This document shows, in pieces, positions 1 to 64,000 of a stretch of DNA of 64,000 nucleotides. The stretch is from an uncultured Sphingomonas sp. (GTDB lineage: Bacteria > Pseudomonadota > Alphaproteobacteria > Sphingomonadales > Sphingomonadaceae): assembly GCF_913774285.1 (NCBI RefSeq), contig NZ_CAJYHX010000008.1:1-64000 (forward strand). Direction: 5' to 3'. The translations under genes and the position numbers were made by a program. Below the pieces are notes generated by a model. It was not told the origin of the DNA. It did not search any database and worked only from the letters and a program-made list of their open reading frames with translations. Positions within the stretch are counted from its first letter, which is position 1, and the number at the start of each line of letters is the position of its first letter.

Positions 1-1
1 G

Positions 2-1330
2 ATAGGGCCATCCAGCTCGCATACCGTAGGACCCATGCGCGCAGCGTTGATGTTCATGGACTCGCTTTCCGGCTCGCCGATCCGCGTCCAGTGCGAACTG
101 TTCGGCTCACTCGCGCTGACGGGCAGGGGCCACGCCACGGACAGCGCCATCCTGCTCGGCCTGTCCGGTTATCGGCCCGAAAGCGTCGATCCCGATCAAA
201 TTCCCGCGATCCTTTGCGCCATCCGCGATGACGGCCGCATCCGCGCGGGCAGCGCGCACGACGCCTTCGTCCCGTTCGAGGAAGCCCGAGACCTCCTTTT
301 TCGCATGGGTGATTTTCTGGAGGCGCACAGCAATGGCATGCGCTTTTCCGCGTGGTTCGACGGGCAGGCCGAACCGATCGTGCAGGATTATTACTCGATC
401 GGCGGCGGCGCGGTTCTGCCCGGCTCGGTACCGGATGCGGACACGCCGCTTGGCCATAATGTCGTCCAGCCGCATCCCTTCTCCTCCGGCGAGGAAATGC
501 TGGCGCAGGGCGAAGCGAACGGCCTGTCGATCGCGACGTTGGTGCTGCGCAACGAAGGCGCGTGGCGCACGCAGGGTGAAACCGAAACATTTCTCGACAA
601 TGTCATTGATGCCATGTCGGCCTCGATCGACCGGGGGCTGGAGCAGGAGGGGCTTCTGCCCGGCGGCCTCAAGGTCCGTCGCCGTGCGCGAGCCATCCAT
701 CAGCGCTTGCGCTTGCAAAAGGACGCGCTTGGACCGGCGCAGATTTTCGAATGGGTCAGCCTGTTCGCGCTCGCGGTGAACGAAGAGAATGCCGCTGGCG
801 GTCGGGTCGTCACAGCGCCCACTAATGGTGCGGCGGGCGTTATCCCTGCGGTGTTGCATTACTACCGCTGTTTCGTGCCCGGCGCGGATCGCGACGGCGA
901 GCGCCGTTTCCTGCTGACCGCCGCCGCGATCGGCTTCCTCTACAAGAAGCGTGCCTCCATTTCCGCTGCCGAGATGGGATGCCAGGGCGAAGTCGGCGTC
1001 GCCTGTTCCATGGCGGCGGCGGGGTTGGCCACCGTGCTGGGTGGCACCAACGGCCAGATCGAAAATGCCGCAGAGATCGGCATGGAGCATAATCTCGGCC
1101 TCACCTGCGATCCGATCGGCGGGCTGGTGCAGATCCCCTGTATCGAGCGCAACACAATGGGCGCGGTGAAGGCGATCAACGCCGCGATGCTCGCGCTCCA
1201 CGGCGACGGCACGCATAAGGTTTCGCTCGACGCGGTGATCGAGACGATGCGCCAGACCGGCCTCGACATGCGCTCCAAATACAAGGAGACAAGCCTCGGC
1301 GGCCTGGCGGTCAACGTCGTCGAGTGCTGA
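2..1330 (+). CDS. sdaA: L-serine ammonia-lyase (serine dehydratase), 5' end cut by window edge
   Basis: Deaminates L-serine to pyruvate and ammonia using a [4Fe-4S] cluster. The reading frame is already open at base 2 and reads [15 protein letters not shown], the conserved N-terminal motif of the single-chain enzyme, so the first in-window ATG at 35 is internal and only a few N-terminal residues are missing. The three expected cluster cysteines are visible in GCQGEVG, LTCDP and QIPCIERN in the C-terminal third. The gene ends 6 bp from the stop of the convergent hydrolase gene. The family call is firm; only the true start is unseen. Confidence 0.95.
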
Positions 1331-1336
1331 GCCGGC

Positions 1337-2647
1337 TCAGGGCTGGGCGGGCTTGAACTCGAAGTTCATTCCCGAGACGCGGCTGGGCTGGAAGCCCTTC
1401 CAGATCGTCGAGGCCGGCGCGCCGGGGCTGAACCCCGCATAGCGGCCGCCCGGGGCGCCCTGCCACTTGCCGTCGTTCGAGTTCGGCACCAGCCCGTCGA
1501 TATAGGCGGCCTTGGCTTCCTCGCCCTTCACATAGCGATCGAGGAAGGCGGTGATGAAATGCGCCTGCACCGCCATCAGCCGGTCCTTGCGCCACACCGC
1601 ATCCTCGAACCAATCGAGGTCCCAGAAGCTCTCGCGCATCGCGGGCGGGGCGCCGATCAGCGCGATGCTGTGCGCCGCCTCGCGGAAGGTGAGCAGATAG
1701 CGCGGCGCGTGGATTTCCTGGTCGAACAGCGTGCGCACGCCGGGATCATAGCCGACGACATGGTCCTGGCTGCCGACGACGAACAGCGTCGGTGCGCGGA
1801 TCGCGGCCACGCCGGGCGCCGCCCAGAGCGGGGTGCCGTAGAGGTTGCTCGCGGGCGAGATCGCCACCACCGCCTTGAGGGCGGCGACCTTGAGCGTCTC
1901 CGCCTTCTCCGCCCCCGCCACAAACGGGGCCAGCGCACCGCGGGTCGCAGCCGCCACCGCGGGATCGAGCGGCGCCCCGGCGGCGGTGAGAACGCCGTAG
2001 CCGCCCATCGAATAGCCGATCAGCGCGGTACTGGCCGCATCCGCCACCGCAAATGCCCCCTGCCCGGCCCGTGCCCGGCGCTGCGCCTCGGCCGCGACGA
2101 AGGCGATGTCGAGCGGGCGGCTGGTCAGCGGGCCGGCGCGGGCAGCCGGAGTGCGGATGGTGATCGGCGGATCGCGGAACGCGGGCGCGACCACGACATA
2201 GCCCTTGCTCGCCAGATTCTCGCCGAGCCAGGACAGCACCTCGGGGGTGTTGCTATAGCCATGGGCGAGGATCACCAGCGGGAAGCGCCCCTTGGCCGCC
2301 GCCGCGCCGGGCGTGGCGAGCCCCGGCACCTCGAACGGCACGTCGCTGCCCTTCTCCCCCGGCAGCGCGGTGCGATAGCTTGTGCCCGCCCCCTTCGCCG
2401 CGGCCGGATACCAGAGCTTGATGGGGATGTGCCGGTCGACGACCGCCGGCTTGTCGGCGCCCTGGAGCGGATCGGCGCGGCCCGCTTCCACGAACTCGAG
2501 ATCGGCGACGCCGACGCCGTAGCTGCCAAGCGCGGCCAGTTCCGGCGCGTCGACGCTGGGCTTGGCGGGCGCCTGCTGCGCCTGCCCCTCAAACGCAAAA
2601 ATCGCGGCTGCGCATGCTGCGGCCGCGATTCCAATTCTGCCGATCAT
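1337..2647 (-). CDS. Secreted alpha/beta hydrolase (PAF-acetylhydrolase/dienelactone hydrolase-like)
   Basis: A 436-residue serine hydrolase with an N-terminal signal peptide (MIGRIGIAAAACAAAIFAF, likely cut near GQAQQ), so probably periplasmic. The nucleophile elbow is GYSMGG (Ser213); Asp295 in GSQDHV and His326 in EAAHS fit the rest of the triad. ILAHGYSN supplies the oxyanion region. The ATG at 2647 was chosen because a GGAGAGGAGG ribosome site lies just upstream and the signal peptide begins there; a longer frame to 2707 would overlap the receptor stop. It follows the first TonB receptor by about 60 bp on the same strand, so it may act on the imported compound, for example as a deacylase or esterase. 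The substrate is unknown. Confidence 0.8.
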   Translation of the reverse strand: MIGRIGIAAAACAAAIFAFEGQAQQAPAKPSVDAPELAALGSYGVGVADLEFVEAGRADPLQGADKPAVVDRHIPIKLWYPAAAKGAGTSYRTALPGEKGSDVPFEVPGLATPGAAAAKGRFPLVILAHGYSNTPEVLSWLGENLASKGYVVVAPAFRDPPITIRTPAARAGPLTSRPLDIAFVAAEAQRRARAGQGAFAVADAASTALIGYSMGGYGVLTAAGAPLDPAVAAATRGALAPFVAGAEKAETLKVAALKAVVAISPASNLYGTPLWAAPGVAAIRAPTLFVVGSQDHVVGYDPGVRTLFDQEIHAPRYLLTFREAAHSIALIGAPPAMRESFWDLDWFEDAVWRKDRLMAVQAHFITAFLDRYVKGEEAKAAYIDGLVPNSNDGKWQGAPGGRYAGFSPGAPASTIWKGFQPSRVSGMNFEFKPAQP

Positions 2648-2668
2648 CCGGCCTCCTCTCCTGATGGA

Positions 2669-2695
2669 GAGGGCGGAGGCATCGCCCCCGCCCTC
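2669..2695 (-). terminator. Hairpin between receptor 1 and the hydrolase gene
   Basis: A 12-bp inverted repeat (GAGGGCGGAGGC and its near-complement, one mismatch) around a 3-nt ATC loop. The same hairpin form follows the other two receptors. Here there is no T-run, and the hydrolase ribosome site begins immediately afterwards, so it more likely stabilises the upstream message or attenuates read-through than fully stops transcription. Confidence 0.5.
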
Positions 2696-2706
2696 CCGTG
2701 TCTGCA

Positions 2707-4998
2707 TCAGTAATTTACACCGAAGCGCAGGCCTGCATAGCGACGGAAATCGCGCGGCAGCACCGACTGGGTGGCGATGGTGACGCCTGCGGGGCCGAAA
2801 TTGCCGCCCGAGTTCACCAGCGCGGGGAAATACTGCTTGTCGAACAGGTTGCTGACGAACAGCGTCGCTTCCCAGCGGCGGCTATGCTCGCGCACGCCGA
2901 CGCTCAGGTTGAAGATGCTGAAGGCGGGCTGGAAGGTCTCAGGATCGCGCGCCGCATAATAGACGCTGGTCTGGTACTGCCAGCTGCCCACCACGACGCC
3001 GTTCAGCTTGTCGGTAAGCGCCGGGGTGTAGTCGAACGACATCGAGCCCTTCCACTCCGGTGCTTGCACCGCGCGGGTGCCGGTAAGCACCTGATATTTC
3101 AGCTTCCCCTGCGGAATGCAGCCCGTCGCGAGCGTCTGCTGGGTATAGCATGGTGCGGCCGGCCAGGAGGTGTAGGTTGCATCGAGATAGGTGAGCCCGC
3201 CGTTGATGGTCAGGTCCCGCATCACGCGCGCCGCCGCCTCGAACTCGAGACCCTGCGTCTTCATCTTGCCGACATTGGTAAGACGGAAGTTGGAGGTACC
3301 GTCCGCCAGCGGCTCGATCGTCTGCGCCTGCAGATCGGTGTACTCGGTGTTGAAGTAGGTGACGTTGAAGGTCAGGTGCCGGTCGAAGAACTGGGTACGG
3401 AGGCCGAATTCCCAATCCTTCGAGGCCTCCGGACGGATCGGACCGGCGTCGGCGCGGTTCTGGTCGAAGCCGCTGCTGATGTCGTAGGTCTGGCCCTTAT
3501 AACCGGTGGCGTAGCTGCCGAAGGCCAGGATGTCGCGGGTCGCCTGCCAGTTCAGCCCCAGTCGGTAGGTGGTGGCGTTGTCGCTGGCATGGTTGCCATA
3601 GTTGGTGGCAAGCAGCTTGTCGTTGAAGGTGTACTCCACCCGCTCGTTCTGCGCACGACCGCCGACGGTGGCGGTCAGGTGCTTGACGAATTCCCAGTCG
3701 ATCTGGCCGAACGCGGCGATCTGGCGCGAGCCCGAGGTAGCGGACCAGCTACGTGCCGAGGTGGCGGGGCCGCGATAGAAGCGGCGCTCGAACGCGGCGT
3801 CGGCGAAGTAGACGCCCAGCGCATAGCGGAACGCGTCCTCGCCCGGCGACAGCAGGCGAATTTCCTGGGTGAACAGGCGCGACTGGAAGCGGCCGTCCTG
3901 GATGTTGCGACCGACCGCACCCGGTGCGACGGTGTCGTCCTGGTCGATATAGTCGTTCATGTGGAACTTGTCGTACGACGTCAGGCCCAGCACCTGCATC
4001 TTGCCGATGGCGATGTCGGTGCGCAGGATGCCGCCGCCGCCGGCGAACTTGGTGCCGGCGCGATCATTGTTGGCGATCTTCTGATTCTGCGGATCGATCG
4101 TGATCCCCGGCAGCACCACGTCGGTGGTCAGGCCGGGCCGGTTGAGCAGCGTCACACCGGGAGTCATCCGGATGAACGGGCGGCCGAAATCGGTCTTGCC
4201 GTCGACATAGTTGCCGGAGAGGGTGAAGGTCACGTCCGGCGTCGCCTTCCACTTCAGCTTGGCACGGGTGTTCAGCGTCTCGCGGCCGTTGACGCGCTTG
4301 CCGTCGAACACGTTGAGGACGTTGCCGTCCCAGTTCGAATAGCTCGCCGAGACGACATAGCCGAGATTGTCGTTGATCGGACCGGTGACGCTGAAATTTC
4401 CGCTATATTCGCGGTCGTCGGTCGCCAGCACATTGGCCTTCACGTGGAAGTCCTTGGTCGGCTGGGTGGTCATGATCTTGATCAGGCCGGCCGAGGCCGC
4501 CTTGCCGTACAGCGTGCTCTGCGGCCCGCGCAGCACTTCGATCATGGCCACGTCGGGCAGGTCGGAGAAGGCGCGCGCCTGGAAGGCGAGCGGCACGCCG
4601 TCGACCGTCACGGCGACCGAGGATTCGACGCCGATCGCATAGGCAAAGGTGCCGATGCCGCGCAGCGAGACGTTGGCGTTGACCGGGTTTTCCGAGGGAC
4701 GGATCACCAGCGAGGGCGAGACCTTGCCGAGATCCTGGAAGTGGCGGACACCCTGCGCCTCGAGATCGGCGGGCGTCACCACCTGCACCGCGAGGGGAAC
4801 GTTCTGGATGTTCTCGAACCGCTTCTGCGCGGTCGTCGTGACGATGATCTCGCCGTCATCCTGGCCGGCAGCCGGTGCGGCCTGGGCGGGTGCCCCCGCA
4901 CCATTGTCAGCGTCCTCGGGCGTCGCGGCATAGGCGCTGCCGGCGAGGAACGTGGCGGCGAGCGCAACGGCGCGTGCCGAGAATGGGAAACCCCTCAT
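2707..4998 (-). CDS. TonB-dependent outer-membrane receptor, array copy 1
   Basis: A 763-residue outer-membrane transporter with a signal peptide ending near GSAYA. A TonB-box/plug start (DDGEIIVTTTAQKR) is followed by plug motifs FQDLGKVSPSL, VNANVSLRGIG and IEVLRGPQSTLYGK, then a long beta-barrel ending in GVNY, the terminal aromatic expected for barrel assembly. It is the most diverged of three tandem paralogues. A loop around residue 630 carries a Cys pair (CYTQQTLATGC) also present in the other two, with different residues between. It sits upstream of a secreted hydrolase and near a GH31 glycosidase, which suggests import of a carbohydrate or glycoconjugate. The ligand cannot be read from sequence. 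Confidence 0.92.
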   Translation of the reverse strand: MRGFPFSARAVALAATFLAGSAYAATPEDADNGAGAPAQAAPAAGQDDGEIIVTTTAQKRFENIQNVPLAVQVVTPADLEAQGVRHFQDLGKVSPSLVIRPSENPVNANVSLRGIGTFAYAIGVESSVAVTVDGVPLAFQARAFSDLPDVAMIEVLRGPQSTLYGKAASAGLIKIMTTQPTKDFHVKANVLATDDREYSGNFSVTGPINDNLGYVVSASYSNWDGNVLNVFDGKRVNGRETLNTRAKLKWKATPDVTFTLSGNYVDGKTDFGRPFIRMTPGVTLLNRPGLTTDVVLPGITIDPQNQKIANNDRAGTKFAGGGGILRTDIAIGKMQVLGLTSYDKFHMNDYIDQDDTVAPGAVGRNIQDGRFQSRLFTQEIRLLSPGEDAFRYALGVYFADAAFERRFYRGPATSARSWSATSGSRQIAAFGQIDWEFVKHLTATVGGRAQNERVEYTFNDKLLATNYGNHASDNATTYRLGLNWQATRDILAFGSYATGYKGQTYDISSGFDQNRADAGPIRPEASKDWEFGLRTQFFDRHLTFNVTYFNTEYTDLQAQTIEPLADGTSNFRLTNVGKMKTQGLEFEAAARVMRDLTINGGLTYLDATYTSWPAAPCYTQQTLATGCIPQGKLKYQVLTGTRAVQAPEWKGSMSFDYTPALTDKLNGVVVGSWQYQTSVYYAARDPETFQPAFSIFNLSVGVREHSRRWEATLFVSNLFDKQYFPALVNSGGNFGPAGVTIATQSVLPRDFRRYAGLRFGVNY

Positions 4999-5087
4999 GA
5001 AACTTGAACCCCTTGCGTGATGCTATCGTTTGCCTCTCCCGAGCTGGAAACGGCCTGCTGCGCACGCGCGCGCCGACACTGATTTTG

Positions 5088-5101
5088 TGAGAATTATAGG
5101 A
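5088..5101 (-). promoter_or_regulatory. Candidate promoter (-10 region) of receptor 1
   Basis: The minus strand reads TCCTATAATTCTCA, with a perfect TATAAT at 5093-5098, about 95 nt before the receptor start. Nearly the same 14-mer (12 of 14 bases) occurs 88 nt before receptor 2. No convincing -35 box is seen at 16-18 nt, so activation by a regulator is possible. Confidence 0.45.
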
Positions 5102-5190
5102 TAAGTGTTGTGGCCAGACCGGAAAATCACCCGAAAATGTTTTTGGTCCGACCTGTTTCCACATGTTGCGCGCTCGCGCGTCGGCGCATG

Positions 5191-5220
5191 AAAAAGGGGC
5201 GGAAGCATCGCTTCCGCCCC
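5191..5220 (-). terminator. Rho-independent terminator of receptor 2
   Basis: A perfect 11-bp inverted repeat (GGGGCGGAAGC / GCTTCCGCCCC) with a 3-nt loop, followed on the minus strand by TTTTT. It lies 29 bp past the receptor 2 stop, so receptor 2 is normally transcribed separately from receptor 1. Confidence 0.85.
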
Positions 5221-5248
5221 TCCCCGGGTTCCGTTCGCAGGCGAAGGA

Positions 5249-7549
5249 TCAGTAGTTGAGCCCGAAGCGAACGCCCGCATAGCGGCGGAAGTCGCGCGCC
5301 AGCAGCGCCTGGGTGGCGATGACGTTCGACGCATTCGCCCCGGCGCTCATGAAGTTTGACGAGGTGTTCACCAGCGACTGGAAATACTGCTTGTCGAACA
5401 GGTTGTTGACGAACAGCGTCGCTTCCCAGCGGCGCTTGTGATCGCGCACGCCGACGCTGACGTTGAAGATGCTGTAGGCCGGCTGGAAGGTCTCCGGATC
5501 GTGCGCCACATAATAGACGCTCGACTGGTACTGCCAGCTGCCCTGGAACACGCCGGTCAGCTTCTCGGTCAGCGCGGGCGCATATTCGATGCTCGCGTTG
5601 CTCTTCCACTCGGGCGCCTGGATCGCACGGGTGCCGGTGAGGTTCTGGAACGCCGGCTTGCCCGGATTGCAGCCCTGCGCCTGGGTCTGCAGCGGATAGC
5701 ATTGCGCCGCCGGGAACGAGGTGTAGGTGGCGTCGAGATAGGTCGCCGCACCGCTGATCGTCAGATCATGGGTGATGCGCGCTGCGCTCTCGAACTCCAG
5801 GCCCTTGGTGTTCATCCCGCCCACGTTCGTCAGGCGATAGTTGCTGGAGCCGTTGACCGTCTCGATCGACTGCGCCTGCAGGTCCTTGTAGTTGGTGTCG
5901 AAATAGGTGACGTTGAACGTCATCCGGCGCCCGAAGAACTGGGTGCGGACACCGAACTCCTTGTCCTTCGACGTCTCCGGCCGGATCGGGCCGGCATCGG
6001 CGCGCGCCTGGTTGAAGTTACTGGTCAGGTCGTAGGTCTGGCCCTTGTAGCCGGTGGCGTAGCTGCCGAAGAGCATCACGTCGCGGGTCGCTTGGTATTG
6101 CAGGCCAAGGCGATAGGTGGTGGCGTTGTCGCTGGCATGGCCTGCCCAGCTGCCCTTCGCGTTGTTGTCGCGGAAGGTGTACTTCACCCGCTCGTTCTGC
6201 GCGCGCCCGCCGACGGTCGCGGTCAGGTTCTTCACGAACTCCCAGTCGATCTGGCCAAACGCGGCGACCTGGCGCGAGCCGGACGTGGCGTACCAGTTCT
6301 GCTGCGCGAACATCGGCCCGCGCATGAACGGACGCTGGAAGCCGGTATTGGCGTAGTAGAGGCCCAGCGCGTAGCGGAACGCATCGGTGCCGGGCGACAG
6401 CAGGCGAATTTCCTGCGTGAACAGCCGCGACTTGAACGCGCCGACCTGGATGTTGCGGCCAAAGGGCCCGGGTGCCGCCGTGTCGTCATGGTCGATGTAA
6501 TCGTCCATGCGGAACTTGTCGTAGGAGGTCAGGCCCAGCACCTGCATCTTGCCGACATTGACGTCGGTGCGCAGCATGCTGCCCCAGCCCCAGTACTTGG
6601 TGCCGGCGCGATCGTTGTTCGCGACCTTCTGGTTCAGCGGGCTGATGGTGATGCCCGGCAGCACGACGTCGGCGGTGAGCCCCGCCTGGCCGCGCAGCAG
6701 CGCGCCCGGCGCCATGCGGATGAACGGACGACCGACCGTGGTGTTGCCGTTGAGATAGTTGGCCGAGGCGGTGAAGACGACGTCCGGGCTCGCCTTCCAC
6801 TTCAGCTTGCCGCGGGTGCTCAGCGTCTCGCGGCCGTTGACGTCCTTGCCGTCGACGACGTTGCGGACATTGCCGGCCCAGTTGGAATAGCTGGCCGAGA
6901 AGACATAGCCGAGCGTCTCGCTGATCGGGCCGGTGACGCTGAAATTGCCGCCATATTCACGGTCGTCCGTGGCCGTCAGGTTGGCCTTGACGTGGAAGTC
7001 GTTGGTCGGCTGGGTCGTCATGATCTTGATCAGACCGGCCGAGGCGGCCTTGCCGTACAGCGTGCTCTGCGGACCGCGCAGCACTTCGATCATCGCCACG
7101 TCGGGCAGATCGGTGAAGGCGCGTGCCTGGAAGGCGAGCGGCACGCCGTCGACCGTCACCGCGACCGAGGACTCGACGCCGATGCCGAAGGCGTAGGTGC
7201 CGACACCACGCAGCGAGACGTTCGAGTTGACCGGGTTCTCGGCGGTGCGGATCACCAGCGACGGCGCGACCTTGCCGAGATCCTGGAAGTGGCGGACGCC
7301 CTGCGCCTCGAGCTGGGCGGGCGTGACGACCTGCACCGCGAGCGGCACGTTCTGGATGTTCTCGAACCGCTTTTGCGCGGTGGTGGTGACGATGATCTCG
7401 CCGTCGTCCTTTACCGGCGCCTTGGCCTGCACCGGCGCAGGCGCTGCGGCCGGCTCACGATGCTCTTCCGCCGCATTCGCGTGCGCGGCGCTGCCGATGA
7501 ACGATGCGGCGAGCGCAAGCGTGCACAGCGGAAACTGGTAACCCCTCAT
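5249..7549 (-). CDS. TonB-dependent outer-membrane receptor, array copy 2
   Basis: A 766-residue receptor with a signal peptide ending near SAAHANA, the same TonB-box/plug start (DDGEIIVTTTAQKRFENIQ), plug motif IEVLRGPQSTLYGK and a terminal FGLNY. It aligns along its whole length with its two neighbours. Differences cluster in barrel segments that should be surface loops, such as FMRGPMFAQQNWYATSGS against FYRGPATSARSWSATSGS in copy 1. The conserved loop Cys pair is CYPLQTQAQGC. It has its own promoter-like element upstream and a perfect terminator downstream. It is likely a substrate-specific variant made by gene duplication. Confidence 0.92.
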   Translation of the reverse strand: MRGYQFPLCTLALAASFIGSAAHANAAEEHREPAAAPAPVQAKAPVKDDGEIIVTTTAQKRFENIQNVPLAVQVVTPAQLEAQGVRHFQDLGKVAPSLVIRTAENPVNSNVSLRGVGTYAFGIGVESSVAVTVDGVPLAFQARAFTDLPDVAMIEVLRGPQSTLYGKAASAGLIKIMTTQPTNDFHVKANLTATDDREYGGNFSVTGPISETLGYVFSASYSNWAGNVRNVVDGKDVNGRETLSTRGKLKWKASPDVVFTASANYLNGNTTVGRPFIRMAPGALLRGQAGLTADVVLPGITISPLNQKVANNDRAGTKYWGWGSMLRTDVNVGKMQVLGLTSYDKFRMDDYIDHDDTAAPGPFGRNIQVGAFKSRLFTQEIRLLSPGTDAFRYALGLYYANTGFQRPFMRGPMFAQQNWYATSGSRQVAAFGQIDWEFVKNLTATVGGRAQNERVKYTFRDNNAKGSWAGHASDNATTYRLGLQYQATRDVMLFGSYATGYKGQTYDLTSNFNQARADAGPIRPETSKDKEFGVRTQFFGRRMTFNVTYFDTNYKDLQAQSIETVNGSSNYRLTNVGGMNTKGLEFESAARITHDLTISGAATYLDATYTSFPAAQCYPLQTQAQGCNPGKPAFQNLTGTRAIQAPEWKSNASIEYAPALTEKLTGVFQGSWQYQSSVYYVAHDPETFQPAYSIFNVSVGVRDHKRRWEATLFVNNLFDKQYFQSLVNTSSNFMSAGANASNVIATQALLARDFRRYAGVRFGLNY

Positions 7550-7631
7550 GTGTCATGCCCCTTTGGAAGGTGAACCTCATCCCTCCTCTCCCCCGCGCCG
7601 GTATACGCTCTGGCCACCGGTCGCTCTGTCC

Positions 7632-7645
7632 TGACAATTGTAGGA
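7632..7645 (-). promoter_or_regulatory. Candidate promoter (-10 region) of receptor 2
   Basis: The minus strand reads TCCTACAATTGTCA, matching the element before receptor 1 at 12 of 14 positions, with TACAAT as the -10 and TTGGGA as a possible -35 at 16-nt spacing. The motif also lies in a short palindrome (GTCCT...AGGAC). It ends 88 nt before the receptor start. Confidence 0.45.
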
Positions 7646-7758
7646 CCAGCGGGAGAATTCCCAAATTTGCTTGATGATTATCTGAGAGGTTTGCCACACA
7701 ACGCAGGGCAGTGTGCTGTATCCGCAACAGTTGCGCAAACGTTTGCTATGTATCGCAC

Positions 7759-7789
7759 AAAAAAGGCGGAAGCATCGCTCCCGCCTTTT
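7759..7789 (-). terminator. Rho-independent terminator of receptor 3
   Basis: A 9-bp stem GGCGGAAGC / GCTCCCGCC (one mismatch) with the same ATC loop as the other array hairpins. An A-run on one side and a T-run on the other make it potentially bidirectional; on the minus strand six T follow the stem. It lies 26 bp past the receptor 3 stop. Confidence 0.8.
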
Positions 7790-7814
7790 GATTTTCTCCC
7801 TCCGGGGAGGTGTG

Positions 7815-10115
7815 TCAGTAGTTCACACCGATGCGGATTCCGGCATAGCGCCGGAAATCACGCGGCAGGATAACCTGGGTGGCAAGCTGGTTTCCCCAGT
7901 TGCCCGCCGAGTTGACCAGCGACGGATAATATTGCTTGTCGAACAGGTTGCTCACGAAGACCGTGGCTTCCCAACGACGCTTGTGATCGCGCACGCCCAC
8001 GCCCAGGTTGAAGATGCTGAACACCGGCTGGAACTGCTGCGGATCGCGCGCTGCATAATAGACGCTCGACTGATATTGCCAGCTGAGCTGTGCAACGCCG
8101 TTCAGCGTCTCGGTCAGCGCGGGCGCGAAGTCGAGTGCGGCGGACGTCTTCCATTCCGGCGACTGGACGGCGCGCGTGCCGTTCAGGTTCTGGAATTTGG
8201 GCCCGTTCGGCGTGGTCTGCAGACAGCCCTGTGCGAGGGTCTGCGTCGGGTAGCATTGGGCGGCCGGGAACGACGTGTAGGTGGCATCGAGATAGGTCGC
8301 CGAGCCCGTGAAGGTCAGTTCCCGCGTCGGCCGCGCGGCCAGTTCGAACTCCAGACCCTTGGTGTTCATCCCGCCGACGTTGGTGAGACGGAAGTTCGAC
8401 GTGCCGTCCGGCAGCGGTTCGATCGTCTGCGCCTGCAGATTGGTGTAGTTCGTGTCGAAATAGGTGACGTTGAACGTCACGTGGCGATCGAAGAACTGGG
8501 TGCGGACACCAAACTCCTTGTCCTTCGACGTTTCCGGCTTGATCGGCCCCGCATTGGCGCGGTTCTGGTTGAAGCCGGTGGTCAGATCGTAGGTCTGGCC
8601 CTTGTAGCCGGTGGCGTAGCTGCCGAACAGCATCACGTCCGGCGTGGCCTGCCAGTTCAGGCCCAGGCGGTAGGTGGTTGCGTTATCGCTGGCGTGGCCC
8701 GCGAAGTTGGTCTTCGCAAGATTGTCGCGGAAGGTGTATTCCACACGCTCATTCTGCGCACGGCCGCCGACGGTCGCGGTCAGGTTCTTGATGAACTCCC
8801 AGTCGATCTGGCCGAACCCGGCGATCTGCCGCGAGCCCGCCGTTGCGTACCAGTCGGCCGGCGAATAGGCCGGGCCACGCAGGAACGGGCGCTGGAACTG
8901 CGTGTTGGCGTAGTAGAGCCCGAGGGCGTAGCGGAACGCATCGGTACCCGGCGACAGCAGCCGGATTTCCTGGGTGAACATCTTCGACTTGAACGCGCCG
9001 ATCTGGAGGTTCTTGATCGTGGTCGACGACGTATCGTCATGGTCGAGATAGTCGTCCAGACGGAAGCGGTCGTAGTTGGTCAGGCCGAGCAGCTGCAGCT
9101 TGCCGATGTTGATGTCGGTCCGCAGCAGGCCACCTGCGCCCCAATATTTGGTGCGCGAGTTATAATCATTGCTGACGGTCTGGTTGCCCGGGCTGATCAC
9201 CACGCCGGGCAGCACCACGTTGGTGGTTTGACCGGGAGTGCCGCGCAAGTTGGCGTTCGGCGCGACGCGGATAAACGGACGGCCGACCGTGGTGTTGCCG
9301 TTCAAATAATTGCCCGACAGCGTGAACACGACATCTGGCGACGCCTTCCACTTGAGCTTGCCGCGCGTATTCAGCGTCTCGCGACCGTTGACCTTCTTGC
9401 CGTTGAAGGCGTTGAGAACGTTGCCGTCCCAGTTCGAATAGCTGGCCGAGAAGACATAGCCCAGCTTGTCGTTCAGCGGGCCGCTGACGCTGAAGTTGCC
9501 ACCATATTCATTGTCGTCGGTGACGGTGGTGTTGACCTTGATGTGGAAATCATTGGTCGGCTGGGTGGTCATGATCTTGATCAGACCGGCCGAGGCGGCC
9601 TTGCCGTACAGCGTGCTCTGCGGACCGCGCAGCACTTCGATCTGCGCCACATCGGGCAGATCGGTGAAGGCGCGCGCCTGGAAGGCCAGCGCCGCCCCGT
9701 CCACGGTGACGGCGACGCTCGATTCCACACCGATGCCGAAGGCGAAGGTGCCGACGCCGCGCAGCGAGACGTTGGCGTTGACCGGATGCTCCGCCGGGCG
9801 GATCGTCAGCGACGGGGCAACTTTGCCGAGATCCTGGAAGTTACGAACGCCCTGGGCTTCGAGCTGTGCGGGCGTCACCACCTGCACCGCGAGCGGCACG
9901 TTCTGGATGTTTTCAAAGCGCTTCTGCGCGGTCGTGGTGACGACGATCTCGCCGTCGTCCTGCGCCATCTTGCCTGCCGACTGGGCCGCGGCAGCACCAG
10001 CGGCAACCGTCGTAGCGGCGGCGGTGTCCACCGTCTGCGCCTGCGCCTGCGCACTGCCCGCCATGCACGCCGCAACCAGAGCGGCATGCGCGACCGATAC
10101 TTGGTAACCTCTCAT
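7815..10115 (-). CDS. TonB-dependent outer-membrane receptor, array copy 3
   Basis: A 766-residue receptor with a signal peptide (ending near GSAQAQA), a TonB-box/plug start DDGEIVVTTTAQKR, the plug motif IEVLRGPQSTLYGK and a terminal IGVNY. It is the copy nearest the GH31 gene. The Cys-pair loop (CYPTQTLAQGC) and the region after RGPAYSPADWYATAGS differ from the other copies while the plug is almost unchanged, as expected when ligand contacts diversify. The start has an AAGGGGAG ribosome site. Its upstream region lacks the 14-bp promoter element seen before copies 1 and 2, so regulation may differ. Confidence 0.92.
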   Translation of the reverse strand: MRGYQVSVAHAALVAACMAGSAQAQAQTVDTAAATTVAAGAAAAQSAGKMAQDDGEIVVTTTAQKRFENIQNVPLAVQVVTPAQLEAQGVRNFQDLGKVAPSLTIRPAEHPVNANVSLRGVGTFAFGIGVESSVAVTVDGAALAFQARAFTDLPDVAQIEVLRGPQSTLYGKAASAGLIKIMTTQPTNDFHIKVNTTVTDDNEYGGNFSVSGPLNDKLGYVFSASYSNWDGNVLNAFNGKKVNGRETLNTRGKLKWKASPDVVFTLSGNYLNGNTTVGRPFIRVAPNANLRGTPGQTTNVVLPGVVISPGNQTVSNDYNSRTKYWGAGGLLRTDINIGKLQLLGLTNYDRFRLDDYLDHDDTSSTTIKNLQIGAFKSKMFTQEIRLLSPGTDAFRYALGLYYANTQFQRPFLRGPAYSPADWYATAGSRQIAGFGQIDWEFIKNLTATVGGRAQNERVEYTFRDNLAKTNFAGHASDNATTYRLGLNWQATPDVMLFGSYATGYKGQTYDLTTGFNQNRANAGPIKPETSKDKEFGVRTQFFDRHVTFNVTYFDTNYTNLQAQTIEPLPDGTSNFRLTNVGGMNTKGLEFELAARPTRELTFTGSATYLDATYTSFPAAQCYPTQTLAQGCLQTTPNGPKFQNLNGTRAVQSPEWKTSAALDFAPALTETLNGVAQLSWQYQSSVYYAARDPQQFQPVFSIFNLGVGVRDHKRRWEATVFVSNLFDKQYYPSLVNSAGNWGNQLATQVILPRDFRRYAGIRIGVNY

Positions 10116-10178
10116 TAATACTCCCCTTGTCCGGCAGGGTTCTACCCGCAGTTCTTTTTTAGACAGCCGGACAACAGG

Positions 10179-10208
10179 TTCCCCGACACTCCGGGAAATA
10201 TCGGGGAA
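10179..10208. other. Inverted repeat between receptor 3 and the GH31 gene
   Basis: Perfect 8-bp arms TTCCCCGA / TCGGGGAA separated by 14 nt, in the 113-bp gap. There is no T-run, so it could be an operator for receptor 3 or a weak terminator for GH31. Confidence 0.35.
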
Positions 10209-10228
10209 ACACGGTGTGCAATCGTTTT

Positions 10229-12607
10229 TTACTTCAGATCACGCGCATTCTGTTGCAGCGACGCCACACTGACAACGCTGGCAACCTCCACGACTAGCGT
10301 ACGGCGATCGTTACTTGGTAGCAACAAGGTTATATCTGAGCTGTCCAATTGCCTACCTTTCGACGTGACATGAACCACGACCCGGTCCTCCTGCGCCTCA
10401 CCCTGAATATACCAGCGCACGAGGGCATCCCCGTCCCCGTCCCTCGCTTCGCACGCAAAGGCGCCTGCGCGGGGTGGGAACAGCCACATGCCGGGGCGCT
10501 GCGCACCCGGGCGCCAGCCGCCTTCTGCGAGGTCGACCAGCATCGCCGAGCCCACCCGGGCGAACAGCGGCGGCGGGCCATCGAGTGGCGCCGCGACCGT
10601 TACCCATGCTCCGCCGGTGAAGGTCTCGCCGGTCCACACATGGGTCCAGTCGGTACCGGCCGGCAGATACAGCCGGCGCTCGGTCGCGCTCTGTTCCACC
10701 ACGGGGGCGGCGAGCACATCAATGCCGAGCAGATGCTCGTCGCTTTCCGCCCAGCATTGCGGATCGTGGGGGAACACCGCCCAGGTCGGCAGCACCATCG
10801 GCATATAGTCGGAGTGATAACGGTGCAGCAGATCGTGGAAGAAGGGCACCAGCCGCTGGCGCAGCCGCATCAGCGCCTGAATCGCGGGCAGCGCCTCCGG
10901 ATACATCCAGGGTTCGTTGACGCTGCGATCGTCGTTCCAGCTATGGATGCTGAAGCGCGGCATCAGCACGCCCGCCTGCACCCAGCGGACCAGCAGCTCG
11001 GCATCGGGCGCCGGACCGGCAAAGCCGCCCACGTCGTGCCCGCTGTTGGACACGCCCGACAGCGCCAGGCCGATCGCCATCCGCGCATTGTAGCGCAGCG
11101 TCTTCCACTCGGTGCGGTTGTCGCCCGTCCAGGTCTGGGCGTAGCGCTGCAGCCCGGCCATGCCCGCACGGGTGACGACATAGGGCAGTTCGTCCGGCCG
11201 CGCCTCGATCTGCGCACGGCGCGAGGCGCGCATCATCAGCAGCGGCTGCACCGGGCGCATCGCCGCGGCAGGCACCGACGTGCCGAAGCCGGCGAAGCGC
11301 GCGCGGGCGTCCCACACCTCATATTCGTTGTTGTCGTTCCAGGTCGAGCGGATGCCCTGGTCGAGCAGCGCCGACTTCACCTGCGCGCGCCACCAGGCGG
11401 CGGCGTCGGGGTTGGTGAAATCGATATAGCTGCCGACCTCGTCCCAGAACTGCGCCTCGACCGGCTGGCCTTCGGCGTCGCTGACGAAATAACCCGCCGC
11501 CGCGATCTCGTCATAGCGCGGATGGCTGCGCAGCAGCGCCGGCTTGATGTTCGGCACCAGCTCGACGCCCGCGTCCGCATAGCTGTGCACAAAGGCCTTG
11601 GGATCGGGGAACTTGTCGCGGTTCCAGTGGAACACATAGCGCTTGTCGCCGATCGAGGTGTAGCCCGAGGACAAATGGAACGAGGTGCAGCCGATGTCGT
11701 GCTCGGCCAGCTTCTCCAGGAACCCGCCCATCTGCGCCGCCGCGTCCGGCGCGTCGGTATAGGTCATGGTCGAGCCCGAATAGCCGAGCGACCAGCGCGG
11801 CATCAGCGCTGGTCGACCGGTCAGCCAGGTGAAGCGCTTGGTCACCGCCAGCGGATCGGGGCCAGCGATCATCCACAGATCGACATCGCCGTGCTCGGCG
11901 ACCATGTGCCGGTAGAAGCCGTGGTAATTGTCGAGCTCGCGCCCGAAATCGAACGCGACATCAGCCACCGTGTCGTAGAAGGCGCCGTGGCAGCGGCCGA
12001 CCTCGTCGGCGCCCAGCACATAGGGGATCGACTTGTACTGCGGATCGCTCGTCTCCGCGTCATAGCCCATCGGATCGAGATTGGTCAGGCGGAAGCTGCG
12101 CCCCGCGCGATTGGCATCGCCGGTGCGATCGCCCAGGCCGTAGAAGCGCTCGCCCGGACGGCGCGCGACATAATGGTGCGCCTTGCCGTCCCACCAGCCG
12201 AAATCATAGGCATGGGTCGGACGATCCTCGGCCATCGGCACCCAGGCATCGCCGTCGCGCTGCTCCCAGCGGCAGTGGAGCCCGTGCAGCAGCGCGGTGA
12301 GGCGGATGCGATCGGTCTCCAGCACCAGCTGCTCGGCATCGTGGGACAGGCGATAGTCCGGACAGGTGAAGCCCGACACGTCCATGCGGTTGCGGCCCGG
12401 CTCGGCAATGTCCTCCTGGCCCGGCGCGATCGCCCAGCTCGGCGGGCTGGTGACAGTACCCCCGGCGAGCAGCAACAGCCGCACGATATCCTGCTCGAGC
12501 ACGAACAGGTGCGCGACCGCGCCGGTATCGGATTCCAGCGTGATCCGCCCCTGCCCCTCCTCGGCAACCGTGAACCGCGGGGGATTGGAAAGCGTGGCGC
12601 GTCTCAT
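10229..12607 (-). CDS. Glycoside hydrolase family 31 (alpha-glucosidase/alpha-xylosidase type)
   Basis: A 792-residue retaining alpha-glycosidase. An N-terminal beta-sandwich (about 1-230) is followed by the TIM barrel. The nucleophile motif is STWNDNNE with Asp425, and the acid/base lies in TGDN (Asp496). FYGLGDRTG and HSWNDD are further family motifs. No signal peptide is seen, so it is predicted cytoplasmic and would act on an imported oligosaccharide. Its ATG overlaps the stop of the upstream transporter gene by 4 bp (ATGA), so the two are translationally coupled. The exact specificity (glucoside, xyloside, galactoside) cannot be fixed by eye. Confidence 0.9.
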   Translation of the reverse strand: MRRATLSNPPRFTVAEEGQGRITLESDTGAVAHLFVLEQDIVRLLLLAGGTVTSPPSWAIAPGQEDIAEPGRNRMDVSGFTCPDYRLSHDAEQLVLETDRIRLTALLHGLHCRWEQRDGDAWVPMAEDRPTHAYDFGWWDGKAHHYVARRPGERFYGLGDRTGDANRAGRSFRLTNLDPMGYDAETSDPQYKSIPYVLGADEVGRCHGAFYDTVADVAFDFGRELDNYHGFYRHMVAEHGDVDLWMIAGPDPLAVTKRFTWLTGRPALMPRWSLGYSGSTMTYTDAPDAAAQMGGFLEKLAEHDIGCTSFHLSSGYTSIGDKRYVFHWNRDKFPDPKAFVHSYADAGVELVPNIKPALLRSHPRYDEIAAAGYFVSDAEGQPVEAQFWDEVGSYIDFTNPDAAAWWRAQVKSALLDQGIRSTWNDNNEYEVWDARARFAGFGTSVPAAAMRPVQPLLMMRASRRAQIEARPDELPYVVTRAGMAGLQRYAQTWTGDNRTEWKTLRYNARMAIGLALSGVSNSGHDVGGFAGPAPDAELLVRWVQAGVLMPRFSIHSWNDDRSVNEPWMYPEALPAIQALMRLRQRLVPFFHDLLHRYHSDYMPMVLPTWAVFPHDPQCWAESDEHLLGIDVLAAPVVEQSATERRLYLPAGTDWTHVWTGETFTGGAWVTVAAPLDGPPPLFARVGSAMLVDLAEGGWRPGAQRPGMWLFPPRAGAFACEARDGDGDALVRWYIQGEAQEDRVVVHVTSKGRQLDSSDITLLLPSNDRRTLVVEVASVVSVASLQQNARDLK

Positions 12608-13860
12608 TTCACAGGCTCCGGAAGGCGAAGATGGCGCAGGCCGGCGATCAGCACGACCGCGCCGATGATGTCGAACACGGAAAGCATGCCGAACAGCGGC
12701 GCATAGCCGACGGTATCGGCCAACTGCCCGATCAGCAGCGAGAAGAGCAGCCCGCCGACCCAGCCGGCCTGGCCGATAAAGCCGTTGGCGGCGCCGACTT
12801 CCTCAGCGGTGAACACGTCGGCGGAAAGCGTGTTGATCAGCACCGAGATCATCTGGTGGGCAAAACCGCCGATGCAGAACAGCGCGATCGCGCTGTAGGG
12901 GCTCGACACCAGCCCGATGCAGCCTGGCGCGATCATCATCACCGCCGCCAGCGCGACGCCCGCCACGCGCGAGGCGATCAGCGGCAGGCGGAAGCGCGTC
13001 ACCAGGAAGGGCGAGAGATAGCCGCCCAGCACGCCCCCCAGATCGGCGGCGAGGAAGGGCAGCCAAGCGAACAACGCGATCTGCTTGAGGTCCATGCCCC
13101 GCTCGGTGGCGAGGTAGAGCGGGATCCAGAAGCTGAAGGTCTGCCACGCAGGCTCCGCAAGAAAGCGCGGCACCGCGATGATCCAGAAGCGCGCGGTGCC
13201 CAGGATCTCGCGCGCCGAGGCACGACGGTCGAGCGGAGCCGGCCTTCCTTCGGCGATCAGCATGCGTTCGTGATGGGTGATTTTGGGATGGCTGCCGGGG
13301 CTGCGATAGAACACCCACCAGGCGAGCGACCAGAGCAGCCCCACCGCGCCGGTGACGACGAAGGCCATCCGCCAGTCGGTATAGATCATCACGATCGCCA
13401 CCACCGGCGGCGCCAGCAGCGCGCCGAGCGACGTGCCGGCGTTGAACCAGCCCACCGCAACCGAACGCTCGCGCGCCGGAAACCATTCGGCGATCGCCTT
13501 GATGCCCGAGGGGATGGCGGCGGATTCGAACATGCCGAGCAGGCCGCGGAAGAACACCAGTCCCAGCCACCCTGCCGCCAGCGCGTGCAGCATGTTGGCG
13601 ACCGACCAGGCCGCGCCGAACAGCGCAAAGCCCGCGCGCAGGCCAATGCGGTCGACGATCATGCCCGCGATCGGCTGCATCACCGTATAGGCGAGCTGGA
13701 AGCCACCGACGACATAGCTGTACTGCTCGGTCGTCATGTGCATCACGGTCTTCAGCTCGGGCGCGAGGACACCGAGCGAGTTGCGCGCGAGATAATTGGC
13801 AATGGTGCCGGCGCAGATCAGCCCGACGATCCACCAGCGAAGATGGGCAATACGCCGCAT
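12604..13860 (-). CDS. MFS transporter of the ACS family, ExuT (hexuronate)-like
   Basis: A 418-residue inner-membrane symporter with 12 predicted helices. It follows the hexuronate transporter pattern: NYLARN near the N-terminus, AIAEWFPARERSVAVGWFNAGTS-type loop (split here as EWFPARERS and GWFNAGTSLGA), PRFLAEPAWQTF, and LFCIGGFAHQ. The ATG at 13860 (MRRIAHLRWW) was preferred over the longer frame to 13944 because it matches the family start and has AAAGG just upstream. It is coupled to GH31 by an ATGA overlap and lies 84 bp after glpR on the same strand. A sugar acid or uronic-acid-containing oligosaccharide is the likeliest cargo. Confidence 0.82.
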   Translation of the reverse strand: MRRIAHLRWWIVGLICAGTIANYLARNSLGVLAPELKTVMHMTTEQYSYVVGGFQLAYTVMQPIAGMIVDRIGLRAGFALFGAAWSVANMLHALAAGWLGLVFFRGLLGMFESAAIPSGIKAIAEWFPARERSVAVGWFNAGTSLGALLAPPVVAIVMIYTDWRMAFVVTGAVGLLWSLAWWVFYRSPGSHPKITHHERMLIAEGRPAPLDRRASAREILGTARFWIIAVPRFLAEPAWQTFSFWIPLYLATERGMDLKQIALFAWLPFLAADLGGVLGGYLSPFLVTRFRLPLIASRVAGVALAAVMMIAPGCIGLVSSPYSAIALFCIGGFAHQMISVLINTLSADVFTAEEVGAANGFIGQAGWVGGLLFSLLIGQLADTVGYAPLFGMLSVFDIIGAVVLIAGLRHLRLPEPVK

Positions 13861-13944
13861 AAACCTTTCACTGCCCCCTCTGAACGGCGCCGCGGCCATT
13901 CTGTTCTTTGGTTTCGGCAATCCTGCACGGATTGGCCTGACCAA

Positions 13945-14727
13945 TCAGGCATCCGTCTGCGTGACCTGCACGTGCCCCGCCGCGCAGGCGGCGGCGACAC
14001 CGAGGTGTAGGAGGCGATCGGTGACCAAATGATCAACGACGTCGATCTCGGCGATCCGCACCGGCGCGGGCCTGCCGAACTTGGTCTGGTCGGTTGCGAG
14101 GATCACGGTGCGGGCCTGCTCGATGATCGTCTGGGAAACGCGAACCTCGTCCATGTCGAAGTCGAGCAGCGTCCCCTCCTCGTCGATCGCCGAGGCGCCG
14201 ATCAGCGCATAATCGAGTTTGAAGCCGCGCAGGAAATCCATCGCCAGCGCGCCCACCACCGCACGGTCGCTCGCGCGCACCCGGCCACCCGCCACCACCA
14301 CTTCGATCGTCGGCACGCCGCCCAAGATGTCGGCGACGTTGAGGTTGTTGGTTACCACCAGCAGGTGGCGGTGCTGGACCAGCGCGCGGGCAATCGCCTC
14401 GGTTGTCGTGCCGATATTGATGAACAGGCTGGCACCGTCGGGCACCAGCGCCGCCGCCGCGATGCCGATCGCCGCCTTGGCATCGGCCGCCACCTGGCGC
14501 CGGGCCTCGCGATCGAGATTGTCGACCCCCGAGGTGACCACCGCGCCGCCATGGACGCGCGACAGCATCGCCTGCTTGGCGAGCTGGTTGAGATCGCGAC
14601 GGATTGTCTGCGGGGTCACTTCCAGCGCCGTCGCCAGCGCCTCGACGCTCACGCTGCCGGTGCGGCGGGCGAGTTCGAGGATCCGCGCATGGCGCCCCGC
14701 GACCAGATCGGGCAGGTCCTCGGCCAT
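13945..14727 (-). CDS. glpR: DeoR-family repressor of glycerol-3-phosphate genes
   Basis: A 260-residue regulator. The N-terminal DeoR winged helix includes LEVTPQTIRRDLNQL and the RVHGGAV wing; the C-terminal sugar-phosphate-sensing domain has INIGTTTEAIARAL and LIGASAIDEEGTLLDFD. The start at 14727 (MAEDLPDLVAGRHARIL) overlaps the glpD stop by one base (TGATG), so it is co-translated with glpD; the frame open to 14856 is overlap with glpD coding sequence. Function is assigned from the fold and its place beside glpD and glpK. It probably binds the repeated motifs in the glpD-glpK gap and responds to glycerol-3-phosphate. Confidence 0.88.
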   Translation of the reverse strand: MAEDLPDLVAGRHARILELARRTGSVSVEALATALEVTPQTIRRDLNQLAKQAMLSRVHGGAVVTSGVDNLDREARRQVAADAKAAIGIAAAALVPDGASLFINIGTTTEAIARALVQHRHLLVVTNNLNVADILGGVPTIEVVVAGGRVRASDRAVVGALAMDFLRGFKLDYALIGASAIDEEGTLLDFDMDEVRVSQTIIEQARTVILATDQTKFGRPAPVRIAEIDVVDHLVTDRLLHLGVAAACAAGHVQVTQTDA

Positions 14728-16253
14728 CAGGCCGATCGCGCCATCCGCCGGGGCTCGCCGCCGAGATAGTCGGCAAGCCGCTCCGCAGTGCCTGGCGGCA
14801 CGTGCAGGCCCAGCTTGCTGCGGCGATAGAGGATGTCCTCGGCGGTCACCGCCCATTCGTTGGCGCGCAGATAATCGACTTCGCGCAGCGTCAGCCCACC
14901 GCCGAGATCGGCGCCCAGATCGAACGGCGTCATCGCATTGCCGAGCAGCGCCTCCACCCGCGTGCCATAGGCCCGCGCCAGCCGCCGCAGCAGCTCCGCG
15001 GGCATGCTCGGCCGCGCGTGCTGGAGATTGGCCACGAAGTGATCGAAATCGCCCTCGGGCAGGTCGCCGCCGGTCAGGACCGCGCCTGCGGTCCAGGCAC
15101 CCGTCGCCTGCGGGAAGAAGCGCGCCAGCTCGGCCATCGCGTGCTCGGCGAGTTTGCGGTACGTCGTGATCTTGCCGCCGAAGATACTGAGCATCGGTGC
15201 ACGCGCCTCATCGCCGTCGAGATCGAGCACATAGTCGCGCGTCACGGCAGAGGCATTGCCCGCCTTGTCGTCATAGAGCGGGCGGATACCGGCATAGCTC
15301 CACACCACGTCCTTCTCGGACGGCGGATCGGCGAAGTAGCGCGCGGCGGTATCGAGCAGGTAGCGGGTTTCCTCGGCACTGATATGCGCCTTGCCCGGCG
15401 GGCCGTCCCAAACCTGGTCGGTCGTCCCGATCAGCGTGCACTTACCCTCATAAGGGACGGTGAACACGATGCGGCGATCGGGGTTCTGCAACATGAAGGC
15501 ATGGTCGCCCGGATAGAGCTTCGGCACGACGAGGTGGCTGCCCTTGACCAGCCGCAGCCCGCGATCGGCGACCACGTCGGGCACGCGGCCCAGAACGTCC
15601 GCCACCCAGGGGCCCGCCGCATTGACCAGCGCCTTGGCGCACACCGTCCGCTCGCCGGCCTCGTCGGCGATGGTCGCGATCCATTCGCGCCCCTCGCGAC
15701 GCGCGCCCACCAGCGCGGTGCGGGTGCGGATGTCCGCACCCCGTTCCGCCGCATCCATCGCGTTGAGCACCACCAACCGGCTGTCTTCCACCCAGCAGTC
15801 CGAATAGACGAAGGCCTTGCCCTTGGCGGTCTTCAGGCCCCGTCCGAAAGGCGTGCGGGCAAGATTGATCGTGTCGGTGCCCGGCAGCTTCTTGCGCCCG
15901 CCGAGATGGTCGTAGAGAAACAGCCCCAGCCGCACCATCCAGGCCGGGCGCGGCGACTGGGTCTGCGGCAGGACGAAACGCAGCGGCCAGATGATGTGCG
16001 GCGCCATGCCCCACAGACGTTCGCGCTCGATCAGCGCCTCGCGCACCAGCCGGAACTCGCCATATTCGAGATAGCGCAGACCGCCATGGATCAGCTTGGT
16101 CGAAGCCGAGGAGGTGTGGCTGGCCAGGTCTTCCTTCTCGACCAGCAGCACCGACAGGCCTCGCCCGGCCGCGTCGCGCGCGATACCGGCACCGTTGATG
16201 CCGCCACCCACCACCAGAAGATCGATATGCGCGTCGGGTTGTGCCGCCGTCAT
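14727..16253 (-). CDS. glpD: Aerobic glycerol-3-phosphate dehydrogenase
   Basis: A 508-residue FAD enzyme that oxidises glycerol-3-phosphate to dihydroxyacetone phosphate at the inner membrane and passes electrons to quinone. The FAD-binding motif is VVGGGINGAGIARDAAGRG at the N-terminus, followed by SSASTKLIHGGLRYLE; VNAAGPWV and FGGKITTYRKLAEHA are family signatures. The ATG at 16253 is preferred because GAGG lies 6 nt upstream; other in-frame ATGs at 16265 and 16301 lack this. It is divergent from glpK across a short shared control region and overlaps glpR. Confidence 0.95.
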   Translation of the reverse strand: MTAAQPDAHIDLLVVGGGINGAGIARDAAGRGLSVLLVEKEDLASHTSSASTKLIHGGLRYLEYGEFRLVREALIERERLWGMAPHIIWPLRFVLPQTQSPRPAWMVRLGLFLYDHLGGRKKLPGTDTINLARTPFGRGLKTAKGKAFVYSDCWVEDSRLVVLNAMDAAERGADIRTRTALVGARREGREWIATIADEAGERTVCAKALVNAAGPWVADVLGRVPDVVADRGLRLVKGSHLVVPKLYPGDHAFMLQNPDRRIVFTVPYEGKCTLIGTTDQVWDGPPGKAHISAEETRYLLDTAARYFADPPSEKDVVWSYAGIRPLYDDKAGNASAVTRDYVLDLDGDEARAPMLSIFGGKITTYRKLAEHAMAELARFFPQATGAWTAGAVLTGGDLPEGDFDHFVANLQHARPSMPAELLRRLARAYGTRVEALLGNAMTPFDLGADLGGGLTLREVDYLRANEWAVTAEDILYRRSKLGLHVPPGTAERLADYLGGEPRRMARSA

Positions 16254-16366
16254 CTTTCGCCTCATGTTCGCTATTTTTCGTTTATAGCAGCAAGCGAACA
16301 CAAACGAAAGCGTTGACGCGCGAACGAAAATCTACGAGCGTCCGAACGAACATGGGAGAGGCTTTG
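16254..16366. promoter_or_regulatory. glpD-glpK divergent control region with GlpR-like motifs
   Basis: The gap holds several copies of a short motif in both orientations: TTCGTTT (16277-16283), GCGAACA (16294-16300), AAACGAAAG (16302-16310), GCGAACGAAAA (16320-16330) and CCGAACGAACA (16342-16352). DeoR-type GlpR proteins recognise TTCG/CGAA-rich repeats, so this cluster is a likely GlpR operator covering both promoters. The ribosome site GGGAGAGG of glpK lies at 16354-16361. Confidence 0.6.
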
Positions 16367-17851
16367 GTGGACCGGAATCACATTCTCGCGATCGATCAGG
16401 GCACGACCTCGACGCGCAGCGTGATCTTCGATTCCGCCGGCCGCCGCGTCGCCACCGCGCAGACCGAGTTCGAGCAGCACTATCCCGACCAGGGCTGGGT
16501 CGAGCATGATCCCGAGACGATCTGGCGCGATGCGCTGACCACCGCGCGCGAGGCGCTGCTAAAGAGCAGCGTCGGGGTGGCGAGCATCGCCGCGATCGGC
16601 ATCACCAACCAGCGCGAGACGACGCTGGTCTGGGACCGCGTCACCGGCGCGCCGATCCACCGCGCCATCGTCTGGCAGGATCGCCGCACCGCCGAGCGCT
16701 GCCACGAGCTGAAGGCAGAGGGCGCCGAACGCGAGGTACGGGCCCGCACCGGACTGTTGGTCGACCCCTATTTCTCGGCGACCAAGCTCGGCTGGATCCT
16801 CGACCATGTGCCCGGCGCGCGGGCACGGGCCGAGCGCGGCGAACTGGCTTTCGGCACGATCGACAGCTTCCTGCTCTGGCGGCTGACCAAGGGGGCGGTG
16901 CACGCGACCGACGTGACCAATGCGTCCCGCACCTCGCTGTTCAACATCCATACGGGCGCGTGGGACCCCGAGCTGTGCCGGCTATTCGGCATCCCGATGG
17001 CGCTGCTGCCCGAAGTGCATGACAACGCCCATGTCTATGGGACGACCGATCCCGAATGGTTCGGCCTGCCCATCCCGATCGCCGGGATGGCGGGGGACCA
17101 GCAGGCGGCGCTGTTCGGCCAGTGCTGCTTCGCGCCGGGCACCGCCAAGTCGACCTATGGTACCGGCTGCTTCCTGCTGCTGAACACCGGCGACAAGGCC
17201 GTCGCCTCGGAGCATCGGATGCTCACCACCCCCGCCTATCGGATCAACGGCCGGACATCCTACGCGCTGGAAGGCTCGATCTTCGTGGCGGGGGCGGCGA
17301 TCAAGTGGCTGCGCGACGGGATCGGCGTGATTACCCATGCCCGCCAGACCAACGACATGGCGACGCGCGTGTCCGACAGCCACGGCGTCTACATGGTCCC
17401 GGCGTTCGTCGGCCTCGGTGCGCCGCACTGGGACCCCGAGGCGCGCGGCGCGATCTTCGGGCTGACGCTCAGCGCCACCCAGGCCCATCTCGCCCGCGCG
17501 GCCCTCGAGGCGGTCGCCTACCAGACCTACGATCTCGTCGCGGCGATGGTGCAGGACGGCGGCGTGCGACCGGCGATGCTGCGGGTCGACGGCGGCATGG
17601 CGGCGAACGACTGGCTATGTCGGTTCCTGGCGGACATCCTCGACGTCGCGGTCGAGCGGCCGGACGATCTGGAAACAACCGCACGCGGCGCCGCCTTCCA
17701 TGCCGGCCTCGCGGTAGGGCTGTGGTCGGGGCTGGACGAGCTCTCGGCGATCTGGTCGCGGCAGGCCTGTTTCGAGCCGGCGATGGAGGCCGGGCATCGC
17801 ACGACGCTGCTGGCCGGATGGCACGACGCCCTACGGCGGACGCTGGGGTAA
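16367..17851 (+). CDS. glpK: Glycerol kinase
   Basis: A 494-residue FGGY kinase that phosphorylates glycerol with ATP. The N-terminus reads HILAIDQGTTSTRSVIFD; GLTLSATQAHLARAALE and LRVDGGMAANDWLCRFLADI match the two FGGY signatures. The GTG at 16367 was chosen because GGGAGAGG lies 5 nt upstream; an in-frame ATG at 16352 has only operator-like sequence before it. The length matches the family. It is divergent from glpD-glpR, giving a complete glycerol to DHAP route apart from an obvious glycerol facilitator. Confidence 0.95.
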   Translation: MDRNHILAIDQGTTSTRSVIFDSAGRRVATAQTEFEQHYPDQGWVEHDPETIWRDALTTAREALLKSSVGVASIAAIGITNQRETTLVWDRVTGAPIHRAIVWQDRRTAERCHELKAEGAEREVRARTGLLVDPYFSATKLGWILDHVPGARARAERGELAFGTIDSFLLWRLTKGAVHATDVTNASRTSLFNIHTGAWDPELCRLFGIPMALLPEVHDNAHVYGTTDPEWFGLPIPIAGMAGDQQAALFGQCCFAPGTAKSTYGTGCFLLLNTGDKAVASEHRMLTTPAYRINGRTSYALEGSIFVAGAAIKWLRDGIGVITHARQTNDMATRVSDSHGVYMVPAFVGLGAPHWDPEARGAIFGLTLSATQAHLARAALEAVAYQTYDLVAAMVQDGGVRPAMLRVDGGMAANDWLCRFLADILDVAVERPDDLETTARGAAFHAGLAVGLWSGLDELSAIWSRQACFEPAMEAGHRTTLLAGWHDALRRTLG

Positions 17852-17862
17852 TCCGTCTTCCT

Positions 17863-17891
17863 TAGCCCCTCCCCTGAAGCGGGAGGGGCTA
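17863..17891 (+). terminator. GC-rich hairpin after glpK
   Basis: A perfect 11-bp inverted repeat (TAGCCCCTCCC / GGGAGGGGCTA) with a CTGAAGC loop, 12 bp past the glpK stop and without a T-run. The same stem occurs in the repeat at 18776-18891, so it is probably a solitary copy of that dispersed palindrome serving as a transcript end. Confidence 0.5.
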
Positions 17892-17941
17892 GTGCTCGCC
17901 CCCCTTGCATTTCCCGACGACTCCACCTAACACTGAACCAC

Positions 17942-18304
17942 ATGGTTCAGTATAGCAGCGCCGCGCTGGATGCGTCGTTCGCCGCGCTCTCCGATGCCAC
18001 GCGTCGCGGCATATTGGAGCGGCTCGGGCAGCAGGAAAGCTCGGTCTCTGCGCTCGCCGATGCGTTCGACATGACCCTTACCGGCATGAAGAAGCATATC
18101 GCCGTGCTGGAGCAGGCGGGTCTCGTCACCACCGAAAAGGTCGGACGGGTCCGGACCTGCCGGCTGGGCGGCCGGGGCCTGTGGGCCGAAGCCGCCTGGA
18201 TCGACGGCGTACAGCAGCTTTGGGATGCGCGGTTCGACGCGCTGGACGGAGTCGTAGAGCAACTCAAACGCAAGGAGCAGTCGGATGGGCCTGAGCATGC
18301 ATGA
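17942..18304 (+). CDS. ArsR-type winged-helix regulator
   Basis: A 120-residue ArsR/SmtB-fold repressor. FAALSDATRRGILERL and the recognition helix region MTLTGMKKHIAVLEQAGLV are typical of the metal-independent subgroup that is paired with AHSA1/SRPBCC genes. No CxC metal site is present. Its 3' end overlaps the SRPBCC gene by 20 bp, and it begins just after its own start-proximal TGAACCACATGGTTCA palindrome, a plausible autoregulatory site. Confidence 0.85.
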   Translation: MVQYSSAALDASFAALSDATRRGILERLGQQESSVSALADAFDMTLTGMKKHIAVLEQAGLVTTEKVGRVRTCRLGGRGLWAEAAWIDGVQQLWDARFDALDGVVEQLKRKEQSDGPEHA

Positions 18305-18770
18305 CACCGCCTCGCCGCGGACCAAGGTGGAGCGTACCTCGGACGTGGACCTGGTCGTCCGACGGACCTTCGACGCCCCTGCCCACCTCGTCTTCCAGGC
18401 CTGGAGCGATGCGACGCTGTTCCGCCGCTGGTGGGTGCCCGCGTCCGCGCCCGTCCGCCTGCGGACCTGCGAGATGGATGTGCGGACCGGCGGCAGCTAC
18501 CGGCTCGAATTCGGCGCCGACGAAGGGCCGGTGCACGCGTTTTTCGGCCGCTATGTCGAGGTCGTGGCGAACGAGAAGATCGTCTGGACCAACGAGGAAA
18601 GCGACGATGGCGCGCTGACTACGGTCACCTTCGAGGAGACCGACGGCAAGACGCTGGTCACCTATCATGACCGGCACGGATCGAAGGAGTCGCTCGACGA
18701 CGCGTTCGAGGGGATGGAAGGCGGAATCTTCGAACAGTTCGACCAACTCGCGACGGTGGTCGAGGGGTGA
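18285..18770 (+). CDS. SRPBCC/AHSA1-domain protein
   Basis: A 161-residue START-like fold protein. VVRRTFDAPAHLVFQAW, RRWWVP and the C-terminal GMEGGIFEQFDQL are family hallmarks. An AAGGAG ribosome site 7 nt before the ATG supports this start inside the end of the upstream regulator gene. Such ArsR/SRPBCC pairs are common in proteobacteria; the ligand and role are generally unknown, and nothing here specifies them. Confidence 0.85.
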   Translation: MGLSMHDTASPRTKVERTSDVDLVVRRTFDAPAHLVFQAWSDATLFRRWWVPASAPVRLRTCEMDVRTGGSYRLEFGADEGPVHAFFGRYVEVVANEKIVWTNEESDDGALTTVTFEETDGKTLVTYHDRHGSKESLDDAFEGMEGGIFEQFDQLATVVEG

Positions 18771-18775
18771 CAGGA

Positions 18776-18891
18776 CTTAAGCCCCTCCTCCTTGGAGGAG
18801 GGGTTGGGGGTGAAGGGATTCCAGAACGTCCGTTGGGCTCGGTGAGACACTGCCCCACCCCAAACCCCTCCCCTGAAGGGGAGGGGCTTAG
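18776..18891. repeat. MITE-like palindromic element
   Basis: About 116 bp between two convergent genes, bounded by an 11-bp terminal inverted repeat TAAGCCCCTCC (18778-18788) / GGAGGGGCTTA (18880-18890). It contains two internal hairpins and a CCCCACCCC / GGGGTTGGGG pair. It shares AGCCCCTCCCCTGAAG with the hairpin after glpK. It may act as a bidirectional terminator for both flanking genes. Confidence 0.6.
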
Positions 18892-18900
18892 ACGCGTACC

Positions 18901-20358
18901 CTACAGCGTCAGCGCGAACTTCAGCCCGAGCACGCCGACATCCTTGGCGTTCTTCACGCCGCCCGGCTGGTGGATCCACTGGACATTGGGCTGCACTACC
19001 AGCCATTCGGTCGGCGAGACGCTGTAGTAGAGCTCCGCCGCATATTCCGCATCGCGCGCCGGCTTGCCCGCCAGGCGATCCGCAGTGTCGATCCGACCAT
19101 TCACATTGGTCCGCGCGACCGCAAGCCCGATCACGTCGCCCGGCAGGCTCGGCGCGAGCCCCTTGTAGAATAGCCCGACCGACACCTGGTTGTCGGTCAG
19201 CGACGTCGCGCGATCTGCGAAGGTGACATTGGCGAACATGCTGAAGCCGGTCAGCGAGCGCCCATCCTTCGAGGTGCCGGTCAGCTGCTGCTGGACGCTG
19301 GCGAATACGCCGTAGCGGCTCGAATGCTGGAGCGGCGCGAGGCCGGTCACCGCGCGCGGCTGGCGGTTGATGTCGAGCACCAGATCGTCGCCGTCCGCGG
19401 TCGAGACCCAGCCGCCCAGCTTGTACGAACCGACGCGCCCCTCGTCGCCACCACGCGTCCAGCCGATCTCGGCGGGCACCAGCACGCCGGTCGCGCCCTT
19501 GAAATGGCCGATGAAGAAGCTGCTCTCCAGGTTGCGCGGGTTCACCTCATAGGCGCCGCCCTGGACGTAGATGCCGGGCGCCACGTCGACATGGACGTTC
19601 GCGCCCCATTGGCTGACCGGCCAGTTGTACCAGTAATCGCCGACGAGATTGCCCGACTGCGCGCCGCAGAAGCTCAGATTCTGGAAATGGCAGGAGAAGA
19701 CCGCGAAATCCTCGCCCGGATTGGTGCGGCCCAGCTTCACTTCCACCTTGTCGCCCAGCTTCTGCTGAAGCCAGAGCTGGGTCACGCGTACGGTCTGGCC
19801 GCGGCCATAGACTTCCTGCACCTGCTGCAGCGCGCCGAGGCCGGCGGTGGTGGTCAGGTCGATGCCGCGCCGCCAGGTGACGGTGCCCTGCAGCGCCGCC
19901 CCACCCCAGCCGACCAGCTTGTCGAGGTCGAGCAGCGCGCCGACGTCGAACTGGCCGGTCTCGGCCACCAGGCTGCGATCGCCGCCGGTGAAGTTGTAGG
20001 CGGTTTCCGAGGCATAGCGCGCCGACAGGCCGATGCCACGCTCGCCCATGCGGGTGCGGATCTCCTGCCAGTCGCCGATCAGCCCCGGCGGCGGCGAACT
20101 CTGCGTATCACCGGCAAGAGACGAAGGCGACGGATCGCGCGGATGCAGCGCGTGGCTGCGGGCGCGGCGCTGGGTATCGGCGCGCGGGCCGGAACCGGCA
20201 TCTTCCTGCGTCGCGTCGGGCTTGGGCTTGTTGAGTTCGTCCGCTGGCGGCGGCGGAGCGCCGACGTCCACCTGCTGTGCAACCGCCGGCGCTACCGTGC
20301 CGAACGCCATGATTGCGAGCAGGGCCCCCTGCCCTACGCGCCAACTCCCACGCTTCAT
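18901..20358 (-). CDS. OprB-family carbohydrate-selective porin
   Basis: A 485-residue outer-membrane barrel with a signal peptide ending near AVAQQ, then a Pro-rich linker (about 25-90) and the OprB domain starting at GLIGDWQEIRTRMGERGIGLSARY. KLGRTNPGEDFA and WLVVQPNVQWIHQPGG are typical of the family. The start MKRGSWRVG at 20358 has AAGGAT upstream. Two Cys (FSCHFQNLSFCGAQ) could form a loop disulfide. It likely lets sugars cross the outer membrane. The AraC gene lies upstream on the same strand, but no direct operator is evident. Confidence 0.85.
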   Translation of the reverse strand: MKRGSWRVGQGALLAIMAFGTVAPAVAQQVDVGAPPPPADELNKPKPDATQEDAGSGPRADTQRRARSHALHPRDPSPSSLAGDTQSSPPPGLIGDWQEIRTRMGERGIGLSARYASETAYNFTGGDRSLVAETGQFDVGALLDLDKLVGWGGAALQGTVTWRRGIDLTTTAGLGALQQVQEVYGRGQTVRVTQLWLQQKLGDKVEVKLGRTNPGEDFAVFSCHFQNLSFCGAQSGNLVGDYWYNWPVSQWGANVHVDVAPGIYVQGGAYEVNPRNLESSFFIGHFKGATGVLVPAEIGWTRGGDEGRVGSYKLGGWVSTADGDDLVLDINRQPRAVTGLAPLQHSSRYGVFASVQQQLTGTSKDGRSLTGFSMFANVTFADRATSLTDNQVSVGLFYKGLAPSLPGDVIGLAVARTNVNGRIDTADRLAGKPARDAEYAAELYYSVSPTEWLVVQPNVQWIHQPGGVKNAKDVGVLGLKFALTL

Positions 20359-20523
20359 TGCATATCCTTTTATGTCGCGCCGCACCAAGCGCCGAGGGGC
20401 CATTTGGTTGCGTGGCATTGCAGGCCCGGCCAACAGGACCCGCGTTCCCCGCCGAATAGGGAGGCAACCCTCCAGCGCCTAGCCCCCTCGCGCAGAACCA
20501 TACGAACGGCTAGTGGCGCGGCG

Positions 20524-21603
20524 TCAGCCCGGGAGGCGTAGCGTCTCCATGGTGCGGATCCAGTGCGGCAGCAGCACGTCGCCCGCCCCGGCTTGGGGTG
20601 CCGCGAGCGGAATGTCCGCACCTGCCCGCGCCTCGCTGGGCGTGATTCCGAACGCCGCCTTGAACGCGCGCGAGAAGGTAGACCAGTCGCCAAAACCCCA
20701 GCCATAGGCGATCTCGGCGATCGACTTGCCGCGCTGTGCCGGATCGGCCAGGTCGCTCAGCACCCGTTCCAGCCGCTGCCGCCGAATGAAGTCGCCGATG
20801 CTGCCCAGCGGCGCGAAGGCACGGTAGAGCGACGCGCGCGACATGCCCATCGCCCGCGCCACCATGTCCGGCCCAAGCTCCGGATGCGCGAGGTTGGCCC
20901 GGATGAAGCGCTTGATCCGGAACAGCGCCGCCACCGCACCCGAAGCGCGGGGGCCGCCCTCCTGGGTGGTGGGCGCGATCAGCCCGCCCATCATCAACCC
21001 CGTCGCGCGCGCCACCGCCAGCGCATCGTCCGCGCCCGCCTGGGGCAGCCGCTCCACCAGCATCCGGGCATGTTCGCCCAGCAGCTGCGCCGCCAACGTC
21101 TCGCGGCGGAGCACCACCCCGTGCAGCCCGTCAAGGCGCGGCTCGTCCAGCCCCAACGCACCGTGGTGCACCACCATGCTGATATTCTCGCAGCCATCGG
21201 TGCGGGTGGCGAAGGGGCGGGTCATGTCGGCGATGCAGATGTCGCCGGGTCGGGTTACCGTGGCCTCGCCGTCGTGCAGCCGCACGTCGCCGCCGCGGGT
21301 GATGATCTGAACCAGCACCGCCTCGACGCCGGTCCGGGCCACCTTGCGGATGTCGCGGTCATAGTGGAACCCGGCGCCCCACATGCGCGAGCGGCCGATC
21401 AGCACCGGCCCGGCGTTGAACCCGTCGAGCCCTACGCTGAAGTCGCCGGACACCGCCTCACGCCGCGTGTCGAAGATCGGATCGACCGATTCGGCATAGG
21501 CGTCGAAGCGCAATTCGGGCGGCGCGTTCGAGACGTTGAAATATGGTACGCCTGGCGCCTCCGCCCGCACCCGCAAGTTCCGCTGTTCCTGCACCACCCC
21601 CAT
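20524..21603 (-). CDS. AraC-family transcriptional regulator
   Basis: A 359-residue activator. The N-terminal AraC-binding-like domain (about 30-200) includes PGDICIADMTRPF; the C-terminal double helix-turn-helix has MVARAMGMSRASLYRAF and IAEIAYGWGFGDWSTFSRAFKAAFGITPSEAR. It is on the same strand as the porin gene 165 bp downstream, so the porin is one candidate target. A 17-bp palindrome lies just upstream of its own start. Confidence 0.87.
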   Translation of the reverse strand: MGVVQEQRNLRVRAEAPGVPYFNVSNAPPELRFDAYAESVDPIFDTRREAVSGDFSVGLDGFNAGPVLIGRSRMWGAGFHYDRDIRKVARTGVEAVLVQIITRGGDVRLHDGEATVTRPGDICIADMTRPFATRTDGCENISMVVHHGALGLDEPRLDGLHGVVLRRETLAAQLLGEHARMLVERLPQAGADDALAVARATGLMMGGLIAPTTQEGGPRASGAVAALFRIKRFIRANLAHPELGPDMVARAMGMSRASLYRAFAPLGSIGDFIRRQRLERVLSDLADPAQRGKSIAEIAYGWGFGDWSTFSRAFKAAFGITPSEARAGADIPLAAPQAGAGDVLLPHWIRTMETLRLPG

Positions 21604-21618
21604 CTACCCCGTTTTTGT

Positions 21619-21635
21619 AACGCAAGCGTTGCGTT
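21619..21635. promoter_or_regulatory. Palindrome upstream of the AraC gene
   Basis: A perfect 7-bp inverted repeat AACGCAA / TTGCGTT with a GCG centre, 16 bp before the AraC start. The position suggests an autoregulatory operator; binding is not demonstrated. Confidence 0.4.
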
Positions 21636-21673
21636 TTCCACAGGATTGCCGTCCCAGCCGAGGACAGGGTGCG

Positions 21674-22600
21674 TTACGGGTCCGGACTTTCGGCCGTGAA
21701 GGGCGAGCAGCACGGCTTCGTCGCGGGCTTGAACTCCATCAATTCCACCCGCGTCCCGTCGGGATCGTAGAAGTTGGCTTGCCACTTGCCATCCAGGCCC
21801 ATTTGCGGGCCGTCATGCCGCGAGCTCAGCCGGTTCTCGCGGTAGAGCATGGTTACCGCCGCCTGCATGTTGACCACGCCGAGCGACAGATGATTGAGCA
21901 CGCCCAGCTGCCGCGCATCGACCTTGTCGGCCGACACGTCCGAGCCTTCGCCCACCATCATATATTCGAGCCAGTCACGCCCGTCGGGCAGCTGCTGCGA
22001 GACCCAGTCGACCTTGTCGTCGTGGAAGGCGCCGAACCAATAGGGGCGGAAGCCGAGCAGCGTGCGGTAGAAGCCGTCCTGCTTCGCGCGATCGTGCACC
22101 GCATGGCCGACATGGATGATCCGGCCGCTGATTGCGCCGTTCTCCGCCGTGGTGGCGCTGCTGCCCGGCTGGACGAACTGGACCGGGTTGCCCTCGGGAT
22201 CGTGGCCGCTGAACCATTGGTCGCCGCCTGCCCCGCGCTGCACCGGTGTAAGGTCACGGACGCCGTGGGCACTGAGCCAGGTTCGGAGCCGCGCGGCATC
22301 GGCGGTGACGTAGCCGACATGGGCGAGCATGCTCGGGCCATGATCCTTGGGCGCGGGCAGCACCTCGACGAACTGGCGCGGGCTGAAATAATAGCGGACG
22401 CCCGCCGGATCTTCCGGGTCGGCCCCCTTCCGCGCGCCGAGCACGACGCGGTAGAAATGATCGCTCGCCGCCATGTCGGTCGCATAGACCGCAAGGTGCG
22501 AAATGCCGGTGATCGGCGGCCGGCCCGCGTCCGGCGGCGCTGCGCCGATCATCGTCGCGGCAACCAGGCCGAGCGCGGTCAGCTTGCGGAACATCGGCAT
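21674..22600 (-). CDS. Exported two-module VOC (glyoxalase-fold) protein
   Basis: A 308-residue protein with a hydrophobic leader (MPMFRKLTALGLVAATMIGAA) suggesting export. Two tandem VOC modules follow: module 1 has SHLAVYATD and QFVEVLP, and module 2 has NHLSLGVVN and TRVELMEF, giving His/Glu metal-ligand candidates. HVGHAVHD and WLEYMMVG lie between. The ATG at 22600 has GGGAGAG upstream. VOC enzymes include dioxygenases, isomerases and glyoxalases. The substrate is unknown, and an exported member is less usual than a cytoplasmic one. Confidence 0.75.
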   Translation of the reverse strand: MPMFRKLTALGLVAATMIGAAPPDAGRPPITGISHLAVYATDMAASDHFYRVVLGARKGADPEDPAGVRYYFSPRQFVEVLPAPKDHGPSMLAHVGYVTADAARLRTWLSAHGVRDLTPVQRGAGGDQWFSGHDPEGNPVQFVQPGSSATTAENGAISGRIIHVGHAVHDRAKQDGFYRTLLGFRPYWFGAFHDDKVDWVSQQLPDGRDWLEYMMVGEGSDVSADKVDARQLGVLNHLSLGVVNMQAAVTMLYRENRLSSRHDGPQMGLDGKWQANFYDPDGTRVELMEFKPATKPCCSPFTAESPDP

Positions 22601-22667
22601 CGTGTCTCTCCCGGGCGGCGATGCTTTCGATCGCCTTTCCAGGAGCATAGCACGCCCGTGCCGCGTG

Positions 22668-23675
22668 TCACCGGGGGTTCGGCGCGGGCCCGGTGCTGGC
22701 GCGGCGGATCAGTTCATGGGCGAGCGTCAGCTGCCGCTCGATCGGCTCGATGCCGCGCAGGATGCCGACCAGCACCTCGACCGCGCGCCCGCCGATCATT
22801 CCCTTGGGCTGCGCGATGGTGGTGAGCGCCGGATGGAAGAAGCGCGCGAGCGGCAGGTCGTCGAAACCGATCACCGAGACGTCTCCCGGGCAGGACAGCC
22901 CCGCCGCCCCCACCGCGCTGATCGCGCCAAGCGCCATCTCGTCGCTGAAGCAGAACAGCGCGGTCACGCCTTCCGCGATCAGCGCGCGGGCAGCGCGGTG
23001 GGCGGAGTCGGCGCCATAGTCGCCTTCGCGCAGGTGCAGCCGGTCCTTGAGGCCGTGGCGATCGGCCGCGCGCAGCACGCCAGCCAAGCGGTCGCGGCTG
23101 ATCGGGCTGATCGGCGGTCCGGTGATGATGCCGATCGCGCGGTGGCCGAGCTCGACCAGATGCTCGATCGCGTCGGCACTCCCGGCCGCATTGTCGATAT
23201 GCACGCTCGGAACGCCGATCTCGGGGCTGTACTCGCAGCCGTTGACGATCGGGGCCGAGGCCCCTTCCCGGGCGACCAGCGCCTCTAAACTCGCCGGCAG
23301 TCGGTGCCCGAGGAACACCAGCCCGTCGACCTCGCGGCGCGACAGCATCTCGGCATATTGGTCCTCGACCTCGGGATCGTGCCGGGTATCCCCCAGCACC
23401 ACCGCATAGCCGGCGTCGCGCGCCGCTTCCTCCGCGCCGCGGATGACGCTGGCGAAGAAGGGGTTGGAGATATCCGGCACGGTCAGCAGGATCTTGGCGG
23501 CGCGCAGCGTACGCAGCGTCCGCGCCGCGACATTGGGCCGATAGTCGAGCGCCTCGACCACCTCCATCACCCGCGCCCGCGTCGCTTCCGCCACCCGCCC
23601 CGGCTGGCTGAGCACGCGCGACACCGTGGCGGTGGAAACGCCCGCGGCCGCGGCGACTTCGATAATCGTAGCCAT
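22668..23675 (-). CDS. LacI-family transcriptional regulator
   Basis: A 335-residue repressor. The N-terminal helix-turn-helix is IIEVAAAAGVSTATVSRVLS followed by the hinge helix (NVAARTLRTLR), then a periplasmic-binding-protein-like effector domain (from LLTVPDISNPFF, with VIGFDDLPLARFFHPALTTI). The start MATIIEVA at 23675 is the only one consistent with the family; the open frame to 24140 is overlap with the divergent transporter. It faces the nine-gene sugar operon across a 175-bp gap that contains a matching palindrome, so it almost certainly controls that operon. Confidence 0.92.
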   Translation of the reverse strand: MATIIEVAAAAGVSTATVSRVLSQPGRVAEATRARVMEVVEALDYRPNVAARTLRTLRAAKILLTVPDISNPFFASVIRGAEEAARDAGYAVVLGDTRHDPEVEDQYAEMLSRREVDGLVFLGHRLPASLEALVAREGASAPIVNGCEYSPEIGVPSVHIDNAAGSADAIEHLVELGHRAIGIITGPPISPISRDRLAGVLRAADRHGLKDRLHLREGDYGADSAHRAARALIAEGVTALFCFSDEMALGAISAVGAAGLSCPGDVSVIGFDDLPLARFFHPALTTIAQPKGMIGGRAVEVLVGILRGIEPIERQLTLAHELIRRASTGPAPNPR

Positions 23676-23720
23676 GCAGATATCTTTGTAGCGTGCGACG
23701 CGCCGTGTCGAGCCCCGCGA

Positions 23721-23736
23721 ATGTAATCCTTTACAT
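23721..23736. promoter_or_regulatory. Candidate LacI-type operator and promoter
   Basis: ATGTAA-TCCT-TTACAT is a perfect 6-bp inverted repeat with the even symmetry and size typical of LacI-family operators. TTTACA inside it could serve as a -35 box, with TAGGCT 17 nt later as a weak -10 for the operon, so a bound repressor would block transcription. It lies 46 bp from the regulator start and 115 bp from the transporter start. Confidence 0.6.
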
Positions 23737-23762
23737 CGTATCCGGCTCTGCATAGGCTGCGA

Positions 23763-23812
23763 TTCGAACAGCGGCAAAGCCGCATTGGTCGAAGAGCGGC
23801 ACAGCCGCGCGG
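23763..23812. repeat. Two tandem hairpin-forming repeats in the operon leader
   Basis: Two imperfect 25-bp units lie head to tail. Each contains a GCGGC-NNN-GCCGC hairpin (23771-23783 and 23796-23808) preceded by TTCGAA/GTCGAA. They fall in the probable 5' untranslated leader and could affect message stability or translation. Confidence 0.5.
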
Positions 23813-23850
23813 GGGAGAGGAAGCGCATGGTCGCTGCTGGAGGGATCACC

Positions 23851-25074
23851 ATGAACAGCACGCAGCCGGTATCGGGATTGCTCACGGGGCGGCTCAGCGC
23901 CTTGATGTTCATGCAGTTCTTCGTCTGGGGTGCATGGAACGTCACGCTGGGTCTGGTGATGCAGACCGTCGGCGTCGGCAGCCTGATCGCCAATGCCTTT
24001 TCGGTCGGCCCGATCGCCTCGATCGTCGGCTCGTTCCTGCTCGGCATGGCGGCTGCGCGATTCCTCAGCCCCAAGATGCTGATGGTGGTGCTCCACCTGG
24101 TCGGCGGCGTGCTGCTCTTCATCCTGCCGACGCTGCTCACCCCGGAGCACGGCGCCAGCTTCGTCTGGCTGCTGCTCGGCTACATGATCCTCTACATGCC
24201 GACCGTGGGCCTCGCGAACACCATCGCGCTCAAGAGCTTCGGCGAGCGCGTCGACCGCTTTCCCTTCGTCCGCGCCTTCGGCACGCTGGGCTGGATCGTC
24301 GCCGGGCTGATCATCGGCTGGGCGCACCTCTCCGCCAGCCCGCAGATCTTCCAGGTGGCGGGCGTCGTCTCGCTCGCGCTGGGTCTCTACAGCATCACCC
24401 TGCCCAATGTTCAGCCCGATGCGCCGCAGGGCAAGAGCCTGGTCGCCGAGGTGTTCTGCACCGAAGCCTTCGGGCTGATGCGCAACCGCTCCTTCCTGAT
24501 CTTCATCCTCTGCGCGACGCTGATCTCGATCCCGCTGGCGATGTACTACGCCTATGCCTCGCCGTACGTGGGCGCGGCGGGGATCGAGAATGTCGGCGGC
24601 ACGCTGGCGATCGGGCAGATGTCCGAGCTCGTCTTCATGTTCTCGATGCCCTGGCTCTATCGCCGCTTCGGGGTGAAGCCGCTGCTGCTGGTCGGCATGG
24701 TCGCCTGGGCGCTACGCTACGCGCTGTTCGCGATCGGCGATGGCGGCGCGGGGATCTGGGCGATCTATCTCGGCGTCGCGCTGCACGGCGTGTGCTACGA
24801 CTTCTTCTTCGTCGCCGGCGCCATCTACACCGGCACCATCGCGACGCCCAAGGGCGTCAACGCGCAGGCGCAGGGCATGCTGACGCTGTTCACCTACGGC
24901 GTGGGCATGCTGCTCGGCTCGCAGATCGGCGGCCTACTCTATGCGCAGCTGCCGGCCAATGCGACCGTCGCCGACTGGCACCATCTCTGGTGGTATCCTG
25001 CGATCGCCGCGGCGGTGATTGCGCTCCTCTTCCAGTTCACCTTCAAGAACAACCGTAACGAGGTGCAGGCATGA
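23851..25074 (+). CDS. MFS transporter, nucleoside/sugar:H+ symporter (NupG/XapB)-like
   Basis: A 407-residue inner-membrane permease with 12 predicted helices. MQFFVWGAWNVTLG near the N-terminus, GYMILYMPTVGLANTIAL and the loop RVDRFPFVRAFGTLGWIVAGL resemble the nucleoside:H+ symporter group. Several transporters of this group sit in sugar operons and carry sugars rather than nucleosides. The ATG at 23851 has GGAGGG upstream; earlier ATGs lie in the leader. It is the first gene of the operon and overlaps the next gene by ATGA, so it probably imports the product made in the periplasm. Confidence 0.82.
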   Translation: MNSTQPVSGLLTGRLSALMFMQFFVWGAWNVTLGLVMQTVGVGSLIANAFSVGPIASIVGSFLLGMAAARFLSPKMLMVVLHLVGGVLLFILPTLLTPEHGASFVWLLLGYMILYMPTVGLANTIALKSFGERVDRFPFVRAFGTLGWIVAGLIIGWAHLSASPQIFQVAGVVSLALGLYSITLPNVQPDAPQGKSLVAEVFCTEAFGLMRNRSFLIFILCATLISIPLAMYYAYASPYVGAAGIENVGGTLAIGQMSELVFMFSMPWLYRRFGVKPLLLVGMVAWALRYALFAIGDGGAGIWAIYLGVALHGVCYDFFFVAGAIYTGTIATPKGVNAQAQGMLTLFTYGVGMLLGSQIGGLLYAQLPANATVADWHHLWWYPAIAAAVIALLFQFTFKNNRNEVQA

Positions 25075-26135
25075 CCGCGATGCAGGGTCCGGGCATCTTC
25101 CTCGCCCAGTTTCTCGGCGACACCGCGCCGTTCGACACGCTCGACCATATGGCGGAGTGGGCCGCGGGGCTCGGCTATGTCGGGGTGCAGATCCCGTGCG
25201 ATCCGCGGCTGATCGATCTGAAACAGGCGGCCGAAAGCCAAGCCTATTGCGACGATCTCCGCGCCCGGCTCGACAAGTTCGGCATCCAGCCGACCGAGCT
25301 TTCGACCCACCTGCAGGGCCAGCTGGTCGCGGTGCACCCGGCCTACGACACGCTGTTCGACGGCTTCGCGCCGGCAGAGCTGCACGGCAAGCCCGCCGAG
25401 CGCCAGGCCTGGGCGGTCGAGCAGGTCAAGCTCGCCGCGCGCGCGAGCGGCCGGCTGGGGCTGAAGGCACATGCCACCTTCTCCGGCGCGCTGGCCTGGC
25501 CCTATGTCTATCCCTGGCCGCAGCGCCCCGCGGGCCTCGTCGAGGAAGCCTTCGCCGAACTCGCCCGCCGCTGGCTGCCGATCCTCGACGTGTTCGAGGA
25601 AGCCGGCGTCGACTGCGCCTATGAGATCCATCCCGGCGAGGACATTCATGACGGCGCTACGTGGGAGCGTTTCCTCGAGGCGGTGAACCATCACCCCCGC
25701 GCGCGCATCCTGTTCGATCCGTCGCATTATGTGCTGCAGCAGCTCGACTATCTCGACTTCATCGATCGCTATCACGATCGGATCTCGTGCTTCCATGTGA
25801 AGGACGCCGAGTTCAACCCGACCGGGCGCAGCGGTGTCTATGGCGGATACGAGAGCTGGGTGAACCGCGCCGGCCGCTTCCGCTCGACCGGCGACGGCCA
25901 GGTCGATTTCGTCGGCATCTTCAGCAAGCTCGCCCAGTATGGCTATCGCGGCTGGGCCGTGATCGAGTGGGAATGCGCGCTGAAGAACAGCGAGGACGGC
26001 GCCCGCGAAGGCGCGCCCTTCATCCGCGACCATATCATCCGCGTCACTGAGCGCGCCTTTGACGACTTCGCCTCGAGCGGCGTCGACAAGGCGGCGATCC
26101 GCAATCTGCTCGGGTTGGGAAGCCGCGACGCATGA
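25071..26135 (+). CDS. Cytoplasmic sugar phosphate isomerase/epimerase-type TIM barrel
   Basis: A 354-residue AP-endonuclease-2-fold protein with no signal peptide. Likely metal ligands appear in YEIHPGED (Glu), LFDPSHYV (Asp/His), CFHVKDAEF (His) and VIEWEC (Glu). The family includes ketose epimerases, inositol-pathway enzymes and the metal-dependent lyases and hydratases of 3-keto-sugar metabolism. It overlaps the transporter and the Gfo/Idh/MocA gene by ATGA at both ends. It probably works with the next gene product on the imported sugar; the exact reaction is unproven. Confidence 0.82.
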   Translation: MTAMQGPGIFLAQFLGDTAPFDTLDHMAEWAAGLGYVGVQIPCDPRLIDLKQAAESQAYCDDLRARLDKFGIQPTELSTHLQGQLVAVHPAYDTLFDGFAPAELHGKPAERQAWAVEQVKLAARASGRLGLKAHATFSGALAWPYVYPWPQRPAGLVEEAFAELARRWLPILDVFEEAGVDCAYEIHPGEDIHDGATWERFLEAVNHHPRARILFDPSHYVLQQLDYLDFIDRYHDRISCFHVKDAEFNPTGRSGVYGGYESWVNRAGRFRSTGDGQVDFVGIFSKLAQYGYRGWAVIEWECALKNSEDGAREGAPFIRDHIIRVTERAFDDFASSGVDKAAIRNLLGLGSRDA

Positions 26136-27277
26136 TCCGGCACCCGCTGAAACTCGGCATGGTCGGCGGCGGCGAAGGCGCGTTCATCGGTGCCGTGCAC
26201 CGCATGGCGGCAGCGCTCGACGGCGACTGGCGGCTGACCGCCGGCGCGTTCAGCACCGATGCCGGCAAGAACGCGCGCACCGGCGACCTGCTCGGGCTCG
26301 ATCCGGCGCGGGTCTATGCGACCTATGATGCGATGCTCGCTTGCGAGGCCGCGCTGCCGGAAAACGAGCGCATCGACGCGGTGGCGATCGTCACCCCGAA
26401 CCACCTCCACGCCCCCGTCGCCATCGCCGCGCTGAACGCGGCCTTCCACGTTTTCTGCGAGAAGCCGATGGCGATGAACAGCGACGAGGCCCGCGCCATC
26501 GCCGCCGCTGCGCGAGACAGCGGCAAGCAGTTCGCCCTCGCCTTCACCTATAGCGGCTATCCGCTGGTCGAGGAGGCGCGGGCTCGCGTGGCCCGCGGCG
26601 ATTTCGGCGCGATCCGGCTGGTGCAGGTGGAATATATCCAGGGCTGGCTGAGCGGTTCGCTCGACACCGAAGGCAACAAGCAGGCCGAGTGGCGCACCGA
26701 TCCTGCGCGCGCCGGTCTCGGCGGCTGCCTCGGCGACATCGGCACCCACGCTTTCCACCTGGCCGAGCTGGTCTCCGGCCTGCGCGTCGAGACGCTTTCC
26801 GCCGAACTCGCCACCCATGTCCCGGGCCGGCGCCTGGATGACGACGTCAGCGCGCTGCTCCGCTTCGAGGGCGGCGCACGCGGCACGCTCAAGGCGACCC
26901 AAGTTGCCGCCGGCGAGGAAAACGGCCTCCGCCTGCGCATCCATGGCGAACGCGGCGGCCTCGAATGGGCGCAGATGGAGCCCAACACGCTCACCTTGCG
27001 CTGGCTCGATCGGCCGGCGGAGATTCTGCGTGCAGGTGGCCCCGGCCTTGGCCCGAGCACCACGCCTTTGCTGCGTACACCTGCCGGACATCCGGAAGGC
27101 TATATCGAAGCGTTTGCAAACCTTTATCGTGGATTCGCGCGCATTGTTCGCGGCGATTCGGCCCAAGTGCCGGGCGTCGCGGACGGGCTGCGGACGATGG
27201 CCTTTGTCGAGGCGATGATCGCCAATGCCAAGGCCGACACCAAATGGACCGAGATCGTAACCGGAGAGCGTAGATGA
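26132..27277 (+). CDS. Gfo/Idh/MocA-family NAD(P)-dependent sugar oxidoreductase
   Basis: A 381-residue cytoplasmic enzyme. The Rossmann start is KLGMVGGGEGAFIGAVH, and the family motif FCEKPMAMNSDEA supplies the catalytic-lysine region; GDIGTHAFHLAELV is the substrate-side motif. In a 3-keto-sugar pathway such an enzyme would reduce the C3 ketone back to the hydroxyl, or interconvert epimers. It is coupled to both neighbours by ATGA overlaps. Substrate inferred from context only. Confidence 0.87.
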   Translation: MIRHPLKLGMVGGGEGAFIGAVHRMAAALDGDWRLTAGAFSTDAGKNARTGDLLGLDPARVYATYDAMLACEAALPENERIDAVAIVTPNHLHAPVAIAALNAAFHVFCEKPMAMNSDEARAIAAAARDSGKQFALAFTYSGYPLVEEARARVARGDFGAIRLVQVEYIQGWLSGSLDTEGNKQAEWRTDPARAGLGGCLGDIGTHAFHLAELVSGLRVETLSAELATHVPGRRLDDDVSALLRFEGGARGTLKATQVAAGEENGLRLRIHGERGGLEWAQMEPNTLTLRWLDRPAEILRAGGPGLGPSTTPLLRTPAGHPEGYIEAFANLYRGFARIVRGDSAQVPGVADGLRTMAFVEAMIANAKADTKWTEIVTGERR

Positions 27278-27639
27278 AGTTCTGGATGGCACTTGCCGCA
27301 ACCGCGGCGCTGACGGCGAGCGCGCCCGCCTGGGCGCAGACCGCCGCCCCGCCCGCCTTTGCCGCGTGCAAGGCGTGCCACACCGTGGAGAAGGGCGGCA
27401 AGAACGGCGTCGGCCCCAACCTCAACGGCGTGGTCGGCCGCCCGGCGGCCTCGGCGCCCGGCTTCAACTATTCGACGGCGCTCAAGAATTCCAAGCTGAC
27501 CTGGGACCCGGCGACGCTCGACCAGTTCATCGCCGCGCCGATGAAGAAGGTGCCGGGCACCCGCATGCCGATCGGCATGGCCGATCCCGCCAAGCGCCAG
27601 CAGATCATCGCGTACCTCAAGGCGATGAGCGGCAAATGA
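27274..27639 (+). CDS. Class I cytochrome c, periplasmic
   Basis: A 121-residue protein with a Sec signal (cut near AWAQT). The haem-binding motif is CKACH and the distal Met ligand is probably in GTRMPIGM. Its place in an operon with a GMC flavoprotein and a subunit-3 protein suggests that it takes electrons from that dehydrogenase and passes them to the respiratory chain, like the cytochrome subunit of FAD-dependent glucose/glucoside dehydrogenases. It overlaps both neighbours by ATGA. Confidence 0.9.
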   Translation: MKFWMALAATAALTASAPAWAQTAAPPAFAACKACHTVEKGGKNGVGPNLNGVVGRPAASAPGFNYSTALKNSKLTWDPATLDQFIAAPMKKVPGTRMPIGMADPAKRQQIIAYLKAMSGK

Positions 27640-28538
27640 GCGTGACGCGCCGCACCGTATTGGCCGGCGCGACGGCGATGCCCCTGGTGGCATCCTCGGC
27701 GCGGGGTCAGTCGAATGCGGCGCGTTTCTCGCTCCATTTCGCGCCGCACGAGGGCAGCTTCGCCAGCCGGGGCAACCGGCTGGAGCAGATCGCCTTCGCC
27801 GCCGACCAGGGTTTCACCGCCTGGGAGGATAACGAGGCCGCCACCCGCCCGGTCGACGAGCAGGTAGCGATGGCCAAGGCGCTGTCCAGCCGCGGCATGA
27901 CGATGGGCGTGTTCGTCGCCTCGATGCCCAAATGGGGGAAGTCGCGCCCGATCCTGGGCGCGAACGACGGTGCCGAGCGCGAGGCGTTCCTGGCCGATAT
28001 CCGCGCGTCAATCGACGTCGCCAAGCGGCTGAACGCCACGCGAATGACGGTGGTGACCGGCTTCCTGGATCCCAAGGTGCCGCTCGACATCCAGACCGCG
28101 CGCGTGATCGACCTGATGCGCCGCGCAGGCGATCTCGTCGCGCCGCACGGGATGGCGCTGGTGATGGAGCCGCTCAACACCCGCACCAACCATCCGGGCG
28201 TCTACATGCAGAGCATCGCGCAGGGCTATGCAGTGGCGCGCGGGGCGAATAGCCCCGGGGTGAAGATCCTCGCCGATCTCTATCACGAGCAGATCCAGTC
28301 CGGAAACCTGATCCCGGCGCTCGACACCTGCTGGAGCGAGATCGGCTATATCCAGTTCGGCGACAATCCCGGCCGCAACGAGCCGGGCACCGGCGAAATC
28401 AATTTCACCAATATCGTCCGCTGGCTGCGCGAGCGGAAATATGCCGGCACGATCGGCATGGAACATGGCAATTCGGTCAAAGGGCGCGCGGGCGAGGAGC
28501 GGCTGATCGCCGCCTATCGCACGATCGACGCCGTCTGA
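27636..28538 (+). CDS. Tat-exported hydroxypyruvate-isomerase-like TIM barrel
   Basis: A 300-residue AP-endonuclease-2-fold protein with a twin-arginine signal (MSVTRRTVLAGATAMPL, cut near SSARG), hence periplasmic. Metal-ligand candidates are in LVMEPLN (Glu), ILADLYHEQ (Asp/His), YIQFGDNPGRNEPG and GMEHGNS. The start at 27636 overlaps the cytochrome stop by ATGA; the open frame upstream is only overlap with the cytochrome gene. Its export with the dehydrogenase parts suggests that it acts on the oxidised sugar before import. Confidence 0.82.
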   Translation: MSVTRRTVLAGATAMPLVASSARGQSNAARFSLHFAPHEGSFASRGNRLEQIAFAADQGFTAWEDNEAATRPVDEQVAMAKALSSRGMTMGVFVASMPKWGKSRPILGANDGAEREAFLADIRASIDVAKRLNATRMTVVTGFLDPKVPLDIQTARVIDLMRRAGDLVAPHGMALVMEPLNTRTNHPGVYMQSIAQGYAVARGANSPGVKILADLYHEQIQSGNLIPALDTCWSEIGYIQFGDNPGRNEPGTGEINFTNIVRWLRERKYAGTIGMEHGNSVKGRAGEERLIAAYRTIDAV

Positions 28539-28552
28539 GGGGAGAGAGAAGC

Positions 28553-29383
28553 ATGTCGAGACGCACACAGGTGCTGCTCGCGGGTCTGGCGGTGCTTGCC
28601 GCCACGCCCGCCGCGGCACAGGAAAAGCCGGGGTTCAAGGATACCCCGATCCTGCCGGGCGGCGGGAACTGGCACGTCCATGATTCAGACCGCCCCTACC
28701 CGACCGTCGTCACCCCCGCAGCGCAGCCCGGCGGCGCGCCCTCGGACGCCATCGTGCTGTTCGACGGCCGCTCGCTCGACGCCTGGACCGCGCAGCGCAA
28801 GCTGTGGCCGGTGGCGAACGGCGTGCTCACCGTGCCGACCCGCGCGAGCAGCGGCGGCGAGAATGCGCTGATCACCAAGCAGAATTTCGGCGACGTCCAG
28901 CTCCACCTGGAGTTCCGCTCGCCCAATCCGCCGACCAAGAGCTCGCAGGATCGCGGCAACAGCGGCATCTGGTTCATGCAGCGCTACGAGATCCAGATTC
29001 TCGACGGCTATCAGAACCCCACTTATGCCGACGGCACGGTGGGCGGGGTCTATGGCTGGAAGCCCCCGCTGGTGAACCCGTCGCGCAAGCCCGGCGAGTG
29101 GCAGAGCTACGACATCGTCTTCGAGCGCCCCCGCTTCGCCGCCGACGGCAAGCTGCTGCGCCCGGCCTATATCACCGCCTTCCTCAACGGCGTGCTGGTG
29201 CAGAACCACCAGGCGATGCTCGGCACCACCAACTGGCGTCATGTCGCCGAATATACCGCGCATGCCGATGCCCTGCCGATTCAGCTGCAGGACCATGACT
29301 CGCCGGTGTCATTCCGCAACATCTGGGTGCGCCCGCTGCCAGAAAGCGCAATCGCGCAGGACCTTCCGGGAGACCGCAAATGA
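28553..29383 (+). CDS. Exported DUF1080 protein (3-keto-glycoside-cleaving family)
   Basis: A 276-residue protein with a Sec signal peptide (cut near PAAAQE) and a concanavalin-like DUF1080 domain: IVLFDGRSLDAW, FGDVQLHLEFR, GNSGIWFMQRYEIQILD, and PIQLQDHDSPVSFRNIWVR at the end. DUF1080 is now known to include enzymes that act on 3-keto-disaccharides or glycosides. A GGGGAGAG ribosome site precedes the ATG after a 14-bp gap. In this operon it is the best candidate for splitting the 3-keto-glycoside made by the GMC enzyme. Confidence 0.85.
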   Translation: MSRRTQVLLAGLAVLAATPAAAQEKPGFKDTPILPGGGNWHVHDSDRPYPTVVTPAAQPGGAPSDAIVLFDGRSLDAWTAQRKLWPVANGVLTVPTRASSGGENALITKQNFGDVQLHLEFRSPNPPTKSSQDRGNSGIWFMQRYEIQILDGYQNPTYADGTVGGVYGWKPPLVNPSRKPGEWQSYDIVFERPRFAADGKLLRPAYITAFLNGVLVQNHQAMLGTTNWRHVAEYTAHADALPIQLQDHDSPVSFRNIWVRPLPESAIAQDLPGDRK

Positions 29384-29943
29384 ACATCGACCGTCGCGCC
29401 GCGCTCACCGGCGTGCTCGCCCTGTTCGGGGCGGGCGTGTTCGCCCCCATCGCCCGCGCCGCGCAGATGACCGCGACGCAGATGATCCAGGAGGGACCGC
29501 CCAGCGTCGCCGTGTTCAGCCCCGCCCAGCGCGCGCTGATGACCGCGCTCAGCGAGCGGGTGATCCCCACGACTGACACGCCGGGCGCGATCGCCGCGGG
29601 CGTGCCCGCCTTCATCGAAAAGCTGCTCGCAGATTGGGCGATGCCAGACGATCGCGTGCCGATCGTCGCCGGGCTCGACGCGATCGAGGCGCGCTCGCAG
29701 CAGGATTACAAGGTCTCGGCCGCCAAGGCGACGCCGGCGCAGCAGGACGCGCTGCTCACCCTGGCGATGAACGGCCAGATCGCGGGCGGCAAGACCTTCT
29801 TCGAGGCGTTCCGCCAGCTGGTGATCACGGGGTACTATACCTCGGAGATCGGCATCACCCAGGAACGCGAATATCTGCCGGTGCCGGGCGAATATAACGG
29901 CGCCTTCCCCTATTCCCAGGTCAACAAGGTGTACAGCGCATGA
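29380..29943 (+). CDS. Gluconate 2-dehydrogenase subunit 3-type protein
   Basis: A 187-residue small subunit with a twin-arginine-like signal (NIDRRAALTGVLALFGAGVF, cut near IARAA). The body contains SPAQRALMTALSERVIPTTDTPGA and FFEAFRQLVITGYYTSEIG, hallmarks of the family. In related FAD dehydrogenases this subunit carries the Tat signal for the whole complex and helps the large subunit mature. The GMC gene two positions downstream lacks a signal, which fits that role. It overlaps neighbours on both sides by ATGA. Confidence 0.87.
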   Translation: MNIDRRAALTGVLALFGAGVFAPIARAAQMTATQMIQEGPPSVAVFSPAQRALMTALSERVIPTTDTPGAIAAGVPAFIEKLLADWAMPDDRVPIVAGLDAIEARSQQDYKVSAAKATPAQQDALLTLAMNGQIAGGKTFFEAFRQLVITGYYTSEIGITQEREYLPVPGEYNGAFPYSQVNKVYSA

Positions 29944-30785
29944 TGATCACCCGTCGTACCCTGCTCGCCGGTGCCGGCGGCGTCACCGCCCTCGCGCTGA
30001 TGGATCGCCTGATCCCGCAGGCCTTCGCCGCGCAGATCCCCGCGGTCGGCATCCAGCTCTACACCGTCCGCGACATCTTCCAGAAGGATCCGGTCGGCAC
30101 ACTCAATGCGATCGCCAAGATCGGTTATCGCGAGATCGAGTTCGGCGGGGGCGGCTATGACAGCATGGACCCGGCGATGCTGCGCGCCACGATGGACAAG
30201 GCAGGGCTTCGCTGCCCGTCGCTCCACATCGGCTATGACGCGCTGCTCGGCCAGTTCGACAAGTCGGTGGCGATGGCCCGCACCCTCGGCGCCAAGACGG
30301 TAATCCTGCCCTACATGACCGACGAGCACCGCACCGAGGCGGGCTGGAACGCCGCGCTGCCGAATTTCAGCAAGTTCGCCCGCGACCTCAAGAAGGCCGG
30401 CTTCGACTTCGCCTATCACAACCATGATTTCGAGTTCACCAACAAGCCTGGCGGCGTGAGCCTATACGACCGGTTCCTCAAGGAAACCGACCCCGCGCTG
30501 GTGAAGGTGGAGCTCGACCTCTACTGGGCCAAGCGTGCAGGCCAGGATCTGGGCGCGCTGATCGACCGGCTCGGCAACCGGCTCTATTCCTACCACGTCA
30601 AGGACATGCGCCCCGATGGCAAGATGACCGCGGTGGGCACCGGCACGATCGACTTCGCAGCGCTGTTCAAGCGTCCGTCCAGCGCGCATGTCCGCCACTT
30701 CTATGTCGAGAATGACGAGGCGCCCGCGCCCTATCTTCCGGACATCACCACCAGCTTCAAGACGCTGCAGGCGCTGCGCTTCTAA
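29940..30785 (+). CDS. Second Tat-exported sugar isomerase/epimerase-type TIM barrel
   Basis: A 281-residue protein with a twin-arginine signal (MITRRTLLAGAGGVTAL, cut near AFAAQ). AVGIQLYTVRD, YREIEFGG, FAYHNHDFEF, LVKVELDLYWAKRAG, YHVKDM and YVENDEA give the usual His/Glu/Asp metal ligands of the AP-endonuclease-2 fold. It is the third TIM barrel of the operon and the second predicted periplasmic one. The start could be 29940 or the next ATG at 29943. It may be a lyase, hydratase or epimerase partner of the DUF1080 enzyme. Confidence 0.83.
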   Translation: MMITRRTLLAGAGGVTALALMDRLIPQAFAAQIPAVGIQLYTVRDIFQKDPVGTLNAIAKIGYREIEFGGGGYDSMDPAMLRATMDKAGLRCPSLHIGYDALLGQFDKSVAMARTLGAKTVILPYMTDEHRTEAGWNAALPNFSKFARDLKKAGFDFAYHNHDFEFTNKPGGVSLYDRFLKETDPALVKVELDLYWAKRAGQDLGALIDRLGNRLYSYHVKDMRPDGKMTAVGTGTIDFAALFKRPSSAHVRHFYVENDEAPAPYLPDITTSFKTLQALRF

Positions 30786-30817
30786 ACCAACAACACTCCC
30801 TGGGAGAGGGACACAAA

Positions 30818-32491
30818 ATGGCTGCAACCAACAGGTTCGATGCGATCGTCATCGGCTCCGGCGTAAGCGGCGGCTTCGCTGCCAAGGAACTGACCCAAAA
30901 GGGCCTCCGCGTGCTGATGCTCGATCGCGGCCGCATGGTCGAGCATGGCGAGGACTATCCGTATGACGGCAAGCCCGCCTATGAGGTGCCCGCGCACAAC
31001 ATCATGCCCAAGCCGCTGCAGGAGCGCGATTATTTCATCGCCAAGCGCGGCTATGTGCAGCCCAGCAGCATGGGCTTCTACAATAACGACCGCATGAACC
31101 CCTATGCCTTCGACGAGGGCAGCAAATTCTACTGGATCCGCCCCGGCGCGGTCGGCGGCAAGTCGCTGATCTGGGGCCGGTGGAGCTTCCGCTGGGCGCC
31201 CGAGGATTTCGAGGCGAACAAGCGCGAGGGCGTGGATGGCGCCTGGCCGATCGGCTATGACGACATCGCGCCGTGGTACGCCAAGGTCGAGGATTATATC
31301 GGCGTCTCGGGCTCGCGCGAGAACCTGCCCTATCTACCCGACAGCAACTTCCAGCCGCCGATGCCGATGAACGTCGCCGAGAAGTGGCTGAAGGAACGGC
31401 TGGAGTCCAAGTTCCCCGGCCGCAAGCTGATCAACACCCGTCTGTCCAACATGACCGAGGACAAGCCGGACCAGGGCCGCACCAAGTGCCAGTTCCGCAA
31501 CCAGTGCGGCAATGGCTGCTCGTTCGGCGCCTATTTCTCGACCCAGGCGGTCACCCTCCCCGCTGCGCGCGCGACAGGCAAGCTGACGCTCCAGTCGGAC
31601 GCGGTGGTGACCAACATCGAATATGACGCGGCCAAGAAGCGCGTCACCGGCGTGCGCTATGTCGATGCCAAGACCGGCCAGGCGCAGGTGGTGAACGCCG
31701 ATCTCGTCTTCCTCTGCGCCTCGGCGATGGGATCGAACCAAATCCTGCTCAACTCGCGCGCGCCGGGCAGCGAGCGCAGCCATTTCGACAGCAGCGGCAC
31801 GCTGGGCCGCTATGTCATGGACCATATCTTCCGCGTCGGCATCGACGGGGAGATTCCGGGCATGACCGACCTGATCGAATATGGCCGGCGCCCCGGCGGC
31901 GTCTATATCCCCCGCTTCCGCAACATCGGCGGCGAGGAAGGCGTCGGCTTCAAGCGCGGCTATGGCTATCAGGGCAGCGCCTGGCGCCAGCCGGCGGGCC
32001 CGGTCGGCTTCGGTGCCGAGATGAAGCACGGCATGCGCCGCTACGGCCCCTGGCGGTTCAGCATGGGCGCGTTCGGCGAGTGCCTGCCCTACAAGGACAA
32101 CCGCGTCTCGCTCCACCCCAGCAAGGTCGATCGCTTCGGGGTGCCGCTGATGCGCTTCGACGTGACCTTCCGCGAGAACGAGCTGAAGCTGATCGCCGAC
32201 GCCAAGGTGCAGGGCGAGGCGATGCTGCGCGCAGCCGGCTTGCAGAACGTGACGAGCAACGAGGGCGAGCATGTCCCCGGCGACGCCATCCACGAAATGG
32301 GCGGCGCGCGCATGGGCGCGGACCCGCGCACTTCGGTGCTCAACGGCTTCAGCCAGGCGCACGACGCCCCCAACCTCTACGTCACCGACGGCGCCCAGAT
32401 GGCCTCGGCCTCCTGCGTCAATCCGTCGCTGACCTTCATGGCGCTGACGATGCGCGCCGCGGACCATGCGGTGAAGCAGCTGCGCGGGTGA
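30818..32491 (+). CDS. GMC flavoprotein, catalytic subunit of a sugar/glucoside 3-dehydrogenase-type enzyme
   Basis: A 557-residue FAD oxidoreductase. The FAD motif is IVIGSGVSGGFAAKEL at the N-terminus, and GAVGGKSLIWGRWSFRW follows. The C-terminal catalytic pair fits His492 (IHEMGGARMG) and Asn535 (SCVNPSLTF), 43 residues apart as usual. Cys224, Cys230 and Cys234 form a cluster resembling the iron-sulfur site of bacterial FAD glucose dehydrogenases. No signal peptide is present, so export probably depends on the subunit-3 partner. A GGGAGAGGG ribosome site precedes the ATG. It would oxidise a sugar hydroxyl, probably C3, and feed electrons to the operon cytochrome. Confidence 0.88.
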   Translation: MAATNRFDAIVIGSGVSGGFAAKELTQKGLRVLMLDRGRMVEHGEDYPYDGKPAYEVPAHNIMPKPLQERDYFIAKRGYVQPSSMGFYNNDRMNPYAFDEGSKFYWIRPGAVGGKSLIWGRWSFRWAPEDFEANKREGVDGAWPIGYDDIAPWYAKVEDYIGVSGSRENLPYLPDSNFQPPMPMNVAEKWLKERLESKFPGRKLINTRLSNMTEDKPDQGRTKCQFRNQCGNGCSFGAYFSTQAVTLPAARATGKLTLQSDAVVTNIEYDAAKKRVTGVRYVDAKTGQAQVVNADLVFLCASAMGSNQILLNSRAPGSERSHFDSSGTLGRYVMDHIFRVGIDGEIPGMTDLIEYGRRPGGVYIPRFRNIGGEEGVGFKRGYGYQGSAWRQPAGPVGFGAEMKHGMRRYGPWRFSMGAFGECLPYKDNRVSLHPSKVDRFGVPLMRFDVTFRENELKLIADAKVQGEAMLRAAGLQNVTSNEGEHVPGDAIHEMGGARMGADPRTSVLNGFSQAHDAPNLYVTDGAQMASASCVNPSLTFMALTMRAADHAVKQLRG

Positions 32492-32548
32492 ACCAAGGGA
32501 GCGCGCCCGTGAGGGCGCGCTCCGCTTCGGATCAGAATTTCAAGAAAC

Positions 32549-32623
32549 TGGCTGGGGCGGGAGGATTCGAACCTCCGAATGACGGTACCAAAAACCGTTG
32601 CCTTACCACTTGGCGACGCCCCA
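32549..32623 (-). tRNA. tRNA-Gln (TTG)
   Basis: 75 nt including an encoded CCA. The minus strand folds with acceptor TGGGGCG / CGCCCCA, anticodon loop TTTTGGT (anticodon TTG) on an ACGGT/ACCGT stem, and a T-arm GGAGGTTCGAATCCTCC. It matches bacterial tRNA-Gln closely. Confidence 0.95.
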
Positions 32624-32646
32624 ACGGGAAGCGGGCTTATAAAGCT

Positions 32647-33744
32647 TCAGAACAGACGTTCAAGCCACCCGTGCGGATCCGGTGCCACGCCGCGCTGGAT
32701 TCCCACGAGCTGCTCGCGCAGCCGCTCGGTGAGCAGGCCCGGGCCGCCATTGCCGATCTGGAACTCGAAGCCCTGCCCCCGCACCGCGCCGATCGGCGTC
32801 ACCACCGCGGCGGTACCACAGGCGAAGGCCTCGCGCAGGCGGCCGCTCTTGGCGTCCTCGCGCCACTTGTCGATCGAATAGCGCTCCTCGCGCACATCGA
32901 CGCCCGCCCCGCGCGCCAGCGTGATCAGCGATTCGCGCGTGATGCCCGGCAGGATCGTGCCCGAGAGCGGCGGGGTCGCGATTGACCCATCATCGAACAC
33001 GAAGAACACGTTCATGCCGCCCAGCTCCTCGACATATCGGTTCTCCACCGCGTCGAGGAACACCACCTGGTCGCAGCCCTGGCGGATCGCCTCGGCCTGG
33101 GCGACCAGGCTGCCGGCATAGTTGCCGCCACACTTGGCTGCACCCGTGCCGCCCGGTGCCGCGCGGGTGTAATGGTCGGACACCCACAGGGTCACCGAGG
33201 GCGCGCCGCCCTTGAAATAGGCGCCCGCGGGCGAGGCAATGACGAGGTAAAGATACTCGCTCGCCGGCTTGACGCCGAGAAAGGTCTCGCTCGCGAACAT
33301 GAAGGGGCGGAGATACAGCGAGGCGCCCTCGCCTTCGGGGATCCAGTCGCGATCGGCCTTCACCAGCGCGCGGATGGAGCTGAGGAACAGGTCCTCCGGC
33401 AGCGGCGTCATCGCCATGCGCTCGGCGGATTCGCGGAAGCGGCGGGCATTCTCGCGGGGGCGGAAGAGCCCCGCGCCGCCATCGGGCAGGCGATAGGCCT
33501 TGAGGCCTTCGAAAATCTCCTGCGCATAATGGAGCACCGCGCAAGCGGGGTCGATCTGGAGCGGCGCATAGGGCTGGATGCGCGCATCGTGCCAGCCCTT
33601 GTCGGCCGAATAGCGGATCACCGCCATGTGATCGGTAAATACCTTGCCGAAGCCGGGGTTCGCGAGGATCGTCGCGCGCTCGTCGCGCTCACGCGGGTTG
33701 GTGTGGGCTTCGAATTCGAAATCCAGGATCGTCGCGTCTTCCAT
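32647..33744 (-). CDS. ilvE: Branched-chain amino acid aminotransferase
   Basis: A 365-residue PLP enzyme that transfers amino groups between 2-oxoglutarate/glutamate and Val, Leu or Ile. The PLP lysine lies in GTGAAKCGGNYAGSL; VLHYAQEIFEGLKAYR and LYLRPFMFA match the long, group II type. EELGGMNVFFVF is another signature. The ATG at 33744 follows a GTG at 33747 that could also start translation. It is divergent from a MarR regulator, which may or may not control it. Confidence 0.94.
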   Translation of the reverse strand: MEDATILDFEFEAHTNPRERDERATILANPGFGKVFTDHMAVIRYSADKGWHDARIQPYAPLQIDPACAVLHYAQEIFEGLKAYRLPDGGAGLFRPRENARRFRESAERMAMTPLPEDLFLSSIRALVKADRDWIPEGEGASLYLRPFMFASETFLGVKPASEYLYLVIASPAGAYFKGGAPSVTLWVSDHYTRAAPGGTGAAKCGGNYAGSLVAQAEAIRQGCDQVVFLDAVENRYVEELGGMNVFFVFDDGSIATPPLSGTILPGITRESLITLARGAGVDVREERYSIDKWREDAKSGRLREAFACGTAAVVTPIGAVRGQGFEFQIGNGGPGLLTERLREQLVGIQRGVAPDPHGWLERLF

Positions 33745-33813
33745 CACTCGGTCTTTCTCGTCCCCAGAGCCTCGGGTTGCGCAGGACTAGGCGCGGTGGC
33801 AGAAACGGTCAAC

Positions 33814-34299
33814 ATGGCTGCCCCAATTCCTGCCTCTCCCCTCTTCCTGCGCGAACCCGAAATCCGGCGCGGCATCGAGCTGCTCTATTTCGGCTATTCG
33901 CACCTCACCCGCTCGATCGACGACGGGCTGGCACGCCAGGGGCTGGGCCGCGCGCACCACCGCGCGCTCTATTTCATCGCCCGCAAGCCCGACCTGACGG
34001 TGAGCGAGCTGCTCTCGCTGCTGGCGATCACCAAACAGTCGCTGGGGCGGGTGCTTGGCGAGCTGGCCGAGCGCGGGCTGGTCGAGACGCGCGCGGGCAC
34101 CCGCGACCGGCGTCAGCGGCTGCTGCGGCTCACCGAGGCGGGCGCGAAGCTCGAATCCGAACTGTTCGAAGCGCTGCGCGAAAAAATGGCCGGCGCCTAT
34201 TCGAGCGCCGGCCAGGGAGCCGTCGGGGGATTCTGGGCCGTGCTCGAAGGGTTGATGCCGGAGGACGAGCGCGGCCGGGTGGCGACGCTGGGGCGCTAG
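33814..34299 (+). CDS. MarR-family transcriptional regulator
   Basis: A 161-residue winged-helix regulator: LGRAHHRALYFIARKPDLTVSELL, the recognition region ITKQSLGRVLGELAERGLVE and the wing AGTRDRRQRLLRLTEAG. The ATG at 33814 gives the usual length; a GTG at 33796 is a possible earlier start, and the long frame further upstream is overlap with ilvE. It is divergent from ilvE across about 70 bp. Confidence 0.87.
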   Translation: MAAPIPASPLFLREPEIRRGIELLYFGYSHLTRSIDDGLARQGLGRAHHRALYFIARKPDLTVSELLSLLAITKQSLGRVLGELAERGLVETRAGTRDRRQRLLRLTEAGAKLESELFEALREKMAGAYSSAGQGAVGGFWAVLEGLMPEDERGRVATLGR

Positions 34300-34317
34300 G
34301 CCGCAGCACTCCGAAAA

Positions 34318-34415
34318 CCGTCATCCCGGCGGAAGCCGGGATCCAGACGCCACTCTTTCAAGGCAAGAGCCGAGACGGAGGCCCCAATGGATTCCGGCTT
34401 TCGCCGGAATGACGG
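34318..34415. repeat. REP/MITE-like palindromic element
   Basis: 98 bp with inverted ends: CCGTCATCCCGGC on the left and GCCGGAATGACGG on the right, each carrying an inner hairpin (CCGGCGGAAGCCGG and CCGGCTTTCGCCGG). The GTCATNCCGGC...GATCCA layout is common in dispersed proteobacterial repeats. It lies between two convergent genes and may act as a transcript end for both. Confidence 0.7.
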
Positions 34416-34423
34416 AAGGTCGA

Positions 34424-35038
34424 TCAGGCGACCTTGAAGCCTTCCTTGTTCATCGCAAGGGTGAGTGCCTTGTTTTTTTCCTCGCTCAGCTGGGCGCGGA
34501 GCTCGGGGAACAGCTGGTCCTCTTCCTCACGGATGTGCTTTTCGAGCGCGGCGCGGAATTCCTTCACCTTCTCCAGCCACTTGGGCGAGGTGCTCGGCAT
34601 GTTCTCGAGCTCGTAGAGGAACTGCTTCACATAGCCATGCTCGGCGTTGAGCTCGTCGGCCTGTTCGGTCTTCCCCGCTTCGCGGAGCGCCGGGTAGATG
34701 ACATTCTCTTCCTCGATCGCATGCTTCACCAGCGCATGCTTGATGTGCGCAAGCAGCATGTTGCGGCGGATCGTCGCCTTGTCGTCGGTCGCTTCGAGCG
34801 TGTCGAACGCCTTGAGCACTGCCTTGTGCTCGGCCTTCAATGCATCGTCCCAGTTGCCCGCGAGCGCGCTCGGCGCCTGTACCGCCGCCTTGCGGCCGAG
34901 CATCGCGAGCAGACCCAGCGCCGCACCGCCCGCCGCTGCGCCGGCGATCACGCCCAGGCTGGCGCCGTTGCTGCTGGTCTTGGCGGTGTTGTTCGCGTTG
35001 GTCTTGGTGTTACGCTTCGATTCGGTCGTCGTAGCCAT
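34424..35038 (-). CDS. Hemerythrin HHE-domain protein with N-terminal glycine-rich membrane segment
   Basis: A 204-residue protein. A polar N-terminus (1-25, rich in Thr/Asn) is followed by a glycine/alanine hydrophobic stretch (about 26-47, GASLGVIAGAAAGGAALG) that could enter the membrane, then an HHE domain with AEHKAVLKAF, HALVKHAIEEENVIYPAL, AEHGYVKQFL and EKHIREEEDQLFPEL providing His/Glu ligands for a di-iron centre. Such proteins bind oxygen or sense redox stress. The exact role is unknown. Confidence 0.83.
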   Translation of the reverse strand: MATTTESKRNTKTNANNTAKTSSNGASLGVIAGAAAGGAALGLLAMLGRKAAVQAPSALAGNWDDALKAEHKAVLKAFDTLEATDDKATIRRNMLLAHIKHALVKHAIEEENVIYPALREAGKTEQADELNAEHGYVKQFLYELENMPSTSPKWLEKVKEFRAALEKHIREEEDQLFPELRAQLSEEKNKALTLAMNKEGFKVA

Positions 35039-35110
35039 GATAGCCTCCGTCGATACGTGGGATCGGGAGGGTAACCATCAGGAATACCAGGCGTTCCGTA
35101 GCGTACCGCG

Positions 35111-35914
35111 CTATTTGCGCGCTTCGGCGGCCATCTCGGCATTGCGTCGGGCGGAAGCGGCGAGCGTATCGCGCAGCAGCGTCTTGAGCGCATCGTCACG
35201 GTCGAGGACGTTCAGCCCTTCGCGGGTGGAACCGCCGGGGCTCGCGACACGGTCCGCGAGCACGGCCGGGCTTTCGCTGGCAGCCGCGGCCATCAGGCCG
35301 GACCCCTCGACGATGGCGAGCGCCAGTCGCTGCGCCTGATCGGCGGGCAGTCCCAACGCCGTCCCGGCTTCGGCCAGCGCGTCGACAAAGCGAAAGACAA
35401 AGCCCGGGCCGCAACCGGCGAGCGCGGTCAGCGCGTCGAGCATCGTCTCGCTAGGCACCCATTCGACCAGCCCAAGCGGCGCCATCAGCGTCTCGGCAGC
35501 GGCACGCGCCTCGGCATCGTTGCTCGGCGTAGTGAGGCCGACGACGCCCTTGCCGATTGCGACCGGCAGGTTGGGCATCGCGCGCACCACGGTCTTCGCG
35601 CCGAGCGCGTCCGCCAGCGTCGCAACCTCCACGCCCGCCAGGATAGAAACCAGCAGTGGCACGCCGCTGACGAACGGCGCCAGAACCGGCGCGACGGTGT
35701 GGAGTTGCTGCGGCTTCACCGCCAGCACCAGCGCGGTCGGCCGCTCGCCCTCGGGCGGCGCAGTCAGATGCCGTACGCCCTCGGGAATGGCCGGGCTGCC
35801 CGGATCGATGACGGTAATCGCGGCGGGATCGATCCCCGCGCCGGCCCAGCGGCGGAGCATCGCCCCGCCCATGTTGCCGGCACCGACCAGCCAGATCCGC
35901 GACAGCAGCGCCAT
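35111..35914 (-). CDS. proC: Pyrroline-5-carboxylate reductase
   Basis: A 267-residue NAD(P)H enzyme for the last step of proline synthesis. The Rossmann motif is IWLVGAGNMGGAML; KPQQ, VVRAMPNLPVAIGKG, ALAGCGPGFVFRFVDAL and VASPGGSTREGLNVL are the expected signatures. It starts one base after the stop of the upstream YbjN-domain gene, so they share a transcript. Confidence 0.93.
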   Translation of the reverse strand: MALLSRIWLVGAGNMGGAMLRRWAGAGIDPAAITVIDPGSPAIPEGVRHLTAPPEGERPTALVLAVKPQQLHTVAPVLAPFVSGVPLLVSILAGVEVATLADALGAKTVVRAMPNLPVAIGKGVVGLTTPSNDAEARAAAETLMAPLGLVEWVPSETMLDALTALAGCGPGFVFRFVDALAEAGTALGLPADQAQRLALAIVEGSGLMAAAASESPAVLADRVASPGGSTREGLNVLDRDDALKTLLRDTLAASARRNAEMAAEARK

Positions 35915-35915
35915 G

Positions 35916-36425
35916 TCAGGCCTCGCCCTGGGTCTCGATCAATGCGGCGGCGATCGCCTCGCTCGGCGTCTTGCCGCCCCACAGGACGAACTGGAAGACG
36001 GGATAGAAGCGCTCACACTCGTCGATCGCGCTTTCCACCAGCAGCTCGGCCTGGGCGAGCGTCAGCGACGCGCCCTCGTCGCCGTCGATCAGCGCGGCGT
36101 GGCGGAACAGCAGGATGCCGGTCGACGACCAGAGCTCGAAATGGCCGATCCAGAGCTGTTCGTTGACCAGCCCGATCGTCTCGTAGACCAGCCCGCGCCG
36201 CTCCTCGGGGACGCGCACGTCGGGAAAGCCCATGAACTGCAGCACGCCGTCGTCCTCGCGCCAGATCGCGCGAAGCTCGTACTGGGTCCAGCTGCCCTTC
36301 ACCTTGGCGACGATCTCGTCGTCCTCGCGCTCATGGGTCCAGCCATGCGCGGCGAAATAGGTCTCGAGCATGTCGATGGGTGCCGCGGCGTCGCGGTCGA
36401 ATTCCGCTTCGTCTAGCATGCCCAT
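35916..36425 (-). CDS. YbjN-domain protein
   Basis: A 169-residue protein with the YbjN fold: ETYFAAHGWTHEREDDEIVAKVKGSW, then GFPDVRVPEERRGLVYETIGLVNEQLWIGHFELW. No signal peptide. The start at 36425 has GGGGGCGAC upstream. YbjN-type proteins resemble type III secretion chaperones in fold and are of unknown function; the tight link to proC looks like operon packing rather than shared biochemistry. Confidence 0.82.
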   Translation of the reverse strand: MGMLDEAEFDRDAAAPIDMLETYFAAHGWTHEREDDEIVAKVKGSWTQYELRAIWREDDGVLQFMGFPDVRVPEERRGLVYETIGLVNEQLWIGHFELWSSTGILLFRHAALIDGDEGASLTLAQAELLVESAIDECERFYPVFQFVLWGGKTPSEAIAAALIETQGEA

Positions 36426-36537
36426 GTCGCCCCCGGTCGTGTAGCCATGCCCGCTAGTGCCAAGCGCGCGGACGGGGCACAAGCTTGCGCCTGCGCCCCG
36501 CCGCTCAAAACTGTGGACAAGGAAGTTTCAGCCAGCG

Positions 36538-36798
36538 TCACGCATTCCCTTGCGGGTTCAGCTTCGCCTCGAGCGCATCGAGGCGCGCCTTCAGCGCATC
36601 GGCCTCGTCGCGCGCGGCGGCGGCCATCGCCTTCACGGCTTCGAACTCGTCGCGGCTGACGAAATCGAGCCCGCCGATCCATTCGCGGGCGCGCTCGCGG
36701 GCGCCGGCCTCGGCTTCGCGGGCCACCCCGGCGAAGGTGCCGGCGGCGCCGTTCACCATCTTCACCAGATCGTCGAACAGGCGATTGTCGGTCTGCAT
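36538..36798 (-). CDS. ubiK: Ubiquinone biosynthesis accessory factor UbiK-like (BMFP)
   Basis: An 86-residue helical protein. FDDLVKMVNGAAGTFAGVAREAEAG is followed by LDFVSRDEFEAVKAMA and a C-terminal coiled coil (ADALKARLDALEAKL), the standard two-part layout of the family that assists UbiJ in ubiquinone synthesis. The ATG at 36798 (MQTDNRLFDD) fits homologues better than a GTG at 36813. It follows the TspO gene by 15 bp. Confidence 0.82.
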   Translation of the reverse strand: MQTDNRLFDDLVKMVNGAAGTFAGVAREAEAGARERAREWIGGLDFVSRDEFEAVKAMAAAARDEADALKARLDALEAKLNPQGNA

Positions 36799-36813
36799 GT
36801 CAAAAAACCCCAC

Positions 36814-37377
36814 TCAAAGCGTTTCGGGGTGGATGTGGGCGTTCGGGGCCGCCGACGCAATCTTTTCCGCATCCGGATTGAGATCGCGGACCTGCGAAAA
36901 CAGCACGCTCGCGAAGCACACCCAGGCGAGATAAGGCAGCAGCATCAGCCCGGCGAGCGTGCGGATGCGCCAGAAGGCGACCATCGTCACTGCCACCAGC
37001 ACCGCCAGCGCCACGATCACGATCAGCGCGAGATCGAGCATATGGAAGCGGAAGAAGATCGGCGACCATGCGAGGTTCACCGCGAGCTGGATCACGAACA
37101 GCACGACCGCCGCCGCCCGCCCCCGCGCCCCGCGCGCGCTCAGCACCAGCGCGAGGGCGAGCCCCATCAGCACGTAGAGGATCGTCCAGACGACCGGGAA
37201 GGCAATGTTGGGCGGCTGGATCGCAGGCTTGGCGAGCGCGGTGAACCAGGGGTTCTGATCCCCGGCGGGCGCGACCATCGCCGACCCGAAGCCGAGCAGC
37301 ACCACGATCGGCACCGTCACCAGCGCGCGCCGCCAGAAACCACGCCGCAGTTGCGCCTTCGATGCCAGTGCGTTCAC
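36814..37377 (-). CDS. TspO/MBR-family membrane protein
   Basis: A 187-residue protein with five predicted transmembrane helices. PWFTALAKPAIQPPNIAFPVVWTILYVLMG and LAVNLAWSPIFF match the tryptophan-rich TspO signature that binds porphyrins. An extra N-terminal basic stretch (SKAQLRRGFWRRA) precedes helix 1. It is the first gene of a small run with ubiK. Confidence 0.87.
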   Translation of the reverse strand: MNALASKAQLRRGFWRRALVTVPIVVLLGFGSAMVAPAGDQNPWFTALAKPAIQPPNIAFPVVWTILYVLMGLALALVLSARGARGRAAAVVLFVIQLAVNLAWSPIFFRFHMLDLALIVIVALAVLVAVTMVAFWRIRTLAGLMLLPYLAWVCFASVLFSQVRDLNPDAEKIASAAPNAHIHPETL

Positions 37378-37442
37378 GCCCGTCTCCCCATTGCAGTTGC
37401 CGTACGCCTAGGCGATCGCGCGGGAACTGCAAAGACATGCGC

Positions 37443-38096
37443 CTATCGCATCAGTGCGCGCACCCGCTCTATTGCCTGCAGCCGCAGGGGCTCGGTGTTG
37501 GCATCATAGCGCACCGCTTCCAACTCGCGGACGAGCCGTGCGGGATCGACGTGATAGCCACGGTCCAGCAACTGCAGGAGCTTGTCGACCGCACCCAAAC
37601 TCACCGCATCCTCGGCGATCGTCGCGCCGCCGGGTGGCCGGAAATTGATGTCGGCATGACTGGCCAGCAGCACGTCCCAAGCACTCCAATCGTCCCGCTG
37701 GACGCCGGCGGAGAGAGCGTAGTGCAGCGCGAGTGTCCGCGCGTCCTTTTCCCAGCTGTTCGGATCGCCGCCTGACGCGAGCAATCGCTTGAGCAGATCG
37801 GTGCGCGGAATGGCCGCGGCAATCAGCAGCGGCGTTTCCCCGCCCGGCTCTCGCGCATTGGGACTCGCGCCGCCCTTCAGCGCCCTCTCGACACCCGCCG
37901 CGTCATTGCACAGCACGGCGGCACCGAGCGGCGACAGGCGATTAGGAAAATACCCGAGCGCGTCGACGATCCGATCCCGATCCTGCACGTCCTGACATGC
38001 GCCGTTCTTGGGCGTCGATTCGACCGCAGCGGCGCCACAGGCAGCAAGCATCGCGAGTCCTGCCAGTATAAGGCCGATCGTTTTCAGCTTGCCCAC
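37443..38096 (-). CDS. Ankyrin-repeat lipoprotein
   Basis: A 217-residue protein. A lipoprotein signal with lipobox LAAC (AMLAACGAAA) is followed by about three ankyrin-like repeats (LSPLGAAVLCNDAAGVERALKGGASPNAR, here only described by its ends; PLLIAAAIPRTDLLKRLLASGGDPN; LALHYAL...WDVLLASHADINF). Predicted periplasmic and membrane-anchored, perhaps a protein-binding or immunity-type partner. The start is a GTG at 38096, 3 bp after the tlyA stop. No specific partner is identifiable. Confidence 0.75.
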   Translation of the reverse strand: MGKLKTIGLILAGLAMLAACGAAAVESTPKNGACQDVQDRDRIVDALGYFPNRLSPLGAAVLCNDAAGVERALKGGASPNAREPGGETPLLIAAAIPRTDLLKRLLASGGDPNSWEKDARTLALHYALSAGVQRDDWSAWDVLLASHADINFRPPGGATIAEDAVSLGAVDKLLQLLDRGYHVDPARLVRELEAVRYDANTEPLRLQAIERVRALMR

Positions 38097-38099
38097 CCC

Positions 38100-38834
38100 C
38101 TAACCGCGAACCGCCCCGATCAGGAACTCCACATTCCCTTCGGGCCCGGTGATCGGGCTGCGCGTCACGCCCAGCACCTGCCAGCCCTTGCCTTCCAGCC
38201 ATGCGGCCACCTCGGCGCAGACCCGCTCGTGCACGGCAGGATCGCGCACCACTCCGCCCTTGCCGACTTCATCGCGCCCCGCCTCGAACTGCGGCTTGAT
38301 CAGCGCCGCCAGCCGTCCGCCGGGCCGCACGAAGCCCAAAGGCACGTCGAGGACCTTGGCCAGCCCGATGAAGCTCGCGTCGCATACCACCAGGTCGATC
38401 GGCTCGGGGATGTGCGCGGGCGTGAGGATGCGCGCGCTGGTCTGTTCGTGGACCACGACACGCTCGTCCTGGCGCAGCTTCCAGGCGAGCTGGTTGGTCC
38501 CGCTGTCCACCGCATAGACGCGCGCCGCGCCGTTCGTCAGCAGCACGTCGGTAAAGCCGCCGGTGGAGGAACCGACGTCGATCGCCACTGCGCCGGTCAC
38601 GTCCCAGCCGAAATGCTCGAGCGCGTGGGCCAGCTTGATGCCGCCGCGCGACACCCAGGGATGGTCGCGTCCGCGCACCTCGATCGCGGCGTCCGCGGCC
38701 AGCATCTGGCCCGCCTTCTCAATCTTGCGCTCGCCGGTGAAGGCGAGCCCCGCCATGATGAGTGCCTGTGCCCGCGTGCGGCTCTCGGCGAGCCCGCGGT
38801 CGACGAGCAGTTGATCGGCGCGAAGCTTTGCCAT
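38100..38834 (-). CDS. TlyA-family rRNA methyltransferase (haemolysin A-like)
   Basis: A 244-residue protein. An N-terminal S4 RNA-binding domain (RADQLLVDRGLAESRTRAQALIMAG) is followed by an FtsJ-type methyltransferase with AIDVGSSTGGFTDVLL as the SAM motif and LVVCDASFIGL. Family members 2'-O-methylate 16S and 23S rRNA; some were first named haemolysins. The ATG at 38834 has AAAGGGTGGG upstream. Confidence 0.9.
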   Translation of the reverse strand: MAKLRADQLLVDRGLAESRTRAQALIMAGLAFTGERKIEKAGQMLAADAAIEVRGRDHPWVSRGGIKLAHALEHFGWDVTGAVAIDVGSSTGGFTDVLLTNGAARVYAVDSGTNQLAWKLRQDERVVVHEQTSARILTPAHIPEPIDLVVCDASFIGLAKVLDVPLGFVRPGGRLAALIKPQFEAGRDEVGKGGVVRDPAVHERVCAEVAAWLEGKGWQVLGVTRSPITGPEGNVEFLIGAVRG

Positions 38835-38970
38835 GCCCACCCTTTAGGCGCGGCCAACGCCCCGGCGCAACCGCTCCTCCATTCAGCGCAAGGCTTATTG
38901 CCCACTAATCTGATAGGGATTATAGAAGAGGTCCGGCCAGTCCCTCCCAGGACACAAGGAGAGGAACGCA

Positions 38971-39693
38971 ATGACGATCTTTTCGCCGATCGATGATCGC
39001 TCGCCGATCATCCTCACCGTCCCCGGCCTCGGCGGCTCCGGGCCGTCGCACTGGCAGACGCTGTGGGAGCAATCCCGGCCCGACACCCACCGCGTCGAAC
39101 TCGGTATGTGGGATACACCCCACCGCAACGCCTGGGTGACCAAGCTCGACCAGGCGATCCGGCAGGCGCAGGCACCGGTGGTGCTCGCCGCGCACAGCCT
39201 GGGCTGCCTTGCCGTCGCCTGGTGGGCGGCGCTTGCCGGCCAGACCTTCGGCGCCCCGGTTGCCGGCGCGCTGCTGGTGGCGCCCGCCGATGTTGATCGC
39301 GAGTCCGCCCCCGCCGAGCTTCACGCCTTCCGGCCGACGCCCGCGACGATCCTTCCCTTCCCCAGCGTGGTGGTGGCAAGCAGCGACGATCCCTGGATGT
39401 CGATCGCGCGGTCCGAGGATCTCGCCCGCAGCTGGGGCAGCCTGTTCGTCGATGCCGGGCCGCAGGGGCATCTCAACGCCGCCAGCGGTATCGGCTGGTG
39501 GGAGGAAGGCCAGGCGCTGCTCGACCGCCTGCTCGACACCGCCGCCGAGCGCAGCGGATCGGTGCGGACCACTGCCGAGGCGCGGTCGCTCCTTGCGATC
39601 AACGCCACCGATGCGGCGCAGGCGCATTATCTCGGCAACAGGCCGGCTAACGCCCCTCAAAACGCGATCAAATCGACGCAAGCACACTGGTAA
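38971..39693 (+). CDS. RBBP9/YdeN-family serine hydrolase
   Basis: A 240-residue alpha/beta hydrolase. VPGLGGSGPSHWQTLWE is the family start, AHSLGC holds the nucleophile Ser, SSDDPW the Asp and GPQGHLN the His. No signal peptide, so cytoplasmic. An AAGGAG ribosome site precedes the ATG. The natural substrate of this family in bacteria is unknown. The C-terminal 50 residues beyond the hydrolase core appear unstructured. Confidence 0.83.
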   Translation: MTIFSPIDDRSPIILTVPGLGGSGPSHWQTLWEQSRPDTHRVELGMWDTPHRNAWVTKLDQAIRQAQAPVVLAAHSLGCLAVAWWAALAGQTFGAPVAGALLVAPADVDRESAPAELHAFRPTPATILPFPSVVVASSDDPWMSIARSEDLARSWGSLFVDAGPQGHLNAASGIGWWEEGQALLDRLLDTAAERSGSVRTTAEARSLLAINATDAAQAHYLGNRPANAPQNAIKSTQAHW

Positions 39694-39793
39694 ACACAAG
39701 GAGGATAACCTATAATACTCGCCATGGGCATGGTCGGGTGACGTACCCTAGAGCGTCATCCGGCCTACCCTTCGCAGCCGATGGTATACTTCA

Positions 39794-39843
39794 CCAAATT
39801 GTAACATGATTTGGCAAACAGCAGTTGCACTCCTTGCAACTGC
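39794..39843. promoter_or_regulatory. Two palindromes upstream of the MerC-like gene
   Basis: In the 295-bp gap before the MerC-like gene lie CCAAAT-N9-ATTTGG (39794-39814) and a perfect 8-bp repeat GCAGTTGC-N7-GCAACTGC (39821-39843). The gap also has an AT-rich ATGATATATTGTAC near 39956 that could be a promoter or a poor Zur-like box. No gene is seen in the gap. The palindromes could be operators for the neighbouring Zur-type regulator or a weak terminator. Confidence 0.4.
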
Positions 39844-39988
39844 CTCGCCGAACTTTGTTCACCGCGATTGCATCGTCGGTACCAATCCAGCTGAGCAGCA
39901 GGCTCTCGCGCGCCCTGTCCGCAGCCTCATGCGGATTAACCGCGAAATTGCGCCATGATATATTGTACCGCCTCTACCGCAGGTCTAT

Positions 39989-40384
39989 ATGGCGCCCATG
40001 TCGTTGAGTACCCCTCTAGCCCGCTGGTGGGCGGGCCTGGATGGCGCTTTCGATCGCATTGCGATCGGGATCAGCGGCTTGTGCCTCATTCATTGCATCG
40101 CAACGACCGTGCTTCTGACGATCGTGTCGACCGCAGGCGGCCTGCTCAACCCGCACATCCATGAATATGGGCTGGTGCTGGCGATCGGTTTCGGCATCTA
40201 CGCGCTCGGTCGCGGTATCGTCCATCACGGCTATATGGCGCCGGCCGCCGTAGGTGCGTTCGGGCTCGGCATCATGGGCGGCGCGCTGACGCTGCCGCAT
40301 GGTGGGTTCGAGACGCTGTGGACGCTGATCGGCGTGTCGCTGGTGGCGCTCGGCCACGACCTCAACCGTCGCGCGACCTATTGA
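39989..40384 (+). CDS. MerC-domain inner-membrane protein
   Basis: A 131-residue protein with four predicted helices. ISGLCLIHCIATTV carries the paired Cys (CLIHC) of the MerC family of metal-uptake proteins; it lacks the second cytoplasmic Cys pair of classic MerC. PHIHEYGL and VHHGYM add His residues. The gene is followed 53 bp later by a Zur/Fur-type regulator, and no mer reductase is present, so zinc or another metal is more likely than mercury. The start could also be the ATG at 39998. Confidence 0.78.
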   Translation: MAPMSLSTPLARWWAGLDGAFDRIAIGISGLCLIHCIATTVLLTIVSTAGGLLNPHIHEYGLVLAIGFGIYALGRGIVHHGYMAPAAVGAFGLGIMGGALTLPHGGFETLWTLIGVSLVALGHDLNRRATY

Positions 40385-40437
40385 GTCGCCCCCGGCCGCT
40401 GCTTGCCGGAAGCGCTCGCAACGCCTAAATCCCCTGC

Positions 40438-40896
40438 ATGTCCGCGCACAATCATCACGAGCACCACGGGGCCGATCTAACCAAGGCAGCCCGCACCCGG
40501 CTGGAAGCGGCCGGGGAGCAGTGGACGGCGATGCGCGAGCGCGTGTTTGAGGCACTGGCCGGCTTCGACAAGCCTGCCTCGGCCTATGACATTGCCGAGG
40601 CGGTGTCGAAGGCCGAAGGGCGCCGTGTCGCGGCCAACAGCGTCTATCGCATCCTCGATCTGTTTGTCGGTTCCAATCTGGCACGCCGGGTGGAGAGCGC
40701 GAACGCCTATGTCGCCAATGCCCATCCGGAATGCCTGCACGACTGCATCTTCCTGGTGTGCGACAGCTGTGGCCAGACCACGCATATCGACGACGATTCG
40801 ATCACCAAGAACGTACGGTCGGCCGCACAGCATGCGGGTTTTTCGCCGGTACGCCCGGTGATCGAGGTGCGCGGCAAGTGCGGCAAGTGTGACTGA
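40438..40896 (+). CDS. zur: Fur-superfamily regulator, Zur type
   Basis: A 152-residue metal-sensing repressor with a His-rich N-terminus (HNHHEHHG). The winged helix includes ASAYDIAEAVSKAEGRRVAANSVYRILDLF; the C-terminal dimer domain has AHPECLHDCIFLVCDSCG and CGKCD, so the structural zinc site is formed by two CxxC pairs as in Zur. It probably controls zinc homeostasis genes, with the MerC-like gene the obvious neighbour. The Fur-family call is firm; Zur over Fur or Mur rests on the Cys pattern. Confidence 0.8.
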   Translation: MSAHNHHEHHGADLTKAARTRLEAAGEQWTAMRERVFEALAGFDKPASAYDIAEAVSKAEGRRVAANSVYRILDLFVGSNLARRVESANAYVANAHPECLHDCIFLVCDSCGQTTHIDDDSITKNVRSAAQHAGFSPVRPVIEVRGKCGKCD

Positions 40897-40947
40897 CCTG
40901 CCCATTTGATCGTTCGACTTGAGTGTAACGTTGCGCTAACAAACACC

Positions 40948-42873
40948 ATGGCTGACCTACCCAAGACGCCGCTGCTCGACACGGTCGACACGCCGCAGGA
41001 CCTCCGGAAGCTCGCCCCCGCCCAGCTGCGCCAGCTGGCCGACGAGCTTCGTGCCGAAACCATCAGTGCGGTGGGCTCCACCGGCGGACATCTCGGCTCC
41101 GGCCTGGGCGTCGTCGAACTGACGGTGGCTATCCACTATGTGTTCAACACCCCCGACGATCGGCTGATCTGGGACGTCGGGCACCAATGCTACCCGCACA
41201 AGATCCTCACCGGTCGCCGCGACCGGATCCGCACGATCCGCCAGGGCGGCGGCCTCTCCGGCTTCACCAAGCGCAGCGAAAGCGAGTACGATCCGTTCGG
41301 CGCCGCGCACTCGTCGACGTCGATCTCGGCGGCGCTCGGCTTCGCGATCGCCAACAAGCTGAACGAGGCGCCGGGCAAGGCGATCGCGGTGATCGGCGAC
41401 GGCGCGATGAGCGCCGGCATGGCCTATGAGGCGATGAACAACGCCGAGGCCGCGGGCAACCGGCTGGTGGTGATCCTCAACGACAACGACATGTCGATCG
41501 CACCGCCGGTGGGCGGGCTTTCGGCCTATCTGGCGCGGCTGATCTCCTCGTCCGAATATCTCGGGCTGCGCGAGCTGGCCAAGCGCTTCACCCGCAAGCT
41601 CTCGCGCCGCCTCACCGCGGCGGCGGGCAAGGCGGAGGAATTCGCCCGAGGCATGGCGACCGGCGGCACGCTGTTCGAAGAGCTCGGCTTCTATTATGTC
41701 GGCCCGATCGACGGCCATAATCTCGAGCATCTGATCCCGGTGCTGGAGAATGTCCGCGACAGCGAGCAGGGCCCGATCCTGATCCATGTCGTGACCAAGA
41801 AGGGCAAGGGCTACGCCCCGGCCGAGGCGGCGGCGGACAAATATCACGGCGTCCAGAAGTTCGACGTGATCACCGGCGCCCAGGCCAAGGCGCCTCCGGG
41901 CCCGCCGGCCTATACCAAGGTTTTCGCCGATGCGTTGATCGCCGAGGGCGAGCGCGACCCTGCCGTCTGCGCGATCACCGCGGCGATGCCTTCGGGCACC
42001 GGGCTTGACAAGTTCCAGGCGATGTTCCCCGATCGCACCTTCGACGTGGGTATCGCCGAGCAGCACGCCGTCACCTTCGCGGCGGGTCTCGCCGCGCAGG
42101 GCATGCGGCCCTTCTGCGCGATCTATTCGACCTTCCTGCAGCGCGCCTATGACCAGGTGGTCCACGACGTCGCGATCCAGAACCTGCCGGTGCGCTTCGC
42201 GATCGACCGTGCCGGGCTGGTCGGTGCGGACGGCGCGACCCATGCCGGCAGCTTCGACGTCACCTATCTCGCGAGCCTGCCCAATTTTGTGGTGATGGCG
42301 GCGGCGGACGAGGTCGAGCTCGTCCACATGACCCACACGGCGGCGCTGCACGACAGCGGACCGATCGCGCTGCGCTATCCGCGCGGCAACGGCGTCGGGC
42401 TGGAACTGCCCAAGGTTCCCGAGCGGCTGGAGATCGGCAAGGGCCGCGTGGTACGCGAAGGCAAGAAGGTGGCGATCCTGTCGCTCGGCACCCGGCTTTC
42501 GGAAGCGCTCAAGGCCGCCGACACGCTCGAGGCCAAGGGGCTTTCGACCACGGTTGCCGATCTGCGCTTCGCCAAGCCGCTCGACGAGGAGCTGATCCGT
42601 CGCCTGCTCACCACCCACGAAGTGGCCGTGACGATCGAGGAAGGCGCGATCGGCGGCCTCGGCGCGCATGTGCTGACGCTCGCCAGCGACACCGGCCTGA
42701 TCGATGCCGGCCTCAAGCTGCGCACTATGCGCCTGCCCGACATATTCCAGGACCAGGACAAGCCCGAGAAGCAGTATGACGAAGCGGGGCTCAACGCCGC
42801 CAACATCGTCGACACGGTACTGAAGGCGCTGCGCTACAACGAGGCCGAGCTGGCAGACGGCGTGCGGGCCTGA
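40948..42873 (+). CDS. dxs: 1-deoxy-D-xylulose-5-phosphate synthase
   Basis: A 641-residue thiamine-diphosphate enzyme that joins pyruvate and glyceraldehyde-3-phosphate in the first step of the MEP isoprenoid pathway. [22 protein letters not shown] is the ThDP motif (quoted in part: [13 protein letters not shown]), with [30 protein letters not shown] and [14 protein letters not shown]. The ATG at 40948 matches the family start; no good ribosome site is seen, so leaderless or weak initiation is possible. Confidence 0.96.
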
Positions 42874-42884
42874 TTTTCGATCCC

Positions 42885-43016
42885 CCCCCCTGGCACGGGG
42901 AGGGGGACCGCCGCCGCAGGCGGTGGTGGAGGGGGATCTCCACGAGGGACTCGCCCGCTGCGCTCCCCCTCCACCAAGCCGCTTCGGGCCTTGGTCCCCC
43001 TCCCCGTGCCGGGGAG
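42885..43016. repeat. Nested palindromic MITE-like element
   Basis: About 130 bp just after dxs. Outer arms CCTGGCACGGGGAGGGGGAC (from 42889) and GTCCCCCTCCCCGTGCC (to 43010) are complementary, with inner arms GGTGGAGGGGG / CCCCCTCCACC. It could fold into one long hairpin and end the dxs transcript. It resembles dispersed sphingomonad intergenic repeats and is related in style to 18776-18891. Confidence 0.65.
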
Positions 43017-43060
43017 GATTTTGGACTACCCCCACCTTGAATCTCCAACATGCACATGCC

Positions 43061-43444
43061 ATGTACATGCACATGGCAACGCAGCTTCCCCAGACTCGCT
43101 CCAGCCGTGTCGTCGTGCTGGTATCGCCCGAGGAAAAGCGGCGCATCTCCGCCAATGCGGAAGCGGCGGACATGACGGTGAGCGACTTTATGCGCACCGC
43201 CGCCGAACGCTATACCGAACCGACCGAGGCTGAGATGGCGCTGATGCGCGACCTGCTCGCCCAGCTTGAACAGGCCAATGCCCGCACGGACGAGGCGTTT
43301 GCCCAGCTCGAAGCGGCCCGCACCGCCGCCGCCGCGTTCGACGAGGAGGCGTATCGCGCCGAGGTGCGCGAACAGTTGCTGACCGACTCCTCGATCGACT
43401 GGGATGCGCTCTCCACTGCCCTGTCCGGCTGGGCCCGGCAGTGA
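43061..43444 (+). CDS. Small ribbon-helix-helix-like protein, MobC-like N-terminus
   Basis: 127 residues, function not recognised. RVVVLVSPEEKRRISANAEA followed by DMTVSDFMRTAAERY looks like a ribbon-helix-helix DNA-binding domain of the MobC/CopG sort; the rest (about 55-125) is a charged helical, probably coiled-coil region. The start is uncertain: ATGs at 43061, 43067 and 43073 lie in a CATGTACATGCACATGG stretch with no ribosome site. It shares a GTGA overlap with the next small gene. Confidence 0.6.
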   Translation: MYMHMATQLPQTRSSRVVVLVSPEEKRRISANAEAADMTVSDFMRTAAERYTEPTEAEMALMRDLLAQLEQANARTDEAFAQLEAARTAAAAFDEEAYRAEVREQLLTDSSIDWDALSTALSGWARQ

Positions 43445-43665
43445 GCTTCTGGACCGATGCGCTGCGCGCTCTCCAGCAGGTCGCACTCCTCCAGCACAAG
43501 GTGGATCAGGCGCTGACCACCGCCGAGGAGACGCGCCGCCACTCGATCGAGACGCGCGAACGGGTGATCCGGCTCGAAACGCTGATCGACATCGCCATGA
43601 AGCGGCAGCCCCCAGCCCCGCCGGCGCCGCCCGCGCTTCCCGAAAGTCCACAGGCGGGCAGCTAG
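43441..43665 (+). CDS. Small coiled-coil protein of unknown function
   Basis: 74 residues starting at a GTG that overlaps the stop of the preceding gene. An amphipathic helix (LRALQQVALLQHKVDQALTTAEE) runs into a Pro-rich tail (PPAPPAPPALPESP). The strict overlap suggests the two small proteins form a pair, perhaps through their coiled coils. No family recognised. Confidence 0.55.
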   Translation: MSFWTDALRALQQVALLQHKVDQALTTAEETRRHSIETRERVIRLETLIDIAMKRQPPAPPAPPALPESPQAGS

Positions 43666-43707
43666 CGCCCGCTTCCCCGAGCGCGTACATCGCGGTACGT
43701 GCTGAAA

Positions 43708-44736
43708 ATGACCATCCTTCCCCTCACCGCCCGCCCCCGCGCGCTCGCGCACTGGCTGTTCGTCGTTGCCGCGATGATCGTCGCGATGGTCGTGGTCGGG
43801 GGCATTACCCGGCTGACCGAGTCGGGCCTGTCGATCACCGAATGGAAGCCGATCTCCGGCATCGTCCCGCCGCTCAACGATGCGCAGTGGCAGGCCGAGT
43901 TCGAGCATTACAAGCAGATCGGCCAGTATGAACAGCTCAACCAGGGCATGACGCTGGCTGGCTTCAAGTCGATCTTCTTCTGGGAATATATCCACCGCCT
44001 GCTCGGCCGGCTGATCGGCATGGTGTTCGCGCTGCCGCTGCTGTGGTTCGCCATCCGCAAGCAGATCCCCCAGGGCTATGGCTGGCGGCTGGTGGCGCTG
44101 CTGGCGCTCGGCGGGCTGCAGGGCGCGTTCGGCTGGTGGATGGTGAAGTCGGGCCTCAACCACACCCGCACCTCGGTCAGCCATTTCTGGCTGGCGACCC
44201 ACCTGATGACCGCGCTGTTCACGCTGGGCGGCATCGTCTGGACGATGCTAGACCTGCGCGCGCTCGCCGCCAACCATGCCGAGCGCCCCGCCCGGCTGAC
44301 CGGGCTCGGCGCGGGCGTGCTCGCGCTGCTGGCGATCCAGCTCTTCTACGGTGCGCTGGTAGCAGGCCTCGATGCGGGGCTGGTCACCGATCAGTGGCCG
44401 CTGATGAACGACCATTTCTTCCCCGGCCTCAGCCAGATCGGCGAGAGCCCGCTGCACGCCGCGCTCTACGATCCGGCGATCGTCCACTTCATCCACCGCT
44501 GGTGGGCCTGGGTCGTGGTGGCCGGGCTGATCGTGCTTGCCCGCAAGGCCAAGGCAGCCGGCGATCGCCGCGCCTCGATCGCGATCCACTCGGCGTTCGG
44601 CATCCAGATCCTGCTCGGGATCGCCACAGTGATGACCGGCGTGAACCTCCACCTCGCCGCCACCCACCAGCTGGTCGGCGCGCTGCTGGTCTGCGCGACC
44701 GTCTGGGGCGTCCACGCCATCGGCCGCACGCGGTGA
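43708..44736 (+). CDS. ctaA: Haem A synthase (COX15/CtaA)
   Basis: A 342-residue inner-membrane enzyme with eight predicted helices that oxidises haem O to haem A for cytochrome oxidase. VVVGGITRLTESGLSITEWKP (quoted in part: GGITRLTESGLSITEW) and FFWEYIHRLLGRLIG carry conserved Glu and His; LNHTRTSVSHFWLATHL and HFIHRWWAW give further haem-ligand His. An ATG at 43708 is preferred over a GTG at 43699. It ends in a GTGA overlap with cutA. Confidence 0.94.
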   Translation: MTILPLTARPRALAHWLFVVAAMIVAMVVVGGITRLTESGLSITEWKPISGIVPPLNDAQWQAEFEHYKQIGQYEQLNQGMTLAGFKSIFFWEYIHRLLGRLIGMVFALPLLWFAIRKQIPQGYGWRLVALLALGGLQGAFGWWMVKSGLNHTRTSVSHFWLATHLMTALFTLGGIVWTMLDLRALAANHAERPARLTGLGAGVLALLAIQLFYGALVAGLDAGLVTDQWPLMNDHFFPGLSQIGESPLHAALYDPAIVHFIHRWWAWVVVAGLIVLARKAKAAGDRRASIAIHSAFGIQILLGIATVMTGVNLHLAATHQLVGALLVCATVWGVHAIGRTR

Positions 44737-45047
44737 GCGACACCGCCCTGCTCTATGTCACCTTCGCCAGCCGCGCCGACGCCGAGCGCGTGGCGGAGAC
44801 GGTGCTCGCGGAGCAGCTGGCGGCCTGCGTCAACATTCTCGCGCCCTGCACCTCGATCTATCGCTGGCAGGGCGGCATCGAGCGCGGCGAGGAAGTGCCT
44901 GCGCTGTTCAAGACCCGCCCTGCCCTGGCGCTCCGCCTGCGTGAGCGGATCGCGGCAATCCATGGCTATGACCTGCCGGTGATCGAACAATGGCCGGTCG
45001 AAGCGGGCAATGCCGCCACCCGCTGGATCGCCGAAGAGACGCGCTGA
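44733..45047 (+). CDS. cutA: CutA1-family divalent-ion tolerance protein
   Basis: A 104-residue trimeric ferredoxin-like protein: [40 protein letters not shown] and [13 protein letters not shown] are family signatures. It starts at GTG 44733, overlapping the ctaA stop by four bases, so it is easily missed inside a longer open frame. The function in bacteria is unclear; a role in copper tolerance was proposed. Confidence 0.88.
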
Positions 45048-45183
45048 ACCGACAGGTATTATTTTACCCGTCAGCAAACCCACGCATTTCTTGACTTTCA
45101 GCCCCTCTATCGGCATTGGGGCGTGGATCGCGCTGCCGGTAACGGTGGCGCGCATGCATTTCCTACGCGAAAGGTCACAGGCC

Positions 45184-45663
45184 ATGAAGGCGCTGATGAA
45201 GACCACCAAGTCGGCCAAGCCGGCCGAGGTGGAGAAGAAGTGGCACATCGTCGACGCCGAAGGGCTCGTCGTCGGTCGTGCAGCGGTGGTGATCGCGAAC
45301 GTCCTGCGCGGCAAGCACAAGACCAGCTTCACCCCGCACGTCGATTGCGGTGACAATGTCATCGTGATCAACGCGGACAAGATCCGTTTCACCGGCAAGA
45401 AGCTCGGCCAGAAGGTGTACTACAAGCACACCGGCTATGCGGGCGGCATCAAGGGCATCACCGCCGCCAAGGTTCTCGAGGGCCGCTTCCCGGAGCGCGT
45501 TCTGGAGAAGGCCGTGGAGCGCATGATCCCGCGCGGTCCGCTCGGTCGCCAGCAGATGCGCAACCTGCGCATCTTCGCCGGTTCGGAGCATCCGCATGAA
45601 GCTCAGAACCCCGAGGTTCTCGACATCGCCGGCATGAGCCGCAAGAACAAGGTGGGTGCATAA
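45184..45663 (+). CDS. rplM: 50S ribosomal protein L13
   Basis: 159 residues. [52 protein letters not shown] and [24 protein letters not shown] motifs (end of the last quoted as [14 protein letters not shown]) define L13. The ATG at 45184 gives the normal length; the frame is open upstream to 45010. A TTGACT at 45091-45096 may be the -35 box of the operon promoter. Its stop overlaps the rpsI start by one base. Confidence 0.97.
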
Positions 45664-46229
45664 TGTCTGACAACCGCCAGTCGCTTTCCGACCTGGGCGC
45701 AGCGCTGGGCCAGCAGCCCGCCGCGCTGACCGAGGGCCAGGCCGCCGCTCCGGCTGCCGCCGCTGCCGACGCCTATCTCGCCGGCCAGATCGATGAGCCG
45801 GCCGCCCCGACCACGCCGCTGCGTGCGCAGGAGCTGGACCAGTATGGCCGCGCCTACGCCACCGGCCGTCGTAAGGACGCCGTGGCCCGCGTGTGGCTGA
45901 AGCCGGGCACCGGCAAGATCACGATCAACGGTCGCGATCAGGAAATCTATTTCGCGCGCCCGACGCTGCGTCTCGTCATCAACCAGCCGTTCGGTGTCGC
46001 CGAGCGTGAGGGCCAGTATGACGTGATCTGCACCGTCAAGGGCGGCGGTCTCTCGGGCCAGGCCGGTGCGGTCAAGCACGGCATCTCGCAGGCGCTGACC
46101 AAGTATGAGCCGGTGCTGCGCGCCCCGGTGAAGAAGGCCGGCTTCCTGACCCGTGACAGCCGCGCCGTCGAGCGTAAGAAGTACGGTAAGGCGAAGGCCC
46201 GCCGCAGCTTCCAGTTCTCGAAGCGCTAA
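45663..46229 (+). CDS. rpsI: 30S ribosomal protein S9 with long N-terminal extension
   Basis: 188 residues. The S9 core begins near residue 62 ([19 protein letters not shown]) and ends in the expected basic tail RRSFQFSKR. The first 60 residues are an acidic, Ala/Pro-rich extension also found in related alphaproteobacteria and absent from E. coli S9. Translation is coupled to rplM by TAATG. A terminator follows. Confidence 0.97.
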
Positions 46230-46257
46230 GCGTCTCGGCTTCGGCCAAGGAAATGGG

Positions 46258-46286
46258 GGCGGTCCGGCAACGGGCCGCCCTTTTTC
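46258..46286 (+). terminator. Rho-independent terminator of rplM-rpsI
   Basis: A 9-bp stem GGGCGGTCC / GGGCCGCCC (one G-U pair) with a GGCAAC loop, followed by TTTTT, 28 bp after the rpsI stop. Confidence 0.85.
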
Positions 46287-46629
46287 GTGGAAGACACGCC
46301 ACCCCGACCGCGGCCACCCTACTCAAATTGGTGCAATTCAACCGGTAGCGCGCGCATCGAAGAGACGCAGCCACGCTCGCCGGCAGCATCAGATTCGCGT
46401 TGCTACGTGTCGACACGCTGATCGGATGCATCCGTTCCCGCGCAGCCGCCGCTGTACCGCAACGGCCGATCGCATCGCATTTCGATACGAGTCCGTATCG
46501 TTGCCCTGAAAATCGCCCTTCTTCACATCCGTGCAGCCGATCCCAGTCTGGGACAGGCCTTCCTTAAAAAATCGCGACGCCGTACAGCTTGGGTGCAACG
46601 CGGCAAACCTGCGGGCGGGGAATTCAGAC
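46287..46629 (+). other. Intergenic region with a palindrome before the DUF1800 gene
   Basis: About 340 bp without a recognisable gene. The only clear structure is a perfect 7-bp inverted repeat CGATACG-AGTC-CGTATCG at 46483-46500, about 130 bp before the lipoprotein start, which could be an operator. The rest shows no terminator or convincing promoter. Confidence 0.4.
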
Positions 46630-48318
46630 ATGCGACGGATATGGACGGCGGCTGCGCTAGGCGCGGCGGGCCTGCTGTCGGCTTGCGACGGCAGCAGCGA
46701 CAACATCAACCTGGCGGACAGCCGGATGACCAGCGGACTGGTCGATCTGTCCGCTGCCAATGCCGGCCTCTCGCCGGCGCAATCTCAAGTGACCGATGGC
46801 ATTCGCCTGGCGCGGCAGACGACCTTCGGCCCGACGCCGCAGGTGCTGGAGCAGATCTCCAAGCTGGGGACCGAGGGCTGGCTCAACCAGCAATTTGCCG
46901 CGCGCGGCAGCACCTATGCCGATCTCGCCGTGGCGCGGCGGATCGATTACTGCAAGGACGTTCCCTGCAATCGCCGCTTCTTCAGCCGTACCCCGGTTGC
47001 GATGCGCTTCTATGCGAACGCTGTCTCGGCACCCGACCAATTGCGCCAGCGCGTCGCCTTCGCACTTTCGCAGATGATCGTGGCTTCCGAGCAGGAAGTG
47101 CGCTCCGCCGCCGGCATCGCGGCCTTCAACCAGCTGTTTCTCGACAACGCCTTCGGCAATTACCGTACGCTGCTCAAGGCGGTGACGCTCAACCCCTATA
47201 TGGGCCGCTACTTGAACATGGCGGGGAGCAGCAAGGCAGCCCCGTCGGAGAATTACGCGCGTGAGCTGCTTCAGCTGTTCTCGATGGGCCCGAACATGCT
47301 CAATCAGAACGGCTCGCCGCGCCGTGACGCAACCGGCGGTACCGTGCCCAATTACGGGCCCGACGATATTCGCGGCGTCGCCCGGGCGCTTACCGGCTGG
47401 GATCGCGCGCGGATCGGCAATGCTCCGATCACCAACGGGCTCGCCGGCGACGACGTGAAGCCGATGATCCCGGTGCCCGATCGCTACGACGCGGGCGAGA
47501 AGCAGTTCCTCGGCACCCGCGTGCCTGCCGGCGCCAGCCAGGAAGCAAGCGTCGATGCGGTAGTGGATGCCGCGTTCAACCACCCCTCCACCGCGCCCTT
47601 CGTGTCACGCCACCTGATCGTCCACCTGGTGACCGCCAACCCGAGCCCCAATTATATCGGCCGGGTGGCGGCGGTGTTCGCCAACAACGGTCAGGGCGTC
47701 CGCGGCGACCTTAAGGCCGTGGTCCATGCGATCCTCACCGATCCCGAGGCGCGCACCGCCCCGCGCGACGATCGCGGCAAGCTGAAGGAACCGGTGCTCG
47801 CAATGGTCTCGCTGGCCCGCGCGATCGGCATGACCACCGACGGCTATGCCTTCGTGATGCGCGATACCGGCTTGGGTCAGCCGGTGATGCACGCGCCTTC
47901 GGTCTTCAACTTCTATCCGATCGACTATCCGCTGCAGGGCAGCGCAACGCTCTACAATCCGGCATCGAAGCTGCTCAACAGCAGCACGGTGCTGCGCCTG
48001 CATAACATGATGTACGAATGGACGGTGCGCACCGAGGTCTCGAAGGTCGAGTTCAAGGCGCCGACCGGCTATGGCGCCGCCTCCGGCACGCAGTTCGCCT
48101 GGTCTACCTGGGCGTCGTTCGGCGACAATGTCGACGCGATGGTAGCCGCGGTCGATGTGTTATTGCTAGGCAATAGCATTACACCAGGCCAGCGCGCCGC
48201 GCTCCGCACCGCCGCCCTCGCCATTAATGACAAGAATTCGCAAGTACGCGCCCGCAAGCGTGCGCAGATGCTGCTCTATATCGCCGCAACCAGCCCGCAA
48301 TTCCTGGTCGACCGGTAA
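46630..48318 (+). CDS. DUF1800-family lipoprotein
   Basis: A 562-residue protein with a lipoprotein signal (LLSAC lipobox at about residue 19). RLARQTTFGPTPQVLEQIS opens the DUF1800 domain; SENYARELLQLFSMG and DDIRGVARALTGW are its signatures. It is paired with a DUF1501 gene 12 bp downstream, the usual arrangement. The family is widespread and abundant in planctomycetes and proteobacteria, with no firmly known activity; export of both proteins suggests a complex at the cell envelope. Confidence 0.87.
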   Translation: MRRIWTAAALGAAGLLSACDGSSDNINLADSRMTSGLVDLSAANAGLSPAQSQVTDGIRLARQTTFGPTPQVLEQISKLGTEGWLNQQFAARGSTYADLAVARRIDYCKDVPCNRRFFSRTPVAMRFYANAVSAPDQLRQRVAFALSQMIVASEQEVRSAAGIAAFNQLFLDNAFGNYRTLLKAVTLNPYMGRYLNMAGSSKAAPSENYARELLQLFSMGPNMLNQNGSPRRDATGGTVPNYGPDDIRGVARALTGWDRARIGNAPITNGLAGDDVKPMIPVPDRYDAGEKQFLGTRVPAGASQEASVDAVVDAAFNHPSTAPFVSRHLIVHLVTANPSPNYIGRVAAVFANNGQGVRGDLKAVVHAILTDPEARTAPRDDRGKLKEPVLAMVSLARAIGMTTDGYAFVMRDTGLGQPVMHAPSVFNFYPIDYPLQGSATLYNPASKLLNSSTVLRLHNMMYEWTVRTEVSKVEFKAPTGYGAASGTQFAWSTWASFGDNVDAMVAAVDVLLLGNSITPGQRAALRTAALAINDKNSQVRARKRAQMLLYIAATSPQFLVDR

Positions 48319-48330
48319 GGAACCGTTCCG

Positions 48331-49686
48331 ATGACGCTTTCCCGACGCGATTTCGTTCGCCTCACCGCCGGTACCGGGGCCTTGGCGGCCATGGGCCAGC
48401 TCGGCCGTACCTCGGCCGTCGCCGCCCCCAGCGGCAGCTACCGTGCGATGGTAGGGATCTTCCTCTATGGCGGTAATGACGGCTGGAACATGGTGGTGCC
48501 CACCGACGACCGGCATGCCGCCTATCAGGCAGCGCGCGGTGTCGTCGCCCTGCCCCGCAACACGCTGACGCCGCTGACCAACGCAAGCTACGCGCTGCAC
48601 CCGGCCATGGCCGCGCTCCGCCCGATCTGGGACGAGGGTGCCCTGTCGCTCGTGCTCAATACCGGCACGTTGTTCGCCCCCCTCACCAAGGCGACCTACC
48701 TGTCGCGCCCCGACCTGCGTCCCAGCAACCTGATGAGCCATTCGGACGAGCAGGCGCACTGGCAGGGCCTGCGCGCCCGCGACGCCGCCACCGACGGCTT
48801 TCTTGGCCGCATGGCCGATCGCATGCCGGGCGGTCGCCTGCCCCCGCTGATCTCGCTCAGCGGATCGACGCTGGCCCTGATCGGCAAGACCGCGGTGCCG
48901 CTGGTACTGCCCGCCTCGGGCCTGCCCGCGCGCGCAGGCTACAGCGCTCGCGATACCGCGAAGAACCTCGCCACCTCCCTGCTCGCTGCGAGCGAAGGCG
49001 GGCCGATCATGGACGGCGTCAAGACGACCCTGCGCGACACGCTCGACCAGGCCGATCTCGCCAACAGCCTCTTGACGGGCGCGAACAGCGTCTCTCGCTA
49101 TTTCGTCGATGCGAACGGCCGGGCGCTCACCAGCGACATCGCGGCGCAGCTGCTCGCGACCGCCAAGATGATCGAGGCGCGCGGCACGCTGGGGCATAAC
49201 CGCCAGACGTTCCTGCTCAGCATGGCCGGGTTCGACTACCATGCCAACCAGATCCAGGGGAGCGCCACCGGAGGCGACCACGCGGGCCAGCTGGGGGCCC
49301 TAGCCGAGGCGATGGCCGCGTTCCACCGCGCGATGAAGGCGCTGGGCGTAGGCGCCAATGTCACCACCTTCACGATGAGCGATTTCGGCCGGACCTATGC
49401 AAGCAACGCGCAGAACGGCACCGATCACGCCTGGGGCAACAACCATCTGGTGATGGGCGGCGACGTGACGAAGGGCGGCATCTTCGGCACCTATCCCGAC
49501 CCGGTACTGGGCGGCGCCGACGACATCACCAACGAAGGCCGCTTCATCCCCGGTATCGCGCAAGAGGAGTATCTCGGCGCGATTGCCCGGTGGCACGGGG
49601 TGAGCAATGCAGACCTGCCTTATGTCTTCCCCAACTGGCAGACCTGGTCGACCGCTGGCCGAGGACCGATTTCGCTGTTCCGCTAG
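48331..49686 (+). CDS. DUF1501-family Tat-exported protein
   Basis: A 451-residue protein with a twin-arginine signal (MTLSRRDFVRLTAGTGAL, cut near AVAAP). VGIFLYGGNDGWNMVVPTDD, LSLVLNTGTL, TMSDFGRTYASNAQNGTDHAWG and HLVMGGDV are typical; the fold is alkaline-phosphatase/sulfatase-like. It is the partner of the upstream DUF1800 lipoprotein. Its stop overlaps that of the convergent phosphoesterase gene by 4 bp. Confidence 0.88.
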   Translation: MTLSRRDFVRLTAGTGALAAMGQLGRTSAVAAPSGSYRAMVGIFLYGGNDGWNMVVPTDDRHAAYQAARGVVALPRNTLTPLTNASYALHPAMAALRPIWDEGALSLVLNTGTLFAPLTKATYLSRPDLRPSNLMSHSDEQAHWQGLRARDAATDGFLGRMADRMPGGRLPPLISLSGSTLALIGKTAVPLVLPASGLPARAGYSARDTAKNLATSLLAASEGGPIMDGVKTTLRDTLDQADLANSLLTGANSVSRYFVDANGRALTSDIAAQLLATAKMIEARGTLGHNRQTFLLSMAGFDYHANQIQGSATGGDHAGQLGALAEAMAAFHRAMKALGVGANVTTFTMSDFGRTYASNAQNGTDHAWGNNHLVMGGDVTKGGIFGTYPDPVLGGADDITNEGRFIPGIAQEEYLGAIARWHGVSNADLPYVFPNWQTWSTAGRGPISLFR

Positions 49687-50429
49687 AGCGCGACGCTCGG
49701 CTCACCGAGGAAGCGGGCGCGGGTGGAGAAGCTTGCGCCGTCCACGGTGATCTCGTTGAACGAAGGCGGCTGGTCGCGGGTGCGTTCGGAAAGCGTGCCA
49801 GCTCCGATCAGCCGCACCGTGCGGTCGCCGACCGAATGCTCGATGTCGAACGGGTCATGGACATGCCCGGTCAGCACCGCATTCGCGCCCGCCTGGGCCA
49901 GCGCCTCGAGCGCCCGCCGCCCGCCGCGGGTGCGGGAGGTGGCGCGGGTGCCGGCCTCGATCAGCGGATGGTGCGCAGCGACGAACACCAGCCCGCCCGC
50001 CGGCACCGCCTCTGCCAGCGCCAGCGACTTCTGCAGCGCGTGGCGGCTGACATGGCCCTTCGACCAGTTGGTGCGGAACTGGAAGCGCGCGGTGGTCTTG
50101 AGCGGGACGATCGACACGCCGCGAATATCGAGCGGCCGCTCGATCATCCGCTCCAGTGCGCGGTAGCGGCGGTACGGCATCGCCAGCCGCGCGAAGGGAT
50201 TGAAATAGGGCAGGTCGTGATTGCCCACCTCCACCGTGATCGGCACTGCCAGGCTCTCCAGCCATTCGGCGGCGGCGGCGAACTCCCTTGCGCGGGCGCG
50301 CATGGTGAGATCGCCGGTCATGATCACCGCGGCCGGCTTCTCGTCGCGCACCTTGGCGTTGAACCAGTCGACAGCTTCGCGGTTCTCGCGGCCGAAATGC
50401 ACGTCGCTGACATGGAAGAAACGGGTCAT
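49683..50429 (-). CDS. Metallophosphoesterase
   Basis: A 248-residue calcineurin-like enzyme with all five motifs: SDVHFG, TGDLTM, GNHDLP, AHHPLI and TGHVHDP, giving the two-metal active site. No signal peptide. Coupled by an ATGA overlap to an upstream lipid-kinase-like gene. The substrate could be a cyclic nucleotide, a lipid phosphate or similar; not determinable here. Confidence 0.88.
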   Translation of the reverse strand: MTRFFHVSDVHFGRENREAVDWFNAKVRDEKPAAVIMTGDLTMRARAREFAAAAEWLESLAVPITVEVGNHDLPYFNPFARLAMPYRRYRALERMIERPLDIRGVSIVPLKTTARFQFRTNWSKGHVSRHALQKSLALAEAVPAGGLVFVAAHHPLIEAGTRATSRTRGGRRALEALAQAGANAVLTGHVHDPFDIEHSVGDRTVRLIGAGTLSERTRDQPPSFNEITVDGASFSTRARFLGEPSVAL

Positions 50430-51268
50430 GCGGCCTTCACCTCCGCGCGGGTGGCGATGAAGGTTTCCAGACTGCGCCCGGCGCGGATCGTCGTGCCGGG
50501 ATCGAGCGTCTCGGGCTCGCCGTCGAACAGCGCCAGCACCGGCTTGCGCTCGGCGAGGTTGAGCTGCTCGGTACGGCCTTCGGTCACCGCCCGCGCGGCG
50601 ACCCAGTCACCGGTGACCCACTCCCAGCCGAGCTGCGCGATCGAGCGCCAGTCGCGGGCATCGACCGCGGCGACCTCCAGTCCCTCCAGCGTCGGCGTGA
50701 CGAATACCGCCTGGTAGCGGTCGCCAAGCGCGCGTGCACCTTCCACGCGCACGCCGCGGCGGTGGAAGGTCGCGCGCCACGCCCCGCGTACCGCCGCGGC
50801 CAGCCGGCCGAACCGGCCCTTGCGGACCACCTCGCGGGCACGGAACCAGCTCGCCGCCGGACCGAGGATCAGCCCGACGAACGCGCGATGCTCGCCCGCG
50901 ACGATATAGGGCAGCGCCACGCGCCGGTCGCAGCCATGCGCCGCGTGGATGATCTTGTGCGGGTCCGTCTCGTCGTGCAGCGCCTTGGCGAGCAGGTTCA
51001 TCGTCCCGCCGGGAAGGATCAGGAACGCGCCTTCCCATGCGGCCAGCGCACGCAGCGCCGCGTTGATCGTGCCGTCGCCGGCGAACAGCACCACCGTATC
51101 CACCCCCGCCGCATCGAGCGCCGCGCCTTCGGGCAGGGCGTCCTGCGGGAAATTGGTACGGCCGGCAAGCGTGAGGCCGCGTTCCTCGAACACCGCTTCC
51201 ATCGCATCGCATTTGGCCTGCGACGTGGTGCCGGAATTGGGATTGGTGATGAACCAGAGCGTCTGCAT
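50426..51268 (-). CDS. Diacylglycerol kinase-family protein
   Basis: A 280-residue lipid-kinase-fold protein: ITNPNSGTTSQ, LFAGDGTINAALRALA and LPGGTMNLLAKAL form the ATP-binding site; AFVGLILGPAASWF and GEPETLDPG fit the C-terminal domain. Bacterial members phosphorylate diacylglycerol or sphingoid/ceramide-type lipids. In a sphingolipid-containing bacterium a sphingoid substrate is conceivable but not shown. Coupled to the phosphoesterase gene. Confidence 0.83.
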   Translation of the reverse strand: MQTLWFITNPNSGTTSQAKCDAMEAVFEERGLTLAGRTNFPQDALPEGAALDAAGVDTVVLFAGDGTINAALRALAAWEGAFLILPGGTMNLLAKALHDETDPHKIIHAAHGCDRRVALPYIVAGEHRAFVGLILGPAASWFRAREVVRKGRFGRLAAAVRGAWRATFHRRGVRVEGARALGDRYQAVFVTPTLEGLEVAAVDARDWRSIAQLGWEWVTGDWVAARAVTEGRTEQLNLAERKPVLALFDGEPETLDPGTTIRAGRSLETFIATRAEVKAA

Positions 51269-51307
51269 GGCCCTCGTAACGCCCGAGAACCGATTTCGTG
51301 GCGTCGC

Positions 51308-52081
51308 TCAGTGGCCGGTGAAATGCGCCTCGCGCTTTTCGAGGAACGCCGCGATCGCCTCGCGGCAATCGTCGGTCTTGGCGGCGATGCTCTGGTGGTC
51401 GGCCTCGATCTCCATCGTCTCGGCAAGCGTGCCGGAAAGCGCCACGCTCACCTGCTTGCGGATCAGTCCCAGCGCGACCGTGGGCATCCCCGCCAGCTTC
51501 GCCGCCAGCCCGTGCGACACCTGCAGCAGCCCGCCATCCTCCACCACGCGCGTGACGAGCCCGTTGGCCAGCGCCTCCTCGGCCAGCATCCGCTCGCCGA
51601 GCAGCGCCATCTCGAGCAGCCGCGCCCGGCCCGCCGCCTTGCCGATCAGCCAGGTCGCGCCGGCATCGGGCACCAGCCCGATATTGGCGAAGGCGAGCAG
51701 CAGATAGGCGGACTGCGCCATCACCACGATGTCCGCCGCCAGCGCGATCGAGGCCCCCGCCCCCGCCGCCGCACCGTTGACCGCGGCGACGATCGGAATC
51801 GGCAGCTCCGCCATGGTCGCGATCACCGGATTATAGTGCCGCCGCAGCGCCTCGCCCGAATCGCGCATGCCGACGCTGGCGGTAAGATCCGCGCCCGCGC
51901 AGAACGCCCGCCCCTCGCCGGTGAGCAGCACCGCGCGGGCGCCGTCCTCCGCCGCACGCCGTAGCGTCGCCGCGAGCAGATCGAGCATGTCAGGGGTGAG
52001 CGCATTGAGCCGGTCGGGGCGGTTCAGGTGCACCACCGCGACATCGCCTTCCATCGCAAGCAGCACCGGCGCGTCGGACAT
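51308..52081 (-). CDS. Enoyl-CoA hydratase/isomerase-family protein
   Basis: A 257-residue crotonase-fold enzyme. HLNRPDRLNALTP, GRAFCAGADLTA and PIVAAVNGAAAGAGASIALAAD build the CoA and oxyanion site. Asp in NIGLVPDAGATW replaces the hydratase Glu, as in PaaG-type isomerases. The ATG at 52081 has AAGGAG eight bases upstream. The pathway is unclear; it stands alone beside a flavoprotein reductase gene. Confidence 0.87.
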   Translation of the reverse strand: MSDAPVLLAMEGDVAVVHLNRPDRLNALTPDMLDLLAATLRRAAEDGARAVLLTGEGRAFCAGADLTASVGMRDSGEALRRHYNPVIATMAELPIPIVAAVNGAAAGAGASIALAADIVVMAQSAYLLLAFANIGLVPDAGATWLIGKAAGRARLLEMALLGERMLAEEALANGLVTRVVEDGGLLQVSHGLAAKLAGMPTVALGLIRKQVSVALSGTLAETMEIEADHQSIAAKTDDCREAIAAFLEKREAHFTGH

Positions 52082-52138
52082 CCTCATTTCTCCTTCTGGT
52101 TGGGAGACGGGATGCCCGCGCGGGCGGGCTTGCGCAAC

Positions 52139-53404
52139 TCAAAGCTCCTTGAGGACCGTCGCCGGATCGGCGAGCACCGCGGGATCAACTGTCATCCGCT
52201 CGGCCACCAGCCGCTTGCCCTGGACATAGTCGCGCATGGCGTTGACGCAGTCGAGCGCGATCACCCGCCCCTGCTTGAGGTAGAGTACCGAGAAGGATCG
52301 CACCGCCGGATCGCCGCGCAGCACCGTTTCGTCATGACCGATCGACAGGCCGACGGTCTGCAGCTTGAGGTCATATTGATTCGACCAGAACCACGGCACC
52401 GCGTCATAGTGCGCGTCCTGGCCGGTGAGCAGTTTGGCGACGACGTTGGCCTGGTCGTTGGCGTTCTGCACCGATTCCAGCCGGATCTCGGCGCCGTCGG
52501 CATAGGCGTTGACGTGCAGCGCGCAGTCGCCGATCGCATAGATGTCCGGTAGGCTGGTGCGGCACTGCGCGTCCACCCGAACGCCATTGCCGCCAGCCGC
52601 GCCCGCCTCGATCAGCGGCGCGACTTCGGGGACGATACCGATGCCGACGATCACCATGTCGGCCGGCAGCACCTCGCCCCCCGCCAGCCGCACGCCGCAT
52701 ACGCGCCCCTCCTGCTCCTCCAGGCACTCGACCATCGCGCCGGTGCGGATCTCTACGTCGTGGGCGCGGTGCTCGGCCTCATAGAAGCGCGACAGCGGCT
52801 CCCCGGCGACGCGGGCGAGCACCCGGTCCATCGCCTCCAGCACCACCACCTGCTTGTCGGCCTGGATCAGCGCGGCCGCCGCCTCCAGCCCGATATAGCC
52901 GCCGCCGATCACGACGATCCGCTTGGTGGCAGGCAGTTCGGCGAGTAGCTGGTCGACATCGCGGCGGGTACGGATCGCATGGACGCCGGCAAGGTCATGC
53001 CCGCTGCACGCCAGCCGCCGTGCGCTGCCCCCTGCTGACCAGACCAGCGCGCCATATCCGATCTTCGCACCCGCCGCGTCGGTGACGGTCTTCGCCGCGG
53101 GATCGACCGCGACCACGCGGCGGCCGGTCAGCATCGTCACCGCCCGCTCCTCCCAGAAGCCGGACGCGCGAATCAGGATGCGCTCGAAGCTCTTCTCGCC
53201 CTTCAGATAGTCCTTGGAGAGCGGCGGCCGCTCATAGGGCAACTCGGGATCCTCGCCGATCACCGCGAGCGTACCCGCGAACCCTGCCTGCCGCAGCGCC
53301 ACCGCACACTGCGCACCACCATGACCACTGCCGACGACCAGAATATCGTAGCTTTCCAAGAACCCACTCCCATAGGACCTCATGACCGGATCGTTATCCT
53401 GCAT
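52139..53404 (-). CDS. Ferredoxin/rubredoxin reductase-type FAD/NAD(P) oxidoreductase
   Basis: A 421-residue flavoprotein. [21 protein letters not shown] binds [23 protein letters not shown] binds NAD(P)H, and [13 protein letters not shown] is the second FAD motif; [17 protein letters not shown] begins the C-terminal reductase domain. Such enzymes pass electrons to a ferredoxin serving a P450 or dioxygenase, or act in aromatic degradation. No ferredoxin or oxygenase is adjacent. ATG 53404 has AGGA upstream; later starts are possible. Confidence 0.87.
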
Positions 53405-53557
53405 AACGGATCCTGCCAAGCGCAGCGCCTGCCTCCCGCGCCATATTGCCGCCGCGCGGCCCCGCCAATAGCGACAACTATCCCATTGCCACTACGCCGA
53501 AGCGACGCTATTCCGCCCGACAGCGACGCTGCCAGGCCGCAGCCATGTGACGCGTAC

Positions 53558-53631
53558 GCGGGTGTAGCTCAATGGTAGAGCAGAAGCTTCCCAAGCTTAC
53601 GACGAGGGTTCGATTCCCTTCACCCGCTCCA
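53558..53631 (+). tRNA. tRNA-Gly (CCC), island attachment site at its 3' end
   Basis: 74 nt with encoded CCA. Acceptor GCGGGTG / CACCCGC, anticodon loop TTCCCAA (anticodon CCC), T-arm GAGGGTTCGATTCCCTT. The integrase gene begins about 195 bp downstream, so the 3' half of this gene probably serves as the attB/attL core. Confidence 0.95.
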
Positions 53632-53742
53632 ATTCTCTATCTCACGACATCCCACAGAGCTTTGTAAACCGCGGAAATCTGCGGTATTTTTGGCGTTGTC
53701 CGGCTCACTGGATCGCGCAAGATTTCAGGAAAGCTCCCGAAG

Positions 53743-53807
53743 GTGGGGGCCACTTTGCGAGAAAAGCGGGCCGAAAAACGCCCGTGGCCCCCAACGTGGG
53801 GGCCACG
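53743..53807. repeat. GTGGGGGCCAC direct and inverted repeats before the integrase gene
   Basis: GTGGGGGCCAC occurs at 53743-53753 and 53796-53806. The second copy pairs with CGTGGCCCCC (53783-53792) as a perfect 10-bp hairpin with a 5-nt loop. Lying between the attachment site and the integrase start, these could be integrase arm-type sites, binding sites of the AlpA-like protein, or a control hairpin for the integrase. Confidence 0.5.
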
Positions 53808-53826
53808 CCTCGGAAAGGGCTCCACT

Positions 53827-55059
53827 ATGCCTTTGACAGATATAGCTATTCGTAAGGCCAAGCCGCGCGAGAAGGCCTATAAGCTTTGCGACATGCAGGG
53901 CCTATTTGTTCTGGTCCAACCCTCAGGGGGCAAGCTCTGGCGGATGAAGTACCGCGTGGGCGGTGTTGAGAAGAAGCTGGGCCTGGGCACATACCCCCAG
54001 GTCAGCCTGCGCGACGCCCGGAAGAAGCGGGATGAGGCCCGAGATCTATTAGCCGAGGGCAAGGACCCCGGCCTGGAGAAGCAGCGCGAGAAGCTTCGTG
54101 CCGGGGCGCTGGCAGAAAACACGTTCACTAGCATCGCGAACGAATATTGTCGGAAGCGTCGTCGCGACGGCGACCGAGCCTGGGCGCCCTCCACAGCCGC
54201 GCGCTGCGAACATCTCCTCAGCCTGCTCGACAACTCTATCGGCAAAATGCCGATCCATGAGATCGAGCCTATCGACGCTCTTGCCGCGATTCGGAAGATC
54301 GAGAAGCGAGGCAAGCTGGAGAGCGCCCGCCGTACCCTGCAATTGGCCAGCGCGGTGTTCCGCTACGCAGTTGCCACTGCCCGGCTGAAATCCGACCCGA
54401 CGAGGGATCTACGCGGCGCCCTGATGACCCCGACGGTCACGCACTATGGCGCTGTCACAGAGGCCGAGGAAGTCGGCAAACTGCTGCGCGCGATTGACGC
54501 CTACGAGGGCCAGGGCATGACCAAATGGGCGCTGCAACTGGCACCGCATGTGTTCGTGCGCCCCGGAGAACTGCGCCATGCGCGATGGGATGAGATCGAC
54601 CTCGACGCCGCCGTGTGGACCATCCCAGCCGAGAAGATGAAGATGCGCAAGCCGCATCACGTCCCGCTCTCGACCCAATCCATCGCCATTCTGCTGGAGA
54701 TCCGGTCAATCACCGGGTCCAACGGCTATGTCTTCCCATCGATGCGATCGCGCACGCGGCCGATGTCAGACAACACCCTCAACGCCGCGCTCCGCCGCTT
54801 GGGCTATTCAACCAATGAAATGACAGCCCATGGCTTCCGCGCCATGGCGAGCACCCTGCTGAACGAATCCGGCAAGTGGTCCTACGACGCGATCGAGCGC
54901 GCGCTGGCCCATGGCGATACCGACAAGGTACGCGCTGCCTATCATCGCGGCACGCACTGGAAGGAGCGAGTAGCGATGGCGCAGTGGTGGTCGAACCTGC
55001 TCGATAGCCTGCGCAGCGGAGCCACGATTTTGCCCTTTCCGGGAGTGATGCTCGGCTGA
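53827..55059 (+). CDS. Tyrosine integrase (P4/CP4-57 type)
   Basis: A 410-residue site-specific recombinase. The N-terminal DUF4102 domain (LTDIAIRKAKPREKAYKL...KKLGLGTYPQVSLRDAR) is followed by a SAM-like core-binding domain and the catalytic domain: Arg in VRPGELRHARWDEID, HGFRAMASTLLNE (His-x-x-Arg), a second His in LAHGDTDKVR and the nucleophile Tyr in AAYHRGTHW. The ATG at 53827 (MPLTDIAIRKAKP) is the family start. It integrates the island at the adjacent tRNA-Gly. Confidence 0.93.
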   Translation: MPLTDIAIRKAKPREKAYKLCDMQGLFVLVQPSGGKLWRMKYRVGGVEKKLGLGTYPQVSLRDARKKRDEARDLLAEGKDPGLEKQREKLRAGALAENTFTSIANEYCRKRRRDGDRAWAPSTAARCEHLLSLLDNSIGKMPIHEIEPIDALAAIRKIEKRGKLESARRTLQLASAVFRYAVATARLKSDPTRDLRGALMTPTVTHYGAVTEAEEVGKLLRAIDAYEGQGMTKWALQLAPHVFVRPGELRHARWDEIDLDAAVWTIPAEKMKMRKPHHVPLSTQSIAILLEIRSITGSNGYVFPSMRSRTRPMSDNTLNAALRRLGYSTNEMTAHGFRAMASTLLNESGKWSYDAIERALAHGDTDKVRAAYHRGTHWKERVAMAQWWSNLLDSLRSGATILPFPGVMLG

Positions 55060-55128
55060 ACACCTTCGGTCACCGAGCATCATGGGCACAGCCGTCAAAT
55101 AACCGCCTGAAACAAGCGAGGTGAACCA

Positions 55129-56688
55129 TCATCCTTTGCCAACGGGGGCGAATAGTAGTTCGTCTAGGCGGCAGGCCGCTCGCCTGATGTTGCTCATGAT
55201 GCCACCCTTCGAATCGGTGCTGGCCAGGGCGACGCAGCGCGACAGCAGGTCGAGCAGCGTCGCTGGCTCGAAGCCTTCCGGAGATACCAAGCCGCAAATC
55301 GCCATTGCGACGTTGTTCGCATCCTTGCTGTTCGCAGGTTCGGGCAGCAAGCCGAGTTCGATCTCCTGCAGCATTGTGGCGGGCGTTCCGACCGGCTTCT
55401 TGAACGCCGCCTTGGTTCCCATGGCGCGGCTCGCGAACATCTCCCGACGCTTCGCGGACCCACCCAACCCGCCGATGAAGGCGGCGAGATCTGCGCGATC
55501 CAGCTGCGACTCCTGCGCGAAATAGAAGATCGGCAACCACTCGGCGTGCGATGCCTCCACCGCGAAACGAATATACTCGACTGGCCGGAACAGCGTCTCT
55601 CGGTTGAGAAAGTTCGTCAGAAGATTGACGTCGGTCACCACGCCGCGGCTTCCGATACGTTCTTCGCCCGCCGCCCGAACCTCTCCGATCAGGCGGAGCG
55701 CCGGCGCGCCCACCACCTCGTTGAACTCGCCTTCGCGGATGAAGCTCAACTGGTCGAGCAGCGACTTGTCGATCGTGATCGGCCGCTTGCCGTCATCAAG
55801 AACCCCCTCCTCCAAATCGGCCAGCAGCACGCGATCGGGACCGCGCTGCAGCAGCTTCTCAACCATCGGAAGGATCTGCTGGCGGGCAATTGCGTCCCGC
55901 TCGTCCAGCATCGTGCGCAGATCGCCATATTTGATCCGGGAAGACTGCCCTGGATAGCGAAAGAAGATATCACCTTCGCGGATGTCCCCCTCTTGCCGGG
56001 TGGCGATCACGGGCCGGCTTGGGTGCTGTTCGACGTGCAGGACGCCTACGGTCTTCCCGCCCAGTTCGATCGTCGCCGTTCCGACACGAGGGGTGGGATC
56101 GAGCTTCGCCTTGATGTGCGAGGTGAGATCAGCCGGATCGAGATTCGCAAAATCGGAGCCGGTCAGGCCGATGACGGCGAAGCTCTTGTCAAGGCCATCG
56201 GCGCAGGCGGCGTCCTTGTCGTGCACCCCGAAGAGGATATAGCCGCCGCGATTGTTCGCCAACGCCGCCACCGCACGAAGCCAGACATGCGCGTTGCGCA
56301 GCCGAAAGCTGGCCTTGCATTCATGCGCGTCGGTTTCGCCAGGCCGAAAACGCCAAGTGCCGTCCGCATCCTGCTGGAACATCGCCAGCAGTGTCTCCCG
56401 GTCGAGCGGCCCCCACGGCGCGGGCGCAACCTGAACACCTGGTGCCGGCGGGACGACAAGGGAAGCCTGCCCGAAACCGGCGAGAAAGGCATCCAGTGTT
56501 GCGTCGTCCGCCATCGGTATGAGTGCGGAGTCGCTGTAGGTGCCGTCACCGATATTGGTGATCCTGCCTGAGTTGACCGGCCGATCCGGGCGATTGAAAT
56601 AGAATTGAATGGCCGCGTTCCGCATGCCGCGGTGGAGCATCGCCTTGATAAGGGCGATCTCCTCATCGGTAATGCTACGCTTCCCCAT
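55129..56688 (-). CDS. Schlafen AlbA_2-domain protein
   Basis: 519 residues. After an N-terminal helix-turn-helix-like segment (ITDEEIALIKAMLHRGMRNAAI) comes an AlbA_2 domain with ECKASFRL (Glu123, Lys125) and ALANNRGGYILFGVHD (about 142-156); EGDIFFRYPGQSSRI closes it. The C-terminal 280 residues are not recognised. Such proteins bind nucleic acid and recur in defence islands. It is the last gene of the minus-strand cluster, 54 bp after the nuclease-like gene, and convergent with the integrase. A defence effector or regulator role is inferred from context. Confidence 0.72.
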   Translation of the reverse strand: MGKRSITDEEIALIKAMLHRGMRNAAIQFYFNRPDRPVNSGRITNIGDGTYSDSALIPMADDATLDAFLAGFGQASLVVPPAPGVQVAPAPWGPLDRETLLAMFQQDADGTWRFRPGETDAHECKASFRLRNAHVWLRAVAALANNRGGYILFGVHDKDAACADGLDKSFAVIGLTGSDFANLDPADLTSHIKAKLDPTPRVGTATIELGGKTVGVLHVEQHPSRPVIATRQEGDIREGDIFFRYPGQSSRIKYGDLRTMLDERDAIARQQILPMVEKLLQRGPDRVLLADLEEGVLDDGKRPITIDKSLLDQLSFIREGEFNEVVGAPALRLIGEVRAAGEERIGSRGVVTDVNLLTNFLNRETLFRPVEYIRFAVEASHAEWLPIFYFAQESQLDRADLAAFIGGLGGSAKRREMFASRAMGTKAAFKKPVGTPATMLQEIELGLLPEPANSKDANNVAMAICGLVSPEGFEPATLLDLLSRCVALASTDSKGGIMSNIRRAACRLDELLFAPVGKG

Positions 56689-56742
56689 CGATGACCGCCC
56701 CCGCCGAAAGATCTTCCGTCGTCGTGAAGCGGCTCATCAAGC

Positions 56743-57537
56743 CTAGAACAGGCGGTTCAGCAAGTGCGGTTCGCTGTTCTTCAAGCGATCGAGCATGTTG
56801 TTGACGTAGAACATGTCCGGGCTGGCGATCGCCGGCAGAACGACGACGTTATAATCGGGCAGATCCTTGTCGAGTGTGAAGACCACCAGGCCGACACCGT
56901 GGATGCTGCACAGCGATTTCAGGCGGCTCATATCGTCGCTGCTCGTGGTGCGCGGCACGACGATGTAGCTTTTATGCGAGAACAGGCGATAGGCAACTGC
57001 TTGACCGAAGGCAACGACCGGCTGGGCGGGCGTCGCCTTGATCTCGGCGGTGACGATCTGCGGTTCGAACTTAAAGATGTCCTGCGCGCGCGGCTTCAGC
57101 ACGCCGATCACATCGGGCGTGCCCCATTTACCGCCCAGGCTGCTGCCGCCCAGCGCTCCCGCTACGGTGACCTCGTCATTCTCCTCCAGCCATTCGGCGA
57201 AGCTGGCGTAGAAGTCCTGTTCGGAAACCGATGCAGTGCCGCGATCGGGGGTGTCGATCGCCACGGGGGTGGCGGCGACGGCCTCGTCCTGCGCCACAGC
57301 GTCGGCGGCCTCGGCCTCGGCATATTTGGCGAGCTGGTAGGTGCCGCGCGCGATCTTGACGATGCCGTCGCCGCTCTGGAACAGCGCATGCGTCGCCCCG
57401 CGCAGAGTGTTCCACGGCGTCTCTGGGTGCGTCGCAGCGATCAGCTTGAGCACCTCGGCCCAGCGCAGCCCGCCGGGGTGCTGATCGAGTATTTGGCGGA
57501 CCTCGCCATGAATTTGCTTGCTGCTGAGTTTTGCCAA
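56743..57537 (-). CDS. PD-(D/E)XK nuclease-like protein with N-terminal winged-helix (HARE-HTH-like) domain
   Basis: 264 residues. Residues 1-72 resemble the HARE-HTH domain often attached to restriction factors (LRWAEVLKLIAATHPETPWNTLRGA...). After an acidic linker, the C-terminal domain has GTPDVIGVLK (Pro141-Asp142) and IVTAEIKATPA (Glu165-x-Lys167), the PD-(D/E)XK metal-nuclease pattern, followed by AFGQAVAYRLF. It lies 14 bp after hsdS, in the same operon. It may be an extra restriction nuclease or an inactive scaffold; activity is untested. Confidence 0.68.
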   Translation of the reverse strand: MAKLSSKQIHGEVRQILDQHPGGLRWAEVLKLIAATHPETPWNTLRGATHALFQSGDGIVKIARGTYQLAKYAEAEAADAVAQDEAVAATPVAIDTPDRGTASVSEQDFYASFAEWLEENDEVTVAGALGGSSLGGKWGTPDVIGVLKPRAQDIFKFEPQIVTAEIKATPAQPVVAFGQAVAYRLFSHKSYIVVPRTTSSDDMSRLKSLCSIHGVGLVVFTLDKDLPDYNVVVLPAIASPDMFYVNNMLDRLKNSEPHLLNRLF

Positions 57538-57551
57538 TGCTGTTCCCCAGT

Positions 57552-58700
57552 TCAGACGGTGCGCGCGCTGTCGCCGAATGCCTTATGAAGCATCGAGGGC
57601 AAAAGGCCCGCAAGTTCGGTCGCGGCCGCGGCTTGGGCCAGCCGGGCCGATCGAGCCTTGGCCTGAAGGCCGTCAAACCAGTGCTGCGCATCGAGTGACG
57701 GGATCGGCACCTCAATCTTCGGCAACAGCTTATTTGAGAGCGTCTTGTTCCGAACCATTGTTCCCGGCGAGGCAGCAAGTATTTTCCTATAACCTTCTTC
57801 AGTCTTGAAGAAATAATAAATAAAGTGAGGGAGGCAAATCGATTGATCAACCTCGCACGTCAACATTCTATGATTCCCCACTGCGCCCGCATGCTCACTG
57901 CCGGCCAAAGCGACTGCCCTTTCCCATGCCATGAGGTTGCTGAAGACAAGATCATTCTCTTCAATTCTGAACAGCTTCTGCCACGAAAATTCTTCGCCTG
58001 TCATCGTCCTGCGAAGGAAGATGCCCCGGTAGAAGCTCCGAACGCCAATTTCGCCATACTCAGCCTGGCTATCTATGGCTACAGAACGGCGGACCAGCGG
58101 GGCTACCTCGGCCATGGGACGAGGTGGTGCATCGGCGATGATACGGGCGAACGCGGCAGCCAGCATCGCGTCGATTTCAGCATCGACACAGGTCGCCGTG
58201 CGCGACCGCGCGTCGATTGCGGTCGCTGCCGCGTCCAGCCTTTCCACGATCCGGCGCTGTTCCGGGATCGAAGGAAGAGGGACTCTATAGCTCAGGACGT
58301 TTGCAGGTCGGATCGCCGCGTAGTTCGTCGAGCCGACCGCACGGACCTGATTGAAAAATTGGTTCGATCTTGAGTACCAGCCAAGAAATTCTCGGTCTAG
58401 ACGATCCTCATCAACCTCAAAAAGGAAATAGTGGCTACTGACGACCGCACCCTCCAAAGCAGCCGGAACCAGCCCATAGCCACCCGCCTTGGCGTCAATC
58501 TCCGCAACAATAAAGTCACCAGATCTGCAAACCTGCTGCTTCTTCGTTTTGATCTCGCTACCAGGGACAGCGTCGCGAAGCACGACCCCACGGGCTCCGG
58601 TCTGAACCCGACAACGCTTGTACATCGCCTCGTTATCAATCGTGATGAAGGACTTACGCTGTCGCGCGACCTCCCCCAGAGCCACTATCGGCCAGGTCAT
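57552..58700 (-). CDS. hsdS: Type I restriction-modification specificity subunit
   Basis: A 382-residue HsdS. Target recognition domain 1 covers about 1-145; the central conserved helix is PLPSIPEQRRIVERLDAAATA; domain 2 spans about 190-340; the C-terminal conserved helix is IPSLDAQHWFDGLQAKARSA. DNA encoding domain 2 is notably AT-rich (for example around 57770-57850), a sign of domain exchange. It overlaps hsdM by ATGA. The recognition sequence cannot be read. Confidence 0.92.
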   Translation of the reverse strand: MTWPIVALGEVARQRKSFITIDNEAMYKRCRVQTGARGVVLRDAVPGSEIKTKKQQVCRSGDFIVAEIDAKAGGYGLVPAALEGAVVSSHYFLFEVDEDRLDREFLGWYSRSNQFFNQVRAVGSTNYAAIRPANVLSYRVPLPSIPEQRRIVERLDAAATAIDARSRTATCVDAEIDAMLAAAFARIIADAPPRPMAEVAPLVRRSVAIDSQAEYGEIGVRSFYRGIFLRRTMTGEEFSWQKLFRIEENDLVFSNLMAWERAVALAGSEHAGAVGNHRMLTCEVDQSICLPHFIYYFFKTEEGYRKILAASPGTMVRNKTLSNKLLPKIEVPIPSLDAQHWFDGLQAKARSARLAQAAAATELAGLLPSMLHKAFGDSARTV

Positions 58701-60259
58701 GCCGCGCCCCGCTCCGCCACCAGGCCGCGCAGATCTTCGAGGATCGCCAACACCTCGGCTTCCTTTTCCAGCGCCGCCGCCACGATCTGGGCAGGCGTTC
58801 GGTGGTCCTCGACCGCCTTGGTGTTAGGGTTCTTCTGGTCAAGATTGACGGCTCGCACCGCGCCGGCCTCGTCGCGCTCGATCAGCGCCGGGGCGCTGAC
58901 CTTCCAGGCGCGAGGGTCTTCGCCGCGCACGTCCCACCAGGCGGCGAGATCGGCGAGGTCGGCCGATTGGAGCGGCGCGGTCTTGCTGTATTTCTTGCGA
59001 CCCTCCGGCGCGGGCTGTTCCCAAAACCAGATATCGCTAGTCGGCCCGGTGGTGTCGAAGAACAGCAGGTTCGAGGCGATGTCGGTATAGGGAGCGAACA
59101 CGCCCTCAGGCAGGCGCACCACGGTGTGCAGATTGAACTGTTCGAGCAGATCGGCCTTGATCCGCGCAGCGACACCGTCACCGAACAGCACGCCATGCGG
59201 CACGACCACCGCCGCCCGGCCTTTGCACTTGCGCTTCAGTCGCCGCATGATGAGCTGGAGGAACAGCAACGCGGTTTCCGAGGTACGGCGATCGGCGGGG
59301 AAGTTGCCGAGAATGCCCGCCTCTTCCTCGCCGCCAAAGGGCGGGTTGGAGAGGATCACGTCCACGCGCTCGCGCTCGCCAATGTCGGTCAGGCGGAAAC
59401 GCAGCGCGTTACCCGCGTCGATGTCCGGTGCCTCCAGCCCGTGGAGCAGCAGGTTCATCTGCGCGAGCAAATAGGGCAGCGGCTTGGCTTCGCCGCCGAG
59501 CAGCGAACCGGCCTGCAACTGGCGGCGCTTCTCCACGCTGTTCGCCTGGGCGGCCATATGGGCATAGGATTCGGTGAGGAAGCCGCCGGTGCCGCAGGCG
59601 GGATCGAGCACGGTTTCGCCGATCTTCGGGTCGATCCGCTCGACCATGAAGCGCACGACGGCGCGGGGCGTGTAGAATTCGCCGCTATCGCCGGCCACGT
59701 CGCGCATTTCACGCAGCAGCGTTTCGTACAGGCGGCCGAGCGTGTGCATCTCTTCCGAGCTGTCGAAATGGATGCCGTGGATCAGATTGATCACGTCGCG
59801 CAGCAGATAGCCGCTTTCCATGCGGTTCTGCACACCGCGGAAGACGGTCGCGATCACGTCGCGCCGATCACGTCCGCCATTGGTGCCGCGCAGGGACCGC
59901 AGATAAGCGAACAGGCCCGGTCCGGTGGAGCCATCGGGTCGGGTCGCTTCCTCGGCGGTGATGAAGTTGAGCAGGTCCGGGCCGGTAATGCCCTCCTTGT
60001 CCGCTGCCCAGTCGCGCCAGCGATACGGTGCGTCGATGGCCGCATGGAACGGCTGGCCCGCCAATTCGGCTTCATCGGCGTGGACGCGCTCCAGATCGTC
60101 GAGAAACTTCAGGAACATCACCCAGGTGAGCACCGGCAGCCGATCGAGGTCGCCGTTCAACCCCTTGTCCTTGCGCATGATCTTGCGCGCGGATTTCACG
60201 ATGGTGTCGAGGCGTTGGGCGGTGGTCTGCGGGGTCGTGGTACGCGGCGCGCGGGCCAT
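58697..60259 (-). CDS. hsdM: Type I restriction-modification DNA adenine methyltransferase
   Basis: A 520-residue N6-adenine methylase. The N-terminal HsdM domain contains PVLTWVMFLKFLDDLE; the SAM site is LDPACGTGGFL (219-228) and the catalytic motif is NPPFGG (305-310). GEFYTPRAVVRFMVE is another signature. The ATG at 60259 overlaps the stop of the PIN toxin gene by one base (TGATG), so methylase translation is coupled to the toxin. Confidence 0.95.
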   Translation of the reverse strand: MARAPRTTTPQTTAQRLDTIVKSARKIMRKDKGLNGDLDRLPVLTWVMFLKFLDDLERVHADEAELAGQPFHAAIDAPYRWRDWAADKEGITGPDLLNFITAEEATRPDGSTGPGLFAYLRSLRGTNGGRDRRDVIATVFRGVQNRMESGYLLRDVINLIHGIHFDSSEEMHTLGRLYETLLREMRDVAGDSGEFYTPRAVVRFMVERIDPKIGETVLDPACGTGGFLTESYAHMAAQANSVEKRRQLQAGSLLGGEAKPLPYLLAQMNLLLHGLEAPDIDAGNALRFRLTDIGERERVDVILSNPPFGGEEEAGILGNFPADRRTSETALLFLQLIMRRLKRKCKGRAAVVVPHGVLFGDGVAARIKADLLEQFNLHTVVRLPEGVFAPYTDIASNLLFFDTTGPTSDIWFWEQPAPEGRKKYSKTAPLQSADLADLAAWWDVRGEDPRAWKVSAPALIERDEAGAVRAVNLDQKNPNTKAVEDHRTPAQIVAAALEKEAEVLAILEDLRGLVAERGAA

Positions 60260-60678
60260 CAGGCGGGGTCTTCCCAAGGATTGAGGAGCGGAACGCCGGT
60301 CGCAAGGAAATCGGCGGTGTTACGGGTGACGACGGTGAGGCCGTGGACAAGGGCGGTGGCAGCGATCATCGCGTCGCGCTCGGGACGCGGATCTGGCACG
60401 TGCAGCGCGGCGCAACGGCGCGCGACGGGAATATCGACCGGCAGGATGCGGTCGGCAAAATCGGCCATTACGCGATCGTCCATCCACGCGCGCAACTTGG
60501 CGGCTTGGGCGGGATCGCGGCGATTCAGAAGCAGGATGCCGCGTTCAATCTCGAACACCGTGATCGTGGAGAGAAAGAAATCGGCCAGGTTGATCCGCGC
60601 GGCCCAGGCGAGGACATTTGGATTCCCCTGGTTCGGACGGCGCAGCGCAGAGATCGCGTTGGTATCGAGCAGGAACAT
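60259..60678 (-). CDS. PIN-domain toxin (VapC-like)
   Basis: A 139-residue ribonuclease-type toxin. Acidic residues of the PIN fold are in MFLLDTNAISAL (Asp5), STITVFEIERG (Glu), RPERDAMIAATAL (Asp) and VVTRNTADF. The start at 60678 overlaps the antitoxin stop by one base, and the stop overlaps the hsdM start by one base. Normally it would cleave RNA when freed from its antitoxin. Confidence 0.9.
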   Translation of the reverse strand: MFLLDTNAISALRRPNQGNPNVLAWAARINLADFFLSTITVFEIERGILLLNRRDPAQAAKLRAWMDDRVMADFADRILPVDIPVARRCAALHVPDPRPERDAMIAATALVHGLTVVTRNTADFLATGVPLLNPWEDPA

Positions 60679-60932
60679 CAGTCGAATTCGGCCGGACGCG
60701 ATACGAAATCCATCTTGGGCGGATCGAAGTCGAAATCGCCGCCGTTCCAATCGGCCAGCGCATCGGCCAGCGTTCGGCCTTTGCCGGTCAGCCGCTGATA
60801 TTCCTCAATCGACAGCAGGACATGTGCGGGACGACCGCGATCGGTAATGAAAACGGGGCCGTTCAGGGCCGCTTTCTTGGCGCGGGCGGCGTCCTGATTG
60901 AACTCTCGGCTGGTAACGCTGGTGATGCCCAT
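60678..60932 (-). CDS. Phd/YefM-type antitoxin
   Basis: 84 residues. ITSVTSREFNQDAARAKKAAL and GPVFITDRGRPAHVLLSIEEYQRL (quoted in part: VFITDRGRPAHVLLS) form the DNA-binding N-terminal fold; the acidic C-terminus (FDFDPPKMDF) would wrap the toxin. A strong AGGAGGG ribosome site lies five bases upstream. It neutralises the PIN toxin encoded next and probably represses its own promoter. Confidence 0.9.
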   Translation of the reverse strand: MGITSVTSREFNQDAARAKKAALNGPVFITDRGRPAHVLLSIEEYQRLTGKGRTLADALADWNGGDFDFDPPKMDFVSRPAEFD

Positions 60933-60992
60933 GACGCCCTCCTAGCGCTTGACGATATGTTGCTACATTGGCAGCGAAGCAGCGAAAGTCAA
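60933..60992 (-). promoter_or_regulatory. Possible internal promoter of the antitoxin-toxin-hsdM segment
   Basis: The 56-bp gap after hsdR contains, on the minus strand, TTGACT (60987-60992, overlapping the hsdR stop), a short TGT-AGCA-ACA palindrome and the AGGAGGG ribosome site. The -10 is weak. An antitoxin-repressed promoter here would make hsdM/hsdS expression depend on the toxin-antitoxin state. Confidence 0.4.
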
Positions 60993-63358
60993 GCCGCGTA
61001 AAGTGCCTGATGGAGCGCGTCCACCGCCTGCCGCATCGCCTGCGGGCCGCCAAATCGGCGCGCGATCTCGCTGGGATTGCCGAAATCGGAGACCGGCTGC
61101 ACCTTCAGCGCCTGCGGCAGCACCAGTTCCTCGGCACCGCCGCCGGCATAGCGATCGAGCAGCGCGTCGAGGATCGCGCGGGCATCGTCGCCATATTTGC
61201 TGAAGAGATCAGTGTCGCGCACCCTGCGTGCCCGCTCGGCCCGAGTGGTAAGCGGTGCGTTCCAGGCAAGGTGGCAGATCAGGTCGAACGGATCGTCTTC
61301 CGGGCGCCCCGCTTCCTGTGCGAGCGCGTGGAGATCAATGCCGCGTTCGGCCAGGGCATCGATGACGGCGCCGCGCTTGTCCGGCATCGCCCATTCCGCA
61401 CGGAATGCGGCCGGGGTGGCGAACAGGGTGCGGACCTTTTCGCCAGTCCAGTCGGTGAGCTTGCGGCAGGTCAGGCGTTTGCCGTCCGCGTCAAGGTCGT
61501 AGACCATGTGCGCGACGACTTCGACCTCGCCGCCGTCGACATAGAATTTGCGGGGAAGGCCGTCGTCTTCGTCGTCCGGCGGCACATCGGTGGGACCGCT
61601 CGGTTGTTGATCGGGTGCCGCATTATCCGGCGCCTCGTCTTCGACGGTTTCCGTCGTGACGGTCTCGCCGGTTTCGTCGATTTCAGTCGTGGTTTCGGCG
61701 CTCGGCTCCCCGTCGAAAGACGGGTCGGCGAACTTCTCGGTGGCGGTGCCGGTATAGTCGAGGATCGAGAACCACAGCTTGCCGTAATCCTCCCGCATCC
61801 GGGTGCCGCGGCCGATGATCTGCTTAAACTCGGCCATCGAGCCGACGACCCGCGCCAGGACGACGTTTTTGCAGGTCGGCGCATCTACGCCGGTGGTGAG
61901 CAATTGCGAGGTCGTCAGGATGACCGGCGTTTCCGCCTCGACGTCCTGAAAGCGGCCGAGCATCGCTTTGCCGATGTCGCCTTCGTCGGCGGTGACACGG
62001 GCGACATAATCGGGGTGACGCGCGACCATGTCCGCGTTCAGCCGCACCAGGGCGGCACGCATCTCGCTGGCATGATCCTGATCGACGCAGAAGACGATCG
62101 TCTTCGCGTAGCGATCGGTGTTCCTCAGGAAATCGGTGAGGTGCCGGGCGATGGCTTCGGTGCGCGCACGGAGCGCAACGGTGCGCTCGAAATCGCGGGT
62201 CTGATATTCCTCGTCCGGCACCGCGCGGCCGAACCGGTCCAACTCGCCCGCGCTGGGTCGCCAGCCAACGGCGTCGAGATCGGTTACGATCCGGTGCACG
62301 CGGTATGGGGCCAGGAAGCCGTCGGCGATGCCCTGCGCCAGGCTGTAGGTATAGAGCGCGTCGCCGAAATAGCGGTAGGTGTCGCGGCTCTCTTCGCGCA
62401 GCGGCGTCGCCGTCATGCCGAGCTGATAGGCTGGTTCGAACCATTCGAGGATCTCGCGCCAGCTGCTGTCGGATCGGGCGCTGCCGCGGTGGCATTCGTC
62501 GATGACGATCAGGTCGAAGAAGTCGCGGGCGAACTCGTGGTAGAGGCCGGGGCGCCGCTCGTCTGCGGCGATGGCTTGGTAGGTGGAAAAATAGATGTCG
62601 CGGCCATGACTGACCGCGCCTGCGCCGAGCTTCCACCGGGCATCGCCGAACGGGATGAAGGTCTTGTCCTTGGGATCGTCGACCAGAATGTTGCGATCGG
62701 CGAGAAACAGGATCTTCGGCCGCCGGTGGTCCCCGCGCTTGTTCCAGCTGGCGGACCAAAGCCGCCAGCAGATCTGGAACGCAACGGCGGTCTTTCCGGC
62801 GCCAGTGCACAGGTTGAGCAGGAGGCGTCGCTGGCCACCATGGATCGCCTCCAGCGAGCGGTTGACCGAAATCTCCTGATAGTAACGCAGCGGTCGCTCG
62901 GCATCCGGGAAGCCGGGCTCGAGCACACGGTCGGCTACGGGTTCAGGAAGGTCCAGCCGCTCCCGGAGCCGCTGCCACAGTTCGTCCGGCGATGGGAAGT
63001 CGGCGCGCACCGCTTCGGTGCCCGCGACCATGTCGATCTCGATGATCTCATGCCCGTTGCTGGCATAGGCGAAGCGCAATCCCAGCACTTCGGCATAGTC
63101 CCGCGCCTGTTGAACCCCATCCTGCGCCGATCGATACCCAGCCTTGGCCTCGATGACCGCGATCGGATAATCTGGACGATAGCGCAGGATGTAGTCGGCG
63201 CGTTTCTTCTGTCCGCGGCGCGGGGTTCCGCCGACGAACATCACCCGCCCATCGGTGAAGGTGCGCTGCTCCTGAATCGCGCAAGGCGCATCCTCCCATC
63301 CGGCTGCTTGCAACCGAGGAACGATCAACTTCCGGCAGGTATCGGCTTCTGTAATCAT
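60989..63358 (-). CDS. hsdR: Type I restriction endonuclease subunit R (EcoEI type)
   Basis: A 789-residue motor-nuclease. The N-terminal nuclease site has ADYILRY and AVIEAKAG (Glu70, Lys72); the helicase has Walker A CTGAGKT (185-190), DECH (287-290), GMTATP and QIIGRGTRMRED. An acidic linker (about 605-645) precedes the EcoEI-type C-terminal domain. The ATG at 63358 (MITEADTCRKLIVPRL) matches the family; upstream GTG/TTG codons would give a longer form. It cuts DNA lacking the cognate methylation. Confidence 0.93.
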   Translation of the reverse strand: MITEADTCRKLIVPRLQAAGWEDAPCAIQEQRTFTDGRVMFVGGTPRRGQKKRADYILRYRPDYPIAVIEAKAGYRSAQDGVQQARDYAEVLGLRFAYASNGHEIIEIDMVAGTEAVRADFPSPDELWQRLRERLDLPEPVADRVLEPGFPDAERPLRYYQEISVNRSLEAIHGGQRRLLLNLCTGAGKTAVAFQICWRLWSASWNKRGDHRRPKILFLADRNILVDDPKDKTFIPFGDARWKLGAGAVSHGRDIYFSTYQAIAADERRPGLYHEFARDFFDLIVIDECHRGSARSDSSWREILEWFEPAYQLGMTATPLREESRDTYRYFGDALYTYSLAQGIADGFLAPYRVHRIVTDLDAVGWRPSAGELDRFGRAVPDEEYQTRDFERTVALRARTEAIARHLTDFLRNTDRYAKTIVFCVDQDHASEMRAALVRLNADMVARHPDYVARVTADEGDIGKAMLGRFQDVEAETPVILTTSQLLTTGVDAPTCKNVVLARVVGSMAEFKQIIGRGTRMREDYGKLWFSILDYTGTATEKFADPSFDGEPSAETTTEIDETGETVTTETVEDEAPDNAAPDQQPSGPTDVPPDDEDDGLPRKFYVDGGEVEVVAHMVYDLDADGKRLTCRKLTDWTGEKVRTLFATPAAFRAEWAMPDKRGAVIDALAERGIDLHALAQEAGRPEDDPFDLICHLAWNAPLTTRAERARRVRDTDLFSKYGDDARAILDALLDRYAGGGAEELVLPQALKVQPVSDFGNPSEIARRFGGPQAMRQAVDALHQALYAA

Positions 63359-63463
63359 CGCTTGGAAGTTCTTTTGGCGCGAACGCAGAGCGCAGGCAAC
63401 CTCGCGCGGAAGCGGCGGACTGTGAATCGGCTTCTCTGCCACGAGTAGCAATATGGCAGGCGA

Positions 63464-63673
63464 TCAGCGAACGTCGTCTACATGGTAGAAGATGGGATTG
63501 TGCATCCACTCGTTGACGGCGGATTCCCGCCAGCCGGCGCAGCGGGTGGCGATGCGCACCTGCTTGGGGAAGGTCCCCTTCTGGATCTTCCGGTAGAGCG
63601 TCGCGCGAGACAGGCTGGTCCTGCGGAGCACCTCCTTGAGGCGAAGGAAGCGGTCAGGTTGCTGTTGGATCAT
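63464..63673 (-). CDS. alpA: AlpA-family DNA-binding protein
   Basis: 69 residues. FLRLKEVLRRTSLSRATLYRKIQ is the MerR-like helix-turn-helix of AlpA, and FPKQVRI...WRESAVNEWM completes it. A GGAG ribosome site precedes the ATG. AlpA proteins control integrase or excision functions of islands. It is the first gene seen upstream of hsdR, 105 bp away. Confidence 0.88.
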   Translation of the reverse strand: MIQQQPDRFLRLKEVLRRTSLSRATLYRKIQKGTFPKQVRIATRCAGWRESAVNEWMHNPIFYHVDDVR

Positions 63674-63860
63674 GGTTCAGTCTCCTGTGTCTTGCGGGGT
63701 CCTTTTGTGCTTGTCGGAGACAGAGTTGGGGTGACGATCGCCGTCGTCAATGGCATGAAAATTGGCTGTTTTACGGGAGTTTGTCCCTAGACGTTCCCAT
63801 TCGTCCGCTACCGTTCCAAAAGTGCGGGAAAATTACTTTGAGGGCGGATGACGTGGCGCC
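63674..63860. other. Region upstream of alpA without a recognised gene
   Basis: About 190 bp that should contain the alpA promoter. It has AT-rich stretches near 63755 and 63825, but no clear -10/-35 pair, operator or gene was recognised. Confidence 0.4.
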
Positions 63861-64000
63861 TCAGGCTGTTCCAGCCTGACCGCGCTCTACTTCCGCGTGC
63901 CGCTCCAGCCGAGCCGCCTTGCGGCGTCTCGGCGGCTTCGCCGTGACGATCGCATGACGCTGACCGGTCCGCGTCGCTGACCGGTCGGCATGGGCGCCAT
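63861..64000 (-). CDS. C-terminal fragment of an unrecognised protein, cut by window edge
   Basis: An open minus-strand frame enters from the right edge and ends at TGA 63861-63863, reading ...IVTAKPPRRRKAARLERHAE and ending QAGTA. The strongly basic tail would suit a nucleic-acid-binding island protein. The stop codon lies inside a perfect 8-bp hairpin (TCAGGCTG-TTC-CAGCCTGA, 63861-63879), possibly a weak terminator. With 46 residues visible, no family is assigned. Confidence 0.35.
   Translation of the reverse strand, partial: GAHADRSATRTGQRHAIVTAKPPRRRKAARLERHAEVERGQAGTA

Follow-up and report, generated by a model that had tools for sequence, protein, structure and literature searches.

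Organisation of the locus

The window analysed here is a stretch of 64,000 nucleotides from an uncultured Sphingomonas sp. (contig NZ_CAJYHX010000008.1, positions 1 to 64,000). Within it, nine consecutive genes run on the + strand from 23851 to 32491 in the order MFS, TIM1, Gfo/Idh/MocA, cytochrome c, TIM2, DUF1080, subunit 3, TIM3 and GMC, and a LacI gene (22668-23675) is divergent from them. The features are as follows.

22668..23675, - strand: LacI-family regulator of 335 aa, predicted repressor (PF00356 and Peripla_BP_3)
23722..23735, no strand: predicted LacI operator TGTAATCCTTTACA, a TGTAA-N4-TTACA palindrome between LacI and MFS
23851..25074, + strand: MFS importer, NupG-like (Nuc_H_symport; PF03825, 287 bits), predicted importer of the cleaved sugar
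25071..26135, + strand: TIM1, predicted cytoplasmic 2-hydroxy-3-keto-glucal hydratase (match to 8ro4)
26132..27277, + strand: Gfo/Idh/MocA oxidoreductase, predicted cytoplasmic 3-keto-sugar reductase (PF01408 and relatives)
27274..27639, + strand: small mono-haem cytochrome c with a signal peptide, predicted electron acceptor (PF00034)
27636..28538, + strand: TIM2, barrel with a Tat signal, of the same type as hydroxypyruvate/2-oxo-tetronate isomerases and ketose epimerases (NCBIfam and PDB matches)
28553..29383, + strand: DUF1080 / 3-keto-disaccharide hydrolase family protein with a signal peptide (PF06439, 147 bits)
29380..29943, + strand: Gluconate_2-dh3 subunit (subunit 3), predicted hitchhiker with a Tat signal (PF13618, 125 bits)
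29940..30785, + strand: TIM3, Tat-exported barrel, predicted 3-keto-glycoside beta-eliminase (1,2-lyase)
30818..32491, + strand: GMC flavoprotein, catalytic subunit of a predicted glycoside 3-dehydrogenase (PF00732/PF05199)

The main Pfam family of every gene scored above its cut-off in a Pfam search, and both the one-directional run of nine genes divergent from LacI and the families named in a preliminary description (GMC, subunit 3, cytochrome c, DUF1080, TIM barrels, Gfo/Idh/MocA and an importer) are borne out by the gene coordinates and these matches. That description counted seven junctions with 4-bp ATGA overlaps, but such overlaps are found at six of the eight junctions, the TIM2/DUF1080 and TIM3/GMC junctions being gaps of 14 bp and 32 bp respectively. 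It also began the operon at 23675, which is in fact the start codon of LacI; the first operon gene, MFS, has its start at 23851, where an ATG follows GGAGGG, although 23827 is also possible. The palindrome TGTAA-N4-TTACA lies between the genes in all 48 relatives that have a divergent LacI/MFS pair, and the operator sequence itself has a single match across the whole genome when up to one mismatch is allowed. LacI may repress the operon from this site, and TTTACA, the right half of the predicted operator, could double as a -35 hexamer, the pattern TTTACA-N16-18-TAnnnT being found in 33 of 49 sequences. A generic promoter scan and a generic terminator scan each found none.

Occurrence in relatives

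The loci of relatives are the best 80 of 226 from a scan of genome contigs, picked by GMC similarity and hence close relatives. Their titles read Sphingomonas, Sphingopyxis or Sphingomonadales in all but three cases, namely L035 ('uncultured bacterium'), L048 ('Microvirga') and L053 ('Bacillus'), and these three have the same type of operon. Five of the 80 loci, whose upstream sequence is shorter than 8.5 kb, are left out of counts given out of 75. The comparison of operons across sphingomonads proposed in the preliminary description found the gene content again among close relatives within Sphingomonas: all 75 usable loci have subunit 3, TIM3 and GMC, and 73 have TIM1, Gfo and the cytochrome, these three not being in the stretch of L018 and L031. 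Because the same gene set recurs in this way, the operon is not a product of chance.

The signal-peptide pattern applied to these loci is crude. Misled by the Rossmann start, it gave GMC a 'Sec' call in 78 of the 80 loci and a 'Tat' call in the other 2; it also flagged 40 of 61 LacI and 22 of 62 MFS proteins, and called 'Tat' in 3 of 74 Gfo proteins, and such calls were discarded. N-termini beyond the 80 loci were judged by eye. With this pattern a Tat signal was scored on subunit 3 in 78 of 79 relatives, and an export signal was lacking on TIM1 in all 74.

The predicted dehydrogenase

The GMC protein is without a signal peptide of its own and begins MAATNRFDAIVIGSG, directly into the Rossmann motif. 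It has the cysteines C224-C230-C234 (C-X5-C-X3-C) and the pair His492/Asn535, where BcGDH has Cys212, 218 and 222 and a His/Asn pair, and the Fe-S-type cysteine motif occurs in 94 of 94 GMC homologues scored. A hitchhiker role has been described for BcGDH, and subunit 3 is predicted to carry GMC across the membrane in this way. Judged by sequence, GMC and subunit 3 appear to share the traits of the BcGDH/FDH type, namely Fe-S ligands, a small subunit with a Tat signal and a signal-less catalytic subunit. The electron-transfer subunit of BcGDH has three haems, whereas the cytochrome c here has a single CxxCH, at residue 32. A reading of the proteins as the three parts of a multi-haem complex of the BcGDH type was rejected on this account, and since there is one CxxCH in 121 aa the complex is not filed among the multi-haem complexes.

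The best solved relatives of GMC in a PDB search are the catalytic subunits of fructose and glucose dehydrogenases, so the oxidised position is not readable from the GMC sequence, and it is the operon partners that make C3 likely. Homologues at 43-50% identity to GMC are also found in places with no barrels nearby. A barrel-less homologue on an Alteromonas plasmid adjoins a TonB receptor and a feruloyl esterase, and another is found on a Haliscomenobacter plasmid; L099, L101, L103 and L106 have a GMC homologue with subunit 3 alone, the barrel-less GMC proteins of L099 and L106 being 62% and 72% identical.

The TIM barrels and DUF1080

The three TIM barrels of the preliminary description are present, but they are not of one kind: in PDB searches, TIM1 matched a hydratase, TIM3 eliminases and TIM2 isomerases and epimerases. 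TIM1 aligns with 8ro4 ('2-hydroxy-3-keto-glucal hydratase') at 604 bits, ungapped, over residues 2-349, and is predicted to be such a hydratase. Gfo, which matched 3v5n ('Oxidoreductase') at 350 bits in the PDB search, adjoins TIM1 in 31 of the 32 alphaproteobacterial TIM1 loci fetched (L144-L175, from 30 genomes); G012 and G325 also match TIM1 and were inspected as L105 and L104.

TIM3 resembles AtOGE (8bvk) of Agrobacterium tumefaciens. All eight AtOGE residues that make up the metal site and base (Glu39, His66, His132, His134, Glu161, Asp163, His189 and Glu233) are aligned in TIM3, and they are near-invariant across 90 TIM3 locus sequences, which include one genome stretch twice (L137 and L174). 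AtOGE Asn52 aligns with TIM3 Arg82, with the alignment gapped close by; in simulations of AtOGE, as far as the published account describes them, Asn52 of the partner subunit is said to activate the base and is not claimed to be family-defining. A single-sequence model of TIM3 is weak (pLDDT 62). Foldseek ranked the uncharacterised 3obe first and, among characterised lyases, AtOGE fits best; the same fold is found in 8tcd, 8tcr and 8tct from gut Bacteroides/Alistipes, which are 3-keto-beta-glucopyranoside-1,2-lyases by PDB title. The model thus suggests that the closest fold relatives of TIM3 are characterised lyases, and TIM3 is predicted to be an aglycone-eliminating lyase.

The barrel of AtOGE begins within about 6-12 residues, so that the enzyme appears cytoplasmic, whereas TIM3 carries a Tat signal. 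Because AtOGE appears cytoplasmic yet accompanies GlycDH, export of the dehydrogenase does not imply export of the lyase. Among the genomes sampled, five of the seven in which TIM3 is exported have subunit 3, compared with one of the ten in which it is cytosolic (Fisher p 0.035, kinship between genomes being ignored). A. tumefaciens runs against this association.

TIM2 and DUF1080 look accessory. TIM2, whose NCBIfam matches are all below cut-off, gave a model with a pLDDT of 76 that is closest to 3ngf and 1k77, followed by psicose epimerases and YcjR (6wn6), and it is predicted to be an exported keto-sugar isomerase or epimerase. The DUF1080 protein, which matched 4qhz ('putative glycosyl hydrolase') at 190 bits, is predicted to provide a second means of cleavage, directed at other 3-keto-glycosides.

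Proposed route and alternatives

The best explanation, and one we regard as fairly probable, is that the operon encodes a two-compartment, non-hydrolytic breakdown of glycosides in which TIM3 cleaves outside the inner membrane and a glycal is imported, hydrated and reduced in the cytoplasm. GMC would be exported by riding the Tat signal of subunit 3, and the resulting periplasmic FAD/Fe-S dehydrogenase would oxidise the glycoside, probably at C3, passing its electrons to the small cytochrome c. Exported TIM3 would then eliminate the aglycone from the 3-keto-glycoside to leave a glycal, MFS would bring in the glycal (or a 3-keto-sugar), TIM1 would hydrate the glycal in the cytoplasm and Gfo would reduce the 3-keto-sugar there. 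From the analogy with Caulobacter, salicin, lactose or other beta-glucosides or beta-galactosides are the leading guesses for the substrate. Homology to solved hydratase and eliminase structures, the signal peptides and conservation support the preliminary description in its class of pathway and in its division between compartments, with oxidation and cleavage outside and the end steps inside.

Counted against this explanation are the closeness of GMC to fructose and glucose dehydrogenases, the Asn52 mismatch, the barrel-less GMC copies, the low pLDDT and uncharacterised top Foldseek match of the TIM3 model, the mono-haem cytochrome and an MFS of a nucleoside-permease family, together with the cytoplasmic-looking AtOGE, the imperfect pairing of exported TIM3 with subunit 3 and the stretches of L018 and L031 without TIM1, Gfo and cytochrome.

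A more daring version, held only tentatively, is a sphingomonad relay in which MFS imports the reactive 2-hydroxy-3-keto-glucal itself, the lyase having moved to the periplasm with GMC while TIM1 and Gfo stayed cytoplasmic, and in which TIM2 is a new exported epimerase that widens the range of substrates.

It is rather unlikely that DUF1080 is the main cleaver, hydrolysing the oxidised glycoside in the periplasm to a sugar and a 3-keto-sugar that MFS imports, with TIM3 and TIM2 as side isomerases. Its family, PF06439, is now named 3keto-disac_hyd in Pfam, and the DUF1080 protein CCNA_01705 is important for growth of C. crescentus on lactose and has been proposed to be a 3'-ketolactose hydrolase (PMC9007349). 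However, DUF1080 is missing in six of the 75 loci and present only as a displaced paralogue (46-48% identity) in four more (L039, L078, L081 and L083), whereas TIM3 is in all 75 and retains eight eliminase active-site residues, and the presence of a glycal hydratase, as TIM1 is predicted to be, would make sense only where a glycal arises. DUF1080 as an indispensable cleaver was rejected because of the six loci from which it is absent.

A different class of substrate, such as nucleosides or inositol-like cyclitols, with GMC oxidising another position, is improbable. The importer family is Nuc_H_symport, the best NCBIfam model for LacI is CytR and there are weak IolE matches for TIM1 and TIM3, but CytR (275 bits against a cut-off of 436) and the NCBIfam nucleoside permease match of MFS (280 against 446) are well below their cut-offs, IolE (70 for TIM1 and 51 for TIM3, of 290) is far below, and the glycal hydratase and eliminase structures match TIM1 and TIM3 better than IolE does; a nucleoside or inositol route was rejected as first choice because of these sub-threshold family scores. 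That TIM2 is the principal eliminase and TIM3 merely an isomerase is very improbable, for although TIM2 likewise has a Tat signal, in each of the 76 relatives scored, and is kept in 73 of the 75 loci, almost as many as TIM3, its sequence and its model place it among hydroxypyruvate isomerases and ketose epimerases, with no eliminase among the 50 structural matches listed, and TIM3 is kept in L079 and L086, both of which are without TIM2.

Comparison with known systems

The proposed two-compartment route would have the same order of oxidation, elimination, hydration and reduction as the GlycDH/AtOGE/AtHYD/Gfo operon of A. tumefaciens (PMC10628242), and, as far as that paper names genes, the cytochrome c, DUF1080, TIM2 and NupG-like MFS are extra here. 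BT2158, among the gut Bacteroides/Alistipes enzymes, has been called a periplasmic glycoside 3-dehydrogenase (PMC11300592); the NCBIfam model BT_2158_fam matches Gfo weakly (33.5 of 750 bits), whereas the predicted oxidant here is a GMC/Fe-S/hitchhiker enzyme.

The suggestion that the gene content is undescribed is not supported, and similar routes have been described in part in Caulobacter and Agrobacterium: the lactose locus of Caulobacter is reported to hold almost the same sorts of gene. A plasmid of Xanthomonas sacchari R1 (NZ_CP010410.1, L113) has annotated counterparts of all ten, including LacI and a nucleoside permease. Identities on the plasmid are 71% for TIM1, 49% for LacI, 47% for GMC and DUF1080 and 43% for MFS, with weaker members in Gfo (35%), TIM3 (30%, the counterpart bearing a signal peptide) and a TIM2-like barrel (28% over 104 residues), and with a cytochrome recognised by annotation only. 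Its genes are set in divergent groups, unlike the single-strand operon here.

LacA, LacB and LacC of Caulobacter are presumably GMC, subunit-3 and cytochrome proteins. According to its published description, the lactose locus of C. crescentus holds, besides the LacABC dehydrogenase and a DUF1080 protein, a transporter, a sugar reductase and two sugar epimerases (PMC9007349). Compared by gene kind only, it is like the present operon in its three-component periplasmic dehydrogenase, signal-bearing DUF1080, transporter, epimerases and reductase, and periplasmic cleavage has been proposed there as it is here; that description names two epimerases and no lyase or hydratase, in contrast to the three barrels here (PMC9007349). 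It notes the transporter, both epimerases and the reductase as important and leaves the fate of the keto-sugar open (PMC9007349). That a glycal is the species crossing the membrane is a new and testable proposal. If the Caulobacter locus matches, then an exported lyase, glycal import and a cytoplasmic hydratase and reductase would give a concrete and testable answer to the gap that the description leaves, and would point to a means by which sphingomonads exploit glycosides in the absence of classical glycosidases.

Organisation of the operon

The operon is real, conserved and of a known kind. As the preliminary description held, nine genes lie on one strand and diverge from a LacI-family gene, but ATGA overlaps occur at six of the eight junctions rather than at seven, the other two having gaps of 14 and 32 bp, and the start assigned to the interval, 23675, is the LacI start codon, the first operon gene beginning at 23851. 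The operon and the genes around it in the window are as follows.

5249-16301 (-): two TonB-dependent receptors, a GH31 glycosidase, an MFS protein, a DeoR regulator and a glycerophosphate-oxidase-like FAD protein; likely another sugar cluster
18901-22648 (-): OprB carbohydrate-selective porin, AraC-family regulator and double-glyoxalase protein, adjoining LacI
22668-23675 (divergent from the operon): LacI-family gene
23851-32491 (+): the nine-gene operon
32549-32623 (-): tRNA-Gln gene directly past the operon end and convergent to it
46531-49686 (+): adjoining DUF1800 and DUF1501 genes
55129-63451 (-): Schlafen AlbA_2 protein and HsdR-like protein of a type I restriction system; G+C content here is 61-65%

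In gene order the Pfam names are Nuc_H_symport (the MFS importer), AP_endonuc_2 (TIM1), GFO_IDH_MocA (Gfo), Cytochrom_C, AP_endonuc_2 (TIM2), 3keto-disac_hyd (Pfam's present name for DUF1080), Gluconate_2-dh3 (subunit 3), AP_endonuc_2 (TIM3) and GMC.

Conservation and distribution

Searching genome contigs for matches to GMC identified 226 relatives; the 80 best matches, which are 80-99% identical and come from contigs nearly all titled Sphingomonas, were retained. The counterpart in Sphingomonas trueperi is 99% identical. The gene string ran exactly from LacI to GMC, with no additional match in the stretch, in 36 of the 80 loci. In the 75 loci with an upstream stretch of 8.5 kb or more, subunit 3 and TIM3 were each present in all, TIM1, Gfo, the cytochrome and TIM2 each in 73, DUF1080 in 69 (four of these being displaced paralogues, 46-48%), MFS in 62 and LacI in 60, some of those counted being other LacI genes (32-35% identical) located after GMC. 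A second gene arrangement exists without this MFS, and in the annotated plasmid copy of S. parapaucimobilis a different MFS sits between TIM1 and TIM2. One locus (L086) is limited to LacI, MFS, TIM1, Gfo, cytochrome, subunit 3, TIM3 and GMC, a set in which every proposed step has one gene. The distribution of the operon within the genus is patchy, since the subunit 3 gene was found in five of 12 same-genus relatives, and a 385-genome sample of the class gave close GMC matches (E <= 1e-60) in six, TIM1 matches (E <= 1e-60) in 33 and TIM3 matches (E <= 1e-12) in 17.

The dehydrogenase

GMC most resembles the catalytic subunits of fructose and glucose dehydrogenases. The C-X5-C-X3-C motif was present in all 94 homologues scored and GMC carries a His492/Asn535 pair, the same cysteine motif and His/Asn pair being reported for the three-haem glucose dehydrogenase complex BcGDH in PMC6719666; the operon cytochrome has one haem, whereas the cytochrome subunit of BcGDH has three. 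GMC has no signal peptide and subunit 3 has a Tat signal, and subunit 3 would act as the hitchhiker. Selectivity for C3 is not readable from the sequence of GMC. Nor is GMC by itself a marker of the proposed route: GMC and subunit 3 occur without barrels in four 20-kb stretches (L099, L101, L103 and L106), and related GMC genes have different neighbours on Alteromonas and Haliscomenobacter plasmids. On a Rhizobium plasmid a more distant GMC (33%) is grouped with one barrel, a LacI gene and an importer of ABC type.

Compartments

By a crude N-terminal pattern, the 80 loci carry a Tat pattern on TIM3 (80/80), TIM2 (76/76) and subunit 3 (78/79), and a signal on DUF1080 in 69 of 72 and on TIM1 in none of 74. 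The X. sacchari and Ketogulonicigenium loci, both on plasmids and the latter with an ABC-type importer, likewise have a signal peptide on TIM3 and none on TIM1. In other Alphaproteobacteria TIM1 and Gfo are paired in 31 of 32 fetched loci. The pair is kept in three very small alphaproteobacterial genomes of about 1.4 Mb (L160, L170 and L171 in G030, G259 and G337), where GMC, subunit 3 and TIM3 had no match in the 20-kb stretch.

When signals were judged by eye in the 17 TIM3-bearing genomes, the homologue lacked one in ten, each with a Gfo match in the fetched stretch, and was exported in seven. Subunit 3 accompanied five of the seven exported forms versus one of the ten signal-less forms (Fisher p 0.035, genomes treated as unrelated), but the A. 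tumefaciens 3-keto-glycoside eliminase AtOGE, beside the dehydrogenase GlycDH and apparently without a signal, is a counter-example to this association.

Elsewhere in the same genome (L109; G000:C19:180001-200000) a single open frame with two DUF1080 domains lies near Gfo/Idh/MocA proteins, two of which have Tat-like N-termini, and this suggests a second periplasmic 3-keto system of Gfo type.

Regulation

A TGTAA-N4-TTACA palindrome lies between LacI and MFS in all 48 relatives having that divergent pair. The window copy is at 23722, and a search of the 4.28-Mb genome for its exact sequence, with up to one mismatch allowed, gave a single match. The right half is followed at 16-18 bases by TAnnnT in 33 of 49 sequences, a spacing that makes repression through promoter blocking plausible.

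Comparison with published systems

No paper describing the sphingomonad operon was found in an open-licence library, which is weak evidence that none exists. For the C. crescentus lactose locus, PMC9007349 (section 10) lists the LacABC dehydrogenase together with a DUF1080 protein, one transporter, a sugar reductase and two sugar epimerases. PMC10628242 gives the A. tumefaciens route as oxidation, elimination, hydration and reduction. BT2158 is termed a periplasmic glycoside 3-dehydrogenase in PMC11300592, and PMC11501099 reports unimpaired growth on raffinose-family sugars after deletion of BT2157 or BT2158, which calls for caution about necessity; the gut lyase structures were identified here by PDB titles alone. 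The division of labour among the barrels is clearer than in the preliminary description or in that account of the C. crescentus locus. What is new is a testable claim, that elimination would occur outside and that the glycal would be the species crossing the membrane.
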